A DNA stretch of 64,000 nt. Origin: Williamsia sp. 1138 (lineage in GTDB: Bacteria; Actinomycetota; Actinomycetes; Mycobacteriales; Mycobacteriaceae). Shown here piece after piece: positions 1-64,000 of this stretch (positions within the stretch are counted from its first letter, which is position 1; each line of letters starts with the position of its first letter). The position numbers and the translations under genes are program-made. The DNA lies in NCBI RefSeq assembly GCF_002095435.2, contig NZ_MJEJ02000050.1, positions 186,001 through 250,000 of the forward strand. Direction: 5' to 3'. The notes under the pieces were generated by a model that worked only from the letters and a program-made list of their open reading frames with translations, did not search any database and was not told where the DNA came from.

Positions 1-652
1 GTTTACGCGACGATTTCGGGATGACCCGCGCGCCGACGACCAGCAGTGCAATGGCGACCGGGCCAGGGAAGATCAGCGTCGCACGCCAGGACAACTCGGT
101 GAGCAACCCGCCGAACACGAGGCCGAGCGAGAATCCGCTGGCACCACAGACGGTGTAGATCGACAGCGCCTTGTTGCGTGCGGGACCCTCCGCGAAGGTC
201 GTGGTGATGATGGAGAGTCCGGCAGGGACGGTGAACGCCGCGGCCACGCCCTTGACGAAACGCAGGGCGATGATCAGGGAGTCGATCTCCGTGGCCGCAC
301 TGACGACCGACGCGATACCGAATACCGCCAATGCGGACAGGAAAACCGTCCGGCGCCCGAGTAGGTCGCTGGCACGGCCGCCGAGCAGCAGCAATCCCCC
401 GTATCCAAGCACGTAGCCGCTGACGATCCACTGCAGCTGGGTCTGGTCCATTCCGAGGTCGCCGCCCATGGACGGCAGTGCGACACCGACCATCGAGACG
501 TCGAGACCGTCGAGGAACAGGGCGCCGGCCAGCACGACGAGCAACAGCCAGATCTTTCCGCTCCACCCGCCTGCCGAGGTGACGTGTTCGGTTTCGGGCA
601 CGGAGTTGGCGGACCCGTCGGGCGGTCGCTTTCGATTCAGATCAACAGTCAT
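1..652 (-). CDS. MFS efflux transporter, DHA2-like, partial
   Basis: The frame opens at ATG 652-650 and stays open to the window edge, so 217 N-terminal residues are visible and the C-terminus lies outside. The first membrane segment is around residues 34-50 (LFLDGLDVSMVGVALP follows). The major facilitator motif A, GGRASDLLGRR, is at about residues 91-101, followed by further hydrophobic segments. The LDxxxVxxALP start and overall spacing fit the 14-TM DHA2 (EmrB/QacA) drug:proton antiporters of the cytoplasmic membrane. It is divergent from a MarR-type regulator gene 85 bp away, the usual arrangement for a locally controlled efflux pump. Substrate cannot be told from the sequence. Confidence 0.85.
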   Translation of the reverse strand, partial: MTVDLNRKRPPDGSANSVPETEHVTSAGGWSGKIWLLLVVLAGALFLDGLDVSMVGVALPSMGGDLGMDQTQLQWIVSGYVLGYGGLLLLGGRASDLLGRRTVFLSALAVFGIASVVSAATEIDSLIIALRFVKGVAAAFTVPAGLSIITTTFAEGPARNKALSIYTVCGASGFSLGLVFGGLLTELSWRATLIFPGPVAIALLVVGARVIPKSSRK

Positions 653-663
653 GGACGGAACTA

Positions 664-735
664 TATGCATACGCATCTAATGTGTCTACATAAAATGCAG
701 ACGACATTAATTCGATTGCATCTGATACGATGCCC
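664..735. promoter_or_regulatory. Divergent promoter/operator region between MFS pump and MarR regulator
   Basis: The 85-bp gap between the two divergent start codons is AT-rich and holds three inverted repeats. ATGC-4-GCAT is at 665-676. TAATGTGTCT (678-687) faces AGACGACATTA (699-709), complementary except for one extra base. GCATC-6-GATGC is at 719-734. MarR-family proteins bind such imperfect palindromes and usually repress both their own gene and the divergent target. The assignment of these repeats as the operator is inference from position and symmetry. Confidence 0.5.
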
Positions 736-737
736 TC

Positions 738-1184
738 ATGTCCGACCCGCAGCGAAGCGACGATGACCTGGCCAAGGCCTGGCATATGCTCTCGGTGCGT
801 TACCACCGCCTCGAGTGCGACCTCGATCGCGCGTTGCAGTCTTCCCACGAGATCTCCAACAGCGAGTTCGAGGTGCTCGAACTCCTGGCCGCTGCCGACA
901 ACGCGAAGATGCGTATGAGCGAGCTCGCCGGACTCGTACACCTGAGCCAGAGCGCACTGTCCCGCCTCGTTGCGGGTCTGGAAAAAGACGGGCTGGTCGA
1001 GCGATCGATGTGTGCCGGAGACCGTCGATCGGTGTTCACCGAACTCACTGCCGAAGGCCGAAACCGTTACGACTCGGCAAAGCCCGTACAGCGCGCGATC
1101 CTGCGCGCAGAGGCCGACGGTTGCACATCGGGATCACTCTGCGGCGCAGCAGAACTGGGCACATCTACCGCCGCCTCGCATTGA
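738..1184 (+). CDS. MarR-family transcriptional regulator
   Basis: A 148-residue protein with a winged-helix core: residues ~45-95 contain the helix-turn-helix (MRMSELAGLVHLSQSALSR) and the wing with the family signature DGLVERSMCAGDRRSVF, where D-RR is the typical MarR wing. ATG 738 is the only sensible start. It most likely represses the divergent MFS transporter gene and itself through the palindromes between them. The C-terminal ~30 residues (from about CTSGSLC onward) are rich in Ser, Gly, Cys and Ala and do not look like the usual MarR dimerisation helix; they may be lineage-specific or the result of a late frameshift. Ligand unknown. Confidence 0.85.
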   Translation: MSDPQRSDDDLAKAWHMLSVRYHRLECDLDRALQSSHEISNSEFEVLELLAAADNAKMRMSELAGLVHLSQSALSRLVAGLEKDGLVERSMCAGDRRSVFTELTAEGRNRYDSAKPVQRAILRAEADGCTSGSLCGAAELGTSTAASH

Positions 1185-1200
1185 GGACGGCCCCACGAGC

Positions 1201-2058
1201 TCAGTCTCGGTGTGCGGAGGCAACCATTGCCAGTCCGGGCAATTCGACACCGGCATCGGTCTCGTAGGGAGCAACAAGCTCCCGGAGCCGTCCGGTCAGC
1301 GACTCTGCCATGTCGGGATTCATCGCTTTCAGCATGGTCGCGAGCGGGCCGGACATCGCCGACACCCGCACCCACCACGATTCGAAGTCAGGGGCGACGA
1401 ACGGGTCGTATACCTCGGTGATGGTGACGTCGAGAAAACCTGCAGCGACGAACAATTCACGCAGCCGGCCCGGATCAGACAGCGAGAACGGCCCCGGCAG
1501 GCCAGGTGGCGGTACCGCGAACCCCAGCTCTGCGCTGACCGCATCGAACAGCACCCCGAGCCACGGGTTCTTGTCGCGCGCACCCCAGACCGCCACCGAC
1601 ACCGGGCCCCGCGGCACGAGGACGCGACGGATCTCGGCGAGCCCGCGCCCCGGATCCACCGCGAACATCAGCCCCTCTCGGCAGAGAACCGCGTCGAACA
1701 CCCCGTCGGGCATCTCGATCTGCTCGATGTCGAGCACCGTCGTCGCGACGTTGCCAACACCCTGTTCCGCGGCGCGCTCGGCGGCCACCGCCACCATGTC
1801 AGGCGCCACATCCGACACAGTCACCATGCTCCCGGGACCGAACCGGCGCGCCGCGGCAAGACCGGTGGCACCGGTTCCGCACGCGAGCTCGAGAATGCGC
1901 CGGCCGGGCTCCGGTCCGATGGCGTCGAGCATCAGGTCCGTGACCCTGGCGCCTCGCTGCTCGATGTGATCGATGTTGGCCGCCCAACCCGACGCCACCG
2001 AGTTCCACACCTCGTGCAGCTGGGTCCTGAGTTGCTGATCGCCTGGTGTGTTCGTCAT
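1201..2058 (-). CDS. Class I SAM-dependent methyltransferase
   Basis: A 285-residue protein with the Rossmann SAM-binding motif I, ILELACGTGATGLAAA, at about residues 53-68 and the downstream acidic and DAVLCREGLMF motifs typical of UbiE/COQ5-like class I methyltransferases. A start further upstream is open, but ATG 2058 is preceded by GGAGGCCGGCG, a good ribosome binding site. It is transcribed in the direction of the tsaD cluster, 79 bp downstream of tsaD, and ends 16 bp from the convergent marR gene. Substrate is unknown; the name should stay general. Confidence 0.85.
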   Translation of the reverse strand: MTNTPGDQQLRTQLHEVWNSVASGWAANIDHIEQRGARVTDLMLDAIGPEPGRRILELACGTGATGLAAARRFGPGSMVTVSDVAPDMVAVAAERAAEQGVGNVATTVLDIEQIEMPDGVFDAVLCREGLMFAVDPGRGLAEIRRVLVPRGPVSVAVWGARDKNPWLGVLFDAVSAELGFAVPPPGLPGPFSLSDPGRLRELFVAAGFLDVTITEVYDPFVAPDFESWWVRVSAMSGPLATMLKAMNPDMAESLTGRLRELVAPYETDAGVELPGLAMVASAHRD

Positions 2059-2137
2059 CGCCGGCCTCCGTGGTCTGCCTCGAGCATGCGCCCACCACAC
2101 CGGCGCTGTCAGGGGTTCACCTAGAACCAACCCGGGG

Positions 2138-3165
<1,028 letters not shown>

Positions 3166-3169
<4 letters not shown>

Positions 3170-3645
3170 GCGAGATGCTCCTTTGCCGCAGCGACTCCGA
3201 CCGCGGGCCGGCGCATCGTGTAGGCGTCGGCGCCGCTGGGCTGGTAATACCTCTTGCGCACGCCGACCTCCTCGAAACCGTTGCGGCGGTACATCTCGAT
3301 CGCCGTCTCGTTGTCCGTGCGGACCTCCAGGAACACCTCCGCGTGATGCCGGTCGGCGACCGCGAGGAGAGCCAGCAGGAGCTCGCGCCCGTGACCGCGT
3401 CCCTGGTAGGTGGGATCGACTGCGATGGTGTGGATTTCGCACTCAGGATGGTCGGTGGGACCCAGGACAGAGATCCCGGCGTATCCGATGAGCGTCTCGC
3501 CGTCCCGAACCGCGAAGTAATGATTGTGCGGTGCAAGCATTTCTGCACGAAACGCTTCGGCGGGCCACGGTGAGTCCCCAGCGAAGAGGATGGCCTCCAG
3601 TGCGGCACAGCGTGCGGAGTCCCGAGGTGCGAGGTCGCTGATCAC
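3166..3645 (-). CDS. rimI: Ribosomal protein/peptide N-alpha-acetyltransferase RimI (GNAT)
   Basis: A 159-residue GNAT acetyltransferase. The acetyl-CoA binding motif A is visible as [20 protein letters not shown] (about residues 74-93), followed by [19 protein letters not shown], a standard RimI segment. It probably acetylates protein N-termini such as S18; in actinobacteria the target range is not settled. It lies between tsaB and tsaD and overlaps both by four bases (ATGA), an arrangement conserved in mycobacteria. Confidence 0.93.
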
Positions 3646-4301
3646 TTCTTACGATCCTTGAGTTCGACGGCGTCGGGACGGCGCAGGTAGAGCGGCGTCA
3701 GCGGTCCCGGGACCACACTGGCGACCAGGTTGGGCAGCGCCACCTGCACCAGCGTGAGTGCCGTGGGCACACTCGCGCTGCGAATCGGGAGATCGAACAG
3801 CGCAGCGTGACCGGGTGAGCCCGCCACGGCATCGATCTTCTCCCCCGCCAGGTGCTCGCCCAATTCCCCAGGTGCCAGCACATCCGGGCCGTGGGTGCGC
3901 ACGCCATCGGTGTACGTGGCCCAGTAGACCTCACGACGTCGTGCGTCGGTCACCACCAGCAGCGAGCGGGTATCGGGTTCCTGCAGGGCGATCGCGTCGA
4001 GGGAACAGACCCCGTGCACCGGGATACCGAGGGCGTCAGCGAACGCCGCGCCCGTCGCCAGTCCGACCCGCAGACCGGTGAACGGCCCCGGACCCTGACC
4101 GACGACCACCGCGTCCAGGTCAGCGCGTGTCACCCCGGCCTCGGTGAGGCACTCCAGAATCCGGGTGGTGAGGATCTCTGCGTGGCCGCGGGTGGTCAGT
4201 TCTCTGCGCTCGGAGCGGACGGCCTGGGCGACATCGTCGGTCACCTCGACAACGCCGGCGACGATTTCCGGGGTTGCGGTGTCAATGGCGAGCACAAGCA
4301 C
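3642..4301 (-). CDS. tsaB: t6A biosynthesis protein TsaB
   Basis: TsaB is the non-catalytic partner of TsaD in t6A synthesis. The protein begins LVLAIDTATPEIVAGVVE, typical of the family, and has VVVGQGPGPFTGLRVGLATG at about residues 67-86, the segment shared with TsaD-like ASKHA folds. I place the start at GTG 4301, giving 219 residues; the frame is open upstream to 4433 but that stretch (many Ser/Thr/Arg) does not resemble the family. A second GTG at 4295 is possible. Its stop overlaps the rimI start (ATGA). Confidence 0.93.
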   Translation of the reverse strand: MLVLAIDTATPEIVAGVVEVTDDVAQAVRSERRELTTRGHAEILTTRILECLTEAGVTRADLDAVVVGQGPGPFTGLRVGLATGAAFADALGIPVHGVCSLDAIALQEPDTRSLLVVTDARRREVYWATYTDGVRTHGPDVLAPGELGEHLAGEKIDAVAGSPGHAALFDLPIRSASVPTALTLVQVALPNLVASVVPGPLTPLYLRRPDAVELKDRKK

Positions 4302-4380
4302 GGTGAGCCAGCCTACCCGTACCCGATGATGTGCTGTTCTGGCGAACAAAAGCCCAGGTCGAATCCGCCATAACGACCCA

Positions 4381-4848
4381 TCATCGGGGGAGCCAGCCGT
4401 AGTCGACGGAGCGCTCGTCGGTGTCGAGGTCACGGGTCAGCCGGATCAGCAGGTGCCGTCCGGCGAGCCGCTCGGCGACGCCCTCGCCCCATTCGACGAC
4501 GACCACCGAATCGGTGAGGTCGGTGTCGAGGTCGAGTGCGTCGAGTTCATCGAGATCGCCGAGCCGATACGCATCGACGTGGATCATCGCCGGTCGTCCC
4601 GGACCACCGGGACGATGCTCACGCGCGATGATGAACGTGGGCGAGGTGATCCGCCCCTGCACCCCGAGGCCTGCACCGATCCCCCGCGCCATCGCTGTCT
4701 TGCCTGCACCCAGCGGACCGTCCAGGATCACCAGGTCTCCCGCCGCGAGTTCGGTCGCCAGCTCACGACCGAAGGCTTCGGTGTCCTCGACGGTGGGCAG
4801 ATTCCGACGATGAGGCAGCTCCACCTGGCGCTCCGGATCTGAACTCAC
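4381..4848 (-). CDS. tsaE: t6A biosynthesis ATPase TsaE
   Basis: TsaE is the P-loop ATPase that drives the TsaB-TsaD complex. The 155-residue protein has Walker A GPLGAGKTAMARGIG, the following ITSPTFIIAREH switch region, and VVVVEWGEG near the C-terminus, all diagnostic. The start is GTG 4848, overlapping the hydrolase stop (GTGA); the upstream open frame to 4953 lies inside the hydrolase gene. The next gene, tsaB, begins 79 bp downstream. Confidence 0.95.
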   Translation of the reverse strand: MSSDPERQVELPHRRNLPTVEDTEAFGRELATELAAGDLVILDGPLGAGKTAMARGIGAGLGVQGRITSPTFIIAREHRPGGPGRPAMIHVDAYRLGDLDELDALDLDTDLTDSVVVVEWGEGVAERLAGRHLLIRLTRDLDTDERSVDYGWLPR

Positions 4849-5894
4849 TGCCGTGGAACCCGCTGAACCAGAGCGTCGATCGACTCGGTGATCACCGCCG
4901 GATTCTCCAACATCACCATGTGCCCGCAGTCTGCGACCCCGACGAGTTCGCACTTCGGACCCAATTTGTTGTGCAGCTCAACAGAGTTCGGCAAGGGCGT
5001 CACCTTGTCCTCGTACCCGCACGCCACCATGGTGTCGATCCCGGAGAGCACTGCCAGGCCGGCCGTCTCGTCGTGCTCTTCCAGAGCCCGCAGGAAGTTG
5101 ACGACGGTGTCGATGCGGGTGCGCTGGATCACCGATTCGGTGAACTCGGCGACCGCCGGAGAATGAAAGGTCGAGCCGAAACTGCCCGCGGTCAGCACGG
5201 GCGCCATCAGCAGCCTGGTCAGCCCGCGGCCCGCCTCCACCGCCCGGGGCGCTTGCCGCACGGACAGCCGGAAAGCATCGACGAGTGGATTCTGGAGTCC
5301 GCGACCCAGGCCCGCCTCGGCGATACCATGCGCCGCCGATGCGACCAGACCCACGCCGATCACCCTGGAACCGAACAACTCAGGACGTCTGCTCGCCAAG
5401 GCCATGATTGCCATACCGCCCATCGAGTGCCCGACCAGGACGACCGGCCCCACGGGCACCACCGAGCGCAGGACGGCTTCGAGGTCGGCAGCCATCTGCG
5501 TGATGGTGCACGAATTGGGTGAGGCCTGCCCGGACTCACCGTGGCCGCGGTGGTCGAAGAACACCATCCGCACGTCGTCGCCCCACTTGACGGCGAGATC
5601 ACGACGCTGGAAATGCCACGTCGACATCCGCAGGCAGAATCCATGGACGAAGACGACAGTCAACGGCGCATCCGAGGGTCCGACCTCCCGGACGGCCAGT
5701 GGCACACCGTCATCGGCGACGACGATACTCGCGTGGTCGTCGTAGATCAGACCGAAGTCCTCGATGGAGTTCGGATCCACAGATGTGGGTGTGCGACGGG
5801 TGATCGAGCGCACGGCAGCGCCCACCGCCAGGGCGCCCAGAGTCGCGACGCCGGCAGATCCGGCCAGGATCTCGAGCCGTCCAGAACGTTCCAT
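4845..5894 (-). CDS. Alpha/beta hydrolase with N-terminal membrane anchor
   Basis: A 349-residue alpha/beta-hydrolase. Residues ~10-30 form a hydrophobic N-terminal segment (LAGSAGVATLGALAVGAAV), probably a membrane anchor or signal. The catalytic fold shows VVFVHGFCLRMSTW (oxyanion hole), DHRGHGESG, the nucleophile elbow GHSMGG, and a C-terminal CGHMVMLENP with the catalytic His. It sits between alr (no gap; the alr stop is immediately followed by this ATG) and tsaE (four-base overlap). An equivalent hydrolase is found next to alr/tsaE in mycobacteria, as far as I recall. The substrate is unknown; a lipid or ester is plausible. Confidence 0.88.
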   Translation of the reverse strand: MERSGRLEILAGSAGVATLGALAVGAAVRSITRRTPTSVDPNSIEDFGLIYDDHASIVVADDGVPLAVREVGPSDAPLTVVFVHGFCLRMSTWHFQRRDLAVKWGDDVRMVFFDHRGHGESGQASPNSCTITQMAADLEAVLRSVVPVGPVVLVGHSMGGMAIMALASRRPELFGSRVIGVGLVASAAHGIAEAGLGRGLQNPLVDAFRLSVRQAPRAVEAGRGLTRLLMAPVLTAGSFGSTFHSPAVAEFTESVIQRTRIDTVVNFLRALEEHDETAGLAVLSGIDTMVACGYEDKVTPLPNSVELHNKLGPKCELVGVADCGHMVMLENPAVITESIDALVQRVPRQ

Positions 5895-7064
5895 CTATGT
5901 TGCCCCGATGTCGTGGGTGCTGCGTGGTCCGGTGGGTGCGGGTTCACTGCTGTACGTACGGATCGTGCGGCCCCGGATGCCGGACACGATCTCGTAGTCG
6001 ATGGAACCGATGGCTTCGGCCCAGTCCAGCGCGGTGGGTCCACCACCGGCACCCGTCCCGAAAAGGATGGCCCGATCGCCTTCGGCGACACCACCACCAT
6101 CGGGTCCGAGATCGACCACCATCTGGTCCATGCAGACACGGCCGACGCCGGGAAAGCCGCGGCCGTTGATGTGCACCCGGAGTTGGTTCGACACCAGCCG
6201 CGGCACCCCGTCCGCGTAGCCGGCCGGCAGCAACGCGACTGTGGTGTCCCGCGGGGCGACCCACGTGTGACTGTACGAAACCCCTTGTCCCGCCTTGATC
6301 TTCTTCAGTGAAAGGACCTCGGCGGAGAGGGTCATGACCGGCACCAGCCCGAAGTCGCCGCGGTCGGGTGCCGGAGAACGACCGTAGACGGCGATGCCGG
6401 GCCGGACCAGGTCGCGGGCGAGATCGGGTCTCATCAGCGTCGCCGCCGAGTTCGCGATGTGCTGCACCTGCGGACGCGCACCCACCCGAACCAGGTCGGC
6501 CACGGCCTCGTCGAAGCGGCGCGCCTGCAGATCGTTCTCGGGGTGCTGCGGCTCGTCTCCCCGGACCAGATGGGTCATCGCACCACGGAGGACGATCGAC
6601 TGCTCGGCAACGGCTTTCGCCAGCCCGGCGGCGATCTCATCCCATTCCGCAGGCGCGACACCGTTCCGGGCCAGGCCGGTATCGATCTTGAGCGTCACCG
6701 AAGCGCTCCGCCCGACCACGCGGGCCGCGGCGACCACCGCGTCGAGTTGTCTGGGCGAGGAGACACCGATCTGGACGTCGGCGGCGATCGCGCCGGCGAA
6801 ATCGGACCCGCGACTGTGCAACCAGGCCAGGATGGGAGCGTTCACCCCGTCGCGGCGTACTGCCAACGCCTCGTCGATCGTCGCGACGCCGAGTTCGGCC
6901 GCGCCGGCCGCAAGGGCGGCCCGCGCAACCCGCGCGGCGCCGTGCCCGTACCCGTCGGCCTTGACGACCACCATCACCTGCGCGGTCGTGTGCGACTGCA
7001 AGATCTCGATGTTGTGGGCCACCGCGGAGAGATCGATGTGTGCCTCGAGCGCCGGAGAGTTCAT
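5895..7064 (-). CDS. alr: Alanine racemase
   Basis: Alr makes D-alanine for peptidoglycan using PLP. The 389-residue protein shows the PLP-lysine motif VVVKADGYGHGA near residue 34-45, substrate-side Arg/His segments (RGAMTHLVRGDEP) and the catalytic Tyr region AGQGVSYSHTW. The start ATG 7064 overlaps the nnr stop by four bases; the longer open frame upstream lies within nnr and is Arg-rich, so it is rejected. Expressed in the glmS-nnr-alr run, which couples amino-sugar and D-Ala supply for the cell wall. Confidence 0.97.
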   Translation of the reverse strand: MNSPALEAHIDLSAVAHNIEILQSHTTAQVMVVVKADGYGHGAARVARAALAAGAAELGVATIDEALAVRRDGVNAPILAWLHSRGSDFAGAIAADVQIGVSSPRQLDAVVAAARVVGRSASVTLKIDTGLARNGVAPAEWDEIAAGLAKAVAEQSIVLRGAMTHLVRGDEPQHPENDLQARRFDEAVADLVRVGARPQVQHIANSAATLMRPDLARDLVRPGIAVYGRSPAPDRGDFGLVPVMTLSAEVLSLKKIKAGQGVSYSHTWVAPRDTTVALLPAGYADGVPRLVSNQLRVHINGRGFPGVGRVCMDQMVVDLGPDGGGVAEGDRAILFGTGAGGGPTALDWAEAIGSIDYEIVSGIRGRTIRTYSSEPAPTGPRSTHDIGAT

Positions 7065-8545
7065 CGCTGGCCATCTTCCCATCCGGTCAGCGCGGCGTCG
7101 CCACGAGTCCGCTCGGCGAGCAACGCGCGGAGCGTCGGTGATACGGCCCGTACCAGAGCGGAGGCCCCGATCGGCGCAGCCCCGGTATTCGCCGACGTCG
7201 ATCCCGCGGACGCGGTGATCGCGGCACGGGCGTGCACCCGCGCGGCAGCGGCAGCGGCGAGGGGGGCCGCGATACCGGCGGCGAGCAGGCTGCCCGCGAT
7301 GCCCGAGAGCACGTCGCCCGCCCCGGCGCTCGCAGCCCACGACGACCTCGCGTCGTTGACCAGCACCTCGCCGTCCGGGGAGGCGATCACGGTGGCCCGG
7401 CCCTTGAGCAACACCGTCACACCCAATTCGGCGGCGAGTCCGCGCACGGCCCCGATCCGGTCCGCGCCCACCTCGGCGCCGGTGATGCGGGCGAACTCCC
7501 CCGCATGCGGGGTGAGCAGCGTCGGCGCGCTGCGGCCGACGACGAGCTCGCGATGCTGCGCCAGCAACGTCAGGCCATCGGCGTCGATGAGGACCGGCAC
7601 GTCGGTGTCCAACACGTGCCGCAGCCGCCGCAATCCGGTGTCCTCGGTGCCGGCACCAGGTCCGACCACCCAGGCCTGCACCTTGCCCGCATCTTCGGGT
7701 TCTTCGGTCGCGATCACCTCAGGATAGTGCGAAAGGACTTGCGGCCCAGCAGTACCGGCGTATCGGACCATGCCGGATGTAGCCGCGACCGCTGCGCCGC
7801 TACACAACACACCGGCTCCCGGATACCGCGCCGACCCCGCGACGATGCCGACCACACCCTGGCTGTACTTGTCATCCGACGGGCCCGGAACAGGCCACAG
7901 TCCCGCGACCTCTGCGTCGGTCAGCTGCCGGAGCGTGGGCTTGCACGCCTTGATCCCGATGTCGGCCAGCACCGTTCGACCACACTGCGGCGCCGCGAGT
8001 ACATGCGCTATCCGGAATGCCCCGAAGGTGACGGTGACCGCCGCGCGGACGGCGGGGTCGTTGACCTCGCCGGTGTCCGCATCGACCCCGGACGGCAGGT
8101 CCACCGACACGATCGGCACGGTCACAGACTCGACGATGGCTGCCGCCGCGGGTCGCAGGGGCCCTTTCCCACTCAGTCCGACGATTCCGTCGACCACGAG
8201 ATCGATTCCGGCAGAGAATGTCTCGACGACGCGTCCACCGGCGCGCCGGAAGCTCTCCAGTCCGGCGGCATGCGTCCGCTCACCACCGAGCAGAATTGCC
8301 TCGGCCCTCACCCCGCGGCGCCGGAGCAGCGCTGCCGCGTACAACGCATCGCCGCCGTTGTCGCCGGCACCCGCGAGCACACCGACGCAACGACCGTAAC
8401 AACCACCGGTCCGCGAGCGCAGTTCGGCCGCAACGACATCAGCGACGGCATGCGCGGCCCGACCCATCAGTACACCGCGTTCGAGCAGGTCCCCGGTCGC
8501 CTCTTCGGCGGCCCGGATCTGCTCGGCACTGAAGTAACCGATCAT
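7061..8545 (-). CDS. nnr: Bifunctional NAD(P)H-hydrate epimerase/dehydratase
   Basis: Repairs damaged NAD(P)H hydrates. The 494-residue protein is a fusion: residues ~1-215 form the YjeF_N epimerase domain (GVLAGAGDNGGDALYAA, the epimerase nucleotide site), and residues ~220-494 the ADP/ATP-dependent dehydratase domain (TPHAGEFARITG and the signature SAGAGDVLSGIAGSLLA). Start ATG 8545 gives MIGYFSAEQIRAAE, the usual beginning. It lies 16 bp after glmS and overlaps alr by four bases, so all three are probably co-transcribed. Confidence 0.95.
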   Translation of the reverse strand: MIGYFSAEQIRAAEEATGDLLERGVLMGRAAHAVADVVAAELRSRTGGCYGRCVGVLAGAGDNGGDALYAAALLRRRGVRAEAILLGGERTHAAGLESFRRAGGRVVETFSAGIDLVVDGIVGLSGKGPLRPAAAAIVESVTVPIVSVDLPSGVDADTGEVNDPAVRAAVTVTFGAFRIAHVLAAPQCGRTVLADIGIKACKPTLRQLTDAEVAGLWPVPGPSDDKYSQGVVGIVAGSARYPGAGVLCSGAAVAATSGMVRYAGTAGPQVLSHYPEVIATEEPEDAGKVQAWVVGPGAGTEDTGLRRLRHVLDTDVPVLIDADGLTLLAQHRELVVGRSAPTLLTPHAGEFARITGAEVGADRIGAVRGLAAELGVTVLLKGRATVIASPDGEVLVNDARSSWAASAGAGDVLSGIAGSLLAAGIAAPLAAAAAARVHARAAITASAGSTSANTGAAPIGASALVRAVSPTLRALLAERTRGDAALTGWEDGQR

Positions 8546-8561
8546 GGTCTGTGGTCGCGCC

Positions 8562-10424
8562 CTACTCGACGGTGACGGACTTGGCCAGGTTGCGTGGTTT
8601 GTCCACGTCGTAGCCCCGGGCCTGGGCCACCGCAGCGGCAAAGACCTGCAGCGGCACAGTGGAAACCAGAGGCTGCAGCAAGGTGGGCACCTGCGGGATC
8701 CGGATCAGATGGTCTGCGACGTCGAGTACCGTGTCGTCGCCGTCCTCGGCGATGACGATCGTGGTCGCACCGCGTGCCTGGATCTCGCGGATGTTGCTGA
8801 CCATCTTCGAATGCAGCACCGCCCTGCCGGTCGGCGAGGGCATGACGATGATGACCGGGAGGTTGTCCTCGATCAGTGCGATGGGACCGTGCTTGAGCTC
8901 GCCCGCAGCGAATCCCTCGGCGTGCATGTATGCCAGCTCTTTGAGTTTGAGCGCACCCTCGAGTGCCACCGGGTACCCCACGTGCCGTCCCAGGAAGAGG
9001 ACGGTCGGGCTCGCGCTCAGGGAGCGGGCCAATTCCCGAACCGGTTCGACCGTCTCGAGCACCTTCTCGACCGCAGCGGGCATCGCCTCGAGAGCAGCGA
9101 ACTCACGGGCGACTTCGTCCGGGTACTTGGTTCCGCGCGCCTGCGCGAGCGCCAGCCCGACGAGGTACGTCGCGGTGATCTGAGCCAAGAAGCACTTCGT
9201 CGAGGCGACGCCGATCTCGGGCCCGGCGTGGGTGTAGAGCACCGCGTCGGACTCGCGCGGGATCTGGGCCCCATTGGTGTTGCAGATCGCCAGGACGCGG
9301 GCCTTCTGCTCTTTCGCGTGCCGGACCGCCTCCAAGGTGTCCGCCGTCTCACCGGACTGCGAGATGGCCACGACCAAGGTCGAGCGATCCAGAACCGGGT
9401 CGCGATACCGGAACTCGCTGGCCAGCTCGACCTCGACGGGAAGCCTCGTCCAGTGCTCGATGGCGTACTTCGACAGCAGCCCGGCGTGATAAGCGGTGCC
9501 GCAGGCAACGACGAAGATCTTGTCGATGTCGCGCAGATCCTCATCGGTCAGGCGCTGCTCGTCAAGGATGATCCGGCCGTTCTCGAAGTGCCCGAGCAGG
9601 GTGTCGGCAAGCGCCTGCGGCTGCTCGGCGATCTCCTTGAGCATGAAGTAGTCGTAGCCACCCTTTTCGGCGGCGGCGAGGTCCCAGTCGATGTGAAACG
9701 GCCTGCCGGGCTCTACATTGCCGGTGAAGTCCGTGATCTTGTAGGTATCGGCCGTGATCACCACCACCTGGTCCTGACCGAGCTCCACCGCTTCGCGGGT
9801 GTGTTCGATGAACGCGGCGACGTCCGAGCCGACGAACATCTCGTTCTCCCCGACGCCGACCACCAGCGGTGTCGAGCGCCGGGCGGCGACAATCGTGTCG
9901 GCATGATCGGCATGGGTGAACACGAGCGTGAACGCACCTTCGAGCCGGCCCAGCACCGCGTATGCGCTGCCGACGAAGTCACCCGCGGTCGGACCCGACG
10001 CGTACTGGAGGGCCATCAGATGGACCGCGACCTCTGTATCGGTGTCGGAGCTGAACTCGATACCGGCCTGCTCGACCTCGCTGCGCAGTGCGGCAAAGTT
10101 CTCGATGATCCCGTTGTGGACGACGGCGATCTTGCCGTCAATGCTGGTGTGAGGATGGGCATTGCGGTCGGTGGGGCGACCGTGGGTGGCCCATCGGGTG
10201 TGTCCCATGCCGGTCGTACCGGCGAACGCGTCCCGGCCGAGGGTCGCGAGCTCCTTGTCCAGATTCTCGAGCCGCCCGGCCTTCTTCTCCACCGCGGTGT
10301 GTCCGGCCCCGTCGAGAATGGCGACGCCGGCAGAGTCGTACCCGCGGTATTCCATCCGTCGCAGTGCCTCGACAACAATCTCGAGAGCATCGCGTTTGCC
10401 CACGTATCCGACGATTCCACACAT
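8562..10424 (-). CDS. glmS: Glutamine--fructose-6-phosphate aminotransferase (isomerizing)
   Basis: GlmS converts fructose-6-P and glutamine to glucosamine-6-P, first step to UDP-GlcNAc. After removal of Met the protein begins with the catalytic Cys (CGIVGYVGKRDA), an Ntn glutaminase domain (GHTRWATHG), followed by two SIS domains (ISQSGETADTLEA; VGYPVALEGALKLKELAYMH) and the C-terminal KPRNLAKSVTVE. Length 620 matches the family. ATG 10424 is fixed by the need for Cys2. It heads the minus-strand cluster running to tsaD. GlmM, acting two steps later, is also in this window (20757-22094). Confidence 0.98.
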   Translation of the reverse strand: MCGIVGYVGKRDALEIVVEALRRMEYRGYDSAGVAILDGAGHTAVEKKAGRLENLDKELATLGRDAFAGTTGMGHTRWATHGRPTDRNAHPHTSIDGKIAVVHNGIIENFAALRSEVEQAGIEFSSDTDTEVAVHLMALQYASGPTAGDFVGSAYAVLGRLEGAFTLVFTHADHADTIVAARRSTPLVVGVGENEMFVGSDVAAFIEHTREAVELGQDQVVVITADTYKITDFTGNVEPGRPFHIDWDLAAAEKGGYDYFMLKEIAEQPQALADTLLGHFENGRIILDEQRLTDEDLRDIDKIFVVACGTAYHAGLLSKYAIEHWTRLPVEVELASEFRYRDPVLDRSTLVVAISQSGETADTLEAVRHAKEQKARVLAICNTNGAQIPRESDAVLYTHAGPEIGVASTKCFLAQITATYLVGLALAQARGTKYPDEVAREFAALEAMPAAVEKVLETVEPVRELARSLSASPTVLFLGRHVGYPVALEGALKLKELAYMHAEGFAAGELKHGPIALIEDNLPVIIVMPSPTGRAVLHSKMVSNIREIQARGATTIVIAEDGDDTVLDVADHLIRIPQVPTLLQPLVSTVPLQVFAAAVAQARGYDVDKPRNLAKSVTVE

Positions 10425-10520
10425 AGTGCTACAGGGTACTTGCCCACTTCGGCAGGACAGAATCTCCAAACGTCAGCACGAAGTTCGTGATTCGAGATGA
10501 CACGAAATGATGTTGTGGGC

Positions 10521-10691
10521 TACAGTGAGCGAACTCTTGGAGTTCACGGGCGAGAGTCCGCGAGAGTCGAGGGGGATGCGTCGGTTGGGACGCCATCGAT
10601 ACGTTCGATCCGTATGTCCTCCACCACCGGTGGTCTCACACCCACCCACCAACCAGCGTCAAACGTCCACCGATTCGGTGGGCGTTTTTTT
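10521..10691 (+). ncRNA. Candidate structured small RNA with intrinsic terminator
   Basis: The 405-bp gap between divergent glmS and the esterase gene has no convincing protein gene. Reading + strand it has a possible -10 (TACAGT, 10521-10526) and then a run of hairpins: GAACTC/GAGTTC (10531-10545), GCGTC/GACGC (10578-10593), ATACG/CGTAT (10599-10615), the palindrome ACCACCGGTGGT (10623-10634), and finally a strong terminator hairpin with a seven-T tail (10663-10691). With glmS on the other strand, a + strand terminator here needs a + strand transcript of about 160 nt. I do not recognise an RNA family. Short open frames exist but have no ribosome site. Confidence 0.4.
10663..10691 (+). terminator. 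Rho-independent terminator
   Basis: Ten-base arms ACGTCCACCG (10663-10672) and CGGTGGGCGT (10676-10685) with a three-base loop and one G-U pair, followed by TTTTTTT. This is the clearest textbook terminator in the window and it faces + strand, upstream of the esterase gene. Confidence 0.85.
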
Positions 10692-10733
10692 GGCGTGCCT
10701 GCCGCGCCTGCCGCAACACGGCGTGGATGGCAA

Positions 10734-10762
10734 TTGACCCATTTCCCTTCTGTAACCAGTAT
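10734..10762 (+). promoter_or_regulatory. Putative promoter of the esterase/MprF-like operon
   Basis: TTGACC at 10734-10739 and CAGTAT at 10757-10762 are 17 bp apart, a SigA-like arrangement immediately after the terminator at 10663-10691. A transcript from here would have a leader of about 60 nt before ATG 10830. Confidence 0.45.
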
Positions 10763-10829
10763 TCCGCGCACTTAGCCGGTACCTTTTTCCTGCAGGCTCA
10801 ACGACGATCAAGGGCACCGAAGGACACGC

Positions 10830-12116
10830 ATGAACTGGCTGTGGGAAACATCGGTGCTCGACGGCTGGGTGCCGTGGACCATCTTGATCTTGGGGATCCT
10901 GGGACTGGCATGGCTGGTCCTGCTGTTCCAGAAGGTCTATCTCCTGTATGTGGTCCCCCTGGCGGCAGTCGTATCGATATTGCTGGTGGTCCTGGCCAAG
11001 TGGCTCATCGAAGACGTGTGGAAACTGTTCGCCGATCCGATACCGCTCAACTGCTACATCTGGGGCGGACTCGCGGTGTTCGCGATCCTTCTCCTCGTCC
11101 CTCGGCTGATCCGGGGTAGCGGCGTCTTCGGCCGGATCATCACGGTGCTGGCAACGGTGTTCGCCGTGACGATGGCTTTTTCGCAGATCAACGAACATTT
11201 CAGCGAGTATCCGACGGTCGGGTCGGTGGTCGGGATCAGCAACGTCAAGACGATCTCCCTCGAGGAAGCCCGCAACAACGACATCAAGACCGTCGAATTG
11301 AGCCAGTGGAAGAAGCCGAGCAGCCTGCCCGCCGAGGGTGCGGTCATCACCGCACCGATCCCCGGTGCGACCTCGAACTTCAATGCCCGCCCCGCAAAGA
11401 TCTACCTGCCGCCGGCGTACTTCACCGAGCCGCGTCCACTGCTCCCGGTGCTGGTCCTGATGGCCGGACAGCCAGGATCTCCGGAGGACTGGCTCGTCGG
11501 CGGCCGACTCACCCAGACCATGGATCAGTACGCCGCCGCGAACGAGGGACTCTCACCCATCGTGGTGGTCGCCGACGCCACCGGCGACGAACTCGCCAAT
11601 CCGCTCTGCATGGACTCGAAACTCGGCAATGTGGCCACTTACCTGGCCAAAGACGTTCCCGAGTGGACCAAGGCGAATCTCCAGGTCGACTCCGACGCCA
11701 AGGCGTGGGCAATCGGAGGCCTGTCCTATGGCGGCACGTGTTCGCTGCAGATGACCACCAACTACCCCGAGATCTACCCGACGTTCCTCAATATGTCCGG
11801 GCAGCTGGAGCCGACCCTCGGCGACCGCAAACGCACCGTCGACCAGGCCTTCGGCGGCGACGCAGCGAAGTTCACGGCCGTCAATCCGATGGACATCATG
11901 AAAACAAAGCAGTTCCCCGGGGTCGCAGGCGCATTTGTCGTCGGAAAAGACGACGCCGAGTACCGGCCAGGCCTCACCCAGGTCTTCCAGGCGGCGCAGG
12001 CGGCGGGGATGGACGTGCATCTCGACACCGTCCCGGGCGGGCATTCGTTCGCGGTCTGGTCGGCCGGACTCAAACTCGAGATGCCGTGGCTCGGCAAACG
12101 CCTGGGTTTGCCGTGA
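10830..12116 (+). CDS. Membrane-anchored esterase (alpha/beta hydrolase), possible aminoacyl-lipid hydrolase
   Basis: A 428-residue protein. The first ~120 residues contain about four membrane segments (WTILILGILGLAWLVLLF, LYVVPLAAVVSILLVVLA and so on). The rest is an esterase-D-like alpha/beta hydrolase with nucleophile elbow GGLSYGGTCS (Ser299) and a catalytic His in PGGHSFAVW (His405). GAAGGACACGC precedes ATG 10830. It is 109 bp upstream of the MprF-like gene on the same strand. In Corynebacterium and Enterococcus, hydrolases that remove amino acids from aminoacylated phosphatidylglycerol are encoded next to the synthase; by context this could be such an enzyme. A trehalose mycolyltransferase-like or other esterase role cannot be excluded. 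Confidence 0.8.
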   Translation: MNWLWETSVLDGWVPWTILILGILGLAWLVLLFQKVYLLYVVPLAAVVSILLVVLAKWLIEDVWKLFADPIPLNCYIWGGLAVFAILLLVPRLIRGSGVFGRIITVLATVFAVTMAFSQINEHFSEYPTVGSVVGISNVKTISLEEARNNDIKTVELSQWKKPSSLPAEGAVITAPIPGATSNFNARPAKIYLPPAYFTEPRPLLPVLVLMAGQPGSPEDWLVGGRLTQTMDQYAAANEGLSPIVVVADATGDELANPLCMDSKLGNVATYLAKDVPEWTKANLQVDSDAKAWAIGGLSYGGTCSLQMTTNYPEIYPTFLNMSGQLEPTLGDRKRTVDQAFGGDAAKFTAVNPMDIMKTKQFPGVAGAFVVGKDDAEYRPGLTQVFQAAQAAGMDVHLDTVPGGHSFAVWSAGLKLEMPWLGKRLGLP

Positions 12117-12225
12117 ACTAGGCAATTATTCTCCTCAGACGCGACATTTCACACACCGATCGCATACCCCCCACCCCGCACAGCGAGTCACAGCTCGCAC
12201 GTCCGGCAACCACCGAAAGGCGCCG

Positions 12226-14361
12226 ATGAGCACGACCGACACCCCCAGCGAGGCACCCCCGTCCGAGCCGGCGGCGGCCCCATCGCCCGTCGCGAAGGTG
12301 TTCGGTGCCATCAGCTGGACCGCACGCAAGGTGCCGTTCACGACCACCGTCGTCGTGGCGATCATCGTCATCGGCATCATCACCGGTGCCCTGTGGGAGA
12401 CGGTCGGCGACAAGAGCTGGTTCAACGACATCGCGTACGGCTACCCACCCCTGACCGAGAGCAAATGGTGGACGCCCCTGTCGGGCATGTTGTTCAAGTC
12501 CAGCCCGCTCAGCTACCTCTTCATCACTCTTCTGTTCGCGGTCTTCGTGGGTTGGAGTGAGTGGCTCCTGGGCACGGTCAGGGTCGCGATCGTCACCATC
12601 GCGGGACAGCTCATCGGTGTGCTCGGTGCCATCGCGTTCATCGCGATCTTCCGCCCGACGAGCTGGGCCTGGGTCGATCACCTCGCCGAGGTCCGCGACG
12701 TGGGCGTCACCACCGCCATCGTCGCCGCGATCGCCGCAGCAAGCGCCACGCTCAAGTCGCCGTGGCGTCTACGGGTCCGGGCCGTTCTCCTTGCCTACGT
12801 GGCCATCTCGTTCCTGTTCGAAGGCAAGCTGGCGGACGTGACCCACCTGATCGCGGTGGTGGTCATGCTGATCATCGGCGAGCGGTTCTTCAGCAAGAGC
12901 GAGTCCGGCGTCATGCCTCGTACCCGCCAAGAAATCCGGATGATCAGCTTCATCGGCCTGGTCTTGATCGCAGTGGTCAACATCGCGGTCGCGGTGTTCC
13001 CAGGCGACGGGCCGTTCGGGCCGACCGACTCGAACGACAGCCTCAGCTGGGGTTCGATAGTCAGCGTCCTGATCGTGTTGCTCATCGCCGACCAGCTCCG
13101 CCGAGGCCGTAAATGGGCCTGGTGGGTCACCGTCGTCTACGGTCTGCTGTACATCGCCCTGCTGGTCCTGGTCCTCATTGCCGTGATCACCTCGAGTTTC
13201 GAGGGCAAGGGCGCCGTCACCGTCGGTACCGGGCTGCTGTGGATCGTGGAGCTGACCCTGCTGTTCGGCGGTCGCTATGCGTTCATGGTCCCGTTGAACA
13301 GCCGGAAAGCCATGGCAGGTATGGGCGGGTCGAACCCCGCAGAACAGGTACGCAGCCTACTCAAGAAGTACGGCGGCAGCACCATGAGCTGGATGATCAC
13401 CTGGGAGAACAACCAGTACGCGTTCACCAAGGACGGTGAAGGTGTGATCGGTTACCAGCGTCCCGCCGGGACCGTGCTCGCGTTGGCCGATCCCGTCTGC
13501 GCACCCGAAAAACTCGAGGAGACCATCCGGGAGTTCACCGACATGGCCGAGAACAGTGCTCGTATCCCATGCTGGTTCTCCGTCAGTGAGGCCACCGCCT
13601 CCATCGCCCGCGACATGGGTTGGCGAACCCTGCAGATCGCCGAGGACACGATCATCGACCTGCCGACGCTGGCCTTCAAAGGAAAGCCCTGGCAGGACAT
13701 CCGATCGGCTCTCAACCGGGCGAAGAAAGAGGGCATCACCTTCAAACTGACGACCCTGAAAGACGAGCCCTTCGCAGTGGTGGCCCAGGTGCGGGCGATC
13801 TCCGAGGAATGGGTCGGCGACAAGGGACTGCCTGAGATGGGGTTCACACTCGGCAGTGTCGAAGAGGCGTTGGATCCCGAGGTCCGGGTTGCCCTGGCCA
13901 TCGACGACACCGGGTCGGTGCACGGAGTGTTGTCGTGGCTGCCGGTCTTCGGTGGCGGTGACACCATGCGCGGCTGGACCCTCGACGTGATGCGACGCCG
14001 CGACGACGGCTTCCGGCCGTGTATCGAGTTCCTCATCGCCAGTTCGGCCCTCGCGTTCAAAGCCGAAGGCGCCGAGATCCTCTCGCTGTCGGGCGCACCG
14101 CTTGCACGAGCGGAGGACGATACCAGCGAGGTCGTGGCGATGGACCGGATGCTCGACATGATGGGCGCCGCAATGGAGCCCTTCTACGGCTTCCGGTCGC
14201 TGCACGCGTTCAAGATGAAGTTCCAGCCCCGCTACGAACCGGTCTACATGTGCTTCCGGGACGAGGGTGACCTACCGCGCATCGGGGTGGCTCTCACCCG
14301 CGCCTATCTTCCCAACGCCACCCCCGGTCAGATGATCAAACTCGCAACCACCAGGGAGTAG
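12226..14361 (+). CDS. MprF-like aminoacyl-phosphatidylglycerol synthase (DUF2156)
   Basis: A 711-residue membrane protein. The N-terminal ~360 residues hold several membrane helices; the early YGYPPLTESKWWTPLSGML segment resembles the rhomboid-like N-terminus of actinobacterial MprF homologues. From about residue 375 a soluble DUF2156 (dupli-GNAT) domain follows: SWMITWENNQYAFTKDGEG, GTVLALADPVCAPEK, and a C-terminal FKMKFQPRYEPVYMCF. Such domains move an amino acid from aminoacyl-tRNA to phosphatidylglycerol or another lipid. Unlike mycobacterial LysX there is no fused LysRS domain. ATG 12226 is preceded by GAAAGG. It is followed after 8 bp by the DUF2254 gene. The amino acid used is unknown; the neighbouring AlaRS-like gene suggests alanine. 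Confidence 0.85.
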   Translation: MSTTDTPSEAPPSEPAAAPSPVAKVFGAISWTARKVPFTTTVVVAIIVIGIITGALWETVGDKSWFNDIAYGYPPLTESKWWTPLSGMLFKSSPLSYLFITLLFAVFVGWSEWLLGTVRVAIVTIAGQLIGVLGAIAFIAIFRPTSWAWVDHLAEVRDVGVTTAIVAAIAAASATLKSPWRLRVRAVLLAYVAISFLFEGKLADVTHLIAVVVMLIIGERFFSKSESGVMPRTRQEIRMISFIGLVLIAVVNIAVAVFPGDGPFGPTDSNDSLSWGSIVSVLIVLLIADQLRRGRKWAWWVTVVYGLLYIALLVLVLIAVITSSFEGKGAVTVGTGLLWIVELTLLFGGRYAFMVPLNSRKAMAGMGGSNPAEQVRSLLKKYGGSTMSWMITWENNQYAFTKDGEGVIGYQRPAGTVLALADPVCAPEKLEETIREFTDMAENSARIPCWFSVSEATASIARDMGWRTLQIAEDTIIDLPTLAFKGKPWQDIRSALNRAKKEGITFKLTTLKDEPFAVVAQVRAISEEWVGDKGLPEMGFTLGSVEEALDPEVRVALAIDDTGSVHGVLSWLPVFGGGDTMRGWTLDVMRRRDDGFRPCIEFLIASSALAFKAEGAEILSLSGAPLARAEDDTSEVVAMDRMLDMMGAAMEPFYGFRSLHAFKMKFQPRYEPVYMCFRDEGDLPRIGVALTRAYLPNATPGQMIKLATTRE

Positions 14362-14369
14362 CCGCAGCG

Positions 14370-15770
14370 ATGCGGGTGGTCGCCGATCTCGGCAGACTCA
14401 TCGCCGACCGGGTGCGGTGGCGCCGTACCAAACGCCGGCTGGGCTCTGTACGGATCTGGCGACTGCCCGTGATGCTGATCTTCCTCGCCGTGGTGATGAC
14501 GGGGGTCTTCGGCGCCATCGACAACGCGACGGCGGCCGACGCCGTCGACACGGGCACCATGGCCACCCTGCTCAGCGCCATCGCGGGTGGGATGATCACC
14601 CTGACCGGTCTGGTCTTCACCGCCACGACGCTGGCGATGCAGTTCGGTGCGACCCAGGTCTCGGTGAGGGTGGTTCCTGTCCTGCAACAGGACCCGATCA
14701 TGCGGTGGTCCAACGGGCTGTTTCTGGCGACCTTCGTCTATTCACTGATCGTGGCGTCTGACATGGCATCCGACGACAACCGCGCGCCGATCGCATCGGG
14801 CGCTTTTGCGCTGTTCCTCGCCTTCGCGAGCGCGATCATGTTCGTCGTGCTCGTCAGCAAAGTCGGCCGAATCCTGAACTCCACCAGGTTGCTCCGCTGG
14901 ATCGCCGACGAAGGGCACAAGACGATCAAGCGGACGTTCATCGACGCGTCCTCGGATCCGGCCGCCGCAGCCGTCGCAGCGCCGTCCCCGTCGTACGGAA
15001 CCACGGACCCCGGCGCCCCGATGACGCTCGTGCGGCTGCGACGGCTCCCGAGCAAGGGGCGCGTACTCGTGGCGATCAATTTGCCGCAGTTGCAGCGCCT
15101 CGGAACGCGTTGGGGCGTGCAGCTCGACGTCTTGCCCCGCATCGGAGACTTCGTGGCCTACGAGGCTCCGTTGTTCGCGGTGTACGGGGTCTCCGACGAT
15201 CTCAACGAGATCAGGCAGCGGCAGCTCCTGGCGACCATGTGTTTCGGCGACGCCCACCGGCCGGCGGTCAGTCCGTCGGCGGCTCTGCAGGCCATCGTGG
15301 ACGTCGCCCTCAAGGCCTTGTCTCCCGCCATCAACGACCCGGGCCGCGCCGTCCAGGCCATCGACCACCTCGAAGACCTGCTGCTCCTACTGGCCCCGCG
15401 GGTGCGCACCGACCGGACCCTCGAAGTGATGTCACGGGTGCACGGGTACCGACGGACCTGGAACGACTACGTTTCACTCGCCACCGATGAGATCCGGCAT
15501 TTCAGCACCAATTCGACACAGGTCCAGCGCAGGCTGCGGGCGCTCCTGCTGACGCTTCAGGCCAGCACACCGCAGGCCCAGCATCCACCCCTGGTGGAAC
15601 GGATCGCCGCACTCGATCAGCAGGTCCGCACCGAGTGGAAGACCGATCTCGATATCCGGCTCGCGAGCGTCGCCGACCCGCAGGGCCTCGGCTCGGAGTC
15701 CGGCAGCCAGTCGCCCACCACCGCCCCCGACCAGACCGACAATCCGGATCCCGGAGCCAGCCCGGGTTGA
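14370..15770 (+). CDS. DUF2254 family membrane protein
   Basis: A 466-residue protein with four predicted membrane segments in the first ~190 residues (MLIFLAVVMTGVFGAI; the segment around ATLLSAIAGGMITLTGLVFT; FLATFVYSLIVAS; GAFALFLAFASAIMFVVLV) and a cytoplasmic C-terminal region containing ALKALSPAINDPGRAVQAID, the best-conserved part of DUF2254. Function of the family is unknown. ATG 14370 is 8 bp after the MprF-like stop, so the two are almost certainly co-transcribed. The C-terminal ~35 residues are low-complexity (Ser, Pro, Asp). Its stop codon lies in a hairpin shared with the convergent AlaRS-like gene. Confidence 0.85.
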   Translation: MRVVADLGRLIADRVRWRRTKRRLGSVRIWRLPVMLIFLAVVMTGVFGAIDNATAADAVDTGTMATLLSAIAGGMITLTGLVFTATTLAMQFGATQVSVRVVPVLQQDPIMRWSNGLFLATFVYSLIVASDMASDDNRAPIASGAFALFLAFASAIMFVVLVSKVGRILNSTRLLRWIADEGHKTIKRTFIDASSDPAAAAVAAPSPSYGTTDPGAPMTLVRLRRLPSKGRVLVAINLPQLQRLGTRWGVQLDVLPRIGDFVAYEAPLFAVYGVSDDLNEIRQRQLLATMCFGDAHRPAVSPSAALQAIVDVALKALSPAINDPGRAVQAIDHLEDLLLLLAPRVRTDRTLEVMSRVHGYRRTWNDYVSLATDEIRHFSTNSTQVQRRLRALLLTLQASTPQAQHPPLVERIAALDQQVRTEWKTDLDIRLASVADPQGLGSESGSQSPTTAPDQTDNPDPGASPG

Positions 15771-15788
15771 GCCGGCAGCACCGGCTCA
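15768..15788. terminator. Bidirectional hairpin containing both convergent stop codons
   Basis: TGAGCCGG (15768-15775) and CCGGCTCA (15781-15788) form perfect eight-base arms with a five-base loop. The first three bases are the DUF2254 stop TGA and the last three are the complement of the AlaRS-like stop TGA. There is no T-run on either strand, so termination efficiency is uncertain. Confidence 0.5.
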
Positions 15789-17198
15789 GTCGGCGGCGGC
15801 CCCGAGCTTCGTCGAGGCTTGCGAACGAGCACGCTGCGCCTCGATCTCCGAATCGAACTCCGCTCGCCAATTCACGGTCATCGGCAGCCCGCGGGTCACG
15901 GCTTCCTCGGCGGACAACTCGACCGGGAACCCGAACGTGTCGGACAACTTGAACAGATCCTTGCCGGTCACCGTCTCACCGGTCTTGCCCAGCCGCTTGA
16001 GTTCACGCAGGCCCTTGCCAAGAGTCCGGCGGAACGACCGCTCCTCTTTCTCCAGTACCTCGATCACGTTCTCGCGCCGCTCGGCGACCTCTGGGTATGC
16101 GTCGGTGTAGAGATCCGCGACCACCGGCACGAGCTGCGTCAGCAGTTTGTCCTGGACGCCGAGTTGGTGGGCGAACCGGATCGCCCGGCGCACCAGCCGG
16201 CGCATCACGTATCCCTGTTCCTTGTTCGACGGCACCACGCCGTCCACCGCGAGGAAGACCGCGCCACGGATGTGGTCGGCGATGACCCGCATCGCCACGG
16301 TGTTGTCGTCGTACCCGACCCCGGACAATTCCTCGATCTTCTGCACGATCGGCCACAGCAGACTGATCCGGTACACATCAGGACTGTCGATGGAGGCGGC
16401 CGCGATCCGTTCGAGGCCACCGCCGTAATCGACGTTGAGCTTGGGCAACTCGGCGAAGCCCTCTACTGTCTTCGCGTATTGCATGAAGACCGAGTTGCCG
16501 ATCTCCATGTACTGCCCACCGTCGGAGTTCTGATGTGGGTACCGACCGAACGCGGTGTCGTGCTCGACCTGCGGGAAGTAGTAGAAGACCTCGCTGTCGG
16601 GTCCACCGGGATCGCCGACCGGCATCGTCTCCGGTCCCCCGGACCGCGACCACCAGTTCTTGTCGCTGTAGTACGCGATCCGCGCTCCCTGGTTGCCGAC
16701 CTCATTGCCGTGTTCTTCGGTCAGCAACACCACCCGGTCGGCGGAAACCCCCGCCTTGGTGAACAATTCGGTCCAGATGTCGGCACTCTCGTCGTCCCGC
16801 GGGATCCCGTTCTCGGGATCACCCGAGAACACGGTCACGTAGATGCGATTCGGGTCGAGACCGACGATCTCGGTGAGGAAATGCCAGAACAGCGGAATCT
16901 GCTCACTCTTGAAGTAGTCACCGAGACTCCAGTTCCCGAGCATCTCGAAGAACGTGGTGTGCCGGTTGTCGCCCACCTCTTCGATGTCCTGCGACCTCAG
17001 GCACGTCTGCGAGTCCGCGAGTCGCTTCCCCGCGGGATGTTCGGCGCCGAGCAGATACTTGAGCAGCGGCTGCATTCCGCTGCCCGTGAACAGCGTGGTC
17101 GGGTCGTCTTTGGGCACAAGCGGTGCGCGGGGAATCACGGTGTGACCGCGTTCGGTCATCAAGGTGAGATAGGCACTGCGGATCTCATTGGCATCCAT
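15786..17198 (-). CDS. Catalytic-only alanyl-tRNA synthetase homologue (no editing or C-Ala domain)
   Basis: 470 residues, about half of a normal AlaRS (~880). It retains class II motif 1 (around LFTGSGMQPLLKYLLG), motif 2 (RHTTFFEMLGNWSLGDYFKS, residues ~79-98) and motif 3 (NVDYGGGLERI), in which the Asp that contacts the alanine amino group in E. coli AlaRS is kept (Asp257 here). The tRNA-recognition part (DHIRGAVFLAVDGVVPSNK, GYVMRRLVRRAIRFAHQLG) is also present. The protein stops where the E. coli 461-residue active fragment stops, so the editing (SerX) and DHHA1 domains are missing. A full-length housekeeping AlaRS is presumed elsewhere. It is convergent with the MprF-like/DUF2254 genes, suggesting a role in supplying alanyl-tRNA for lipid alanylation, or an amino-acid-activating role without tRNA. 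Confidence 0.85.
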   Translation of the reverse strand: MDANEIRSAYLTLMTERGHTVIPRAPLVPKDDPTTLFTGSGMQPLLKYLLGAEHPAGKRLADSQTCLRSQDIEEVGDNRHTTFFEMLGNWSLGDYFKSEQIPLFWHFLTEIVGLDPNRIYVTVFSGDPENGIPRDDESADIWTELFTKAGVSADRVVLLTEEHGNEVGNQGARIAYYSDKNWWSRSGGPETMPVGDPGGPDSEVFYYFPQVEHDTAFGRYPHQNSDGGQYMEIGNSVFMQYAKTVEGFAELPKLNVDYGGGLERIAAASIDSPDVYRISLLWPIVQKIEELSGVGYDDNTVAMRVIADHIRGAVFLAVDGVVPSNKEQGYVMRRLVRRAIRFAHQLGVQDKLLTQLVPVVADLYTDAYPEVAERRENVIEVLEKEERSFRRTLGKGLRELKRLGKTGETVTGKDLFKLSDTFGFPVELSAEEAVTRGLPMTVNWRAEFDSEIEAQRARSQASTKLGAAAD

Positions 17199-17305
17199 GC
17201 GGATTACTCTGCCAAGTTCGCGCCCCGAATGCGCGGTGAATGGCGTGGTCCGTCAAAATAGCCGTGAGCGGGCCAGGGGTGCTGCCGGTCGGAAGCACGA
17301 TCCCC

Positions 17306-17311
17306 TAGAGT
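17306..17311 (+). promoter_or_regulatory. -10 element, leaderless start
   Basis: TAGAGT ends six bases before GTG 17318, placing the expected transcription start on or next to the G of the start codon. No ribosome binding site is visible, consistent with a leaderless mRNA for the following gene. Confidence 0.5.
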
Positions 17312-17317
17312 CAGATC

Positions 17318-18172
17318 GTGGCCAACCCCAAGAAGCTCCTTTCGCAGCTGTCCAAGACCGGACCGCACAAGGTTCTGCGCGGCGACATGGCGATCGTCGG
17401 ATTACCCGGCACCCTCTATGCCCCCGCCGAAGGAAAGGACCTCCCGGGAATCGCCTTCGGCCACGGCTGGCTCACCGGTGCCAAGCAGTACTACAAGACC
17501 CTGGCGCACCTGGCGTCGTGGGGCATCGTCGCCGCGGCTCCGACCACCGAAAAGGGCATGCTGGCGTCCGATCAGGGGCTGGCCGCCGACCTCGAGACAA
17601 CGTTGTCGGTGATCAGTGAGGTCCGACTGGGTGCAGGCGATATCACCGTGCACAAACATCGACTGGGTCTGGCCGGCCACGGGTTCGGCGCGTCGGCCGC
17701 GACACTGGCCGCCGCCCGAAGCGAACGAGCCAGAGCACTTGCCGCACTGTTTCCGGCTCCGACGAGCAGCGCAGTCCTGCCTGCCGCCCGTGAGGTCACA
17801 GTGCCGGCCCTGATCGTCGTCGCACCGGGCGAACTCGAGTCGATGACGTCCAACGCACTGGCCCTGCGACGGGCCCTCGGCGCCGATGACACCGTGCTCC
17901 GGATGGCACCACGGACCGAGAACCGGGGTCTGGCCGAGGGTTTCAGCGTGCGGTCCAAGCTCGGCGCCGGCGGCAACGACCGGAAGACCCAGAAGATCAG
18001 CCGGGGCGTGCTCACCGGATTCCTGCTCCACCAGCTCACCGAGGACAGCAAGTACGCCGCGTTCAGCGATCCGGACGCCGGCCTCGGCAAGCTCTTGACC
18101 GTCGACCCCGACGCGCTTCCGCCTGGGGCAGAAGACCTGATCGATCCGTTGACCCGACTGCTGCGGAAGTAG
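17318..18172 (+). CDS. Alpha/beta-hydrolase-fold protein without nucleophile Ser (Rv3438-like)
   Basis: 284 residues, dienelactone-hydrolase-like fold: LPGIAFGHGWLTGAKQYYK (oxyanion region), WGIVAAAPTTEKG, and the elbow GLAGHGFGASAATLAA, where the usual GxSxG Ser is replaced by Gly (GHGFG). VPALIVVAPGELE follows as the expected strand. Either it is a non-catalytic member or uses another residue. Position (between the glmS side and the EspC-like/Ala-Pro-rich genes next to glmM) and length match M. tuberculosis Rv3438 as I remember it. Start GTG 17318 is leaderless-like. Confidence 0.75.
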   Translation: MANPKKLLSQLSKTGPHKVLRGDMAIVGLPGTLYAPAEGKDLPGIAFGHGWLTGAKQYYKTLAHLASWGIVAAAPTTEKGMLASDQGLAADLETTLSVISEVRLGAGDITVHKHRLGLAGHGFGASAATLAAARSERARALAALFPAPTSSAVLPAAREVTVPALIVVAPGELESMTSNALALRRALGADDTVLRMAPRTENRGLAEGFSVRSKLGAGGNDRKTQKISRGVLTGFLLHQLTEDSKYAAFSDPDAGLGKLLTVDPDALPPGAEDLIDPLTRLLRK

Positions 18173-18186
18173 CTCCCCCCGACCGC

Positions 18187-18567
18187 TCAGCGATCGGTGA
18201 GCCAGCCACTCGAGTACGAGAAGTTCATCGTCCCGTCCTGCTCGTCATCGCTGCTGCGGACCGGCCGCGTTTCGACGGTGGAGGGGCCCACTGGGGGCGT
18301 CATTGCGGCCGCGGGCTCCCCGGCCACACCCGGCACACCGGGACCCGGTGTGTGCGGACTGAGATCGATGTCGTCGGCAGGCAACAGGATTGCACCCCGT
18401 GCCGCAATCGCTGCGCGGGTACTCCCGCGGCGATGATCGGCGTTTTCGGTCGCGATCCGTAGTCGTTCTCGGAGGGCGCGCTGTTGGTCGCGGTAGGTGC
18501 ACACCGCAGACTCGGTCTCTGTCCGTGCGCGTTCGGCGATCGAATCACAGAGATCCGCGATACTCAT
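18187..18567 (-). CDS. Hypothetical protein, last gene of EspC-like cluster
   Basis: 126 residues, not recognised. The N-terminal half is a charged helix (SIAERARTETESAVCTYRDQ and RALRERLRIATENADHR), possibly coiled coil; the second half is Pro/Gly-rich and disordered, ending MNFSYSSGWLTDR. The start ATG overlaps the stop of the upstream long gene by four bases (18564-18567), supporting co-translation and hence reality. It may be a partner or chaperone of the upstream protein; that is inference. Confidence 0.6.
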   Translation of the reverse strand: MSIADLCDSIAERARTETESAVCTYRDQQRALRERLRIATENADHRRGSTRAAIAARGAILLPADDIDLSPHTPGPGVPGVAGEPAAAMTPPVGPSTVETRPVRSSDDEQDGTMNFSYSSGWLTDR

Positions 18568-20156
18568 TGATCACCCGCCAAGGCGAGAACACCCTCGTCG
18601 CCCGGTGCGGGCGGGCGTGGATCAGTGGCCTGCGGCGCGACCTGGGTGCTCGGCTCCGGCAGTCGCGCCGGGCGTGGGATCGGTGTCGGCACCCCGGAAG
18701 CGTTTCCTGGCGTCGCCGCTGGCGACGGACAGGCCTCGGTTCCGGGCTCCGACGCGAGTGGTGAACTCTCCGTCTCGCTTGGCTCATCCGTCTCGCTTGG
18801 CTCAGTGGTCGCGGCGCCCTCGGCGGGGCCGACAGAAACGGGTTGATCTGACTGTTCTGGCCCCTGCGTGCACTCTTGCGGCCCTCTCCCGGGCGACCCG
18901 TCGTCACCCGGGCCAGCGCCGTCATCTGAGTGGTCGGGGGGCGTTCCGCCCCCGCCGACGGTCAAGCTCAAAGAACGGCCATCGTCTCCGAGCTCGAGTG
19001 TGAACGTCTTCTCACCCGACGCCGGGGGCGACACGTCCGGGGGCCCGACGGTCTGCGGAACTCCCGCGGGCCCGTCGACTGCCTGCACCGGATGACCCTC
19101 GGATTGCACTGAGACCACGGCCTCGACGACGCCGATCACCGCCCCTGCCACCGCCTCGCTGACTGCTCCGACAAGCGGGCCAAGGAGGCCGGTGAGCCCG
19201 GTGAGCTCGGCGCCCTCCGGGGCCGGCCCCGAGGCTGAAGTGAATTGACCTGCGGCAGAACTCGACCCTGCTGCGATCACCGCCCCAGCACGGGGATCAG
19301 GCGGCGGCGCAGCAGAAATCGGAAGCGGTGCACTCGTCGACTCAGCCCTCGTGCCCCCAGAGGACGGCCCGGCCGACCCACCGGGTCCACCGGGACCGCC
19401 CGTGACGGCGGGGCTGTCGGCGCAGACCGGACCTGCGCCAACGGCGGGTTCGGGGGTGTCGGCAGGAGCGCATGGGCTCGGCTGACCGCACGGATATTCG
19501 GTGGTGTCGATGCCCTGTAAGCCGGTGCAGACTCCAGACAGGATGGCTTCCACAGCCTTGTCGCAGGTGTTGACCGACGAGGTGAACAGGTTGACCGCCG
19601 CGGTGATGGCCGCGCGTAATTCCTCTCGCGGAGCGGCGGCCAGCGATTCGACGATGTCGGTCCACGCACTGATCGGCATACCGAGCAGGATGTTCGCATC
19701 GATGGATCCGATAGCGGTGAACTTGGCAACCCGCGATATGTCGATACAGTCGGCGGCCACGAGCAATCCGGTCGCGAGCTCCCCCAGCGACGTCAGGTCC
19801 GCGTCAGCCCGGGGCAGATGCGCCAAGAGCCGTTGGCGAGCAGCGGTTCCCGACCCGTCCGGCCAGCAGTCGGCCAAGGGAGCATCCTGCTCGTGCTGGT
19901 AGGACACCTGGGCGGCGGCAGCGGTGTGGACTCTCTGGAGGATCCGTCCATCTGCACGCAGTCGATGGGTGTTGACGTCCTCCGTCTCGGAGAACCGCGA
20001 CATGAACGTGTCGAATGACGGGAAGCCGTCGATCCCGAGCCGACCGGCCAGCGGGGAAACGTTGTCGAAGAAGCACACACTCGCCCTGGCGACCTCGCGC
20101 GCAGCCATGAGCTCCTCGTCGAGGGCACTCGTCGCCGGCGCAGGCGCGCTACCCAT
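18564..20156 (-). CDS. Long Ala/Pro-rich protein of the EspC-like cluster (Rv3439c-like)
   Basis: About 530 residues. The first ~220 residues look folded and helical (LDEELMAAREVARASVCFFD; ISRVAKFTAIGSIDANILLG; AAITAAVNLFTSSVNTCDKA), then a Cys-containing linker, then ~300 residues rich in Pro, Gly, Ser, Ala and Glu with a small predicted beta-segment (KTFTLELGDDGRSLSLTVGG). No signal peptide. Start: ATG 20156 overlaps the upstream stop (ATGGGTAG); GTG 20177 is an alternative; neither has a clear ribosome site. The architecture (helical head, Pro-rich tail, next to an EspC-like gene and the ESX-4 locus) suggests a type VII secretion-associated protein, but no family was recognised with confidence. 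Confidence 0.65.
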   Translation of the reverse strand: MGSAPAPATSALDEELMAAREVARASVCFFDNVSPLAGRLGIDGFPSFDTFMSRFSETEDVNTHRLRADGRILQRVHTAAAAQVSYQHEQDAPLADCWPDGSGTAARQRLLAHLPRADADLTSLGELATGLLVAADCIDISRVAKFTAIGSIDANILLGMPISAWTDIVESLAAAPREELRAAITAAVNLFTSSVNTCDKAVEAILSGVCTGLQGIDTTEYPCGQPSPCAPADTPEPAVGAGPVCADSPAVTGGPGGPGGSAGPSSGGTRAESTSAPLPISAAPPPDPRAGAVIAAGSSSAAGQFTSASGPAPEGAELTGLTGLLGPLVGAVSEAVAGAVIGVVEAVVSVQSEGHPVQAVDGPAGVPQTVGPPDVSPPASGEKTFTLELGDDGRSLSLTVGGGGTPPDHSDDGAGPGDDGSPGRGPQECTQGPEQSDQPVSVGPAEGAATTEPSETDEPSETESSPLASEPGTEACPSPAATPGNASGVPTPIPRPARLPEPSTQVAPQATDPRPPAPGDEGVLALAGDQ

Positions 20157-20469
20157 CGACGCGACCCGGATCGCCACGGACGAACGTGACCGCGTTCGAC
20201 GAGTCCTGACCAGCCAGAGTGTCTGCGGCCGCAGTCAGCGCATCACCGAACGTTCGGGACGAGCCGACGAGTGCGGTCACCGACTGGATCACCGCGAGAA
20301 TGCCCGCGGCGTAGTCCATCGCGTGAGTGCCGTACCGATTCCCCATGTGCGCGCCGAAGTCGCAGTCCACGAGCTCTGTCGCGGCGACCTGCACGGATGA
20401 CGCTGTCTGCCCGAAAACACTGCCCAGTGTTCGCAATGCGTCCGGGTCCACCCTGGTCTGCTCAGTCAT
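20149..20469 (-). CDS. EspC-like (DUF2580) putative type VII secretion target
   Basis: 106 residues beginning MTEQTRVDPDALRTLGSVFG, which resembles the VxPxxLxxxA start of the EspC/DUF2580 family of small helical proteins exported by type VII systems. A second helix (AMDYAAGILAVIQSVTALVG) follows after a Gly-containing turn. ATG 20469 is preceded by GGAGGGCGAG, an excellent ribosome site; the frame is open further upstream but without similarity. It overlaps the long Ala/Pro-rich gene. The ESX-4 locus starts about 3 kb upstream. Family assignment is from pattern only. Confidence 0.6.
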   Translation of the reverse strand: MTEQTRVDPDALRTLGSVFGQTASSVQVAATELVDCDFGAHMGNRYGTHAMDYAAGILAVIQSVTALVGSSRTFGDALTAAADTLAGQDSSNAVTFVRGDPGRVDG

Positions 20470-20703
20470 CTCGCCCTCCCATGGATCAGACGCAGCGCCG
20501 GCCGAATCGGTTCCATGCCCCGGCCAGAATGATCCCGAACAGCAAACCACGCCGCAGGCGCCACCGTCCGCCTCCTCGCTGTCCCCCACCATCAGTGCGT
20601 CCGGACCCGCAGCGCTCGGACATCGAATGCGATATTGCTGACCACCCCGACGCCTACGGCTCGAAACGAACGCAGGCACCGGTCAGTCGGTGAACCGGAA
20701 AAG

Positions 20704-20724
20704 TGTTCGGTTATAAGTCGAACA
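20704..20724 (-). promoter_or_regulatory. Inverted repeat over a -10-like element upstream of EspC-like gene
   Basis: The 287-bp gap 20470-20756 holds no gene. In it, TGTTCG (20704-20709) and CGAACA (20719-20724) flank a nine-base AT-rich core containing TATAAC on the minus strand, a plausible -10. A repressor binding this repeat would cover the promoter of the EspC-like operon; the leader would be ~230 nt. A weak CGGC/GCCG hairpin followed by TTTT at 20724-20742 (minus) may terminate glmM. Confidence 0.4.
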
Positions 20725-20756
20725 AAACGGCAGAATGCGCCGCGGGAGTGGATAAT

Positions 20757-22094
20757 TCAGGCGGCCTCGACAGCCGCAGCAATCCTGGCGGCCACCGACT
20801 GCGCCTGCTCTGCGGTCGCCGCCTCGACCATCACCCGCACCAATTGCTCTGTGCCAGAGGGACGGAGCAGGACACGGCCCGTCGCGCCCAGTTCCGTTTC
20901 CGCATCGGTCACGGCCGCTTGTACGGATCCAGCTGCTGCCACCACATTCTTGTCCGCTACGCGGACGTTGATCAGCACCTGGGGCAGGGCGTTCATGATC
21001 GACGCCAGTTCCGCCAAGGACTTTCCACTACTTGCCATCCGGCCCATGAGGGCCAGACCGGTGAGGATGCCGTCACCGGTGGTGCCGTGCGACGGGATGA
21101 CCACGTGGCCCGATTGTTCTCCGCCCAGGGAGAAGCCGCCTGCCCGCAGTTCTTCGAGCACGTAACGGTCGCCGACCGCGGTGGTGCGCACGGTGATTCC
21201 CGCAGCGGTCATCGCCAAGTGCAGACCGAGGTTGCTCATCACGGTTGCGACCAGGGTGTCGTCTTTGAGGCTGCCCGCATCCTTCATCGCACTGGCGAGC
21301 ACTGCCATGATCGCGTCGCCATCGACGACGGCACCGGTCGCATCGACGGCCAGGCACCGGTCGGCGTCACCGTCGTGGGCCAGGCCGAGATCGGCTCCGT
21401 AGTCGAGCACCGCGGCACGCACCTGGTCCAAATGTGTTGAGCCACAGTTGAGATTGATGTTCTCGCCATCGGGATCGGCACTGAGTGCGATGACCGTGGC
21501 GCCGGCACTCCGGTAAGCCCGCGGCGCCGCAGTGTACGCCGCACCGTGGGCACAATCGACGACCACCGTCACGGGCTTGAGGTTCACGTCGACGATGCCG
21601 GACAGGTGATCGAGATAGGCGTCGATGCCGTCGGCGGCGTCGCGAACACGTCCGACGGCGGCACCGGTCGGTCGCACGACCGCAGCCCCCGCGGCCGCCT
21701 CGATCGCATCTTCTGCAGCATCGGAGAGTTTGTGACCACCCGCAGCGAAGAACTTGATCCCGTTGTCGGGCATGGGATTGTGGGACGCGGAGATCATCAC
21801 GCCGAACGCGGCGTCATAGAAATCGGTCAGGTAGGCGACGGCCGGCGTCGGGACGACCCCGACACGTACGGCGTCGACACCGGCAGCGGTCAACCCCGCG
21901 CATACTGCGGCTTCCAGCATTTCACCAGACGCCCTCGTGTCGCGGCCGACCACGGCGACCGGCCGCGTGCGGCCATCATGACCGCCCGCCGGGAGTACCC
22001 GGGCAGCGGCCTCGGCCAGCGACAACGCCAACTCCGGCGTCAGGTCGGCGTTGGCCAAGCCGCGGACTCCATCGGTTCCAAACAGTCGCCCCAT
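20757..22094 (-). CDS. glmM: Phosphoglucosamine mutase
   Basis: GlmM isomerises glucosamine-6-P to glucosamine-1-P on the way to UDP-GlcNAc. The 445-residue protein starts [14 protein letters not shown], has the active phosphoserine loop [16 protein letters not shown] (about residue 100), the metal-binding DGDADR loop ([13 protein letters not shown]), the sugar loop GGEQSGHV and the C-terminal phosphate loop [12 protein letters not shown]. All catalytic motifs are intact. It follows rplM-rpsI on the same strand with a hairpin between them, and acts in the same pathway as GlmS. Confidence 0.98.
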
Positions 22095-22168
22095 CGACCA
22101 TCCCTTTCTTCGAGATCTTCACGCGTTCGAGCCGGTCGACCCGCACCCTCGTATGTCCTTCAACGCAA

Positions 22169-22204
22169 CAGGCAGGCGTCCAGTGAATCCTGAACGCCTG
22201 CCTG
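22169..22204 (-). terminator. Terminator-like hairpin after rpsI
   Basis: CAGGCAGGCGT (22169-22179) and ACGCCTGCCTG (22194-22204) are perfect 11-base arms around a 14-base loop, 42 bp downstream of the rpsI stop. On the minus strand the hairpin is followed only by TTGCGTT, so it is not a strong intrinsic terminator; it probably ends or attenuates the rplM-rpsI transcript before glmM. Confidence 0.6.
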
Positions 22205-22245
22205 TGCCCAAGACCGCCTTGGTGCTCGCGGGTCCTGTAGAGAAA

Positions 22246-22767
22246 TCAGCGCTTGCTGTACTGCGAAGCCTTACGGGCCTTCTTCAGGCCGTACTTCTTG
22301 CGCTCCACCGCACGCGGGTCACGCGTGAGGAAGCCGGCCTTTTTCAGGGCCGGACGATCGTCGGGAGTGACCTCGATCAACGCGCGAGCGATGGCGAGCC
22401 GCAGGGCACCCGCTTGACCCGAAGGTCCGCCACCGTGGAGTTTTGCGGCGATGTCGAACGTGTCGCTGCGCTCCACCGTGACAAACGGGGCCTTGATCAG
22501 CTGCTGGTGCACCTTGTTGGGGAAGTACTCCTCGAGGGTGCGGCCGTTGAGCGTGAACCCGCCGGTACCCGGAGACATCCGGACGCGGACGACAGCCTCT
22601 TTACGGCGGCCGACGGTCTGGATCGGGCGATCGAAGTCAACCGGTGCGCGGGTGACGGCAGGCTCTGCATCGACGCTGTCGTCGACCGAGTAGTCGTCGG
22701 CACCGAACTCGGCGACAACTTCTTCGGCCACGACTTCTTCGGCGGCCACGTCAGGCTGATCGGACAC
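22246..22767 (-). CDS. rpsI: 30S ribosomal protein S9
   Basis: 173 residues: an acidic N-terminal extension ([18 protein letters not shown]) usual in actinobacterial S9, then [59 protein letters not shown] and the basic tail [12 protein letters not shown] that reaches the P-site. Two starts are possible: GTG 22791, overlapping the rplM stop (GTGA), and GTG 22767, six bases after GGAGGAG. I choose 22767 because of that strong ribosome site. Confidence 0.95.
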
Positions 22768-22787
22768 GTTCTGCTCCTCCGGCGCCG

Positions 22788-23231
22788 TCACTGGGCAACC
22801 TGGGTGATCTCGAAGGGGACGGGCTGCTGAGCCACGTGGGGATGATTCGGGCCGGCGTACACCTTGAGCTTGGAAGCCATGGCGTTGCCGAGCTTGGTCT
22901 TCGGGAGCATCCCGATGATCGCCTTCTCGACGAGGCGCTCCGGATGCGTCGCGATGGTCTCTCCGACAGTGCGGGACTTCAGGCCGCCCGGATGACCGGA
23001 GTGACGGTAGAGCAATTTGTCGTCGCGCTTGTTTCCGCTGACGGCAACCTTCTCGGCGTTGATGATGACGACGAAGTCGCCGCCATCCATGTGGGGTGCG
23101 TAGGTCGGCTTGTGCTTACCGCGCAGGAGCGTTGCGCTCTGCACGGCGAGGCGGCCGAGCACCACGTCGGTGGCATCGATGACATGCCACGTACGGGTGA
23201 TGTCACCGGCCTTCGGGGTGTAAGTAGGCAC
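22788..23231 (-). CDS. rplM: 50S ribosomal protein L13
   Basis: 147 residues starting [20 protein letters not shown] with [14 protein letters not shown] and [14 protein letters not shown], the L13 signatures. The start is GTG 23231. It is first in the rplM-rpsI operon, as in other bacteria. In M. tuberculosis the esxT/esxU pair lies just upstream; here the upstream gap is only a 185-bp leader/promoter. Confidence 0.97.
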
Positions 23232-23259
23232 AGATAATCCTCTGTCTTATCGGATGGAG

Positions 23260-23298
23260 CTGGTCGGGCATGCGGCAGAGGTTGCTCCTGGCGACCAG
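23260..23298 (-). promoter_or_regulatory. Hairpin in the rplM leader, possible L13 autoregulatory site
   Basis: CTGGTCG (23260-23266) and CGACCAG (23292-23298) can pair in the rplM 5' leader, with a 25-base loop. Ribosomal protein operons are often autoregulated through leader RNA structures and L13 leaders are known in other phyla; whether this is one is inference. Confidence 0.3.
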
Positions 23299-23352
23299 TG
23301 GGGACCCAGGCCTCGACTACACCGATTTCAGGCGGTCGCGTACCAACCGACA

Positions 23353-23382
23353 ACAGTACCGGCCAGGCACACAGCGGGTCAA
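23353..23382 (-). promoter_or_regulatory. Promoter of rplM-rpsI
   Basis: On the minus strand TTGACC (23382-23377) and TACTGT (23358-23353) are separated by 18 bp, a good match to a housekeeping sigma promoter. The predicted start near 23346 gives a leader of about 115 nt. Confidence 0.65.
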
Positions 23383-23416
23383 AACGCCCACGACCTGCAG
23401 TGCCGGGGCATGGGGT

Positions 23417-24628
23417 TCATCGATCACCGATACGCACCGAACCGACCGCCATCATGCACTGCTCGTCGATCGAGTCGCCCGCCGATCCGGCCTGACAACC
23501 GACGCTGACCTGCAGTCCGGCCGCGACGACGAGGTACCAGCGGATGGCTCCGCCGGAGACCGGCACCTCGCGGTAACTGATGACCTCCCGCCCCGCGTAG
23601 CGGGTGCTGGCCGAGAACTCCTGCACCACGTCGTCGCCGCGTTGGTCGATACGGTTGCGTAGGCTGCCTGCCACCGACGACAGCGTCGAGGTGCTGCGGA
23701 CCGCGTTCTGGAGCAATATGATGCGCCGATCATCCTGCGGGGCTGCGAAAGTTGTGCGCGATACGACGCCCTCGGCGGCCGGTTCGCTGCTCTGTCGCCA
23801 ATCCCCCGGCACCGCGAGCGACACGCGGCCGACCTGCGCTTGCCGATCGACCACCGGCGCCTGGGGCTGGGGTCCGTCTCGCACGATGACGACGGCGACC
23901 GCCACGGCAAAAGCGACGACGGCGATCAGTACTGCGGCCACCAGCAACGGTCGGCGACGGGACCCGCCCGCAGATTGCGGTGGTCCGACGTTCGTGATGG
24001 GAGCCGGCGCTGCGGCGGCGCCCCCGTACCGCTGGACCAGGGCGCGGCGCACGCACGCCACGCGGCCGACAACGGTCTCGTGCTCGACACGAGAGCGGAC
24101 GGATTCGACCGAACCGGGTTCGGCACCGTCGACGAGGATCGCCTCCACCCCGTTGTCTGCCAGTTCTGCCACCAGTTCGGCGTAGGTCTGATCGGTGGCG
24201 ACAGTTGTCGACGCGATCTGCCAGTCGCCACCCGCGCGCCGGACCTCGTGGATGTCGATGCGGCCGGCAACCTCGATGACGAGAGCCCGCTGAGCGGTGG
24301 CGTCCAGATGCGAGCGCGCGATGACCACGGCACGCGGGACGAGCTCCACCTCGCGGCCCACCACCGTGGCGGCGTGCAGCAACACGGATGTTCGCGGGGT
24401 CCCCCACGTGCTGGGGTGCGCGACGGTGACGTCATCGATACCGGCCAGCGCCCGGTCGAACAGCTGCCTCCACGCCTGTACCGAATGCAACCGCTCACCG
24501 TCGACGACGACCGTCGACGCATTGATCGCGGCCACCAGGGCGCCAACCTGTTGCCGCGGACGTCCGCCGACCTCCAGATGGTCGTAGGCCACGTCGGCCA
24601 CCGCGGCGCGCATCGATGGCGCGTTCAC
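23417..24628 (-). CDS. Type VII secretion-associated protein (Rv3446c-like)
   Basis: 403 residues. The N-terminal ~210 residues form a soluble actin/hydrolase-like domain (HLEVGGRPRQQVGALVAAIN, VTVAHPSTWGTPRTSVLLHA). A single membrane helix follows at about 230-250 (RRRPLLVAAVLIAVVAFAVA), then a C-terminal extracytoplasmic domain (GRVSLAVPGDWRQS...GGAIRWYLVVAAGLQVSVGC) typical of the type VII secretion-associated family next to eccC4. Start GTG 24628 overlaps the eccC stop by four bases, so it is translationally coupled. Confidence 0.85.
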   Translation of the reverse strand: MNAPSMRAAVADVAYDHLEVGGRPRQQVGALVAAINASTVVVDGERLHSVQAWRQLFDRALAGIDDVTVAHPSTWGTPRTSVLLHAATVVGREVELVPRAVVIARSHLDATAQRALVIEVAGRIDIHEVRRAGGDWQIASTTVATDQTYAELVAELADNGVEAILVDGAEPGSVESVRSRVEHETVVGRVACVRRALVQRYGGAAAAPAPITNVGPPQSAGGSRRRPLLVAAVLIAVVAFAVAVAVVIVRDGPQPQAPVVDRQAQVGRVSLAVPGDWRQSSEPAAEGVVSRTTFAAPQDDRRIILLQNAVRSTSTLSSVAGSLRNRIDQRGDDVVQEFSASTRYAGREVISYREVPVSGGAIRWYLVVAAGLQVSVGCQAGSAGDSIDEQCMMAVGSVRIGDR

Positions 24629-27600
24629 AGCGGCGACATGTGAGCGACCTGGATCATCTCCCGCGGACGCGAACGTGACACCAACTCGCCGCGTCCCGGG
24701 ACCAGCTTCTGCAGGCGGACCCTGCCGAGCAGATACCCCTCATCCCGGTCTCCGCTCATCAGGAGACCATCACAGGAGAGATCCTTGAGTCGGCCGATGA
24801 TCGGGTCGAACAGTGCCCGCCCTGCGCCCCCCGACCGACGCGCGACGATGAGATGCAGGCCGATGTCGCGGGCCTGTGCCAAGAGATCGAGCAACGGCGC
24901 CAAGGGGTTCCCGCTTCCCGTGGCCACCATGTCGTAGTCGTCGACCACGATGTAGACGTCCGGACCCGACCACCATCTGCGCTCGCGGAGTTGTTGCTGG
25001 GTGACGTCCGGGCCCGGCAGTCGTGCAGTGAAATACGCTGCGAGCTCGTTGACCATCGGCGTCAGGGTCTGGGCGGACGTGGCATATCCCGCCAGGTGGT
25101 CGGTCTCGATGACACCGAGCATCGTGCGCCGATAGTCGACGAGGACAACCTTTGTCTCGGTCGGAGAGGAGTTCTCGATCAGTCCGGCGACGATGTTGCG
25201 GAGCAGGTTCGTCTTGCCGTGCTCCACGTCGGCGAACACCAGGAAGTGAGGCTGGGTCCGGAAGTCGAGGATCACCGGCGCGAGTTCGGCCTCACCGACA
25301 CCGATCGCGACCTCCCCCGGCGCCAGGGTGATGTCGGCATCGCGAAGGCGCGCCTGCACCTCGGACCTTTCGAGATGGGAGGTCAACTTGCGGACGGGCA
25401 TCGCCGCACGCCCGGGATACAGGGCCGAGATCGTCGCGACCGCGCTCCCCAGTGCGGCACCGAGGGTGTCGAGACCTGTCTCCGAGTCGGTTCGGGGCAG
25501 TGCGACGAGCATGTGTAACTGCTGCGCCGTGAGACCCCGACCGGGACGGCCTTCGGGTACCAGACCCGCGACCTTGCGACCCATCTCCGAATCGAGCGGA
25601 TCCCCCAGCCGCAGCTCGAGTCTGCTTCCGATCAGATCCTTGATCGCGGGGCGGACCTCGGCCCAGCGCGCCGCCGTGAGTATGACGTGGACACCATACG
25701 AAAGGCCCTGCGCCACGATCGTGTTGATCTGGGACTCCAGGAACTCGAACTCGCCACGGATCACCGCGTAACCGTCGACCACGAGAAAGAGATCACCGAA
25801 CACATCGTCGGCGAGAACGGAATCGCCGGACCGGCGGCGCGACCGGAAGTCACGCATGGACTCGATACCCGCGTCGGCGAAACGCAACTCGCGCGATCGG
25901 ATCAGAGTAGTGACCTCCGCCACCGTCCGTCGCACGGCATCCATGTCGGATCGGCCCGCCACGGATCCGACGTGCGGTAGTCCGGCGATCCCGGCCAGGC
26001 TGCCGCCGCCGAAATCGAGGCAGTAGAACTGAACCTGTTCCGGCGTGTGGGTGGCCGCGGCACCGAGGATCAGGGTCCGCACTGCGTTCGACTTGCCCGA
26101 TTGGGGTCCGCCGACGATGGCGACGTTGCCCCTCGACCCGGAGACGTCCACGGTCAGGATGTCGCGACGCTGGTCGTAGGGTCGGTCGACGATACCCAAC
26201 GGGAACTCGAGGCGACCGTCCTGCGGACGACGCCAATGCGGCACCAGCATGTCGATCGTCGGAGGCTGATCAAGTGGGGGCAACCACACCTCGTGCGCGG
26301 CGGGACCTTGCCCGGTCATGCGGCCCAACACGGTGTCGAGCAGGGTCCGCACTGCGGGTCCGGCGACGGGCGCGGGGTCGGGTGCCGGCTCGAGTGAGAC
26401 CGCAATCTCTGATTCGACAACCGGATCCACGGGGATGCGGTCGGCGGTGAACATCTTCAGCCGGCCGGCCCTCGCCATCGAGGGGAGCAATTCGAGTCCG
26501 AGCGCAGTCGGCGGAGTGTAGGGACCCGAGACGTAACACGTGTTGAACCTGATGGGTTCTGCAGAATCGCACTTGAGGTATCCCGAGCCCGGGACATTCG
26601 GCAGATGGTAGGCGTCCGGCACACCGAGCACCGAACGGGACTCGTTGGCGGAGAACGTCTTCAGGCCGATGCGATACGACAGATGACTGTCGAGCCCGCG
26701 CATCTTTCCCTCTTCGAGTCGTTGCGAGGCGAGTAGCAGATGAATGTGCAGGGACCGACCCAGCCGACCGATTGCGACGAAGAGATCGGCGAAGTCCGGC
26801 TTCTGCGCCAGCAATTCGGAGAACTCATCGACCACGATGAACAGCGCGGGCAGCGGTTCGAGCGGTGCACCCGACGCACGGGCCCGCTCGTAGTCGCCGA
26901 CGTTTGCGAAATTGCCGGCCGCTCGCAGCACCTCCTGCCGCCGATTCATCTCGCCGGAGAGCGCGTCGCGCATGCGGTCGACCATCGACAGCTCTTCTTC
27001 AAGGTTCGTGATGACCGCCGCCACGTGCGGTGCCGATTCGAGACCCAAAAAGGTTGCGCCGCCTTTGAAGTCGACGAGCACCAGGTTCAGCGCCTCCGGC
27101 GAATGTGAGGCGAGCATCGACAGCACCAGGGTCCGGAGGAACTCCGACTTGCCCGAACCGGTGGCACCGATGCACAGACCGTGTGGCCCCATCCCGCCTT
27201 CGGCGGCTTCCTTGATGTCGATCTCCACCGGGGTACCACTGGCCGAATAGCCGATGGGTACCCGCAGCCGCATCCGGGCGCTGCGCGGCGCCCACGCGGA
27301 GTGCGGATCGAGCCGCGTCGCATCGGCGATGCCGAGCAGGTTCATCAAACCCGGATCCGAAGGGGCGGCCTCCTGTTCGAGGTTCACCAACTGGGCCGCG
27401 GTGGCGAGACGGTAACGGGCCATCGCCCTGGCGAATGCCTCGGCCTCAGCGATCCCGAGAGAGTCCATGTCGGCGAACTCTTCGACCCCGAAAGCGCTAC
27501 GCGCCCCGATCTTTCCCTCTCCCACCACCAGCTGCAGTCCTCGACGCACAGCCAATCCGTCGGTGGGTGCGGAGAGGTCGAGAATGCACACCGCTTCCAT

Positions 27601-28632
27601 GCCGGCGTCGCCGACGATGCGTTCGTCACCCGAGACGAATCCATCATCGATCACCACGACGAGCTGCGCCCGAGCTGCACTCGGAGGGGCCGAGCGTGAG
27701 AACCGGCCTCGCTCGAGCAGGTCCACGGCTAGGTCGTCCTCGAGGTCGGCCAATGATCGGTACACCATCCGGGCCGAACCCATACCGTCCCGCTCATACG
27801 GATGCTGGAAATGTGGCAGCCACTTGCACCAATCCCAGGCCTCTGCGCCGGGGTCTGCTGTGACCACTGCGATCAGCAACTGGTCGGGCCCGTGAAAAGC
27901 ACAGAGCTCCAGCACCATCGACCGTGCGAGCTGCCGGGTCTCTTGGCGTGCCCCTTCGATGTTGATCGCCGGGAACCCCCTCAGGGACACTGCGGTGGGC
28001 AACCCGTGGACCACCGAGTGGGTCCGGACGAACCGACGCAGCGCCACCGCAGACACCGGTTCGATGTCCTCGAGCGGCCCGGTCTCCGGTGGCATCAGGC
28101 GCGTTGCGAGCCGCTGCGACCCGACCCCGACACGGACGTGGCCGAAGTCGCTGTCACCGCGTCGCCGCTCCCACATGCGTCGTCCGCCCACCACCGCCAG
28201 CAATGCGGCCGGTTCGGGGTGACTCCATTCGAGCGCGTCGCGCTGCGCGGCGCCGGTCTCGTGCACCTCGTCACGGACCTGGCACAGGTAGCGGAAGTAG
28301 TCTTTGCGCTCTTCGTTCAACTCGGCCGCGCGTTTGCCCCCGCCTCGGTTCCCGGCGCCTGCGTACATGCCGAACATCGACATGAGCATCATCATCGGGA
28401 ACATCATGAACAACGGGTTCGACAGCATGTTGCGTCCGCCGGTCACGAACATCATCGAGATCATGCCGACCACGGCGCACACCATCACCACGGGCATCAT
28501 CTTCATCAGCAGGCTGCCGGGCACCACCCGAGGCACATCCGGCGGCACCTGGATGTTCACCTCACCCCCGGGCGCACGCGGCACCGGGACCCGTGCTCGC
28601 CGCACGAATCCCTCGGTCGTCCCTGTCGTCAC
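24625..28632 (-). CDS. eccC: ESX-4 type VII secretion ATPase EccC
   Basis: EccC is the FtsK/SpoIIIE-type motor that recognises substrates. The 1335-residue single-chain protein has two Met-rich membrane helices near residues 45-95, a stalk domain, and three ATPase domains: Walker A GATGSGKS (~489), GGPQSGKS (~839) and a weaker ADVEHGKT (~1133), with Walker B LFIVVDEFSEL, LFLVVDGYAV and VYIVVDDYDM. The domain order is that of fused EccCa/EccCb. The frame is open to 28794, but GTG 28632 (SVTTGTTEGFVRRARV) gives the usual start. It is divergent from eccD and followed by the Rv3446c-like gene, the ESX-4 layout. Confidence 0.93.
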   Translation of the reverse strand: MTTGTTEGFVRRARVPVPRAPGGEVNIQVPPDVPRVVPGSLLMKMMPVVMVCAVVGMISMMFVTGGRNMLSNPLFMMFPMMMLMSMFGMYAGAGNRGGGKRAAELNEERKDYFRYLCQVRDEVHETGAAQRDALEWSHPEPAALLAVVGGRRMWERRRGDSDFGHVRVGVGSQRLATRLMPPETGPLEDIEPVSAVALRRFVRTHSVVHGLPTAVSLRGFPAINIEGARQETRQLARSMVLELCAFHGPDQLLIAVVTADPGAEAWDWCKWLPHFQHPYERDGMGSARMVYRSLADLEDDLAVDLLERGRFSRSAPPSAARAQLVVVIDDGFVSGDERIVGDAGMEAVCILDLSAPTDGLAVRRGLQLVVGEGKIGARSAFGVEEFADMDSLGIAEAEAFARAMARYRLATAAQLVNLEQEAAPSDPGLMNLLGIADATRLDPHSAWAPRSARMRLRVPIGYSASGTPVEIDIKEAAEGGMGPHGLCIGATGSGKSEFLRTLVLSMLASHSPEALNLVLVDFKGGATFLGLESAPHVAAVITNLEEELSMVDRMRDALSGEMNRRQEVLRAAGNFANVGDYERARASGAPLEPLPALFIVVDEFSELLAQKPDFADLFVAIGRLGRSLHIHLLLASQRLEEGKMRGLDSHLSYRIGLKTFSANESRSVLGVPDAYHLPNVPGSGYLKCDSAEPIRFNTCYVSGPYTPPTALGLELLPSMARAGRLKMFTADRIPVDPVVESEIAVSLEPAPDPAPVAGPAVRTLLDTVLGRMTGQGPAAHEVWLPPLDQPPTIDMLVPHWRRPQDGRLEFPLGIVDRPYDQRRDILTVDVSGSRGNVAIVGGPQSGKSNAVRTLILGAAATHTPEQVQFYCLDFGGGSLAGIAGLPHVGSVAGRSDMDAVRRTVAEVTTLIRSRELRFADAGIESMRDFRSRRRSGDSVLADDVFGDLFLVVDGYAVIRGEFEFLESQINTIVAQGLSYGVHVILTAARWAEVRPAIKDLIGSRLELRLGDPLDSEMGRKVAGLVPEGRPGRGLTAQQLHMLVALPRTDSETGLDTLGAALGSAVATISALYPGRAAMPVRKLTSHLERSEVQARLRDADITLAPGEVAIGVGEAELAPVILDFRTQPHFLVFADVEHGKTNLLRNIVAGLIENSSPTETKVVLVDYRRTMLGVIETDHLAGYATSAQTLTPMVNELAAYFTARLPGPDVTQQQLRERRWWSGPDVYIVVDDYDMVATGSGNPLAPLLDLLAQARDIGLHLIVARRSGGAGRALFDPIIGRLKDLSCDGLLMSGDRDEGYLLGRVRLQKLVPGRGELVSRSRPREMIQVAHMSPL

Positions 28633-28868
28633 CGAAACATCATGGTTGTACGAACCCCACCCCTGAACGAAATGAATCCCCTGGCCGCACATCATCCACC
28701 ATGGAGCGGTGCGGGGCACCCTGAAGGTGCCGTTTATCCACAGGAGACGAAGCGGAGCGGAGCTCGACCAGAACGACAGGAGATGGCGGAACATCGGCTC
28801 TCGTCGTCGTGTGTCCGTGGGATTCGCTATTGTTTCGAAATCTGGTGGGGATCTCTTGGGGGGGAATC
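28633..28868. promoter_or_regulatory. Divergent ESX-4 promoter region
   Basis: The 236-bp gap between divergent eccC (minus) and eccD (plus) holds no gene. It must contain the promoters of both transcripts. I see a GGGGGGG ribosome-site stretch right before eccD and a TATTGT -10-like element about 40 bp upstream of it, but no confident -35. One TTATCCACA 9-mer is present and is taken as chance. Confidence 0.4.
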
Positions 28869-30353
28869 ATGACCGCTGCTGACCTTTTGGCGGAGTTGGA
28901 CGCCGCTGCCGCTACCGAACCTGCGCTGGCGCGGGTGTCGGTCATCGGTGGCACGACGCAGTTCGATGTCGGGTTACCGGCCGCGGTGCCGGTTGCAGCC
29001 CTGATCCCGGACCTGGTGTCACTGATCAGTTCGCGGACACCGAATGTCGAGGACGCCGAGGCCCGACCGGTGCCCATCCGGGATCATTGGACGCTGGCGC
29101 GGGTTGGCCGCGAGCCCATCGCGCCCGGTCGGACATTGTCCGAGGCCGGCGTGCGGGACGGGGATCTGCTGATCTTGCGCTCGGTGCCCGCACGGGAGAG
29201 CGCGGTGCTCTTCGACGATGTGATCGACGCCGTCGCGCGACTCGGCGAGGCCCAGTTCGCGAGTTGGAGTGCGTTCGCCGCCCGGGTGATGGGCTATGTG
29301 GTCGCCGTCGCGGCGTCTGTCCTGTTCGCACTGGCATTGTTGCGCGAGCGAAGTGAGCACGAGAGTTGGTGGCCACCGGTCATCGCGGTGCTCATGACCC
29401 TCGCTTACGTGGTCGCCGGAGCCGTGATCGGTCGGTACTACCTCGACGGCACCACAGCTGCGATCAGCTCGCTGTGTGCGGTCCCCTGCGCCCTTGCGAC
29501 GGGAATGATGCTGCCGCCAGGCCCCTTCGGGGCGCCTCACCTCACACTGGCGTGCGCGGTCGCAGTGGTCGTCGCCGCGATGTCGTACCGGATCTCGACC
29601 GCCGGGCCCCTCGTGCACGCCGCGGTGATCACGGCCGCCTTGTTCGGCGCAGGCGCGGGCGCGGTACAGATGCTGTGGTCACCGGACCACGCGGGAACGG
29701 GTGCGCTGCTGTGCGCAGTCGCGATCCTCGCCATTTCCTTCGCGTCGCGGATCACCATTCTGTTGGCGCGACTACCGCTGCCGCCGGTGCCCACGGCAGG
29801 CGCCGCGATCGATCCCGCAGACTCCGCGCCGCGTCCGGCGATCGAGGGCATCGGAGCCATCGGGGCCATGGCACTTCCCTCCGCGGCCGCACTCGAACAG
29901 CGCACGCGAACAGCCGGCCGATATCTGACCGGGCTCATCATCGGCACCGCTACGGCCGCCGTGGCCGGAATCGCGCTCGTCGCATACCCGGCCCCCGAAT
30001 TCAGCTGGCGCGGCACGCTGTTCGCGACGATCATCGCGATCGTGCTCTGCCTGCGGGGCCGGTCTCACACCGACCTCGCGCAGGCGTCGGTGCTCATCGG
30101 AGCCGGCTCGTTCGGATGGGCCGTGGTCTGCGTCGAGGTGGCTTTCGGACCCGGCGACCACACCGTGTTGGCCGCAGTCGCCCTCGGTGGGACCGCGATG
30201 GTCGCGCTGGTGTGCGGTGTACTCGCACCACACTCGGACTTTTCACCTGTGATGCGCCGGATGGTCGAGATCTTCGAGTATCTGCTGATCGCGGCGATCG
30301 TCCCGCTGTTGTTCTGGATCCTCGACCTCTATGCAGCAGTCCGCGACCTGTGA
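28869..30353 (+). CDS. eccD: ESX-4 type VII secretion membrane protein EccD
   Basis: 494 residues. The N-terminal ~95 residues form the ubiquitin-like domain of EccD (LARVSVIGGTTQFDVGLPAA, WTLARVGREPIAPGRTLSEA, VRDGDLLILR). The remainder has about eleven membrane helices from residue ~135 on, ending EYLLIAAIVPLLFWILDLYA. ATG 28869 follows a strong G-rich ribosome site. In the ESX complex EccD dimers line the membrane vestibule. The stop overlaps the mycP start (TGATG). Confidence 0.92.
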   Translation: MTAADLLAELDAAAATEPALARVSVIGGTTQFDVGLPAAVPVAALIPDLVSLISSRTPNVEDAEARPVPIRDHWTLARVGREPIAPGRTLSEAGVRDGDLLILRSVPARESAVLFDDVIDAVARLGEAQFASWSAFAARVMGYVVAVAASVLFALALLRERSEHESWWPPVIAVLMTLAYVVAGAVIGRYYLDGTTAAISSLCAVPCALATGMMLPPGPFGAPHLTLACAVAVVVAAMSYRISTAGPLVHAAVITAALFGAGAGAVQMLWSPDHAGTGALLCAVAILAISFASRITILLARLPLPPVPTAGAAIDPADSAPRPAIEGIGAIGAMALPSAAALEQRTRTAGRYLTGLIIGTATAAVAGIALVAYPAPEFSWRGTLFATIIAIVLCLRGRSHTDLAQASVLIGAGSFGWAVVCVEVAFGPGDHTVLAAVALGGTAMVALVCGVLAPHSDFSPVMRRMVEIFEYLLIAAIVPLLFWILDLYAAVRDL

Positions 30354-31795
30354 TGCGTCGGCACCACGCCGGCGCCCGGGCAGGATCGACGCGTTCACGC
30401 ATCGTCCGGGCGTCTGTGGTCGTCGCGACCGCAGCACTGACTGCGCTTCCCGCGCTACCGGCGGCCGCGATCCCGCCACCGGCTGTCGACATCGCTGCGC
30501 TGGTTCGCGACGCACCTGTCGCACCGCCTGAGCCCACAGAGCAGAAAATGCTGTGTGCCAAGCCCGTTCTGTCGCCAGGCACGGACATCACCGAACCGTC
30601 CGCCGCGCAGGCGATGATGCGACTGCCCGAGGCGTGGCGTTTCAGCCGCGGCGGCGGTCAGCGGGTGGCGGTCATCGACACGGGCGTGACCCGCCATCCG
30701 CGTTTACCACGTATCACTGCAGGTGGTGACTACGTCTCACGCTCCGATGGGACCGACGACTGCGACGGACACGGGACGCTGGTCGCCGGCATCATCGGCG
30801 CTCAGCCGGCGCCGGGCGACGCCTTCGCCGGAGTGGCACCCGAGTCTTCGATCATCGCCATCAGGCAGTCCAGCGCCGCCTTCGAACCGAAGGACCGTAA
30901 ACGCGCCGCAGACTCCGGCGACAATCCCAGCGTCGGAACCGGTTTCGGGACGGTGCAGACGCTCGCGTACGCAATCGTGCGTGCGGTCGGACTGGGAGCC
31001 ACAGTCATCAACATCTCTGAGGTCGCCTGCGGACCGTCGGGGTCGAATCTGTTCGACAAACAACTCGGGGCCGCGGTGAAGTACGCCTTCGACCGCAATG
31101 TCGTCGTCGTTGCCGCCGCGGGTAACCTGATCGCCAATTCTCAGTGCTCGCAACAGAATCCATCCCCGAATCCCGCCGACCCGGGTCTGGACGGCTGGGA
31201 CACGGTCACCACGATCGCGAGTCCGGCCTGGTACACGCCCTACGTACTGAGTGTGGCCGCGGTCGAGTCCGAAGGCGGTTCGCCCGCGGAGTTCAGCCTG
31301 GCCGGGCCCTGGGTCGGAGTCGCCGCTCCGGGTACCTCGATCCTGAGTCTCGACAGCACCCGGGGCTCGAACCGGTTGGTCAACGCCCAGGAGGGCGAGC
31401 AGGGTCTGGTCAGTGTCGACGGGACCAGCTTCGCCGCCCCGTACGTTTCCGGCGTGGTAGCGCTCGTCCGTGCGAAGTTTCCAGAACTCGACGCGGCGGA
31501 GGTCATCGAGCGGATAACCCGCACCGCTCATGCCCCGGGCACGGGCCGGGACAACACAGTGGGCCACGGCGTGATCGACCCGGTGGCCGCGCTCACCTAC
31601 GAGATCTCGGATACCGAGACGGATTGGACAGTGCCGCAAGCAATCTCGGCTCCCGCTGTGCCACCGGCCGCCGACCACCGACCGCAGGCCATCGCAGTGA
31701 TCGGCGTCGGGGTGTGCGCGGTAGTGCTTGCGGCAGGATGGGCGGTGTCGATGCCGGCACGGCGCTTGCGCAGACTGGATCCGGAGGAGTACTGA
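30353..31795 (+). CDS. mycP: Mycosin, type VII secretion subtilisin-like protease MycP
   Basis: 480 residues with an N-terminal signal peptide (SVVVATAALTALPALPAAA), a Pro-rich propeptide-like stretch, and an S8 protease domain with the complete triad: Asp109 in VAVIDTGV, His140 in CDGHGTLVAG and Ser359 in DGTSFAAPYVSG. NPADPGLDGWDTVTTIASPA and similar mycosin loops are present. The C-terminus has a membrane anchor (IAVIGVGVCAVVLAAGWAV) followed by RRLRRLDPEEY. The start overlaps the eccD stop. MycP caps the ESX membrane complex on the periplasmic side. Confidence 0.93.
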   Translation: MRRHHAGARAGSTRSRIVRASVVVATAALTALPALPAAAIPPPAVDIAALVRDAPVAPPEPTEQKMLCAKPVLSPGTDITEPSAAQAMMRLPEAWRFSRGGGQRVAVIDTGVTRHPRLPRITAGGDYVSRSDGTDDCDGHGTLVAGIIGAQPAPGDAFAGVAPESSIIAIRQSSAAFEPKDRKRAADSGDNPSVGTGFGTVQTLAYAIVRAVGLGATVINISEVACGPSGSNLFDKQLGAAVKYAFDRNVVVVAAAGNLIANSQCSQQNPSPNPADPGLDGWDTVTTIASPAWYTPYVLSVAAVESEGGSPAEFSLAGPWVGVAAPGTSILSLDSTRGSNRLVNAQEGEQGLVSVDGTSFAAPYVSGVVALVRAKFPELDAAEVIERITRTAHAPGTGRDNTVGHGVIDPVAALTYEISDTETDWTVPQAISAPAVPPAADHRPQAIAVIGVGVCAVVLAAGWAVSMPARRLRRLDPEEY

Positions 31796-31817
31796 TCGGC
31801 GGACCTGATTCGATCGA

Positions 31818-32231
31818 TCACCAACCCCGGACGCGTTGGGGGGTGACCCGGATCAACGTCGAGTATTCGGCACGGAACTTTTCCGGGGTGTAGTCCATAC
31901 CGGACATCGCCTCCCGGTACTTATCCACATACGCATCCCATTCAGCACCCGTCGGGCCGGCCGGGTCTTCGGCGGCGTCACCGGTGAACACCGCCACGTC
32001 TCCACCTCCGCTGGTGCAGTTGAAGTTGACCGCCACCCCGCCGCGCCCGATGTTCGTGAGCTTGGGCGTCCGGGGTTCGCTGAAGATCAGAATCTGCTCC
32101 GCAGACCACAGGAACCACACCGGGGTCGGAACCGGTGTCTGTGAAGCGTTGATGGTGGTGAGCCACACGATGTCCTCGGAGTCGAGACGCTCACGTTGTC
32201 GCGGGGTCAGTGCCAGAGCTGAAGGTGTCAT
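31818..32231 (-). CDS. PPOX-class (split-barrel) F420/FMN-dependent enzyme, Rv3369 family
   Basis: 137 residues with the pyridoxamine-oxidase-like split barrel: IVWLTTINASQTPVPTPVWF, ILIFSEPRTPKLTNIGR, VAVNFNCTSGGGDVAVFTGD and the C-terminal LIRVTPQRVRGW, which match the TIGR-type PPOX class enzymes of actinobacteria that use F420 or FMN. ATG 32231 is chosen over an open upstream extension that runs into the palindrome. Convergent with mycP, 22 bp apart. Reaction unknown. Confidence 0.85.
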   Translation of the reverse strand: MTPSALALTPRQRERLDSEDIVWLTTINASQTPVPTPVWFLWSAEQILIFSEPRTPKLTNIGRGGVAVNFNCTSGGGDVAVFTGDAAEDPAGPTGAEWDAYVDKYREAMSGMDYTPEKFRAEYSTLIRVTPQRVRGW

Positions 32232-32274
32232 GTTCGTCACAACGCCGCCGACGCGGGTGATTCTTCCGCATCGT

Positions 32275-32332
32275 CCACCCGAATTTGCACCGCCCACCGG
32301 TGATCACCGGTGGGCGGTGCAAAAACGGGTGG
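32275..32332. repeat. Large intergenic palindrome, copy 1 of a repeated element
   Basis: 58-bp inverted repeat with two mismatches; the inner 40 bp (32284-32323) are perfectly palindromic around TGATCA. It lies 6 bp downstream of the ispH stop. The right arm shares CACCCACCCGTTTT (as complement) and most of the following 14 bases with the element at 49269-49338. It probably terminates ispH transcription, although no T-run follows the hairpin. Confidence 0.7.
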
Positions 32333-32338
32333 GTGCGC

Positions 32339-33307
32339 CTACTTGGCGCGCGCCGGACGCAACTCGCGCGGCAACGCGAACGTCAACGTCTCCTCGGCGG
32401 TGGTCACCTTCTCGACTCCGTCGAAGCCGTTCGCCTGCAGGACCTCGAGCACACCGCGCACCAGGACCTCGGGCACCGAGGCACCGGAGGTGACACCGAC
32501 GGTCTGCACACCCTCGAGCCAGGCGAGATCCATTTCCCGTGCGTAGTCGATGAGATACGAGGCCTTCGCGCCGGCCTGGAGGGCGACCTCGACCAGCCGG
32601 ACCGAGTTCGAGGAGTTCTGCGAACCGACCACGATCACGAGGTCACACTTGGGAGCCATGGCCTTGACCGCAACCTGGCGGTTTTGGGTGGCGTAACAGA
32701 TGTCGTCGCTGGGCGGATCGTTGAGCAGCGGAAACTTCTCGCGGAGACGCGTGACGGTCTGCATGGTCTCGTCGACGGACAGGGTGGTCTGCGACAGCCA
32801 GATCACCTTCGACTCGTCGCGAACGGTGACGCCGTCGACGCTCTCCGGACCGTCGACGAGCTGCACGTGCTCAGGCGCCTCGCCTGCGGTGCCCTCGACC
32901 TCTTCGTGGCCCTCGTGACCGATGAGCAGGATGTCGTAGTCGTCGCGTGCGAATCGCTTCGCCTCCTGGTGGACCTTGGTGACCAAGGGGCAGGTGGCAT
33001 CGATGGTGCGCAGATTACGACTGGCAGCGGAGTCGTGGACCGCCGGGGACACGCCGTGGGCGGAAAAAACCACCAGGGCACCCTCGGGCACCTCATCGGT
33101 CTCGTCGACGAAGACCGCACCGCGATCCGTCAGTGTCTCCACGACATGGCGGTTGTGCACGATCTCTTTGCGCACATACACCGGAGCACCATGCTTCTCC
33201 AGGGCTTTCTCCACAGTTTCCACTGCCCGGTCGACGCCGGCGCAGTAACCGCGCGGCTCTGCGAGCAGGATTGTCTTGCCCGATGGGCTGTTCTCGGCCG
33301 AACTCAT
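32339..33307 (-). CDS. ispH: 4-hydroxy-3-methylbut-2-enyl diphosphate reductase
   Basis: IspH (LytB) is the last MEP-pathway enzyme, a [4Fe-4S] reductase giving IPP and DMAPP. The 322-residue protein has the three cluster Cys in [17 protein letters not shown] and, as expected, [10 protein letters not shown], plus the substrate His/Glu motifs [10 protein letters not shown] and FSAHGVSP, and [11 protein letters not shown] near the end. Complete. It is divergent from the lipid-droplet protein gene, as in M. tuberculosis Rv1110/Rv1109c. Confidence 0.97.
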
Positions 33308-33376
33308 GGTGTTCAGCCTACGGGCAATACGACCCTACTGGTGGTCACCACCGGTGGCATGAGGCACAGTATTGGA

Positions 33377-34021
33377 ATGATTCGACCACCTTATGCCGCC
33401 AGGGTCGCCGCCGGGGTAGTTGTAACCGTGCTGGAAGAGACGCGAAAACTGCCCACCACTGCCATCACTTTGCCGATGAGTGCGGTCAGTCAGACGCTGC
33501 AGGCGGTCATGCGATTTCAGCAGGGCATCGCCGAGATGGCGATCAAGGGGGACGACATCTTCGAATCCCTGCTCGGCCGCGCAGAAGAGGAGCCCGAGTG
33601 GGCGACTTTCGATGAGGACGACGACGCCGAGGACATCGACGACAGCGCACCTACCGTTTCCGCCGCACCGATCACACCGGCGACGACCACGGTGACACCG
33701 GCGGACGAGAAGCCCGAGACCGCCGACGACGACCCCGAGGCCACCGCTGCACCCGCAGGCACCGGGCGATTCGCGCTGTACAGCTCGACACCGGATATCG
33801 AGAAGGACACCCCTGCCGGCGCGCGTCGATCGGCTAAGAATGCTCCGGAAATCGTCGTGATGCTCGATTACGACACACTCACCCTTGCGCAGCTGCGGGC
33901 GAAACTGCGCGGCGTCGGACTCCCAGAGCTCAAGGAACTGGCCGACTACGAGAAGGGCAATCGTGCGCGGGCGCCGTTCCTCACCATGCTCGACAACCGC
34001 GTGACGGCTGCGAGCAAGTAG
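33377..34021 (+). CDS. Lipid-droplet-associated protein (MLDS/Rv1109c-like)
   Basis: 214 residues. The N-terminal ~70 residues form a mildly hydrophobic amphipathic region (YAARVAAGVVVTVLEETRKL; MSAVSQTLQAVMRFQQGIAE), the type that coats lipid droplets in Rhodococcus MLDS. Then come a long acidic, Thr/Pro/Ala-rich linker and a conserved C-terminal domain, LDYDTLTLAQLRAKLRGVGL...ELADYEKGNRARAPFLTML. Start ATG 33377; ATG 33359 is an alternative. Gene order ispH-this-xseA-xseB is conserved in mycolata. It may scaffold triacylglycerol droplets; the assignment rests on order and pattern. Confidence 0.75.
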   Translation: MIRPPYAARVAAGVVVTVLEETRKLPTTAITLPMSAVSQTLQAVMRFQQGIAEMAIKGDDIFESLLGRAEEEPEWATFDEDDDAEDIDDSAPTVSAAPITPATTTVTPADEKPETADDDPEATAAPAGTGRFALYSSTPDIEKDTPAGARRSAKNAPEIVVMLDYDTLTLAQLRAKLRGVGLPELKELADYEKGNRARAPFLTMLDNRVTAASK

Positions 34022-34030
34022 CCTGCACGC

Positions 34031-35275
34031 GTGAGCAATACGCCCGAATCAGCGTGGCCGGTTCGCACCATCAACACGAAGATCGCCGAGTGGCTCCACA
34101 AGCTCGGGCAGGTCTGGGTCGAGGGTCAGCTGACCCAGATCAATCGCCGTCCCGGAACCCGGACGGCATTCCTGACGCTGCGCGACCCGGCTGCCGACAT
34201 CTCGATCCAGGTCACCTGCAGCCCTGACCTGTTGACCCGCGCGCAAGTCCCCCTCACGGAGGGCGCGCGCGTGGTGATGCTCGGTCGGCCGGTGTTCTAC
34301 ACCGGACGTGGGACCGTGTCACTGCGGGTCACCGAGATCCGCCCGGTCGGCATCGGTGAACTCCTTGCACGCATCGAGCGTCTGCGTCGATTACTCGCCG
34401 CCGAGGGATTGTTCGACACGGCCCGCAAACGGCCGCTGCCGTTCTTGCCCGGGACCGTCGGCCTCATCACCGGTCGCGCCAGCGCCGCCGAACGCGACAT
34501 CATCTCGGTGGCTCAGTCCCGCTGGCCCGCGGTTCGATTCGAGGTCCGCAATGCGCCGGTCCAGGGGCCGGCGGCGGTCCCGCAAATCCTCGGGCACCTC
34601 GCCGAACTGGATGCCGACCCACATGTCGACGTGATCATCCTGGCCCGCGGCGGAGGCAGCGTCGAGGACCTGCTGCCGTTCTCCGACGAGGCGCTGTGTC
34701 GTGCTGTCGCCAAGGCGACGACCGCGGTGGTCAGCGCCATCGGACACGAGCCCGACTCCCCGTTGCTCGATCTGGTCGCCGACCTGCGTGCGGCAACACC
34801 GACCGACGCGGCCAAGCGGGTGGTCCCGGACGTGATCGCCGAACTCTCCCAGATCAGAGAGCTACGGGCCAGAAGTGCTGGTGCACTTCGAAATTGGGTG
34901 ACCACACAGGTCCGCGGTCTCGATTCCCTGCGAGGCAGACCGGTATTGGCCCATCCGTATCGGATGGTCGACGACCGGGTCGACGAGATCGAGCGCGCGT
35001 CCCGGGACATCCGGCGTGACATCGCCCGCTGCGTCGGGAGCGAGGAACAACGCGTCGACCACCTGGCCGCGCGGCTGGCGACCCTCGGTCCTGCGCAGAC
35101 CCTGGCCCGCGGGTACGCGGTCGTGCAGCGGGTCCCGGGGGCGGCGAGCAGCAGCGACGAGCAGCCCCATGTGGTGAACTCGGTGCACGACATGCCGATC
35201 GGCAGCCAACTGCGGGTCAGGGTCGCCGACGGTGCGACCAGGGCCGCCGTCATGGGCGTGGAAAAGAAGAGCTGA
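34031..35275 (+). CDS. xseA: Exodeoxyribonuclease VII large subunit
   Basis: 414 residues: N-terminal OB-fold ([24 protein letters not shown]), then the nuclease domain with [38 protein letters not shown] and [28 protein letters not shown], all diagnostic. Start GTG 34031, 9 bp after the lipid-droplet protein stop, so the two are co-transcribed. With XseB it degrades single-stranded DNA in both directions. Confidence 0.97.
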
Positions 35276-35375
35276 GACCCGCCGCGGTCGCCGTGGACGA
35301 ACGCGGCGACGTACATCGTCTTCGCCGTAGGCGGACCTGTTTACGATATGAGCCGACGCTTGGAGGAAAGAAAAC

Positions 35376-35651
35376 GTGCCACCGAAGAAGCCGGCAGACG
35401 ACGACGTCACACCGATCGCCGAACTGGGATACGAAGAAGCGCGGGATGAGCTGATCGTCGTGGTGCGAACCCTCGAGCAGGGCGGCCTCGACCTCGATGC
35501 CTCGCTGGAGATGTGGGAACGCGGCGAGGCCCTCTCGCGCCGCTGTGAGGAACATCTCGAAGGTGCGCGCAAACGTATCGAGTCCGTGCTCGGCAGCGAC
35601 GATCCTGATGGCGACCTCGAGGACGACGAAGACTTCGACGACGAGAACTGA
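35376..35651 (+). CDS. xseB: Exodeoxyribonuclease VII small subunit
   Basis: 91 residues: [52 protein letters not shown] is the standard small-subunit helical hairpin (described here by its key motif [21 protein letters not shown]), followed by a short acidic tail. Start GTG 35376 after GGAGGAAAG. It lies 100 bp after xseA. Confidence 0.95.
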
Positions 35652-35723
35652 TCGCGTCCCGGCGCACCCTCTCCCCGATCCGCGCGTTTATGTGGCTGCG
35701 GCACGTGCTGCAATACTCGAAGT

Positions 35724-36326
35724 GTGGCCGCTAAACCTCGCATCCTGAACAACAACAAGGACATGATCTGGTCGTTGGTCCCCTTGTTGTTGCTGTGCGT
35801 GTTCGTGGCGATGGTGTCGGGCAACTGCTCGGTCGGTCTGTCGGGTGGTTCAGGCGACGACAAGGTCCCGGCCTACGACATAGACAGTGGGCTCAGGGCC
35901 GACGCCAGGAGCCTCGCCTTCCCCGTCCGACTCCCAGCGACCCCGGCCGACTGGAAGCCGAACAGCGGCACCACGACGGCGCTCGAGAACACCTCGGTGT
36001 CGAACTCCGGTTACATCACGACCAACGGTGTGTACATCCAGCTCAGCCAGACCGACGCAACCGAGGACTCCCTGGTGGGCTCACTCGCGGGGGACGAGCG
36101 GCTGCTCGGGGCGGGTACCCGTGAGGTCGGCGGGTCGAGGTGGGTCGTATACGCCAAGCCGGATGGCGGGCGAACGGTCTGGGTCACGGACCTGGGCGAC
36201 GTGCGCATCGGCTTGATGTCGAACAAGGGCAAGGAAGACGACTTCCAGACGCTCGCGACGGCCACCCTGGCCGCCTCCCCTCTGCCGGGCCGCGGCACCG
36301 GACCGCAGGTGCTCCCCACCAAGTAG
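35724..36326 (+). CDS. DUF4245 membrane-anchored protein
   Basis: 200 residues: a single N-terminal membrane segment (IWSLVPLLLLCVFVAMVSG, residues ~15-33) and an extracytoplasmic DUF4245 domain (LAFPVRLPATPADWKPNSGT, YITTNGVYIQLSQT, VGGSRWVVYAKPDGGRTVWV). Function unknown. Start GTG 35724. Located between xseB and the MMPL gene; the homologue lies near glpX in M. tuberculosis as I recall. Confidence 0.8.
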   Translation: MAAKPRILNNNKDMIWSLVPLLLLCVFVAMVSGNCSVGLSGGSGDDKVPAYDIDSGLRADARSLAFPVRLPATPADWKPNSGTTTALENTSVSNSGYITTNGVYIQLSQTDATEDSLVGSLAGDERLLGAGTREVGGSRWVVYAKPDGGRTVWVTDLGDVRIGLMSNKGKEDDFQTLATATLAASPLPGRGTGPQVLPTK

Positions 36327-36357
36327 TACTTTCGTCGCTCAATATCCACCTATTGGG

Positions 36358-36387
36358 TGAGGACTGATGTCCTCAGCTCCCTATAAG
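36358..36387 (+). promoter_or_regulatory. Promoter with operator-like palindrome upstream of mmpL
   Basis: TGAGGACTGATGTCCTCA at 36358-36375 is a perfect inverted repeat (seven-base arms, four-base spacer). It overlaps the -35 position of a -10 TATAAG at 36382-36387, which lies 10 bp before ATG 36398, so the leader would be only about 4 nt. Such a placement suggests repression by a dimeric regulator; no regulator gene is adjacent. Confidence 0.5.
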
Positions 36388-36397
36388 CTTCCTCACC

Positions 36398-38650
36398 ATG
36401 GCAATGTTCTTGTATCGGCTGGGACGGTTCTCTTTTCGGCACAAGTGGTGGGTGATCGTCAGCTGGTTGCTGCTCGGCGCGCTCGTCATCGCTTTGGTCG
36501 CCGCATTCAACCCCAAGTTCTCCAAGGATTTCGAGCTTCCGGGTACCGACTCGGACAAGGCGATGTCGATCATGGAGAAGGACTTCAGCGCGGTCAATGA
36601 GCGGCAGATGGAGGCATCGACCAGTGTGCTCATCGCCGCGAGCGACGGGCTGGCGGCGCACACCGCCGACATCGACGGTCTCGTCGCGAAACTGAAGACA
36701 CTGCCCGACATCTTCGAACCGGAGACCATCGTCAACCCGGTCACCGTGGCCGCTGCCGATCCGGCGATTGCCGCCTCGGTCCTCGGTGACGACGGCAAGG
36801 TCGGCCTCATCCAGGTCCAGCAGAACATCAACGTCGAAGACCTCACGATCGACGACAAGGAACAGTTCGAGGACATCATGAAAGAGTTCCGGACCGGTGG
36901 ACTCGACGTCCGCGGTACGGGTTCACTCATGCAGGTCCAAGAACAGGGTGGAACGGCCGAGATGCTCGGCTTCGTCGTCGCGTTCGTGGTGATGATCATT
37001 GCGTTCGCAGCGCTGGTCGCCGCGTTCATCCCGATCATCACCGGCATCTTGGGTGTTCTCATCAGCATCAACCTGGTCACCCTCGGTGCCGGGATCTTCA
37101 ACATGAACGAGAGTGCGACCGGCATCATCACGATGCTCGGCATCGCGGTCTCCATCGACTACGCGCTGTTCATCGTCTCCAGGTATCGCACCGAGTTGAA
37201 TCTCGGCGGTTCTCGCGAGGCCGCCGTCGGACGCGCCGTCGGGACAGCAGGTACGGCAGTCGTCTTCGCCGGTCTGACTGTCGTGATCGCCGTGGTCGCG
37301 CTGGCCGTCGTCGGAATCCCGTTCGTGTCGCAGATGGGTGCCGGCGCCGGACTCGCAGTTGTCATCGCCGTCCTCGGTGCCATCACGCTGATCCCGGCTC
37401 TGCTCGGGGCGTTCGGCAGATTCGCCTTCTCGCCGCGGATCAAGGGACTGCGGCACGGTGACGAGCCCGAGAGCAAGGTGTCCAACGGACAGCGAACCGC
37501 GAAGTTCCTCGTCAAGTACCCGCTTCCGGTCGCACTGGTCGGACTGGCATTCCTCGCGATCATCGCGACACCGATGACCAAACTGGAACTGGGACTGTCC
37601 TTCTCGTCTGACGCCGAGGTGCCGGCAACCCAACTCCTCAAACGGGGATTCGGTGAAGGTGTCAACGGTCAGTTGCTCGTGGTCCTGAACGAGAAAGAGG
37701 GCGGCGACGTCGCCACGGTCGCGACCGAGACGATCGATCACATCAAGACTCTGTCCAACGTCGCGAACCCGGACCAGCTGACCTGGATCGGCAACGGTCC
37801 CGATCAGGCGAACCCGCAGGAAGGGGCCACCGCTGCCCTGATCTCGGTGACGCCGCAGCAATCGCCGAGCGGTGAGCAGACCCACGAACTGATGGAACAG
37901 ATCCGGGACTACTCGTCGACCGCGGAAGCGGACGGGGCGACCCTGAACGTCGGCGGCCAGACGGCGATCATGTCGGACATCTCGGCGAAGCTGAGTTCGG
38001 CGCTGATCCCCTATCTGATCCTGGTCGTGGGGCTCGCCTTCATCATCCTGATGGTGGTGTTCCGGTCGATCCTGGTACCGCTGACGGCGACGATCGGATT
38101 CATCTTCTCGATCTGCGCGACCTTCGGTGCCACGGTGGCGATCTTCCAGCAGGGGATCTTCGGCCTCATCACCCATACGCAACCGATCATCTCGTTCCTG
38201 CCGATCTTCATGATCGGCGTGGTGTTCGGACTCGCGATGGACTACCAGGTCTTCCTCGTGACCCGTATGCGCGAGGAATACGTGCACGGCCTGTCCGCTA
38301 AGGAGGCGGTGCTGGTCGGCTACAAACACGGCGCCCGCGTCGTCGCCTCTGCAGCGGTCATCATGATCTCGGTGTTCGCGTCGTTCATGCTGGCGCCCGA
38401 CACCACCTCGAAGATGATGGGCTTCGCCCTCGCTGCGGCGGTCTTCTTCGACGCTTTCATCATCCGGATGATCGTCGTTCCCGCGCTCCTCGCGCTCATG
38501 GGCGACAAAGCGTGGTGGATGCCCGCGTGGCTGGACAAGATCGTGCCCAACGTCGACATCGAGGGTGCCTCGATCCGGGAGATCCCGATCGACGACACCG
38601 TCGCGCCCGACGGGAAGCCACTGGCTGCAAAGGCAGACGCCACCAGCTGA
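36398..38650 (+). CDS. MMPL-family RND transporter
   Basis: 750 residues. Membrane helix at ~17-37, a periplasmic domain, a five- to six-helix bundle (residues ~190-360), a second periplasmic domain and a second bundle (~540-720): the tandem RND/MMPL layout. The proton-relay Asp-Tyr pairs are present, SIDYALFIVSRYR in the first bundle and AMDYQVFLVTRMREE in the second. It is at the short end for MmpL proteins and lacks a long cytoplasmic tail, more like the general SecDF/MMPL putative drug or lipid exporters. Substrate unknown. It stands alone behind its own promoter and before a strong hairpin. Confidence 0.9.
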   Translation: MAMFLYRLGRFSFRHKWWVIVSWLLLGALVIALVAAFNPKFSKDFELPGTDSDKAMSIMEKDFSAVNERQMEASTSVLIAASDGLAAHTADIDGLVAKLKTLPDIFEPETIVNPVTVAAADPAIAASVLGDDGKVGLIQVQQNINVEDLTIDDKEQFEDIMKEFRTGGLDVRGTGSLMQVQEQGGTAEMLGFVVAFVVMIIAFAALVAAFIPIITGILGVLISINLVTLGAGIFNMNESATGIITMLGIAVSIDYALFIVSRYRTELNLGGSREAAVGRAVGTAGTAVVFAGLTVVIAVVALAVVGIPFVSQMGAGAGLAVVIAVLGAITLIPALLGAFGRFAFSPRIKGLRHGDEPESKVSNGQRTAKFLVKYPLPVALVGLAFLAIIATPMTKLELGLSFSSDAEVPATQLLKRGFGEGVNGQLLVVLNEKEGGDVATVATETIDHIKTLSNVANPDQLTWIGNGPDQANPQEGATAALISVTPQQSPSGEQTHELMEQIRDYSSTAEADGATLNVGGQTAIMSDISAKLSSALIPYLILVVGLAFIILMVVFRSILVPLTATIGFIFSICATFGATVAIFQQGIFGLITHTQPIISFLPIFMIGVVFGLAMDYQVFLVTRMREEYVHGLSAKEAVLVGYKHGARVVASAAVIMISVFASFMLAPDTTSKMMGFALAAAVFFDAFIIRMIVVPALLALMGDKAWWMPAWLDKIVPNVDIEGASIREIPIDDTVAPDGKPLAAKADATS

Positions 38651-38665
38651 TCGACTTCTGCACAC

Positions 38666-38701
38666 CACGGACCCCCTCGGTCACGACCGAGGGGGTCCGT
38701 G
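38666..38701 (+). terminator. Hairpin terminator after mmpL
   Basis: Seventeen-base perfect arms (38666-38682 and 38685-38701) with core GGACCCCCTCGGTC, 15 bp after the mmpL stop. There is no U-run, but the stem is very GC-rich; such hairpins are typical terminators in actinobacteria. Confidence 0.75.
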
Positions 38702-38757
38702 CGTTGTGACGTGCCTCACGTACCATTGCGGAGACCCTTCAAGCTCCGGAGAACCGT

Positions 38758-39930
38758 GTGCCACCGCTGACCCGACCGTCGAGCGCGCTGCGTATCGATC
38801 AGGATCCGAGAGTCCACCTGCGCCATCTGGACTCACTGTTCGAGCAGTGGTCATCGACCGGCGCCGTGCCCACCGGTGTTCGCGAACAGGTTGCCCGGTC
38901 CTGGCAACGTCAGCCGGCGACGTATCACGGGGCCGACTATTGCCCGGCCGACGAAGTCGCCCATCGCCGCGCCGCCGATCCACTGCTCAACCACGCGTCG
39001 GCCGCTCTGCGAGAACGCCTGCTGACCAGTTGCACCGACACCGCCACCGAACTCGTCCTGTGTGACAGCGACGGGGTGGTGCTGTGGGTCGCCGGTCCGC
39101 CGAACGTACGCAAACGATCGGAGAACCTCGGATTCGTGGAGGGCGCGTCGTGGACCGAGAAAGCGGTCGGCACGAACGCACTCGGAACCGCGATGGCCGA
39201 CCGGGCCCCGGTGCAGATCTTCGGTTCCGAACACTCACACCCGAGCCACCACAGCTGGGTGTGTACCGGTGCCCCGATCATCGATCCTCGCGACGAGTCC
39301 GTCCTCGGGGCCATCACGCTGTCGGGCGGTCTGCGCACCGCACACCCCCACACACTGTCGCTGGTCTGCTCGACCCTCGATGCGGTCAACGCCGAACTCC
39401 GGACGATCCATCAGGACGGTCTACGCAGTCGCAGCGACGCGGCGTCCGGGTTGCTCGGACCAGCCGGTGCCGATTCCCTGGTGGTCGACGGCAACGGCTG
39501 GGTGATCGCCACCCGGGGTATCGCGGTCAGTGACCGGCTCTTCGTCCCCGGCGGTCTGGCGACGGGCACGGTGTGGATTCCCAGCCTCGGACACTTCGAC
39601 GCCAACCAGGTGGGCGACCTGTGGCAACTGCGGCGCGCCACGCGCAGTGCCACCTCACTCATCCTGCAGGCCGAACCGCCGTGCGCTGTGGTCTCGTTCG
39701 ACGACCGCGAACAGGCGACACATCCGTTGACGCGCCGGCAGTTCGACCTGCTTCGCATCGTCGCCGCACACCCCACGGGTCTGAGCGCCCGGGAGCTGTC
39801 GACGGAGCTCTACGGCGGCGGCGATCACACCGTGACCGTGCGGGCCGAGGTGTCTCGGATCCGGCGCTCACTCGGCCCTCTGTTGGCCCCACGGCCTTAC
39901 CGGCTGACGGTGCCGTCGATCTGCCGGTAG
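38758..39930 (+). CDS. GAF-domain transcriptional regulator lacking the AAA+ domain
   Basis: 390 residues, similar in its N-terminal part to acetoin/propane-type activators: VREQVARSWQR, then a GAF domain with VLWVAGPPNVRKRSENLGF and FVEGASWTEKAVGTNALGTA, the signature of AcoR/MimR-like sensors. The sigma-54-type AAA+ domain is absent. The C-terminus instead carries a winged-helix-like part (LTRRQFDLLRIVAAHPTGLS, VRAEVSRIRRSLGPLL). GTG 38758 follows GGAG. It precedes the flavin monooxygenase gene by 85 bp on the same strand and probably controls it; the effector is unknown. Confidence 0.8.
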   Translation: MPPLTRPSSALRIDQDPRVHLRHLDSLFEQWSSTGAVPTGVREQVARSWQRQPATYHGADYCPADEVAHRRAADPLLNHASAALRERLLTSCTDTATELVLCDSDGVVLWVAGPPNVRKRSENLGFVEGASWTEKAVGTNALGTAMADRAPVQIFGSEHSHPSHHSWVCTGAPIIDPRDESVLGAITLSGGLRTAHPHTLSLVCSTLDAVNAELRTIHQDGLRSRSDAASGLLGPAGADSLVVDGNGWVIATRGIAVSDRLFVPGGLATGTVWIPSLGHFDANQVGDLWQLRRATRSATSLILQAEPPCAVVSFDDREQATHPLTRRQFDLLRIVAAHPTGLSARELSTELYGGGDHTVTVRAEVSRIRRSLGPLLAPRPYRLTVPSICR

Positions 39931-40015
39931 ATCTGCAACTCCCTGCAACCCTTCTCCCAAACCTGAGACCCTTCTACCGTCAGGTGTGATCCACCTCACG
40001 CGAAGGAGTTGACCA

Positions 40016-41827
40016 ATGACCACCACCGTCTCACCCACCCAGACGGCACAGGCCTTTCTCACCGACCTCGAGCAGGCGCTCGCGCATGCCCGGCAGACCG
40101 GCGAGGTCGGCGCCATCACCGATCTGTTCGTCGACGACTGCTACTGGCGCGATCTGGTGGCACTGAGCTGGAACCTCACCACCGCCGAGGGCAAGGACGA
40201 CCTCGCCGCGATGCTCACCGCGACCCTGCCGACCTCGGCTCCGAGCAACTTTCAGCTCGAGGGTGAGGCGACGGAAGACGACGGCGTCACCACCGCCTGG
40301 TACACCTTCACGACTCCTGTGTTGCGAGGCAAAGGCCTGATGCGTCTACGCGACGGCAAGTGCTGGACGTTCCTGACCTCGGCGCAGGAACTGCTGGAAT
40401 TCCCGGAGAACAAACGCACCCGCCGCATCAAGGGCGCCGAGCACGGCGTGGTGCCAGGCCGGAAGAACTGGCTCGATCGGCGCGCCGAGCACAAAGAGAC
40501 CCTCGGCATCACGACCCAGCCGTACACGCTCATCGTCGGTGGCGGGCAAGGTGGCATCGGCCTCGCCGCCCGCCTGCGCCGCCTCGGCGTCTCGACGCTG
40601 GTCATCGACAAGCACCCCAAGCCCGGCGATGAGTGGCGCGGACGCTATTACTCTCTGTCCCTTCATGATCCGGTGTGGTACGACCACATGCCGTACCTAC
40701 CGTTCCCCGACGACTGGCCCGTGTTCACGCCCAAGGACAAGATGGGCGACTGGCTCGAGAGCTACGTCAAGATCATGGAACTCGACTACTGGAGCAGCAC
40801 CACCTGCCTCGGCGCCACCTTCGACGACACGACCCAGCGGTGGACGGTAGAGGTGGAACGGGACGGGGAAAAGTTGACTCTCACCCCGACCCAGTTGGTG
40901 CTCGCCACCGGCATGTCGGGTATCCCGAACATTCCGGACATCCCCGGCGCCGACACGTTCGAAGGCGACCTGGTGCACTCCTCGCAGCACTCCGGTGGCG
41001 GCAAGTACGCCGGCAAGAAGGCAGTTGTCCTCGGCGCCAACAACTCCGCGCACGACATCTGCGGCGACTTGTTCGAGAACGGCGCCGACGTCACGATGAT
41101 CCAGCGGTCGACGACTCACATCGTCAAGTCGGAATCGCTGATGCGCGAGGTCCTGGGACCGCTGTACTCCGAAGAGGCACTCGAGAGCGGCATCGACCAC
41201 GAGACCGCCGACCTGATCTTCGGATCGATCCCCTACGGCCTGCTCGCCGAGTTCCAGATCCCGGCGTGGAACACCATTCGGGAGCAGGACAAGGAGTTCT
41301 ACGACAAGCTCGAATCAGCAGGCTTCATGCTCGACTTCGGCGACGACGACTCCGGCCTGTTCCTGAAGTACCTTCGCCGCGGCTCGGGCTACTACATCGA
41401 CGTCGGTGCGTCCGAACTCATCGCCGACGGCAAGGTGAAGCTCAAGGCACCGGCGCACATCACCGAGATCAAACCGCATTCGGTGGTGTTGTCAGACGGC
41501 ACGGAACTGGAGGCCGATCTCATCGTGCTGGCCACCGGTTATGGCTCGATGAACGGCTGGGCGGCACAACTGATCTCGCAGGAAGTCGCGGACAAGGTCG
41601 GCAAGTGTTGGGGCCTGGGGTCGAATACCACCAAGGACCCGGGACCGTGGGAGGGCGAGCTGCGCAACATGTGGAAGCCCACCGCACAACAGAATTTGTG
41701 GTTCCACGGCGGCAACCTCCACCAGTCGCGGCACTACTCGCGGTACCTCTCGCTGCAACTGAAGGCCCGTGAAGCCGGGATGAACGTCAACGTCTACGGC
41801 CAGGCACCGGTGCACCACCTGCAATAA
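40016..41827 (+). CDS. Flavin-containing monooxygenase with N-terminal NTF2-like domain
   Basis: 603 residues. Residues ~10-125 form a SnoaL/NTF2-like domain (ITDLFVDDCYWRDLVALSWN, DGKCWTFLTSAQELLEF). The rest is a class B flavin monooxygenase: FAD site TLIVGGGQGGIGLAARLRRL (~residue 172), HPKPGDEWRGRYYSLSLHDP, NADPH site AVVLGANNSAHDICGDLFEN and LIVLATGYGSM near the C-terminus. ATG 40016 is preceded by GAAGGAG. Probably cytosolic. Such fusions oxygenate small nitrogen-, sulfur- or ketone-bearing compounds; the substrate here is not known. Likely regulated by the GAF-domain protein upstream. Confidence 0.88.
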   Translation: MTTTVSPTQTAQAFLTDLEQALAHARQTGEVGAITDLFVDDCYWRDLVALSWNLTTAEGKDDLAAMLTATLPTSAPSNFQLEGEATEDDGVTTAWYTFTTPVLRGKGLMRLRDGKCWTFLTSAQELLEFPENKRTRRIKGAEHGVVPGRKNWLDRRAEHKETLGITTQPYTLIVGGGQGGIGLAARLRRLGVSTLVIDKHPKPGDEWRGRYYSLSLHDPVWYDHMPYLPFPDDWPVFTPKDKMGDWLESYVKIMELDYWSSTTCLGATFDDTTQRWTVEVERDGEKLTLTPTQLVLATGMSGIPNIPDIPGADTFEGDLVHSSQHSGGGKYAGKKAVVLGANNSAHDICGDLFENGADVTMIQRSTTHIVKSESLMREVLGPLYSEEALESGIDHETADLIFGSIPYGLLAEFQIPAWNTIREQDKEFYDKLESAGFMLDFGDDDSGLFLKYLRRGSGYYIDVGASELIADGKVKLKAPAHITEIKPHSVVLSDGTELEADLIVLATGYGSMNGWAAQLISQEVADKVGKCWGLGSNTTKDPGPWEGELRNMWKPTAQQNLWFHGGNLHQSRHYSRYLSLQLKAREAGMNVNVYGQAPVHHLQ

Positions 41828-41881
41828 CGGGCATGAAAGGATGGCCTCAACCCTTTTCGCCGCGATTTCAGGAGGCCCTCC

Positions 41882-42889
41882 ATGTCAGCCGATTCCCCCC
41901 AGTTCGAGGCCCCCGACCGCAACTTGGCGATGGAGCTGGTGCGGGTCACCGAAGCCGCTGCTCTCGCGGCGGGCCGCTGGGTCGGTAAAGGCGACAAGAA
42001 CGGCGGCGACGGCGCCGCGGTCGACGCGATGAGGCAACTCCTCTCCACCGTGTCGATGCGCGGCGTCGTCGTGATCGGCGAAGGCGAAAAAGACGAAGCG
42101 CCGATGCTCTACAACGGCGAAGAGGTCGGGAACGGCGAGGGCCCCGAGGTCGATGTGGCCGTCGATCCCATCGACGGCACCACCCTGATGGCCGAAGGCC
42201 GCCCGAACTCCATCGCGGTACTCGCGGTGTCCGAGCGCGGCACCATGTACGACCCGTCGGCCGTCTTCTACATGGAGAAGATCGCCGTCGGACCCGAGGC
42301 CGCAGGTGTCATCAACATCAATGAGTCCGTCGAGTTCAACGTCCAGGCCGTCGCCAAGGCCAAGGGCATCGAGGTCGCCGACCTGACCGTCGTCGTCCTC
42401 GACCGTGAGCGCCACGAGGGCTTGATCGGTGAGATCCGCGCCGCGGGCGCCAAGGTGCGACTGATCTCCGACGGCGACGTCGCCGGCGCCATCGCGGCAG
42501 CCCAGGAGGAGAGCTCGGTCGACATGCTGATGGGCATCGGCGGCACCCCCGAAGGAATCATCACTGCGGTCGCCATGAAGTGCATGGGTGGAGAGATCCA
42601 GGGCAAGCTCTGGCCACGCAATGCAGCCGAGAAGCAGAAAGCAATCGACGCGGGCCACGATCTCGACCGGGTCCTCAAGACGGAAGACCTCGTCAGTGGC
42701 GAGAACATGTTCTTCTGCGCCACCGGCGTCACCAACGGCGACATGCTCCGCGGCGTCAGCTACCGCGCGAACGGCGCCACCACGCGCTCGCTCGTGATGC
42801 GGTCGCGTTCGGGCACCATCCGCAACATCGAGGGCAGGCACACCCGTCAGAAGGTTGCCGAGATCGCTCAGAACACCTTTCAGGACTGA
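41882..42889 (+). CDS. glpX: Fructose-1,6-bisphosphatase class II
   Basis: 335 residues, GlpX type: [34 protein letters not shown] and the metal-binding [33 protein letters not shown] and [11 protein letters not shown]. Required for gluconeogenesis. ATG 41882 follows AGGAGG at the right distance. A GGCCTC/GAGGCC pair (41843-41848, 41872-41877) could fold over that ribosome site. Next to the fumarase genes, the same neighbourhood as in M. tuberculosis (glpX-fum). Confidence 0.97.
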
Positions 42890-42936
42890 AATCCGGTGAC
42901 GCTGCGCGATTCGTCAACGGGACGCCGCGGTGAGGA

Positions 42937-42958
42937 CGGCGCCTCGAACGAGGCGCCG
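42937..42958 (+). terminator. Hairpin after glpX
   Basis: CGGCGCCTCG (42937-42946) and CGAGGCGCCG (42949-42958) are perfect ten-base arms; no T-run. Placed between glpX and the class I fumarase gene, it suggests separate transcripts. Confidence 0.6.
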
Positions 42959-42984
42959 CACACCGCAGCGATACGATGCAGCGC

Positions 42985-44685
<1,701 letters not shown>

Positions 44686-44688
44686 ACA

Positions 44689-46089
44689 TTGAGTGAGCAG
44701 GCCTATCGCATCGAGCACGACACCATGGGCGAGGTCCGGGTGCCGGTCGACGCCCTGTGGCGCGCCCAGACGCAGCGTGCCGTGGAGAACTTTCCGATCA
44801 GCCACCGGCCGCTCGAGAAGACGCAGATCCGCGCCATGGGCTTGCTGAAGGCGGCGTGTGCCCAGGTCAACAAGAACCTCGGGTTACTCGACGGCGAGAA
44901 GGCCGATGCGATCATCGCCGCCGCCACCGAGATCGCCGATGGCAAGCACGACGAGCAGTTCCCCATCGATGTCTTCCAGACGGGTTCGGGGACGAGTTCG
45001 AACATGAACGCCAACGAGGTCATCGCCTCGGTGGCCAAGGCCGCCGGCGTCGAGGTGCATCCCAACGACCACGTCAACATGTCGCAGTCGTCGAACGACA
45101 CCTTCCCGACGGCCACCCACGTGGCGGCCACCGAAGCAGCGGTCACCGATCTGATCCCGGCTCTCGAGCACCTACAAAAGGCATTGGCGGAGAAAGCCAC
45201 CGAGTGGCGCACGGTCGTGAAGTCGGGCCGCACCCACCTGATGGACGCAGTCCCCGTGACCCTCGGCCAGGAGTTCGGCGGCTACGCCCGTCAGATCGAG
45301 GCCGGCGTCGAGCGCGTCACCGCGACTCTCCCCCGCGTCGGCGAACTGCCGATCGGTGGCACCGCCGTCGGCACGGGGCTGAACGCCCCGGACGGATTCG
45401 GCACCAAGGTCGTCGCCGAACTCATCAAACTCACCGGCGTCGAGGAGCTCGCGCTGGCCAAGGACAACTTCGAGGCGCAGGCCGCCCGCGACGGACTGGT
45501 CGAACTGTCCGGTGCGCTCAAGACCGTCGCGGTGTCGCTGACGAAGATTGCGAATGATGTCCGCTGGATGGGGTCGGGCCCACTCACCGGCCTGGGAGAG
45601 ATTCAGCTCCCCGACCTGCAGCCCGGATCGTCGATCATGCCCGGCAAGGTCAATCCGGTTCTCCCCGAGGCAGTCACCCAGGTTGCAGCGCAGGTCATCG
45701 GCAACGACGCCGCCGTCACCTGGGGCGGCGGCAACGGTGCATTCGAACTGAACGTCTACATCCCGATGATGGCCCGGAACGTCCTCGAGTCGGTGAAGCT
45801 GCTGGCCAACGTCTCCCGGCTGTTCGCCGACCGGTGTATCTCCGGTCTCGTCGCCAACGAAGAGCACCTCAAGGAGCTCGCGGAGTCGTCCCCGTCGATC
45901 GTCACCCCGCTCAACAGCGCGATCGGTTATGAGGAAGCGGCCGCCGTCGCCAAGCAGGCCCTCAAGGAGAAGAAGACCATCCGTCAGACGGTGCTCGATC
46001 GCGGTCTGATCGGTGACAAACTCTCGGAAGAAGAGCTCGACAAGCGCCTCGACGTGCTGAAGATGGCCAACCTCGACCGCGAGCGCTAA
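44689..46089 (+). CDS. fumC: Class II fumarate hydratase
   Basis: 466 residues: the fumarase/aspartase signature [32 protein letters not shown] and [20 protein letters not shown] are all intact. The start is an unusual TTG (44689) placed nine bases after AAGGAG, three bases after the class I fumarase stop; no ATG or GTG is in frame nearby. Probably co-transcribed with the preceding gene. It is iron-free and oxygen-stable, catalysing the same TCA reaction. Confidence 0.96.
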
Positions 46090-46109
46090 CCTCCGGCCTC
46101 CCCGGTTGT

Positions 46110-46158
46110 GGTGGCTTCTGGTGAGCCCGACCTGGGCTTTTGCTCACCGGAAGCCACC
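46110..46158 (+). terminator. Nested hairpins after fumC
   Basis: Outer arms GGTGGCTTCTGGTGAGC (46110-46126) and GCTCACCGGAAGCCACC (46142-46158) pair with one mismatch. Inside, AGCCC-5-GGGCT (46124-46138) followed by TTTT forms a small intrinsic terminator that overlaps the outer arms, so the two structures exclude each other. It separates fumC from the leaderless PIG-L gene. Confidence 0.6.
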
Positions 46159-46178
46159 AAAATCGGTATCGTGGGGCG

Positions 46179-46856
46179 GTGCTGTTCCCGTTCCCGACCG
46201 ACTGGCAGACCGCTCTGGTCCTGGTGCCGCATCCCGATGATCCCGAATACGGTGTCGCGGCGGCGGTGGCGAAGTGGACAACCGCGGGCAAACGCGTCGT
46301 CTATGCGCTGGCATCGCGCGGTGAGGCCGGAATCGAAGGCATGGCGCCCGCCGAGGCAGGTCCGGCCCGCGAGATCGAGCAGCGCGAGTCAGCGCGGATC
46401 GTCGGCGTCGACGCAATCGAGTTCTGGGACTTCCCCGACTCGGCGATCGCGAACACCCCCGAGTTGCGCGCTGCGGTCACCGAGGTGATCACGCGGGTGC
46501 AGCCACAGGTGATCGTGTCGATCTACGGCGGACCGGGGTGGGGTCCGGACTCGCCGAATCAGTTCGATCACATCGAGTTCGCCGCCGCAGTGCTGCAGGC
46601 GTACGACGCGCTCGACGACAAACCACGCTGGCTCTTCGAGAACAGCCCCGACGCCACGCACGTCGAAGAAGTCGCCGACTTCATCGAAATTGCAGTCGAA
46701 TCACTTGCCGCGCACCAGAAGTATCTGACCGTCCTCGACCCCGGCACTCCGGTGATCGAGCAGGCCCGTGCCCAGGTCGAGATGGTGGCCGGCCCCCGCG
46801 AGGACTACGACAACCTGCGCGTCGTCACGTTCGAGCTCAAACGCCGCACCCGGTAG
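46179..46856 (+). CDS. PIG-L family deacetylase
   Basis: 225 residues with the zinc-binding LVPHPDDPEYGVAAA, EFWDFPDSAIAN and NQFDHIEFAAAVLQAYD motifs of the PIG-L/MshB LmbE fold. Start GTG 46179 is six bases after a TATCGT -10 (46167-46172), a leaderless arrangement; the frame is open upstream into the hairpin and that part is rejected. Deacetylates an N-acetylated sugar or similar compound; it is not obviously MshB or Mca. Confidence 0.85.
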   Translation: MLFPFPTDWQTALVLVPHPDDPEYGVAAAVAKWTTAGKRVVYALASRGEAGIEGMAPAEAGPAREIEQRESARIVGVDAIEFWDFPDSAIANTPELRAAVTEVITRVQPQVIVSIYGGPGWGPDSPNQFDHIEFAAAVLQAYDALDDKPRWLFENSPDATHVEEVADFIEIAVESLAAHQKYLTVLDPGTPVIEQARAQVEMVAGPREDYDNLRVVTFELKRRTR

Positions 46857-46859
46857 GCC

Positions 46860-47537
46860 TCAGGCCAGGCCGATGCTGATCACCGGCTGCTTTGCGGGAT
46901 CGAGCCACTGCACGATCTCCCGCATGACGTCGCGGTCGATGGCGACACAACCCCAGGTCGGTTCACCGTTGCTGACATGGAGGAAGATGCCTGCGGCATA
47001 CCCCTGGACGCGTTGCGGGTTGTGGGCAATGTTGACGACGTAGTCGTAGATCTCTCCGGTCGAGAGAATGTGCTCGCTGTCGCCGCCCGGGTTTTCCGCC
47101 TGCCGCACATGACTGTTGTAGGTCGGCGACCCGGGTAGCGCGTCCCACCAGTCCTGTTCGTCGGCCTGGAAGTACGACATCTTCGTACCCGGATTGGGTT
47201 GATTGCCGAAGGCCTGGTCGAGCGCAAAGGTACCCATCGGGGTTCTCCAGACATTGTCACGCGGGACCCCGAGTCCCTCGGCACCGAGGTACGCCTCGGT
47301 CGGGCCGATGGCACTGACCCACGCACCTGAGGAGTCACGCTCCCAGGCCGTCAATGTCGCGGTGGTGTCGGAGACCGACTCGGCGGCCACCGTGATCATC
47401 TGCGTCGAGGTGGGAAACGAGGTCGGCGTCGTGACGTCGGCTCGGGCGGGGACAGGAGCGACCATGACAGTCGCGGCACAGACAAGAGCGGCCAATGCAA
47501 ACATCAGCCACATACGTCTCATAGACAACTTCAGCAC
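46860..47537 (-). CDS. L,D-transpeptidase family (YkuD) secreted protein
   Basis: 225 residues with a signal peptide (MWLMFALAALVCAATVMVAPVPARA). The YkuD-like C-terminal domain has GVPRDNVWRTPMGTF and the catalytic block FLHVSNGEPTWGCVAIDRD, where the Cys is kept but the usual SHGC is TWGC. Such enzymes make 3-3 cross-links or attach proteins to peptidoglycan; with this altered motif the activity is uncertain. GTG 47537 follows a CATAAT -10 by six bases (leaderless); ATG 47522 is an alternative. Convergent with the PIG-L gene, 3 bp apart. Confidence 0.85.
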   Translation of the reverse strand: MLKLSMRRMWLMFALAALVCAATVMVAPVPARADVTTPTSFPTSTQMITVAAESVSDTTATLTAWERDSSGAWVSAIGPTEAYLGAEGLGVPRDNVWRTPMGTFALDQAFGNQPNPGTKMSYFQADEQDWWDALPGSPTYNSHVRQAENPGGDSEHILSTGEIYDYVVNIAHNPQRVQGYAAGIFLHVSNGEPTWGCVAIDRDVMREIVQWLDPAKQPVISIGLA

Positions 47538-47675
47538 CAGAAGATTATGTCAGCGGCGTAAGCCGCACTACGTATCGGACCGGTCACAGTGCTGCACTAT
47601 TCTGGTCAAGGCCAGCGGGGCTGTCGCGCGCGTCACTCCACTGCTGGCATATTCCACTAGTTTCGGGGGTCTTTC

Positions 47676-49268
47676 ATGCCGCTCGCTCCGGGCAGCGTTT
47701 TTGCCGGCTACAGGATCGAACGCCAACTCGGCGCCGGCGGCATGGGCGAGGTCTACCTGGCTCAGCATCCGCGTCTGCCGCGCTCGGACGCGCTCAAGAT
47801 CCTGCCCGCGTCTCTCCCGGGGTCCAGCGCGGGATCCGATGACGACTACCGACGCCGCTTCGTCCGTGAGGCCGACCTGTCGGCGAAACTGTGGCACCCG
47901 AACATCGTCACCGTCCACGATCGCGGCGAGTTCGAAGGCCGCCTCTGGATAAGCATGGACTTCGTCCCCGGCACCGATGCCGCCGAACTTCTCGCGGTCT
48001 ACCCCAAGGGTGTTCGACCGGATCTCGCCCTTCAGATGGTCACCGAGGTGGCGGCGGCGCTCGACTACGCACACGGCCAGGGTTTGCTGCATCGCGACGT
48101 GAAGCCCGGCAACATCATGCTCACCGAGGCGGTCCCCCACCGGGTCATGCTGACCGACTTCGGAATCGCCCGTTCCATCGAAGGTGTCGAAGACATCACC
48201 CAGACCGGCCTGGCAGTGGGGACCCTCGCCTACGCCGCACCGGAACAACTCCGCGGGCAGCCCGTGGACGCGCGTGCCGACGTCTACGCACTCGGCGCCA
48301 CCGCCGGAGCACTCTTGACCGGCGCACCGCCCGGGGTCGGCCGTGACCTACCTCCAGCCGCGGCGCAGGTCATCAATCGCGCCCTGGCGGTGGATCCGGC
48401 TCAGCGACAGCAGACCTGCGCTCAGTTCGCGAGCGAACTCGCCGTGGCCCTGGACCTGCCGCCGGTGCCGCCGGCCGCAATGCCCCAAGGCCCCGACCCG
48501 ACCAAGGGCGATCACGCGTCCCACGCCCCGACCCTGCTGGGCCTGCCCACCGCCCGCCCCAGCACGAATCCGCCGCCTACGTCGGAGCAGAACACCCCGA
48601 CCCAATTCGCTGCGACCCCGCCGCCCCAGCCTCCCCCGCCCACGTTTGCGCCGGGACCGCAGGCGCGGCGCTCGCACACACCGCTGATCGTCGGTCTGCT
48701 GGCACTCATCACGGTGATCGCACTCGGCGTCGTCGCAGCAGTGACCTTCTGGCCGGACGACGACGAGCCCGACCAGACGACGGCACAGTCGATGTCGACA
48801 CGGGTCGGCCCGGCGCCCGACTCGGTCGGCCCAGGTCTCGTCGAGCAGGCCCCGCTCACCCAGACAACGCTTCCGGTCTCGACCGCACCCACGACCACCA
48901 CCACACTGCCTGCCCCCGTGCGGAATCCAGCCGATCTGGGGCTGTCGGTCCCCATCAGCACTCCCGCATGTGACGGCGCCGGTATCGTCGTCGTCGCGAA
49001 TGCCACCAATCCGTCGTCCTACCGCGACGAGATGGCTGCCGCGCTGGCCAACAACCCTGGAGCCCAGTACCTACGGACAGACATATCCTGTCCGTCGTTG
49101 CGGCAACGCGACGACAACGGCAATTTGATCTACGCCGCGTATGTCGTTGTCGGGCAGGGCAAGACCGCCATCTGCGATGCATTCGGCCGATTCGCCGATG
49201 ACGACTACGGCAAGGTGCTCGACTCGATCAGCGATCCGGCGGTGTTCATCACGCGGGCGGACTGCTGA
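47676..49268 (+). CDS. Membrane Ser/Thr protein kinase (Pkn family)
   Basis: 530 residues. Kinase domain 1-270: GAGGMGEVYLAQ P-loop, DALKIL with Lys41, catalytic loop LLHRDVKPGNIML (Asp141), DFGIAR and AAPEQLRGQPVDARADVYALG. A Pro-rich juxtamembrane stretch follows (~280-330), a single membrane helix ~335-360 (LIVGLLALITVIALGVVAA), a Thr/Pro linker, and an extracytoplasmic C-terminal domain with four Cys (ACDGAGIVVV; DISCPSLRQ; AICDAFGRF; RADC). ATG 47676 follows GGGGG. The ligand of the outer domain is unknown. Not PknA or PknB by context. Confidence 0.93.
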   Translation: MPLAPGSVFAGYRIERQLGAGGMGEVYLAQHPRLPRSDALKILPASLPGSSAGSDDDYRRRFVREADLSAKLWHPNIVTVHDRGEFEGRLWISMDFVPGTDAAELLAVYPKGVRPDLALQMVTEVAAALDYAHGQGLLHRDVKPGNIMLTEAVPHRVMLTDFGIARSIEGVEDITQTGLAVGTLAYAAPEQLRGQPVDARADVYALGATAGALLTGAPPGVGRDLPPAAAQVINRALAVDPAQRQQTCAQFASELAVALDLPPVPPAAMPQGPDPTKGDHASHAPTLLGLPTARPSTNPPPTSEQNTPTQFAATPPPQPPPPTFAPGPQARRSHTPLIVGLLALITVIALGVVAAVTFWPDDDEPDQTTAQSMSTRVGPAPDSVGPGLVEQAPLTQTTLPVSTAPTTTTTLPAPVRNPADLGLSVPISTPACDGAGIVVVANATNPSSYRDEMAAALANNPGAQYLRTDISCPSLRQRDDNGNLIYAAYVVVGQGKTAICDAFGRFADDDYGKVLDSISDPAVFITRADC

Positions 49269-49338
49269 CCTCACCCACCCGTTTTCGCGCCGTCCACCGC
49301 CTGTTGTCGGTGGAGGCCGCAAAAACGGGTGGGTGAGG
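49269..49338. repeat. Large intergenic palindrome, copy 2 of a repeated element
   Basis: Starts right after the kinase stop and ends 2 bp before the convergent phoH2 stop. The outer arms CCTCACCCACCCGTTTT (49269-49285) and AAAACGGGTGGGTGAGG (49322-49338) are perfect; the inner arms extend to 31 bases with three mismatches, closing on CCACCG/CGGTGG with an eight-base loop. The left arm matches the complement of the right arm of the 32275-32332 element at 25 of 28 positions. Probable bidirectional terminator. Confidence 0.75.
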
Positions 49339-49340
49339 CC

Positions 49341-50651
49341 TTACATCCCGTTCGGCGCGAATTCCTCCAGCATCTCGGTGACGAGCGCCGCGATCGGTGA
49401 ACGCTCACTCCTCGTGAGGGTGACATGCGCGAAAAGGGGATGTCCCTTGAGCTTTTCGATCACGGCGGCGACTCCGTCATGACGCCCGACCCGCAGATTG
49501 TCCCGCTGCGCGACGTCGTGTGTGAGGACCACCCTGGACCCGGATCCCAAGCGCGACAACACCGTCAGCAAGACGTTGCGCTCAAGCGACTGGGCCTCGT
49601 CGACGATGACAAAGGAATCATGCAGCGACCGACCACGAATGTGGGTCAGGGGCAACACTTCCAGCATGCCGCGGCTGAGAACTTCTTCGATCACCTCAGT
49701 CGAGGCCAGCCCTTCGAGGGTGTCGAAGACCGCTTGGGCCCAGGGACCCATCTTCTCGGACTCACTGCCCGGAAGGTAGCCGAGCTCTTGTCCACCCACG
49801 GCATACAGTGGACGGAACACCACGACCTTACGCTGCGTCCGTCGTTCGAGGACCGCTTCGAGTCCGGCACACAGGGCCAGCGCCGACTTGCCGGTACCGG
49901 CTTTGCCACCCATCGACACGATGCCGACGCTGTCGTCGAGCAGCAGATCGAGTGCGACACGCTGTTCGGCACTACGACCCCGGAGACCGAACACCTCGCG
50001 GTCGCCGCGCACGAGCTGCACCTGCTTCTGTGGGTTGACACGGCCGAGCGCACTGGATCCGCCACCGAGGAGCCGGATTCCTGTGTGGCAGGGCATGTCC
50101 CGCGCCCCGTCGACATCGACGACCCCTTCGGCGAACAGCGTGTCGATGGTTGAGGAATCACATTCGAGCTCCGCCATACCGGACCAGCCCGAGGTCACCA
50201 CGTCCTGGGCGTGGTACTCGTCGGCGGCCAACCCGACCGCGCCGGCTTTGATACGCAGCGGCGTGTCCTTGGACACCAGGACCACGTCTTTGCCCTCGGC
50301 GCGAAGGTTCAAGGCGCAGGCCAAGATTCGGGAGTCGTTGGTGTCTGTGCGAAAACCGGCCGGCAGCACGGAGGGATCGGTGTGATTGAGCTCCACCTGA
50401 ACTGTGCCACCGACGTCACCGATCGGGATCTCTCGGTCGAGCCGACCGTGCTCCAGCCGCAGATCATCGAGCATCCGCAACGCTTCGCGAGCGAACCAAC
50501 CGAGTTCGTGATGGTGACGTTTGCCCTCGAGCTCGCCGATGACCACCAGTGGGAGAATCACATGGTGTTCGGCGAATCGTGTTGCAGCCCAAGGATCGGA
50601 CAACAGCACGGAGGTGTCGAGGACGTAGGTACGAGCATCGCTTGTGGTCAC
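49341..50651 (-). CDS. phoH2: PhoH2-type PIN-PhoH RNase/helicase
   Basis: 436 residues: N-terminal PIN domain ([39 protein letters not shown] with its acidic metal ligands) fused to a PhoH ATPase domain ([19 protein letters not shown] Walker A near residue 250; [20 protein letters not shown] Walker B). PhoH2 proteins of mycobacteria unwind and cut RNA. Start GTG 50651 follows AGGAGCCCTTC. In M. tuberculosis (Rv1095) a small antitoxin ORF precedes it; none is convincing here. Confidence 0.93.
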
Positions 50652-50968
50652 GAAGGGCTCCTATGCCTGGTGGCACCACACAGGCTGGTGTTGCTGGACC
50701 GGTCGGTTCCGGTGCAGTCGGCAGGTATGCCGCCTCCACGAGGACCGGTGCCGGTCCTCTCGCACTCACGTGAGCAAGTCAACGATCGAACCTCCCGGAC
50801 GAACCACTTCCCCGCGGTCCGTCACTCGCCAAAGTACGCCGCATGCGGCGTGTCGGCAGGGCGGATCCGGCGCGTGTCCGTGAATAATCGGTTAACTGTT
50901 CGACGTGGCGACTGGTGGTATTTTTGCGGCCATTTTGCCCTGGTCGTCGGTTGCTATCGTCGACAGGT
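50652..50968. promoter_or_regulatory. Divergent promoter region phoH2 / GPP34
   Basis: A 317-bp gap with no gene I can support. It contains a nine-base-arm hairpin, GAGGACCGG/CCGGTCCTC (50740-50759), in the likely phoH2 leader. On the other side there is an AT-rich stretch (around 50880-50935, with CGGTTAACTG) and a TATCGT -10 at 50955-50960, eight bases before the GPP34 ATG, suggesting an almost leaderless mRNA. Confidence 0.45.
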
Positions 50969-51646
50969 ATGAGCACCCTCATCGCCGAAGACCTGCTGTT
51001 GCTGCTTCTCGACGACGACAAAGGCACGACTCCGGCATCCGTGCCGGTGCCCACGGTTCTCGGCGGGGCAATCCTGATGGAACTCGCTCTCATCGACGCG
51101 ATCGGCATCGGAAAGAAGCCGAGCAGGTGGACCGCGGCGAAGGTCAGGGTCGCGCGGGCGGAGGCCGCCACCGACCCCGTCTTGCGCCGCGCCGTCGGCA
51201 TCGTGGCGGAGAAGGAGCGTCCTGCTCAGAGCCTGCTCGGTCGTCTCGGAAAGGGACTCAAGGACGAGCTCGGTACACGTCTGGCCAAGATGAGCTTCGT
51301 CGAACGCCGATCCGAACGCATCCTGGGGGCGTTTCCCCACACCACCTGGCCTGCGGTGAATCGCAGCCACAAGCTCGACCTGCGCCGCGACGTCACCGCG
51401 GTCCTCGTGCACGGTAACCCGCCCGACGACAGGACCGGCGGACTGATCGCACTCCTCTCGAGCATCAACCGCGCGCACATGGCAGTCGACACCGACGAGG
51501 TTCCCCGGCGAGAACTCAAGAAGCGTGCGAAGGCGATCGCGGAGGGCGACTGGGCGGCGAAGGCGGTCGCCGATGCCATCGCCGCGGCGACAGCTGCGAT
51601 CACAGCCGCAACGGTGGCATCCGTCGCGGCGTCCTCCGGGAGCTGA
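50969..51646 (+). CDS. GPP34 (GOLPH3/VPS74-like) family protein
   Basis: 225 residues of the GPP34 fold: LIAEDLLLLLLDDDKGTTPA, LGGAILMELALIDAIGI, ERRSERILGAFPHTTWPAVN and the C-terminal Ala-rich helix. Eukaryotic members bind PI4P on Golgi membranes; actinobacterial ones have no settled function but may bind anionic or inositol lipids. Start ATG 50969. Convergent with the DesA2-like gene, 3 bp apart. Confidence 0.88.
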   Translation: MSTLIAEDLLLLLLDDDKGTTPASVPVPTVLGGAILMELALIDAIGIGKKPSRWTAAKVRVARAEAATDPVLRRAVGIVAEKERPAQSLLGRLGKGLKDELGTRLAKMSFVERRSERILGAFPHTTWPAVNRSHKLDLRRDVTAVLVHGNPPDDRTGGLIALLSSINRAHMAVDTDEVPRRELKKRAKAIAEGDWAAKAVADAIAAATAAITAATVASVAASSGS

Positions 51647-51649
51647 GTT

Positions 51650-52513
51650 CTACAGGCCTGCGGCCGACAGCACTCGCCGGCGCGCAGCTTCGCTTGCCTC
51701 GTCGAGACCGTCGAGGCTCTGGAGTTTGAGGTCCGCTACCAACGAGCGCGCGACGAACCCCGTGGCGTCGGCGTTGAACTTGGCGATCGCGTCCAGTTCA
51801 CCGAAGTTGTCGACGTCGGCGCCGATCAGTTCCAGCTCGGCCACTGCCTTGTCGACCGACTTCAGGGCTTCGGTGATGTTGGCATCGATTCCGGCGTTGA
51901 TGAAGGCGGTGAACGTCTTGGCCTGCACACGATCGTCGTGCAGAATCCTGCTGACGATGCCCTCGAGCACCTCGCTGTCGGACTCGGCGATGAGCTTTTC
52001 CTCGAAGGCGACGCACTGCAGTTCGTGCACGGCCAGCAGCGCCAGGACGTCCAGGATCTGGTAGTCGGTGAGCGAACGCGGCGTCTGCAACTTGCCCTTG
52101 GTCATGTGGTGCAGACGCAAGGTCTCGGCAGCTTCGGGGTCCATGAGCCGCGAGACGACCAGGTAGTCACGCAACGCGATGGCGTGCCGGTTGTCCTCAG
52201 CCGTCCAGGAGCCGATGACCTCTTGCCAGGCACCGAAGATCGAGGCCTTCTGGGCCATCAGCCGGTGGTAGGACGGCATGTTGTCCTTGGTCAGCAGTAG
52301 CGCCAGCAGCGCCGAAGTCACGTCCTCGGGCAGCGGCCGCGGCTGATCGGGATCGAAGTCCTCGCCGCCCAGGAATGCGAAGTTGCGTCCATCGGTCCAC
52401 GGCACCCAATCGTGCGGATTCCACGGCGACGCTGCCGCGTAGTGGTCTTCCATGATTTCCGGGATCGCCTTTTCCAAGGCGTAGAGCAACTCGTCCTGGG
52501 TCAGATCATTCAC
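51650..52513 (-). CDS. Acyl-ACP desaturase-like protein (DesA2 type)
   Basis: 287 residues, similar in length and order to M. tuberculosis DesA2: LEKAIPEIMEDHYAAASPWN, FDPDQPRPLPEDVTSALLAL, LTKDNMPSYHRLMA, WTAEDNRHAIALRDYL and ILHDDRVQAKTFTAFI. In canonical desaturases the corresponding ligands are EENRH and DEKRHE; here the first is EDNRH and the second is DDRVQ, so the diiron site is only partly kept. It may act on mycolate or other meromycolic chains, or be a non-canonical desaturase. Downstream of glyA by 40 bp, same strand, as in Rv1093-Rv1094. Confidence 0.85.
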   Translation of the reverse strand: MNDLTQDELLYALEKAIPEIMEDHYAAASPWNPHDWVPWTDGRNFAFLGGEDFDPDQPRPLPEDVTSALLALLLTKDNMPSYHRLMAQKASIFGAWQEVIGSWTAEDNRHAIALRDYLVVSRLMDPEAAETLRLHHMTKGKLQTPRSLTDYQILDVLALLAVHELQCVAFEEKLIAESDSEVLEGIVSRILHDDRVQAKTFTAFINAGIDANITEALKSVDKAVAELELIGADVDNFGELDAIAKFNADATGFVARSLVADLKLQSLDGLDEASEAARRRVLSAAGL

Positions 52514-52553
52514 CCGGACAGCGTAGAGGTCGACCCCGCATATGTGAAACCGC

Positions 52554-53852
52554 CTACTGCTGGGTGCTCAGGAGTCCCCACTGCTCGAGGCCCTCGTACA
52601 GCGGGAAGTCGAGCGCGAGTTGTGACACACGAGCTCGCAACGCCGACACGTCCGCGGACTGTCCCGCAGCCAGCGCAGTGCCGATGATGTCGGCGACCTC
52701 ACGGAACTGCTCCTCGCCGAATCCGCGGGTGGCCAGCGCAGGCGTGCCGATACGCAGACCCGAGGTGACCATCGGTGGACGCGGGTCGAAGGGCACCGCG
52801 TTGCGGTTGACGGTGATGCCCACCTGGTGGAGCAGATCTTCGCCCTGCTGGCCATCGAGCTCACTGTTGCGCAGGTCGACCAGCACCAGGTGCACATCGG
52901 TCCCACCGGTCAGTACCGATACCCCGGCCTTGGCGACGTCTTCGCCGTTCAACCGCTCGGCCAGGATGCGGGCACCGTCGAGGGTGCGCCGTTGGCGCTC
53001 TTTGAACTCGTCGGAGCCGGCGATCTTCAGCGCAACGGCCTTGGCGGCGATCACGTGCATGAGCGGGCCGCCCTGCTGACCGGGGAACACGGCCGAATTG
53101 AGCTTCTTGGCCCATTCCTTCTTGGCCAGGATCAGCCCGGAGCGGGGCCCGCCAAGGGTTTTGTGAACGGTCGTCGAGACGACGTCCGCGTAGGGCACCG
53201 GCGAGGGGTGCAGGCCTGCGGCTACCAGTCCGGCGAAGTGCGCCATGTCGACCCACAGGTGCGCGCCGACCTCGTCCGCGATGGAACGGAAGGCTTCGAA
53301 GTCGAGCGTGCGCGGGTATGCCGACCAACCGGCGACGATCACCTTCGGCTTGGCGTCGAGGGCGATCTTGCGGACATCGTCCATGTCCACGCGGAAGTCT
53401 TCTTTGCTGACGCCGTAGAAAGCGTTCTCGTAGAGCTTGCCCGAGAAGTTGAGCCGCATGCCGTGGGTCAGGTGGCCGCCGTGCGCCAGGTCCAGCCCGA
53501 GGAGGGTCTCACCCGGCTCCATCAGCGCGGCCAGCACTGCCGCGTTGGCCTGTGCGCCCGAATGTGGCTGCACGTTGGCGAACTCGGCGCCGAAGAGTTC
53601 CTTGGCGCGATTGCGGGCGATGTCCTCGACGACATCGACGTATTCGCAGCCGCCGTAGTAGCGGCGTCCGGGATAACCCTCGGCGTACTTGTTGGTCAGG
53701 ACACTGCCCTGGGCCTGCAGCACTGCCCGGGGCACGAAATTCTCGGAGGCGATCATCTCGAGGGTGTCGCGCTGCCGAGTCAACTCCCCGTTCATCGCGG
53801 CCGCCACATCCGGGTCCAGCTCAGCCAGGGATGCGGTGTTGACGTCGGTCAT
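52554..53852 (-). CDS. glyA: Serine hydroxymethyltransferase
   Basis: GlyA interconverts serine and glycine, loading one-carbon units on tetrahydrofolate. The 432-residue protein has [35 protein letters not shown], the PLP-lysine motif [14 protein letters not shown] and [20 protein letters not shown] 53852 follows AAGGAGACAC. The open upstream frame to 54371 lies in the DUF885 gene and is rejected. Confidence 0.98.
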
Positions 53853-53923
53853 GTGTCTCCTTAGACGCTCGCGGCGCGGTAGATTCGGCATCCGCCAGTG
53901 TAGGAGACCTGCCGGGGCCTGGG

Positions 53924-55129
53924 TTAATCCCCTGCCAGCTCGGTGCGTAGTGCCGCGGGCGTCAACGGTTCGTCGAGTAGTCGACCGAACCGGCCGAGGC
54001 GATCGGCTGGGGGTGCGACATCCAGCCATGCGCCCAGCAATCGGTATCCCTCGACATAGGTGCTGATGTAAGCGCGCCACAGCGGCGACGACAGGAACCG
54101 AAGCATCTGCCGGGCCCGTTCGTCGGTCGCGAGCAGCCACGTCTGCAGGTATGCGGCCACAGAGTCCTGATCTGCACCGCGATCGTGCAGCAACAGCGCG
54201 GCATCCTGCCGAACCCCGAGCAGTCCCCCCGTGGCCGCGCCGATCGCCTCCGCGCGTTGCCCGTCGAATCGCAGTCCCAGGTCGGCGTAGATCTCCTGCG
54301 CCCACGCGCCCCAGTCGGGTCCGATGGCTGCCACGAGTGCGTGGTCGGCGAGTCCTTCCGCCATCAGGCACTGTGGTGTGTTCACGAGAAATATCGACTG
54401 TTCGTGCTGGCCGGCGCCGACCAAGAACTGTTCTTTTCTGCAGTGCTCGGTGTGATGGCCCGGGTACGCCTCATGGGCGATCAGGTGGGGCAACGACGAC
54501 ATGTACTGGGTGAGGTCGCCGTTGATCGCAACCCGCGAACGGTAATCGCCGAGGTAATAGTTGAACCCCGACCACGGCTTGTCCGAGACCACCTCGAACT
54601 CGACGATCTCGGCATCGGGAAGCGGGTACGTGCCGCGCACCTTCTCGCGCAGCGCTCCGCTGAACGCGGACACGGCGTCTGGGATCTTCTCGCGCGGGAT
54701 CTCTTCGGAGCGGCGATGTGCGGCGTACCGGACCGCGAGGTCGCCGGTACCCGGGAGCAGGGCATCGAGGTCGGCGTGCGCCTGCCGGTAGAGCTCGGGA
54801 TCGCCCATCTCGATGTCGACGTCGAAGTAGCTGCGTACCTCGTCTACGAATCCGATGTCGTCGCCCGCGAACTTTCGGGCCGAACATTCGAGCGCGGTGA
54901 GCGCCGATTCGACGAACTCCGTGCGGTACTTGTCGAGTCCGGCACCCGGGAGTTCGGTGCGCAACCAAGCCGCCTGCCGGGCAAGCGCTCTCGGATCGGG
55001 TGCCGGAGCATTCTCGATCTCTCGCCGCAGCGACGGATCCCCGGTGAAGGCATCGACGAACCCCGGTTCGAGACGGTCGAAGGCCAATCCGAGTCGCAGA
55101 TACTGCTCGACGAACGCGTCGGTGGTCAT
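53924..55129 (-). CDS. DUF885-family putative zinc metallopeptidase
   Basis: 401 residues. The motif [14 protein letters not shown] matches the HExxPGHH zinc-binding signature of DUF885 proteins, and [14 protein letters not shown] gives the distal Glu (AEG). No signal peptide is seen, so it is probably cytoplasmic. ATG 55129 is preferred over an upstream GTG/ATG (55153). The family contains peptidases of unknown substrate. Upstream of glyA, same strand, 71 bp apart. Confidence 0.85.
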
Positions 55130-55226
55130 GGGCACAAACGCTACCGAAACCACCCCGACGTTTCCTCTTCAAGACCCATTCGCAACACTGAACGCATGCC
55201 AGGGGCCGCACGGATCGAGTGTTGAC

Positions 55227-56159
55227 ATGTCACGGATAACCGAGCCGAGCCCGTACATCGAACTCGACCGACGACAGTGGCGTGGTCTGCGCCAGTCGAT
55301 GCCCATGGTGCTGACCGAAGGTGAACTCCGGGAATTGCGCGGTCTCGGCGAGCAGATCGACCTCACCGAGGTCGCGGACGTCTATCTCCCGTTGTCGCGC
55401 CTGATCCACCTGCAGGTGGCCGCGCGGCAGCGCCTGTTCGCCGCGACATCGACCTTCCTCGGGGAACGGCAACCCGAACGCCAGGTGCCGTTCATCATCG
55501 GTGTGGCCGGCAGCGTCGCGGTCGGGAAGTCGACCACCGCGCGAGTACTGCAGGCCCTGCTGGCGCGCTGGGAAAGTCACCCCAAGGTCGACCTCGTCAC
55601 CACTGACGGCTTCCTTTATCCGACGGCCGAACTCGAACGTCGGGGAATCATGCACCGCAAAGGCTTTCCGGAGTCTTACGACCGCAGGGCGTTGCTGCGC
55701 TTCGTCACAGAGGTCAAGTCGGGTGCACGGGACGTCTCCGCTCCCGTGTACTCACATGTTTCCTACGACATCGTCCGCGGCACCAAACATCATGTGCAGC
55801 AACCCGACATCTTGATCGTCGAGGGTCTCAACGTACTCCAGACCGGCTCCAGGCTGATGGTGTCGGATCTCTTCGACTTCTCGATCTACGTCGACGCGAG
55901 GATCGAAGACATCGAGGACTGGTACATCACCCGCTTCTTGGCAATGCGCACAACAGCTTTCGCGGACCCGCAGTCACATTTCCACCATTACTCGTCTCTG
56001 ACCGACGACCAGGCGACGCTGGCCGCGCGAGACATCTGGAACGGAATCAACCGGCCCAACCTGGTGGAGAACATCCTCCCCACCCGCCCTCGCGCCACGC
56101 TGGTGCTGCGAAAAGACGCCGATCACGCGATCAACCGGGTGCGGCTGCGCAAGATCTAG
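55227..56159 (+). CDS. coaA: Pantothenate kinase type I
   Basis: 310 residues: P-loop [56 protein letters not shown] and [11 protein letters not shown], all diagnostic of CoaA. First step of CoA synthesis, usually inhibited by CoA. ATG 55227. It is convergent with the Z-FPP synthase, 8 bp apart. Confidence 0.97.
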
Positions 56160-56167
56160 CGACTCCG

Positions 56168-56950
56168 TCACTTTCCGAAGCGGCGGCTCCGCGCTGCGTA
56201 ATCGCGCAAGGCACGCAAGAAGTCGACGCGCCGAAACGCCGGCCAGAAGGCGTCGGTGAACCAGATCTCCGAATACGCGCTCTGCCAGAGCAGGAATCCC
56301 GAAAGCCGCTGTTCCCCTGATGTTCTGATGACGAGATCGGGGTCTGGCTGTCCCCGGGTGTACAAGTTCTGGTCGATGGCCTCCACGGTCACTGCGTCGA
56401 CCAGTTCGTCGGGCGTATCACCGGCAGCGATCCGGTCGGCGAGCAGCGATCGGACAGAGTCGACGATTTCCTGCCGCCCGCCGTAGCCGACGGCCACGTT
56501 CACGTTGGGTCCTGTACGCCCGGAGGACTGTTGCTGCGCCGCCTTGAGCCGCGCCGAGACCTGATCGGGCAGTTGATCGAGCGCGCCGACGATGTTCACC
56601 CGCCAGGGCTGGCCGGGGGCGGAGATCTCTTCGACGATGTCGGGAACGATCTCCAGGAGTGCGCCCAATTCGTCGGAGTCGCGGCTCAAATTCTCGGTGG
56701 AGAGCAAGTACACCGTCACCGTCTCGATGTCGAGCTCGCTGCACCAACGCAGCACCTCGGCGATCTTCTGCGCGCCCACGCGATGGCCATGATTGACGTC
56801 TTCGAAACCGGCCGCCCGGGCCCACCGGCGGTTGCCGTCGCAGATGATCGCGATGTGTCGCGGGTATCTCGACGGATCGAGATAGTGCGTCAGCCGACGT
56901 TCGTAGACCCGGTACATGGGTCCACGCATGGTGTCGGGAATGAGCTTCAC
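56168..56950 (-). CDS. Short-chain Z-isoprenyl diphosphate synthase
   Basis: 260 residues of the cis-prenyltransferase fold: HIAIICDGNRRWARAAGF (P-loop-like), TVYLLSTENLSRDSDELG, and the C-terminal DPDLVIRTSGEQRLSGFLLW...YSEIWFTDAFWP. It is the short mycobacterial type (Rv1086-like, Z,E-farnesyl diphosphate synthase) judged by its hemIII neighbour, not the long-chain UppS; the two types are hard to tell apart by eye. Start GTG 56950. Product feeds decaprenyl phosphate synthesis. Confidence 0.88.
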   Translation of the reverse strand: MKLIPDTMRGPMYRVYERRLTHYLDPSRYPRHIAIICDGNRRWARAAGFEDVNHGHRVGAQKIAEVLRWCSELDIETVTVYLLSTENLSRDSDELGALLEIVPDIVEEISAPGQPWRVNIVGALDQLPDQVSARLKAAQQQSSGRTGPNVNVAVGYGGRQEIVDSVRSLLADRIAAGDTPDELVDAVTVEAIDQNLYTRGQPDPDLVIRTSGEQRLSGFLLWQSAYSEIWFTDAFWPAFRRVDFLRALRDYAARSRRFGK

Positions 56951-56992
56951 CCGCTACACCTTACGCGGCGACCGCGCCGCAGGACCAAAACC

Positions 56993-57004
56993 TACGGTAC
57001 CGTA
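56993..57004 (+). promoter_or_regulatory. Palindrome over the hemolysin III core promoter
   Basis: TACGGTACCGTA is a perfect 12-bp palindrome whose second half forms a TACCGT -10, five bases before GTG 57009 (leaderless). The divergent Z-FPP synthase starts at 56950, so a bound regulator could affect both. Confidence 0.4.
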
Positions 57005-57008
57005 AGTT

Positions 57009-57680
57009 GTGGTCGAATCTGAACTGGCACTGCTGGCCGAACTCAAGCCGCGGATGCGCGGATGGATTCATCTGTACGCCGGGTTTGCCGCCATCCTCAC
57101 CGGCGTGGTGCTGGTCACCGTGGCCTGGGCACTGGTCGGGCCCATGGCGGCCCTGGCCTGCGGGATATACGCCCTCACCGTGTGCGGGGTGTTCGGAGTG
57201 AGCGCCACCTACCACCGCGTCGACTGGACCTCCGACGTCGCCCGAACGTGGATGAAACGCGCCGACCACTCGATGATTTTCGTGTTCATCGCCGGCAGCT
57301 ACACCCCCTTCTGCGTGATGGGCCTGGAGCCACCGGAACAGGTGATCGTATTGGCCATCGTCTGGTCCGGAGCGCTGGCCGGGGTCACCCTCAAAGTGCT
57401 CTGGCCCGGGTCCCCCCGCTGGCTCGGAGTTCCCCTCTACATTCTTCTCGGGTGGACGATCGTGGCGGTGATCCCAGCGCTGATCGACTCCGTCGGGATC
57501 GCCGTGGTCGTGCTGTTGGCAGTCGGCGGCCTGTTCTACACGGTCGGCGGCATTCTCTACGCCACGCGCTGGCCCGACCCGTGGCCCACCACCTTCGGCC
57601 ACCACGAGTTCTTCCACGCATGCACCGTCATCGCCGCACTGGTGCACTACATAGCGGTCTGGCTCGTCCTGTTCCAGTAG
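57009..57680 (+). CDS. Hemolysin III / PAQR-family membrane protein
   Basis: 223 residues with seven membrane helices. The family signature is present: SATYHRVDWTSDVARTWMKRADHSMIF-type segment (key motif ATYHR and RADHSMIF), PLYILLGW, and the C-terminal FGHHEFFHACTVIAALVHYI with the metal-binding His cluster. GTG 57009. PAQR proteins may be hydrolases with intramembrane zinc; in mycobacteria function is not settled. Confidence 0.9.
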   Translation: MVESELALLAELKPRMRGWIHLYAGFAAILTGVVLVTVAWALVGPMAALACGIYALTVCGVFGVSATYHRVDWTSDVARTWMKRADHSMIFVFIAGSYTPFCVMGLEPPEQVIVLAIVWSGALAGVTLKVLWPGSPRWLGVPLYILLGWTIVAVIPALIDSVGIAVVVLLAVGGLFYTVGGILYATRWPDPWPTTFGHHEFFHACTVIAALVHYIAVWLVLFQ

Positions 57681-57683
57681 CCG

Positions 57684-57751
57684 CAAACGCTCCACAAATA
57701 CTAGGACGCGCCACTTATTTGTGGCGCGTCCTTGTATTTGTGGAGCGTTTG
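57684..57751. terminator. Very long convergent hairpin between hlyIII and aroG
   Basis: Left arm 57684-57714 and right arm 57721-57751 are 31 bases each and complementary at 30 positions, with the loop TTATTT. Core sequences CAAACGCTCCACAAATA and GTGGCGCGTCC. It lies 4 bp after the hlyIII stop and 10 bp before the aroG stop, so it is most likely a bidirectional terminator, far longer than needed for that. Confidence 0.75.
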
Positions 57752-57761
57752 GAGGGATTGC

Positions 57762-58829
57762 TCAGCAGCGCTTGGCTGCCGAGAGGGCTCCGATCACCTC
57801 GAGGGTGGCGTCCCAGTCCATGCACTTGTCCGTCACCGACTGGCCGTAGGTGAGCGGCGTGGCCTCGGTCGACTGGGCACCGGCGACGAGGAAGCTCTCG
57901 AGCATCACACCGCTGATGCCCTTCTGACCGCCCTTGATCATCGCGGCGATCTCGGTGGCGACCCCGGCCTGCCGGATGTGATCTTTGCCAGAGTTGGCGT
58001 GCGAACAGTCGATCATCAGCAATTCGGGAAGACCCGCCTTGGCCAGAGAGTCGAGTGCACCCTCGATAGATGCGGCGTCGAAGTTCGGCCCACCAGTGCC
58101 ACCACGCAAGATGATGTGGCAATCGGTGTTGCCCGCGGTCTCGACGATCGCACCCCGACCGAAATCGTCGACGCCGAAAAAGACGTGTTCTGCGGCTGCG
58201 GCTTTCACACCGTCAGTGGCGACCTGGATGTTGCCATCGGTGCCGTTCTTGAAGCCGATGGGCATCGACAAGCCCGAGGCGAGCTGCCGATGCACCTGGG
58301 ACTCGGTGGTGCGGGCGCCGATCGCGCCCCACGCCACCGCATCGGCGATGTACTGCGGGCTCGTGGGTTCGAGGAATTCACAACCGACGGGCAGCCCGAG
58401 GTCGATGATGTCGAGCAGCAGCGAACGAGCTACGCGCAGGCCACGTTCGACGTCGAAGCTGCCATCCATACCGGGGTCGTTGATCAGACCCTTCCAACCG
58501 ACCGTGGTGCGCGGCTTCTCGAAGTAGACCCGCATAACGATCTTCAGACGATCAGCATGCTCGGTCGCGATCGGCGCAAGGCGACGGGCGTAATCGAGGG
58601 CTGCGATCGGATCGTGAACGGAGCAAGGACCCACGATGACCAGCAATCGGTCGTCGCGGCCGGCAAGGATTGCGGCGATCTCGTCGCGGTCACGTTGGAC
58701 CACCTCCGCGCGGCGGGCGGTCAGCGGCAGCTCCGACCGCACGGTGTCGGGCGACGGGATCTCGCGGAACGACCGGATACGACGGTCGGAGGTCTGGGGT
58801 CCGGAAAGGATTCCCTGTTCGCTACTCAT
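57762..58829 (-). CDS. aroG: 3-deoxy-7-phosphoheptulonate synthase, type I
   Basis: DAHP synthase catalyses the first step of the shikimate pathway. The 355-residue protein has LLVIVGPCSVHDPIAALDYA, MRVYFEKPRTTVGWKGLIND, GARTTESQVHRQLASGLSMP, IILRGGTGGPNFDA and LLMIDCSHANSGKDH, the AroF/G/H signature, and is the short type rather than the type II enzyme known from M. tuberculosis AroG. ATG 58829. Upstream lies a complete attenuator: leader peptide, competing hairpin and terminator. Regulation by aromatic amino acid supply is therefore likely. Confidence 0.96.
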   Translation of the reverse strand: MSSEQGILSGPQTSDRRIRSFREIPSPDTVRSELPLTARRAEVVQRDRDEIAAILAGRDDRLLVIVGPCSVHDPIAALDYARRLAPIATEHADRLKIVMRVYFEKPRTTVGWKGLINDPGMDGSFDVERGLRVARSLLLDIIDLGLPVGCEFLEPTSPQYIADAVAWGAIGARTTESQVHRQLASGLSMPIGFKNGTDGNIQVATDGVKAAAAEHVFFGVDDFGRGAIVETAGNTDCHIILRGGTGGPNFDAASIEGALDSLAKAGLPELLMIDCSHANSGKDHIRQAGVATEIAAMIKGGQKGISGVMLESFLVAGAQSTEATPLTYGQSVTDKCMDWDATLEVIGALSAAKRC

Positions 58830-58890
58830 GTTGTGTGCCTTCCTGATTCGGCGGGCACCTCAACACGGTCGTCCGGGTGCCCTGACATAG

Positions 58891-58920
58891 AAAAAGCAGC
58901 GACCGTGATCGGTCACTGCT
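58891..58920 (-). terminator. Attenuator terminator in the aroG leader
   Basis: On the minus strand, AGCAGTGACCG (58920-58910) pairs with CGGTCGCTGCT (58905-58895) with one mismatch and a four-base loop, followed by TTTTT. It lies 61 bp upstream of the aroG ATG and after the leader peptide, where an attenuator terminator should be. Confidence 0.85.
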
Positions 58921-58923
58921 CGG

Positions 58924-58981
58924 GGCTCCGGGTGTTGTTGCGCGTCAGCGTAGCGCTGTATCGGCGGCTCCACCCGGAGCC
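58924..58981 (-). promoter_or_regulatory. Competing hairpin of the aroG attenuator
   Basis: GGCTCCGGGTG (58981-58971) lies inside the leader-peptide coding region, directly after the Tyr-Trp-Arg-Phe-Ile-Glu codons, and its perfect 11-base complement CACCCGGAGCC is at 58934-58924, only 3 bases before the terminator stem. A ribosome stalled at the aromatic codons would cover the first arm. The pairing partner of the second arm when it is free (the antiterminator) is not clear to me. Confidence 0.6.
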
Positions 58982-59019
58982 TCGATAAAGCGCCAATAGG
59001 CACGTACGCGGATGATCAC
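58945..59019 (-). CDS. Leaderless leader peptide of aroG (YWRF)
   Basis: 24 residues: VIIRVRAYWRFIEAPGGAAD then TALR, stop. It has Tyr8, Trp9 and Phe11 in adjacent codons, the three products of the pathway started by AroG. GTG 59019 is seven bases after TACATT (59032-59027), so the mRNA would begin with the start codon. It ends 24 bp before the terminator hairpin. Found because the terminator upstream of aroG demanded a leader; too short for standard gene finders. Confidence 0.75.
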   Translation of the reverse strand: MIIRVRAYWRFIEAPGGAADTALR

Positions 59020-59089
59020 GTCGGCCAATGTAGCACGAGCGCGCCGCAGTGGGTAGTTCGCCTTCACGTCGTCCGTTGCGGCGGAGCCG

Positions 59090-59536
59090 TCACGGTTGAC
59101 CCCGGTCGATCACCCGGGAGAGCACGATGATGCTCTCGGAATGATCGACCGTCTCGGCGGCCCGAATGCGCTCGAGCGCAGCTTCGAGATGCTGCACGTC
59201 CCGCGCAACCACGCGGAGTATCGCGTCTGCCTGACCGGTGACCGTCGCTGCGCTGACCACCTCGGTGATGTGTTCCCATGAGCGCGCCAAGATGTCCGGG
59301 GCGATGGTGCCCCGACAGAAGACCTGCACGTACGCCTCCGTAGTCCACTGCAAGGCCGCCGGATCCGTGACGACCGTGAAGCCTCGGATGACCCCGGACG
59401 AGATGAGCCGGTCAACGCGTCGTTTGACCGCCGGCGCCGACAGCCGGACCTGTTCGCCGATCTGCGCATATGTCTGACGCGCGTCACGCGTCAGGCACGC
59501 CAGAATCGACTCATCGAGTTCGTCGAGCGCCGCCAT
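59090..59536 (-). CDS. Lrp/AsnC-family transcriptional regulator
   Basis: 148 residues: N-terminal AsnC HTH (LDELDESILACLTRDARQTY, AQIGEQVRLSAPAVKRRVDR) and the C-terminal RAM ligand-binding domain (YVQVFCRGTIAPDILARSW, VTGQADAILRVVARDVQHLE). ATG 59536 follows GAGGAGG. It is divergent from ddaH-rocD; the same trio occurs in M. tuberculosis (Rv2324 beside Rv2323c-rocD), so it likely controls arginine/ornithine use. Confidence 0.92.
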   Translation of the reverse strand: MAALDELDESILACLTRDARQTYAQIGEQVRLSAPAVKRRVDRLISSGVIRGFTVVTDPAALQWTTEAYVQVFCRGTIAPDILARSWEHITEVVSAATVTGQADAILRVVARDVQHLEAALERIRAAETVDHSESIIVLSRVIDRGQP

Positions 59537-59635
59537 GAACAGCCTCCTCAGCGTTTCGTCCGCCCACACGCAATGGATCCCGTCATTCTGCCAGAAGACA
59601 CAACAGATGACGGGTACAGACGCAATGCCCGTCGA

Positions 59636-59664
59636 TTGATTGCGCGTTCAACCCTTCTTACGAT
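59636..59664 (+). promoter_or_regulatory. Promoter of ddaH-rocD
   Basis: TTGATT (59636-59641) and TACGAT (59659-59664) with a 17-bp spacer; the -10 ends six bases before GTG 59671, so the ddaH mRNA is probably leaderless. Confidence 0.7.
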
Positions 59665-59670
59665 CAACAG

Positions 59671-60528
59671 GTGACCATTACCGATCTCGCTCCCCTCCAT
59701 CCCCGCGAACGAACCTTCCGGCCGCGCGCCTACGCGATGACCACTCCGACCCACTTCGAGGTCAGCTACAGCATCAACCCGTGGATGGATCCGGCGATCC
59801 CGGTCGACACGTCATTGGCGGTGACGCAATGGGAGCGCCTGCGGCGCGCATACCTCGACCTCGGGCACACGGTGGACCTCGTACCCGCCCAGCCCGGCCT
59901 CCCCGACATGGTCTACGCCGCCAACGGCGGCCTCGTCGCCGGAGGCGTCGCGATCGCCGCCCGGTTCCGGCATGACGAACGGCGAGCGGAGGGTCCCGCG
60001 TATGCGGCGTGGCTGGCGGGTGCCGGGGTCGGCCCGGTCCATCACCTCGACGGCATCAACGAGGGTGAGGGAGACTTTCTCGTTGTCGGCGATCGAATCC
60101 TCGCGGGAACCGGGTTCCGCACCGACCACGCTGCGCACGAACAGGTTCAGCGGCTGACCGGGATGCCGGTCATCAGCCTAGAACTCGTCGATCCGCGCTA
60201 TTACCACCTCGACACCGTCATCGCGGTCCTCGACGATGAGACCATCGCCTACCACCCCGACGCGTTCTCGGTGGCCGCCCAGGACACCTTGGCCACGCTG
60301 TATCCCGATGCAGTCATCGCGTCCGAGTCCGATGCCGCCGTGCTCGGACTCAACCTCGTGTCCGATGGGCGCAATGTTGTGATGACCGACGCCGCACCGG
60401 AGTTGGCCGCCGCCATCGCCGGAGCCGGATTCTCCGTCATCGAGGTCGACCTGTCCGAACTCCTCAAGGGCGGTGGCGGGGTCAAGTGTTGCACTCTCGA
60501 ACTACGCAGAACGGGAACACCGTCATGA
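59671..60528 (+). CDS. ddaH: Dimethylarginine dimethylaminohydrolase / amidinotransferase family
   Basis: 285 residues of the guanidino-modifying fold. HLDGINEGEGDFLVVGDRIL, ELVDPRYYHLDTVIAVLDDE (catalytic His) and the C-terminal GGGGVKCCTLELRR (catalytic Cys) are present. It hydrolyses a guanidino compound, dimethylarginine or arginine itself, giving citrulline or ornithine for RocD. GTG 59671. Overlaps rocD by four bases (ATGA). Confidence 0.88.
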   Translation: MTITDLAPLHPRERTFRPRAYAMTTPTHFEVSYSINPWMDPAIPVDTSLAVTQWERLRRAYLDLGHTVDLVPAQPGLPDMVYAANGGLVAGGVAIAARFRHDERRAEGPAYAAWLAGAGVGPVHHLDGINEGEGDFLVVGDRILAGTGFRTDHAAHEQVQRLTGMPVISLELVDPRYYHLDTVIAVLDDETIAYHPDAFSVAAQDTLATLYPDAVIASESDAAVLGLNLVSDGRNVVMTDAAPELAAAIAGAGFSVIEVDLSELLKGGGGVKCCTLELRRTGTPS

Positions 60529-61820
60529 GCATCGATCTCACCAGCGCCGTCGGACCGGTCTTCAGCTCAGGCGAGCACATCGCCATGGTCGACGACCATG
60601 CCGCGCACAACTACTCACCTCTGCCCGTCGTGGCAGCCACGGCCGAGGGTGCCTGGATCACCGATGTCGAAGGCAATCGGTACCTCGACGCCCTGGCCGG
60701 GTACTCCGCGGTCAATTTCGGACACCGGAACACCGAGATCATCGCTGCGGTGACCGACCAGCTGAGCCGATTGACGTTGACAAGCAGGGCTTTTCATTCC
60801 GACCGGCTCGGACCGTTTTGCCGCGACCTCGCAACACTGTGCGGCAAAGACATGGTGCTACCGATGAACACCGGCGCCGAAGCAGTCGAGTCCGCGATCA
60901 AAATCGCCCGCAAGTGGGGTACCGATGTCAAGGGCGTGCCGACCGATCAGGCCTCGATTGTGGTGGCTGCGGGAAACTTCCATGGTCGCACCACCACCAT
61001 CGTGAGCTTCTCCGACGACGAGACGGCGCGCCGTGGTTTCGGCCCCTTCACCCCGGGCTTTCGGATCGTCCCCTTCGGTGACGCCGATGCCATGGCTGCA
61101 GCAATCGACGACACCACTGTCGCGGTATTGATCGAACCCATCCAGGGCGAGGCAGGAGTGGTCGTGCCGCCACCGGACTATCTTCCTAAGATTCGCGAAC
61201 TCTGCACCACTGCAGGGGTTTTGATGATCTGCGATGAGATCCAGTCAGGTCTCGGGCGAACGGGCGCGACGTTCGCCTCAGACCACTGGGCAGTGGTGCC
61301 GGACCTGTACACACTGGGCAAAGCGCTCGGCGGCGGCGTGTTACCGGTGTCGGCCGTGGTCGGCAACAGCGACGTACTCGGGGTCCTGGCCCCTGGCGAA
61401 CACGGTTCCACCTTCGGTGGCAATCCCCTTGCCGCCGCGGTCGGTTCAACGGTCGTGAGCATGCTGGGAACCGGTTACTGGCAAGACCGCGCAACCGTGA
61501 TGGGTGCGCATCTGCACGGCAGGCTGACGGCGATGGTGGGCAGTGGGGTCACGTCGGTTCGGGGCCTGGGTCTCTGGGCGGGGGTCGACGTGGATCCGGC
61601 CCTCGGTTCGGGCAAGGACCTGTGCAAGAAACTCGCTCAACGTGGCGTACTGGTCAAGGACACCCACGGCTCGACTCTTCGATTCGCCCCGCCGATCGTC
61701 ATCACGATCGACGAGATCGACTGGGCCATGGATCAATTCGCCGGCGTACTGGAGAGCGCCGCCGCCAAGCCCGCAGGAGTGGTCACGGGTAGCCCGCAGA
61801 CCGACCCCCGGCACACGTAG
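60525..61820 (+). CDS. rocD: Ornithine--oxo-acid aminotransferase
   Basis: 431 residues of class III aminotransferase: VLPMNTGAEAVESAIKIARK, LIEPIQGEAGVVVPPPDYLP, ICDEIQSGLGRTG and the PLP-lysine region LYTLGKALGGGVLPVSA. Converts ornithine to glutamate semialdehyde. ATG 60525 overlaps the ddaH stop; the intervening frame is not open to a better start. The last 88 bp overlap the convergent DUF255 gene. Confidence 0.94.
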   Translation: MSIDLTSAVGPVFSSGEHIAMVDDHAAHNYSPLPVVAATAEGAWITDVEGNRYLDALAGYSAVNFGHRNTEIIAAVTDQLSRLTLTSRAFHSDRLGPFCRDLATLCGKDMVLPMNTGAEAVESAIKIARKWGTDVKGVPTDQASIVVAAGNFHGRTTTIVSFSDDETARRGFGPFTPGFRIVPFGDADAMAAAIDDTTVAVLIEPIQGEAGVVVPPPDYLPKIRELCTTAGVLMICDEIQSGLGRTGATFASDHWAVVPDLYTLGKALGGGVLPVSAVVGNSDVLGVLAPGEHGSTFGGNPLAAAVGSTVVSMLGTGYWQDRATVMGAHLHGRLTAMVGSGVTSVRGLGLWAGVDVDPALGSGKDLCKKLAQRGVLVKDTHGSTLRFAPPIVITIDEIDWAMDQFAGVLESAAAKPAGVVTGSPQTDPRHT

Positions 61821-63772
61821 GCTGCCGCCTGTCCATCGACCATCGGTCGGCCGGCCAGCAAGGGCTGAGAATCAACTGGTCCGGCAACCACCACAGTGCC
61901 GCCTGGAACACGTCGTCGGGTGTGGACCAACAGCTCGCTCGGTCCCGGTCCCGACTGCGACACCGCAACCTGCAGTGGCCCGGCGAGCCGCGCCGAGATC
62001 ACCGCGAGCCAGTGCCCGGCAGAGCGTGGCACCTTGTCGAGCAGCACACCGCCGCGGGCCAGGGTGTCATCGGCCAGAGCCGCGTAGTCGCCGGCGGACC
62101 GGCCGGCACGGTCGATCGGGGTCAGCGGCGCCGCGGTGAGCAGCGCCTCGGCGATCAATGAGGTGCCTGCGGGGGTCGCGCCGTCGATCGGATCACGCGG
62201 CCGGGCGAGCAGGCCTTCGGCGTCGGAGCCCGAGTCGTACCACGACCCCGGCGCCTCCGGATCGGCGAACAGGTCGATCGTGTTGTCCAGCAGATCGAGT
62301 GCCGCATCGAGCCACGGCCGCTCACCGGTGACCTGGTACAGCGTCAGCAAGGCGGTCGCGAGTGCCCCGTGATCGTCGAGCGCTGCCAGCGGCTCCCCCA
62401 CGAGACCGTCGAGCGACGAACGCCGTAGCCGCCCCTCGACCAGGTGACGGGTCAGGATCTCGCGGCCGCACCAGGCCGCCAGCTCGATCCACTCCGGCCG
62501 GTCCAGCCCGGCGCCGGCTTCGGCGAGCGCGGTGATCGCCATGGCATTCCAGCCGGTCACCACCTTGCCGTCGCGAGCCGGTTGTGCGCGCGCAGTGCGC
62601 ACCGCCCACAATCGCGCGCGCACGGATTCGAAGCGGTCGACATCGTCGGGATCAGAGCGCATTTGCAGGGTCGAGGCACCGTCGTCGAACGTCCCCGTCG
62701 ACGTGACCGTGAAAAGCTCTGCGGCCCATTGCCCGTCGGCGTCACCCAGGACCTCGGCCAGTTCGGCCGGCGTCCAGACGTAGGTCAGCCCCTCGTGCCC
62801 GTCGGTGTCCGCGTCCAGCGCGGATGCGAACCCGCCCACCACCTCGAGATCGCGCCGGAGAAAGGCGATGGTCTCATCGGTCACCCTGCGCATCAGGGGA
62901 TCAGACGTGACCCTCGCGAGATGGGCGTAGACGCGGAGTAGTTGCGCATTGTCGTAGAGCATCTTCTCGAAGTGCGGCACCACCCAGTCCTGGTCGACGG
63001 CATACCTCGCGAATCCGCCACCGAGTTGGTCGTAGATCCCACCCCGGGCCATCACATCGGCGGTCCGGTTCACCGCGGCCAGCACGGCCGGATCACCTGT
63101 TCTCTCGTACTCGCGAAGCAGCCCCTCCATCAACGCCGAAGGAGGAAACTTGGGGGCGCCGCCGAAGCCACCGTGAACGATGTCCTCCTCGCGCAGAACG
63201 TCGGCAACGGCTGTCGTCAGCAACCCCTCGTGAAGCGCGTGCTGCGGGTCTGGAAGACCGGCAGCGTTTGCCCGAAGTTGCTCGGTAACGGCCAACCCGA
63301 CCCGGTCGACCTCGGCGCGTTTGGTAGTCCACGTCAGAGCGATCGCCTCGAGCAGCTGGATGAACGACGGCATGCCCTGCCTGGGGGCAGGCGGGAAGTA
63401 GGTCCCGCAATAGAAGGGCTCGCCACCCGGGCTCAGGAAACACGTCATTGGCCAGCCGCCCTGGCCGGTCATGGCGACCGTTGCGTTCATGTAGATGGCA
63501 TCGATGTCCGGCCGTTCTTCGCGATCGACCTTGATACAGACGAAGTCCCGGTTCATCACCGCCGCAGTGGCCGGGTCTTCGAACGATTCGTGGGCCATCA
63601 CGTGGCACCAATGGCATGCGGCGTAGCCGACGGACAGCAGGATGGGCACGTCGCGTTCACGTGCCCACGCCAGGGCGTCGGGACTCCATTGTTGCCAGTG
63701 CACCGGGTTGTCGGCGTGCTGGCGAAGGTACGGGCTGGTCGCCTCAGCGAGGCTGTTGCTGCCGCGGGTCAC
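61733..63772 (-). CDS. DUF255 thioredoxin-domain protein (YyaL/SPATA20-like)
   Basis: 679 residues. N-terminal DUF255 thioredoxin-like domain: SPYLRQHADNPVHWQQW, SVGYAACHWCHVMAHESFED with a CxxC, VKVDREERPDIDAIYM-type stretch and GGWPMTCFLSPGGEPF. A six-hairpin glycosidase-like domain follows (FGGAPKFPPSALMEGLLREY, VVPHFEKMLYDNAQLLRVYA, VVTGWNAMAITALAEAGAGL). Start GTG 63772. Rv1084-like by position. Function is unknown; the family is widespread. Confidence 0.92.
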   Translation of the reverse strand: MTRGSNSLAEATSPYLRQHADNPVHWQQWSPDALAWARERDVPILLSVGYAACHWCHVMAHESFEDPATAAVMNRDFVCIKVDREERPDIDAIYMNATVAMTGQGGWPMTCFLSPGGEPFYCGTYFPPAPRQGMPSFIQLLEAIALTWTTKRAEVDRVGLAVTEQLRANAAGLPDPQHALHEGLLTTAVADVLREEDIVHGGFGGAPKFPPSALMEGLLREYERTGDPAVLAAVNRTADVMARGGIYDQLGGGFARYAVDQDWVVPHFEKMLYDNAQLLRVYAHLARVTSDPLMRRVTDETIAFLRRDLEVVGGFASALDADTDGHEGLTYVWTPAELAEVLGDADGQWAAELFTVTSTGTFDDGASTLQMRSDPDDVDRFESVRARLWAVRTARAQPARDGKVVTGWNAMAITALAEAGAGLDRPEWIELAAWCGREILTRHLVEGRLRRSSLDGLVGEPLAALDDHGALATALLTLYQVTGERPWLDAALDLLDNTIDLFADPEAPGSWYDSGSDAEGLLARPRDPIDGATPAGTSLIAEALLTAAPLTPIDRAGRSAGDYAALADDTLARGGVLLDKVPRSAGHWLAVISARLAGPLQVAVSQSGPGPSELLVHTRRRVPGGTVVVAGPVDSQPLLAGRPMVDGQAAAYVCRGSVCGLPVTTPAGLAAALSSTPAN

Positions 63773-63995
63773 CGTCGGTCCCGTCGTCGGCGGCCTGGTC
63801 GGCCTCCGGGTTGTCCCAGTCGAACTTCTTCGGCAGCCCCCTCAGGTGCCTGTTCATCGACCAGATCAAGAAGACGGTCCCAGCCAGCAGCAGCAGCACC
63901 ACGAGCAGGCCCATCGGCGAGGCCTTACCGAATTCCGGCCCCTCGGTCTTGGCGAGAACGGTCGTGACGTGGGCCGCGGCGAGCGTGGTGGTCAT
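63744..63995 (-). CDS. Small single-pass membrane protein (Rv1083-like)
   Basis: 83 residues: one membrane helix (MGLLVVLLLLAGTVFLIWSM, residues ~28-47) followed by NRHLRGLPKKFDWDNPEADQ and an acidic/polar tail. ATG 63995. It overlaps the DUF255 gene start by 29 bp. The homologue lies in the same place in M. tuberculosis, beyond which mca is expected outside the window. Confidence 0.8.
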   Translation of the reverse strand: MTTTLAAAHVTTVLAKTEGPEFGKASPMGLLVVLLLLAGTVFLIWSMNRHLRGLPKKFDWDNPEADQAADDGTDGDPRQQQPR

Positions 63996-64000
63996 TCTGA

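What the first reader, a model, noticed from the sequence alone, without database searches (positions are those of the whole stretch)
10830..17198. Candidate lipid-aminoacylation module: esterase, MprF-like synthase, DUF2254 and a stand-alone AlaRS catalytic protein
Seen: membrane esterase (10830-12116), DUF2156/MprF-like protein (12226-14361) and DUF2254 protein (14370-15770) in one operon, converging on a catalytic-only AlaRS homologue (15786-17198). Known: MprF-type enzymes take an amino acid from aminoacyl-tRNA; mycobacterial LysX fuses such a synthase to LysRS; lipid alanylation with a linked hydrolase is described in Corynebacterium. Inference: here the dedicated synthetase is encoded separately and is AlaRS-like, a split counterpart of LysX that would make alanyl-phosphatidylglycerol or alanyl-diacylglycerol, with the esterase removing it. 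The block lies between glmS and the Rv3438-like gene, where M. tuberculosis has nothing comparable as I recall.
Basis: partly seen in the sequence, partly recalled or inferred. Interest (0 to 1): 0.8.

Follow-up and report, generated by a model that had tools for sequence, protein, structure and literature searches.

The report
Split alanyl-lipid module with epibiont-derived AlaRS
Williamsia and several other actinobacteria carry a second, stripped-down alanine-loading enzyme whose closest relatives are in tiny bacteria that live on actinobacteria (Saccharibacteria), and in many genomes it sits beside genes that probably put alanine on, and take it off, membrane lipids.

Summary
In detail: four real genes, one encoding a 470-aa second AlaRS beside an 891-aa canonical one. 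The lipid link is supported by comparison. A DUF2156 synthase gene lies in the fetched surroundings of the short AlaRS at 28 of 45 actinobacterial loci (26 AlaDAGS/MprF-type, 2 LysX), against 0 of 18 canonical alaS loci. Of 401 family genomes, all 28 with the short AlaRS encode the synthase type; 151 of the other 373 do. DUF2254 is not core (3 of 8 Williamsia carriers). The unexpected part is origin: the short AlaRS falls inside the housekeeping AlaRS of Saccharibacteria, apparently captured twice (main clade; Agreia), a single clade being rejected (AU p 0.004). Sequences of both captures that were scanned lack the editing domain found in most Saccharibacteria ones. Three loci also have aspartate 4-decarboxylase, which makes alanine. 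Best reading: a captured synthetase supplies Ala-tRNA to an AlaDAGS-type enzyme, a split analogue of LysX. No activity was tested; 14 of 45 loci have none of synthase, esterase or decarboxylase nearby. Novelty: new variant of a known kind.

The parts
10830..12116 (+). Membrane-anchored esterase (PF00756), PesT-like; predicted to remove alanine from lipid (inferred)
   Evidence: Pfam 60.8 bits; candidate triad S299, D375, H405 invariant in 11 aligned sequences; hydrophobic segments only in the N-terminal third; near the synthase in all 8 Williamsia carriers
12226..14361 (+). AlaDAGS/MprF-type aminoacyl-tRNA:lipid transferase: membrane domain plus DUF2156/LPG_synthase_C domain
   Evidence: Pfam 250.7 bits; AlphaFold model matches A-PGS 4v35/4v34 and L-PGS 4v36 over the synthase domain, TMt 0.80-0.82; relatives near the short AlaRS in Gordonia, Pseudonocardia, Nakamurella, Mumia, Agreia and a Microbacterium-group genome
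14370..15770 (+). DUF2254 membrane protein; accessory, function unknown
   Evidence: Pfam 227.9 bits; at the locus in 3 of 8 Williamsia carriers, and one distant relative (31% identity) at a Humibacillus locus
15786..17198 (-). Short AlaRS, Saccharibacteria-type: catalytic and tRNA-recognition domains, no editing domain, no C-Ala
   Evidence: Pfam 369.1 bits, profile 1-433 of 552; model pLDDT 86, matches AlaRS catalytic-fragment structures 9jdn, 1riq, 3hxu at E 1e-36 to 1e-37; tree inside Saccharibacteria; six active-site positions kept
17318..18172 (+). Alpha/beta-hydrolase-like protein, divergent neighbour; kept beside the short AlaRS in the 8 Williamsia carriers only; membership of the module uncertain
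   Evidence: Weak Pfam matches below cut-off; 82-100% identity in the 8 Williamsia loci, no match at the other loci searched

Best explanation
The block is a tRNA-dependent lipid-alanylation module in which the synthetase is a separate, horizontally acquired protein. The 470-aa AlaRS activates alanine and charges the cell's own tRNA-Ala. The DUF2156 enzyme (AlaDAGS type) moves alanine from Ala-tRNA to diacylglycerol or phosphatidylglycerol. The membrane esterase hydrolyses the product. The short AlaRS descends from the housekeeping AlaRS of Saccharibacteria (epibionts of actinobacteria), captured at least twice. It lost the editing part, presumably because it no longer has to serve translation. 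Shown here: gene content, linkage, co-occurrence, ancestry, retained residues, absence of the editing domain. Inferred: enzymatic activity, alanine specificity, the lipid product, esterase action, and the reason for keeping the gene.
For: Adjacency 26 of 45 loci (28 with LysX); controls 0 of 18 canonical alaS loci (9 of them Williamsia) and 0 of 59 Saccharibacteria-type loci. The synthase converges with or diverges from the AlaRS in different lineages; the adjacency state needs at least 6 changes on a 54-row tree. Co-occurrence 28 of 28 against 151 of 373; the Williamsia without the short AlaRS (G001) lacks the synthase at that cut-off too. Outside the family, 6 of 6 genomes examined (of 8 with no intact synthase nearby) have a full-length one elsewhere. 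Positions 68, 183, 235, 257, 259, 264 are identical in 39 short AlaRS, 21 Saccharibacteria-type, 28 Patescibacteria and 8 canonical sequences. Ancestry. Editing domain: in 9 of 23 members of A5, the number of its Saccharibacteria rows, and in none of the 5 further actinobacterial sequences scanned, 3 of them Agreia. Aspartate 4-decarboxylase over the curated cut-off near it at 3 loci. A Saccharimonadia epibiont with 27 Mycolata host species is on record (PMC12592800, passage).
Against: 14 of 45 loci show no synthase, esterase or decarboxylase in the stretch fetched (L072 has only 1.5 kb on one side); in one Rhodococcus/Rhodococcoides-group genome checked the gene lies between cobN and cobG (L062). 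Elsewhere-located synthase genes have the esterase directly beside them in 3 of 3 g6 genomes but not in 3 of 3 g23 genomes, and among 6 genomes outside the family only 1 has an esterase in the stretch, not adjacent. Most family genomes with the synthase type have no short AlaRS (151 of 179), so the canonical AlaRS can suffice. No tRNA-Ala gene lies near the 34 loci scanned of 45. In one group Glu263, kept in the canonical and Saccharibacteria rows, is Ala in 7 of 11, and Asn89 is Ser in 2 of 11. Alanine specificity of the synthase rests on relatedness, not on a residue test. Adjacency counts are not phylogenetically independent.
Confidence: 0.65

Rival explanations
1. A spare AlaRS for translation: a backup or inhibitor-resistant (or zinc-independent) copy that keeps charging tRNA-Ala when the canonical enzyme is blocked; the lipid genes are incidental neighbours.
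For: It keeps catalytic residues and, in 34 of 39 sequences, both the Asn and Asp recalled as readers of G3:U70. A second AlaRS giving self-resistance is described for AcmD (PMC12945691, passages). The Cys pair at 225/227 found in 16 of 21 Saccharibacteria-type rows is absent from the Williamsia, Gordonia, Pseudonocardia and Agreia sequences. 14 of 45 loci lack the lipid genes nearby.
Against: No editing domain and repeated linkage to a lipid synthase, not seen around canonical alaS. The 9 actinobacterial genomes searched with the short AlaRS keep a long canonical AlaRS.
Confidence: 0.13
2. The module makes a lipid with an amino acid other than alanine, or with several, because the editing-free enzyme mischarges serine or glycine, or has drifted in tRNA choice.
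For: No editing domain, and the only SAD-domain matches in the window's genome lie in 891-aa and 715-aa frames (the canonical AlaRS and, by inference, ThrRS). In five Gordonia/Rhodococcus-MAG sequences the Asn is lost in 5 and the Asp in 3.
Against: The Gly and Asp of the amino-acid pocket are invariant; the AlaDAGS homologue of Corynebacterium makes an alanyl lipid (PMC10580965, section 5). The Asp is also replaced in 20 of 28 Patescibacteria rows, so its loss need not change tRNA choice.
Confidence: 0.12
3. The short AlaRS has become a transferase like AcmF or an aminoacyl ligase for a small molecule or carrier protein, and does not make Ala-tRNA.
For: Truncated AlaRS-like AcmF transfers alanine from Ala-tRNA (PMC12945691, passages).
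Against: AcmF is described as lacking most ATP/alanine residues, with N219Q and D232E changes; here the likely counterparts Asn235 and Asp257 are kept in 39 of 39 (AcmF itself was not aligned).
Confidence: 0.07
4. The gene moved the other way, from actinobacteria to Saccharibacteria, or both got it from a third party.
For: Only part of the relatives was sampled and several deep branches are open. For other genes transfer toward the epibionts is proposed: effectors (PMC12592800, passage) and the type IV secretion system (PMC12102498, abstract).
Against: Rooted on canonical AlaRS, Patescibacteria and Saccharibacteria form a graded series with the actinobacterial genes inside (rooted on one Patescibacteria row); it is the only AlaRS match in 5 of 5 Saccharibacteria genomes searched.
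Confidence: 0.05

Closest known systems
LysX (mycobacteria, corynebacteria): DUF2156 synthase fused to LysRS
   Same: A dedicated class II synthetase supplies aminoacyl-tRNA to a DUF2156 lipid transferase
   Different: Here the synthetase is AlaRS, a separate gene on the other strand, of foreign origin, without an editing domain; P0002 scores 136.7 against the LysX cut-off of 742
AlaDAGS with PesT of Corynebacterium glutamicum
   Same: Esterase plus DUF2156 synthase; P0001 38% and P0002 41% (synthase domain) identical to an adjacent pair in an unnamed 2.0-Mb genome of the same GTDB family, probably Corynebacterium; a second genome of that genus code has a synthase match but no esterase nearby
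   Different: No dedicated AlaRS: the word AlaRS does not occur in the text of PMC10580965
VlmA with VlmL (valanimycin biosynthesis)
   Same: A split pair: separate SerRS paralogue serving an MprF-like GNAT enzyme (PMC2922099, passages)
   Different: Serine, and a small-molecule acceptor instead of a lipid
Housekeeping AlaRS of Candidatus Saccharibacteria (PRK01584 type)
   Same: 55-64% identity over the catalytic and tRNA-recognition part; shared motif blocks
   Different: 57 of 59 frames are 623-664 aa; SAD editing domain in 12 of 14 scanned, the two without it being the short frames L172 and L176; sole AlaRS match in 5 of 5 genomes
ErdS (fungi): AspRS fused to DUF2156
   Same: Synthetase coupled to a DUF2156 lipid transferase (PMC9437257, section 15)
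   Different: Aspartate, ergosterol, fusion
AcmD/AcmF/AcmE of ascamycin biosynthesis
   Same: Extra AlaRS, an alanyl transferase and a hydrolase encoded together (PMC12945691, passages)
   Different: Acceptor is a nucleoside; the truncated AlaRS-like protein AcmF is the transferase, whereas here the truncated AlaRS keeps its ATP/alanine residues

Membership tests
Alanyl-tRNA synthetase | AlaRS catalytic and tRNA-recognition domain (PF01411) | tested here: met
   369.1 bits against cut-off 30.3
Alanyl-tRNA synthetase | Residues for ATP and alanine binding | tested here: met
   Positions 68, 183, 235, 257, 259, 264 identical to 8 canonical enzymes; assignment to function recalled
Alanyl-tRNA synthetase | Full-length architecture with editing domain (TIGR00344 equivalog) | tested here: not met
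   380.0 bits against cut-off 457.05; match ends at profile position 431 of 847; no tRNA_SAD
Alanyl-tRNA synthetase | Charges tRNA-Ala with alanine | not testable with these tools
   Needs purified protein
Saccharibacteria-type AlaRS | Phylogenetic placement inside that group | tested here: met
   Actinobacterial main clade with 6 Saccharibacteria-type rows 100/99, sister L119 99/92;
Saccharibacteria-type AlaRS | PRK01584 (NF002436) equivalog score | tested here: not met
   381.4 bits against 529; the protein is shorter than the model
MprF/AlaDAGS lipid transferase | LPG_synthase_C (DUF2156) domain | tested here: met
   250.7 bits against 27.5; structure match TMt about 0.8
Bifunctional MprF (flippase plus synthase) | NF033480 equivalog including flippase half | tested here: not met
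   168.8 bits against 600; match starts at profile position 483
LysX | Fused LysRS domain (NF002821) | tested here: not met
   136.7 bits against 742, match ends at profile position 565 of 1102
AlaDAGS | Makes alanyl-diacylglycerol | not testable with these tools
   Only relatedness shown
PesT-type esterase | PF00756 domain with Ser-Asp-His candidates, paired with the synthase | tested here: met
   resemblance to named PesT is recalled, its sequence was not in hand
AcmF-like alanyl transferase | Loss of the Asn and Asp of alanine activation | tested here: not met
   Asn235 and Asp257 kept in 39 of 39; AcmF not aligned, equivalence inferred

The most novel reading that the evidence does not exclude
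Actinobacterial hosts captured the essential AlaRS of their Saccharibacteria epibionts at least twice, each time ending without the editing domain and beside an AlaDAGS-type gene, giving a split, foreign-born synthetase dedicated to alanyl-lipid synthesis. In some lineages it is joined by aspartate 4-decarboxylase as a local alanine source, and in one Gordonia lineage it has shed residues thought to read tRNA-Ala identity. Changing surface lipids with the parasite's own enzyme might even affect the parasitism.
Probability: 0.5. Interest if true: 0.87.

Novelty: new variant of a known kind. Interest (0 to 1): 0.76.

Why it matters
Synthetases dedicated to lipid aminoacylation were known, in the papers seen, as fusions with LysRS or AspRS (LysX, ErdS); a separate SerRS serving an MprF-like enzyme is known for an antibiotic (VlmL/VlmA). 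A free-standing, horizontally captured AlaRS would add alanine to the lipid list and show how such modules are assembled. It would also document a core translation gene passing from ultrasmall epibionts to actinobacteria and finding non-translational work twice, and it gives a system in which to ask whether an editing-free synthetase can be kept out of translation.

Tried and rejected
DUF2254 as a core component: rejected, 3 of 8 Williamsia carriers. A dedicated tRNA gene: 34 of the 45 loci were scanned; only one tRNA-Thr and one tRNA-Ser turned up; none in the window. Aspartate 4-decarboxylase in Williamsia: 0 of 9 genomes over the cut-off. Contamination as the source of the Saccharibacteria-like gene: rejected, since 8 of 9 Williamsia genomes have it in the same gene order at 63% G+C in the window's copy; one family carrier, G283, has 7% contamination and is counted among the 28. 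A single actinobacterial capture: rejected by AU test, with the caveat that L149 (Mumia), some Patescibacteria rows and Agreia are on longish branches. A wider sample around a Microbacterium carrier (G754) added none: the carrier itself is the 1 match of 58 genomes.

Literature: searches pairing AlaRS with MprF, DUF2156, aminoacyl-PG or Saccharibacteria found no paper. Other searches listed papers (20 of 55 listed; 61: 2; 63: 1; 71: 3; 84: 12 of 14; 85: 5). Of these I saw passages or sections of PMC9437257, PMC12945691, PMC10580965, PMC12592800 and PMC2922099 and the abstract of PMC12102498; none of what I saw describes a separate AlaRS for lipids. The rest I saw as listings only. The review by Fields and Roy 2018, Smith 2015 and Rose 2025 are not held, so a prior mention cannot be excluded.

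Fisher tests (4e-11 for co-occurrence, 8e-6 for adjacency) ignore relatedness and are description only. Dropped before the 45-locus count: 8 related-loci loci from the same genomes as family loci (L104-L107, L110, L113, L115, L116) and short duplicates L184-L191. The 96-row tree used 39 of the 45 actinobacterial loci, 21 of the 59 Saccharibacteria-type loci and 28 loci from the Patescibacteria search.
Full report
WHAT IS THERE. The four ORFs of the finding are present at the stated coordinates. Pfam gives Esterase (PF00756), LPG_synthase_C (PF09924, 250.7 bits), DUF2254 (PF10011) and tRNA-synt_2c (PF01411, 369.1 bits over profile positions 1-433 of 552). NCBIfam places the 711-aa protein below the cut-offs of bifunctional MprF and LysX, and the 470-aa protein below those of the AlaRS equivalogs, which are longer. 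The window's genome also holds an AlaRS in an 891-aa frame on another contig, so the 470-aa protein is a second AlaRS. The genus is taken to be Williamsia from record titles of loci at 90-99% identity.

CONSERVATION. In the genus, 8 of 9 genomes have the short AlaRS (G001 matches only through its 890-aa AlaRS), all 8 with esterase and synthase nearby and 3 of 8 with DUF2254. G001 also lacks the synthase type at the cut-off used. In the family, 28 of 401 genomes, in 4 of 31 genera, have the short AlaRS at E up to 1e-100. All 28 also encode the synthase type at E up to 1e-60, against 151 of the 373 others; in 18 of the 28 it is a full-length P0002 relative, in 10 a longer protein that matches P0002 mainly in the synthase domain at about 50% identity. 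In a class sample 8 of 394 genomes have the short AlaRS (two of them counted before); among 58 genomes around a Microbacterium carrier only the carrier itself. It is thus patchy.

LINKAGE. Of the 28 family loci, 18 have a full-length synthase relative nearby and 17 of these the esterase. With 17 further loci from Pseudonocardia, Humibacillus, Terrabacter, Microbacterium, Nakamurella, Mumia, Agreia and unnamed class members, the totals are: LPG_synthase_C 28 of 45 (26 AlaDAGS/MprF-type, 2 LysX: L066, L073), esterase 21 of 45, aspartate 4-decarboxylase 3 of 45, none of the three 14 of 45. Loci are 10-19 kb; L059 and L072 reach under 2 kb on one side. The same scan finds 0 of 18 around canonical alaS genes (9 Williamsia, 9 other genomes) and 0 of 59 around Saccharibacteria-type AlaRS, whose loci are 3.6-17.5 kb. 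The synthase converges with the AlaRS in Williamsia, one Gordonia group, Pseudonocardia and Agreia, and diverges from it in another Gordonia group, Nakamurella and Mumia; in L251 it is 7-8 kb off. The adjacency state needs at least 6 changes on a quick 54-row tree.

WHERE IT IS NOT ADJACENT. Outside the family, 6 of 6 genomes examined (of 8) have a full-length synthase elsewhere; only 1 of these 6 has an esterase in the stretch fetched, not adjacent. At L062 (g6) the short AlaRS lies between cobN and cobG. One Microbacterium locus (L111) has the esterase alone. At the Pseudonocardia locus L108 a synthase-like match was seen but no synthase domain.

ANCESTRY. In 5 of 5 Saccharibacteria genomes searched it is the only AlaRS match; 9 of 9 actinobacterial genomes searched alongside also have a long canonical one. 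Of 145 Patescibacteria genomes 143 match, with graded scores. A quick 96-row tree rooted on 8 canonical enzymes puts 37 actinobacterial sequences in one clade and the two Agreia sequences apart, both inside Saccharibacteria. A careful 64-row tree, rooted on one Patescibacteria row, repeats this (main clade 100/100, its sister L119 at 99/92), with 0% of 200 bootstrap trees joining all actinobacterial rows, and the AU test rejects one clade, p 0.0041. Saccharibacteria-type frames are 623-664 aa in 57 of 59 loci, with L172 (463) and L176 (517) shorter; actinobacterial ones are 459-482 aa. The SAD editing domain was found in 9 of the 23 members of A5, which has 9 Saccharibacteria rows, and in 3 of 5 further Saccharibacteria-type proteins, not in L172 and L176; it was absent from 5 further actinobacterial ones, 3 of them Agreia. 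L172 warns that such shortening may also occur outside actinobacteria, or be an assembly effect. Host contact is plausible: a Saccharimonadia epibiont is reported to have 27 Mycolata host species (PMC12592800, passage).

ACTIVE SITE. Positions 68, 183, 235, 257, 259 and 264 are identical in 39 short AlaRS, 21 Saccharibacteria-type, 28 Patescibacteria and 8 canonical sequences. Their roles (motif 2 arginine, alanine-pocket Trp/Asn/Asp/Gly, motif 3 arginine) are recalled. Against full conservation: Glu263 is Ala in 7 of 11 and Asn89 Ser in 2 of 11 of the Intrasporangiaceae/Microbacterium/Nakamurella/Mumia rows. Asn325 and Asp420, aligned to the E. coli residues recalled as readers of G3:U70, are both kept in 34 of 39; in five Gordonia/Rhodococcus-MAG sequences the Asn is lost in 5 and the Asp in 3. 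Asp420 is Asp in only 8 of 28 Patescibacteria rows, so its loss alone says little. The AlphaFold model (pLDDT 86; residues 69-81 poor) aligns with crystal structures of AlaRS catalytic fragments. The synthase model (pLDDT 75, pTM 0.55) matches A-PGS and L-PGS synthase domains at TMt about 0.8; its membrane part is not confidently placed. The esterase keeps Ser299, Asp375 and His405 in 11 of 11 aligned sequences.

MECHANISM. Proposed: alanine is activated and put on tRNA-Ala by the short AlaRS; the DUF2156 enzyme transfers it to diacylglycerol or phosphatidylglycerol; the esterase removes it. Aspartate 4-decarboxylase at three loci (Humibacillus L109, Pseudonocardia L108 and L112; over the curated cut-off) would make alanine on the spot; Williamsia lacks it (0 of 9 over the cut-off). 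The closest worked system is alaDAGS/pesT of Corynebacterium: a C. glutamicum strain lacking both genes served as host without the gene for Ala-DAG and Ala-PG synthesis (PMC10580965, section 5 and passages). An adjacent esterase-synthase pair 38-41% identical to P0001/P0002 was found in one of two genomes examined of a small-genome genus of the family, probably Corynebacterium. The enzymatic steps are inferred.

NOVELTY. LysX and ErdS are fusions of a synthetase with a DUF2156 enzyme (PMC9437257, section 15). A split pair is known outside lipids: SerRS paralogue VlmL with MprF-like VlmA (PMC2922099, passages), where dedicated paralogous synthetases are named as a general class. AcmF/AcmD couple AlaRS relatives to a nucleoside antibiotic (PMC12945691, passages). 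Searches pairing AlaRS with MprF, DUF2156, aminoacyl-PG or Saccharibacteria in the held library found no paper; the main review and the C. glutamicum paper are not held. I call it a new variant of a known kind: separate, alanine-type, captured from an epibiont lineage, editing-free.

LIMITS. No biochemistry; most synthase-bearing family genomes do without the short AlaRS (151 of 179); counts share ancestry; one genome per species; the two-capture claim rests on one alignment approach and model.

Noticed in passing
L062:8671-10065: In a g6 (Rhodococcus/Rhodococcoides-group) genome the short AlaRS sits between cobN and cobG of the cobalamin cluster (cob genes confirmed by NCBIfam at L062 only; the other six g6 loci not checked so); why is unexplained.
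   Followed up: partly
L066:8746-10125 with 10206-13859; L073:8635-10029 with 4063-7530: In two g23 genomes the short AlaRS lies next to or about 1 kb from a full LysX gene (synthase fused to LysRS), so two synthetases for lipid aminoacylation may be encoded together.
   Followed up: partly
P0004 positions 184, 225, 227 (window 15786-17198): A Cys cluster (WWC and CHxNCDC), possibly a metal site, is common in Saccharibacteria and kept in the Rhodococcus group and (225/227) the Intrasporangiaceae/Microbacterium group, but absent from the Williamsia/Gordonia/Pseudonocardia and Agreia sequences.
   Followed up: partly
L059, L061, L065, L067, L071: One synthase-linked Gordonia lineage (plus a Rhodococcus MAG) has lost the Asn (5 of 5) and partly the Asp (3 of 5) recalled as readers of G3:U70, and Asp94 (5 of 5).
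   Followed up: partly
L172:3290-4678: A Saccharibacteria-like AlaRS of only 463 aa without the SAD domain in a MAG titled bacterium isolate WB9_2_340: either a natural editing-free form or an assembly effect.
   Followed up: partly
L121 and L136 (Humibacillus): A second copy of the short AlaRS in Humibacillus xanthopallidus KV-663 (L109 and L121 lie on the same contig); near L121 an Abhydrolase_9 membrane hydrolase and a CHAT-domain gene.
   Followed up: no
L109:9400-11001, L108:11788-13338, L112:6332-7900: Aspartate 4-decarboxylase genes near the short AlaRS, a possible dedicated alanine supply.
   Followed up: partly
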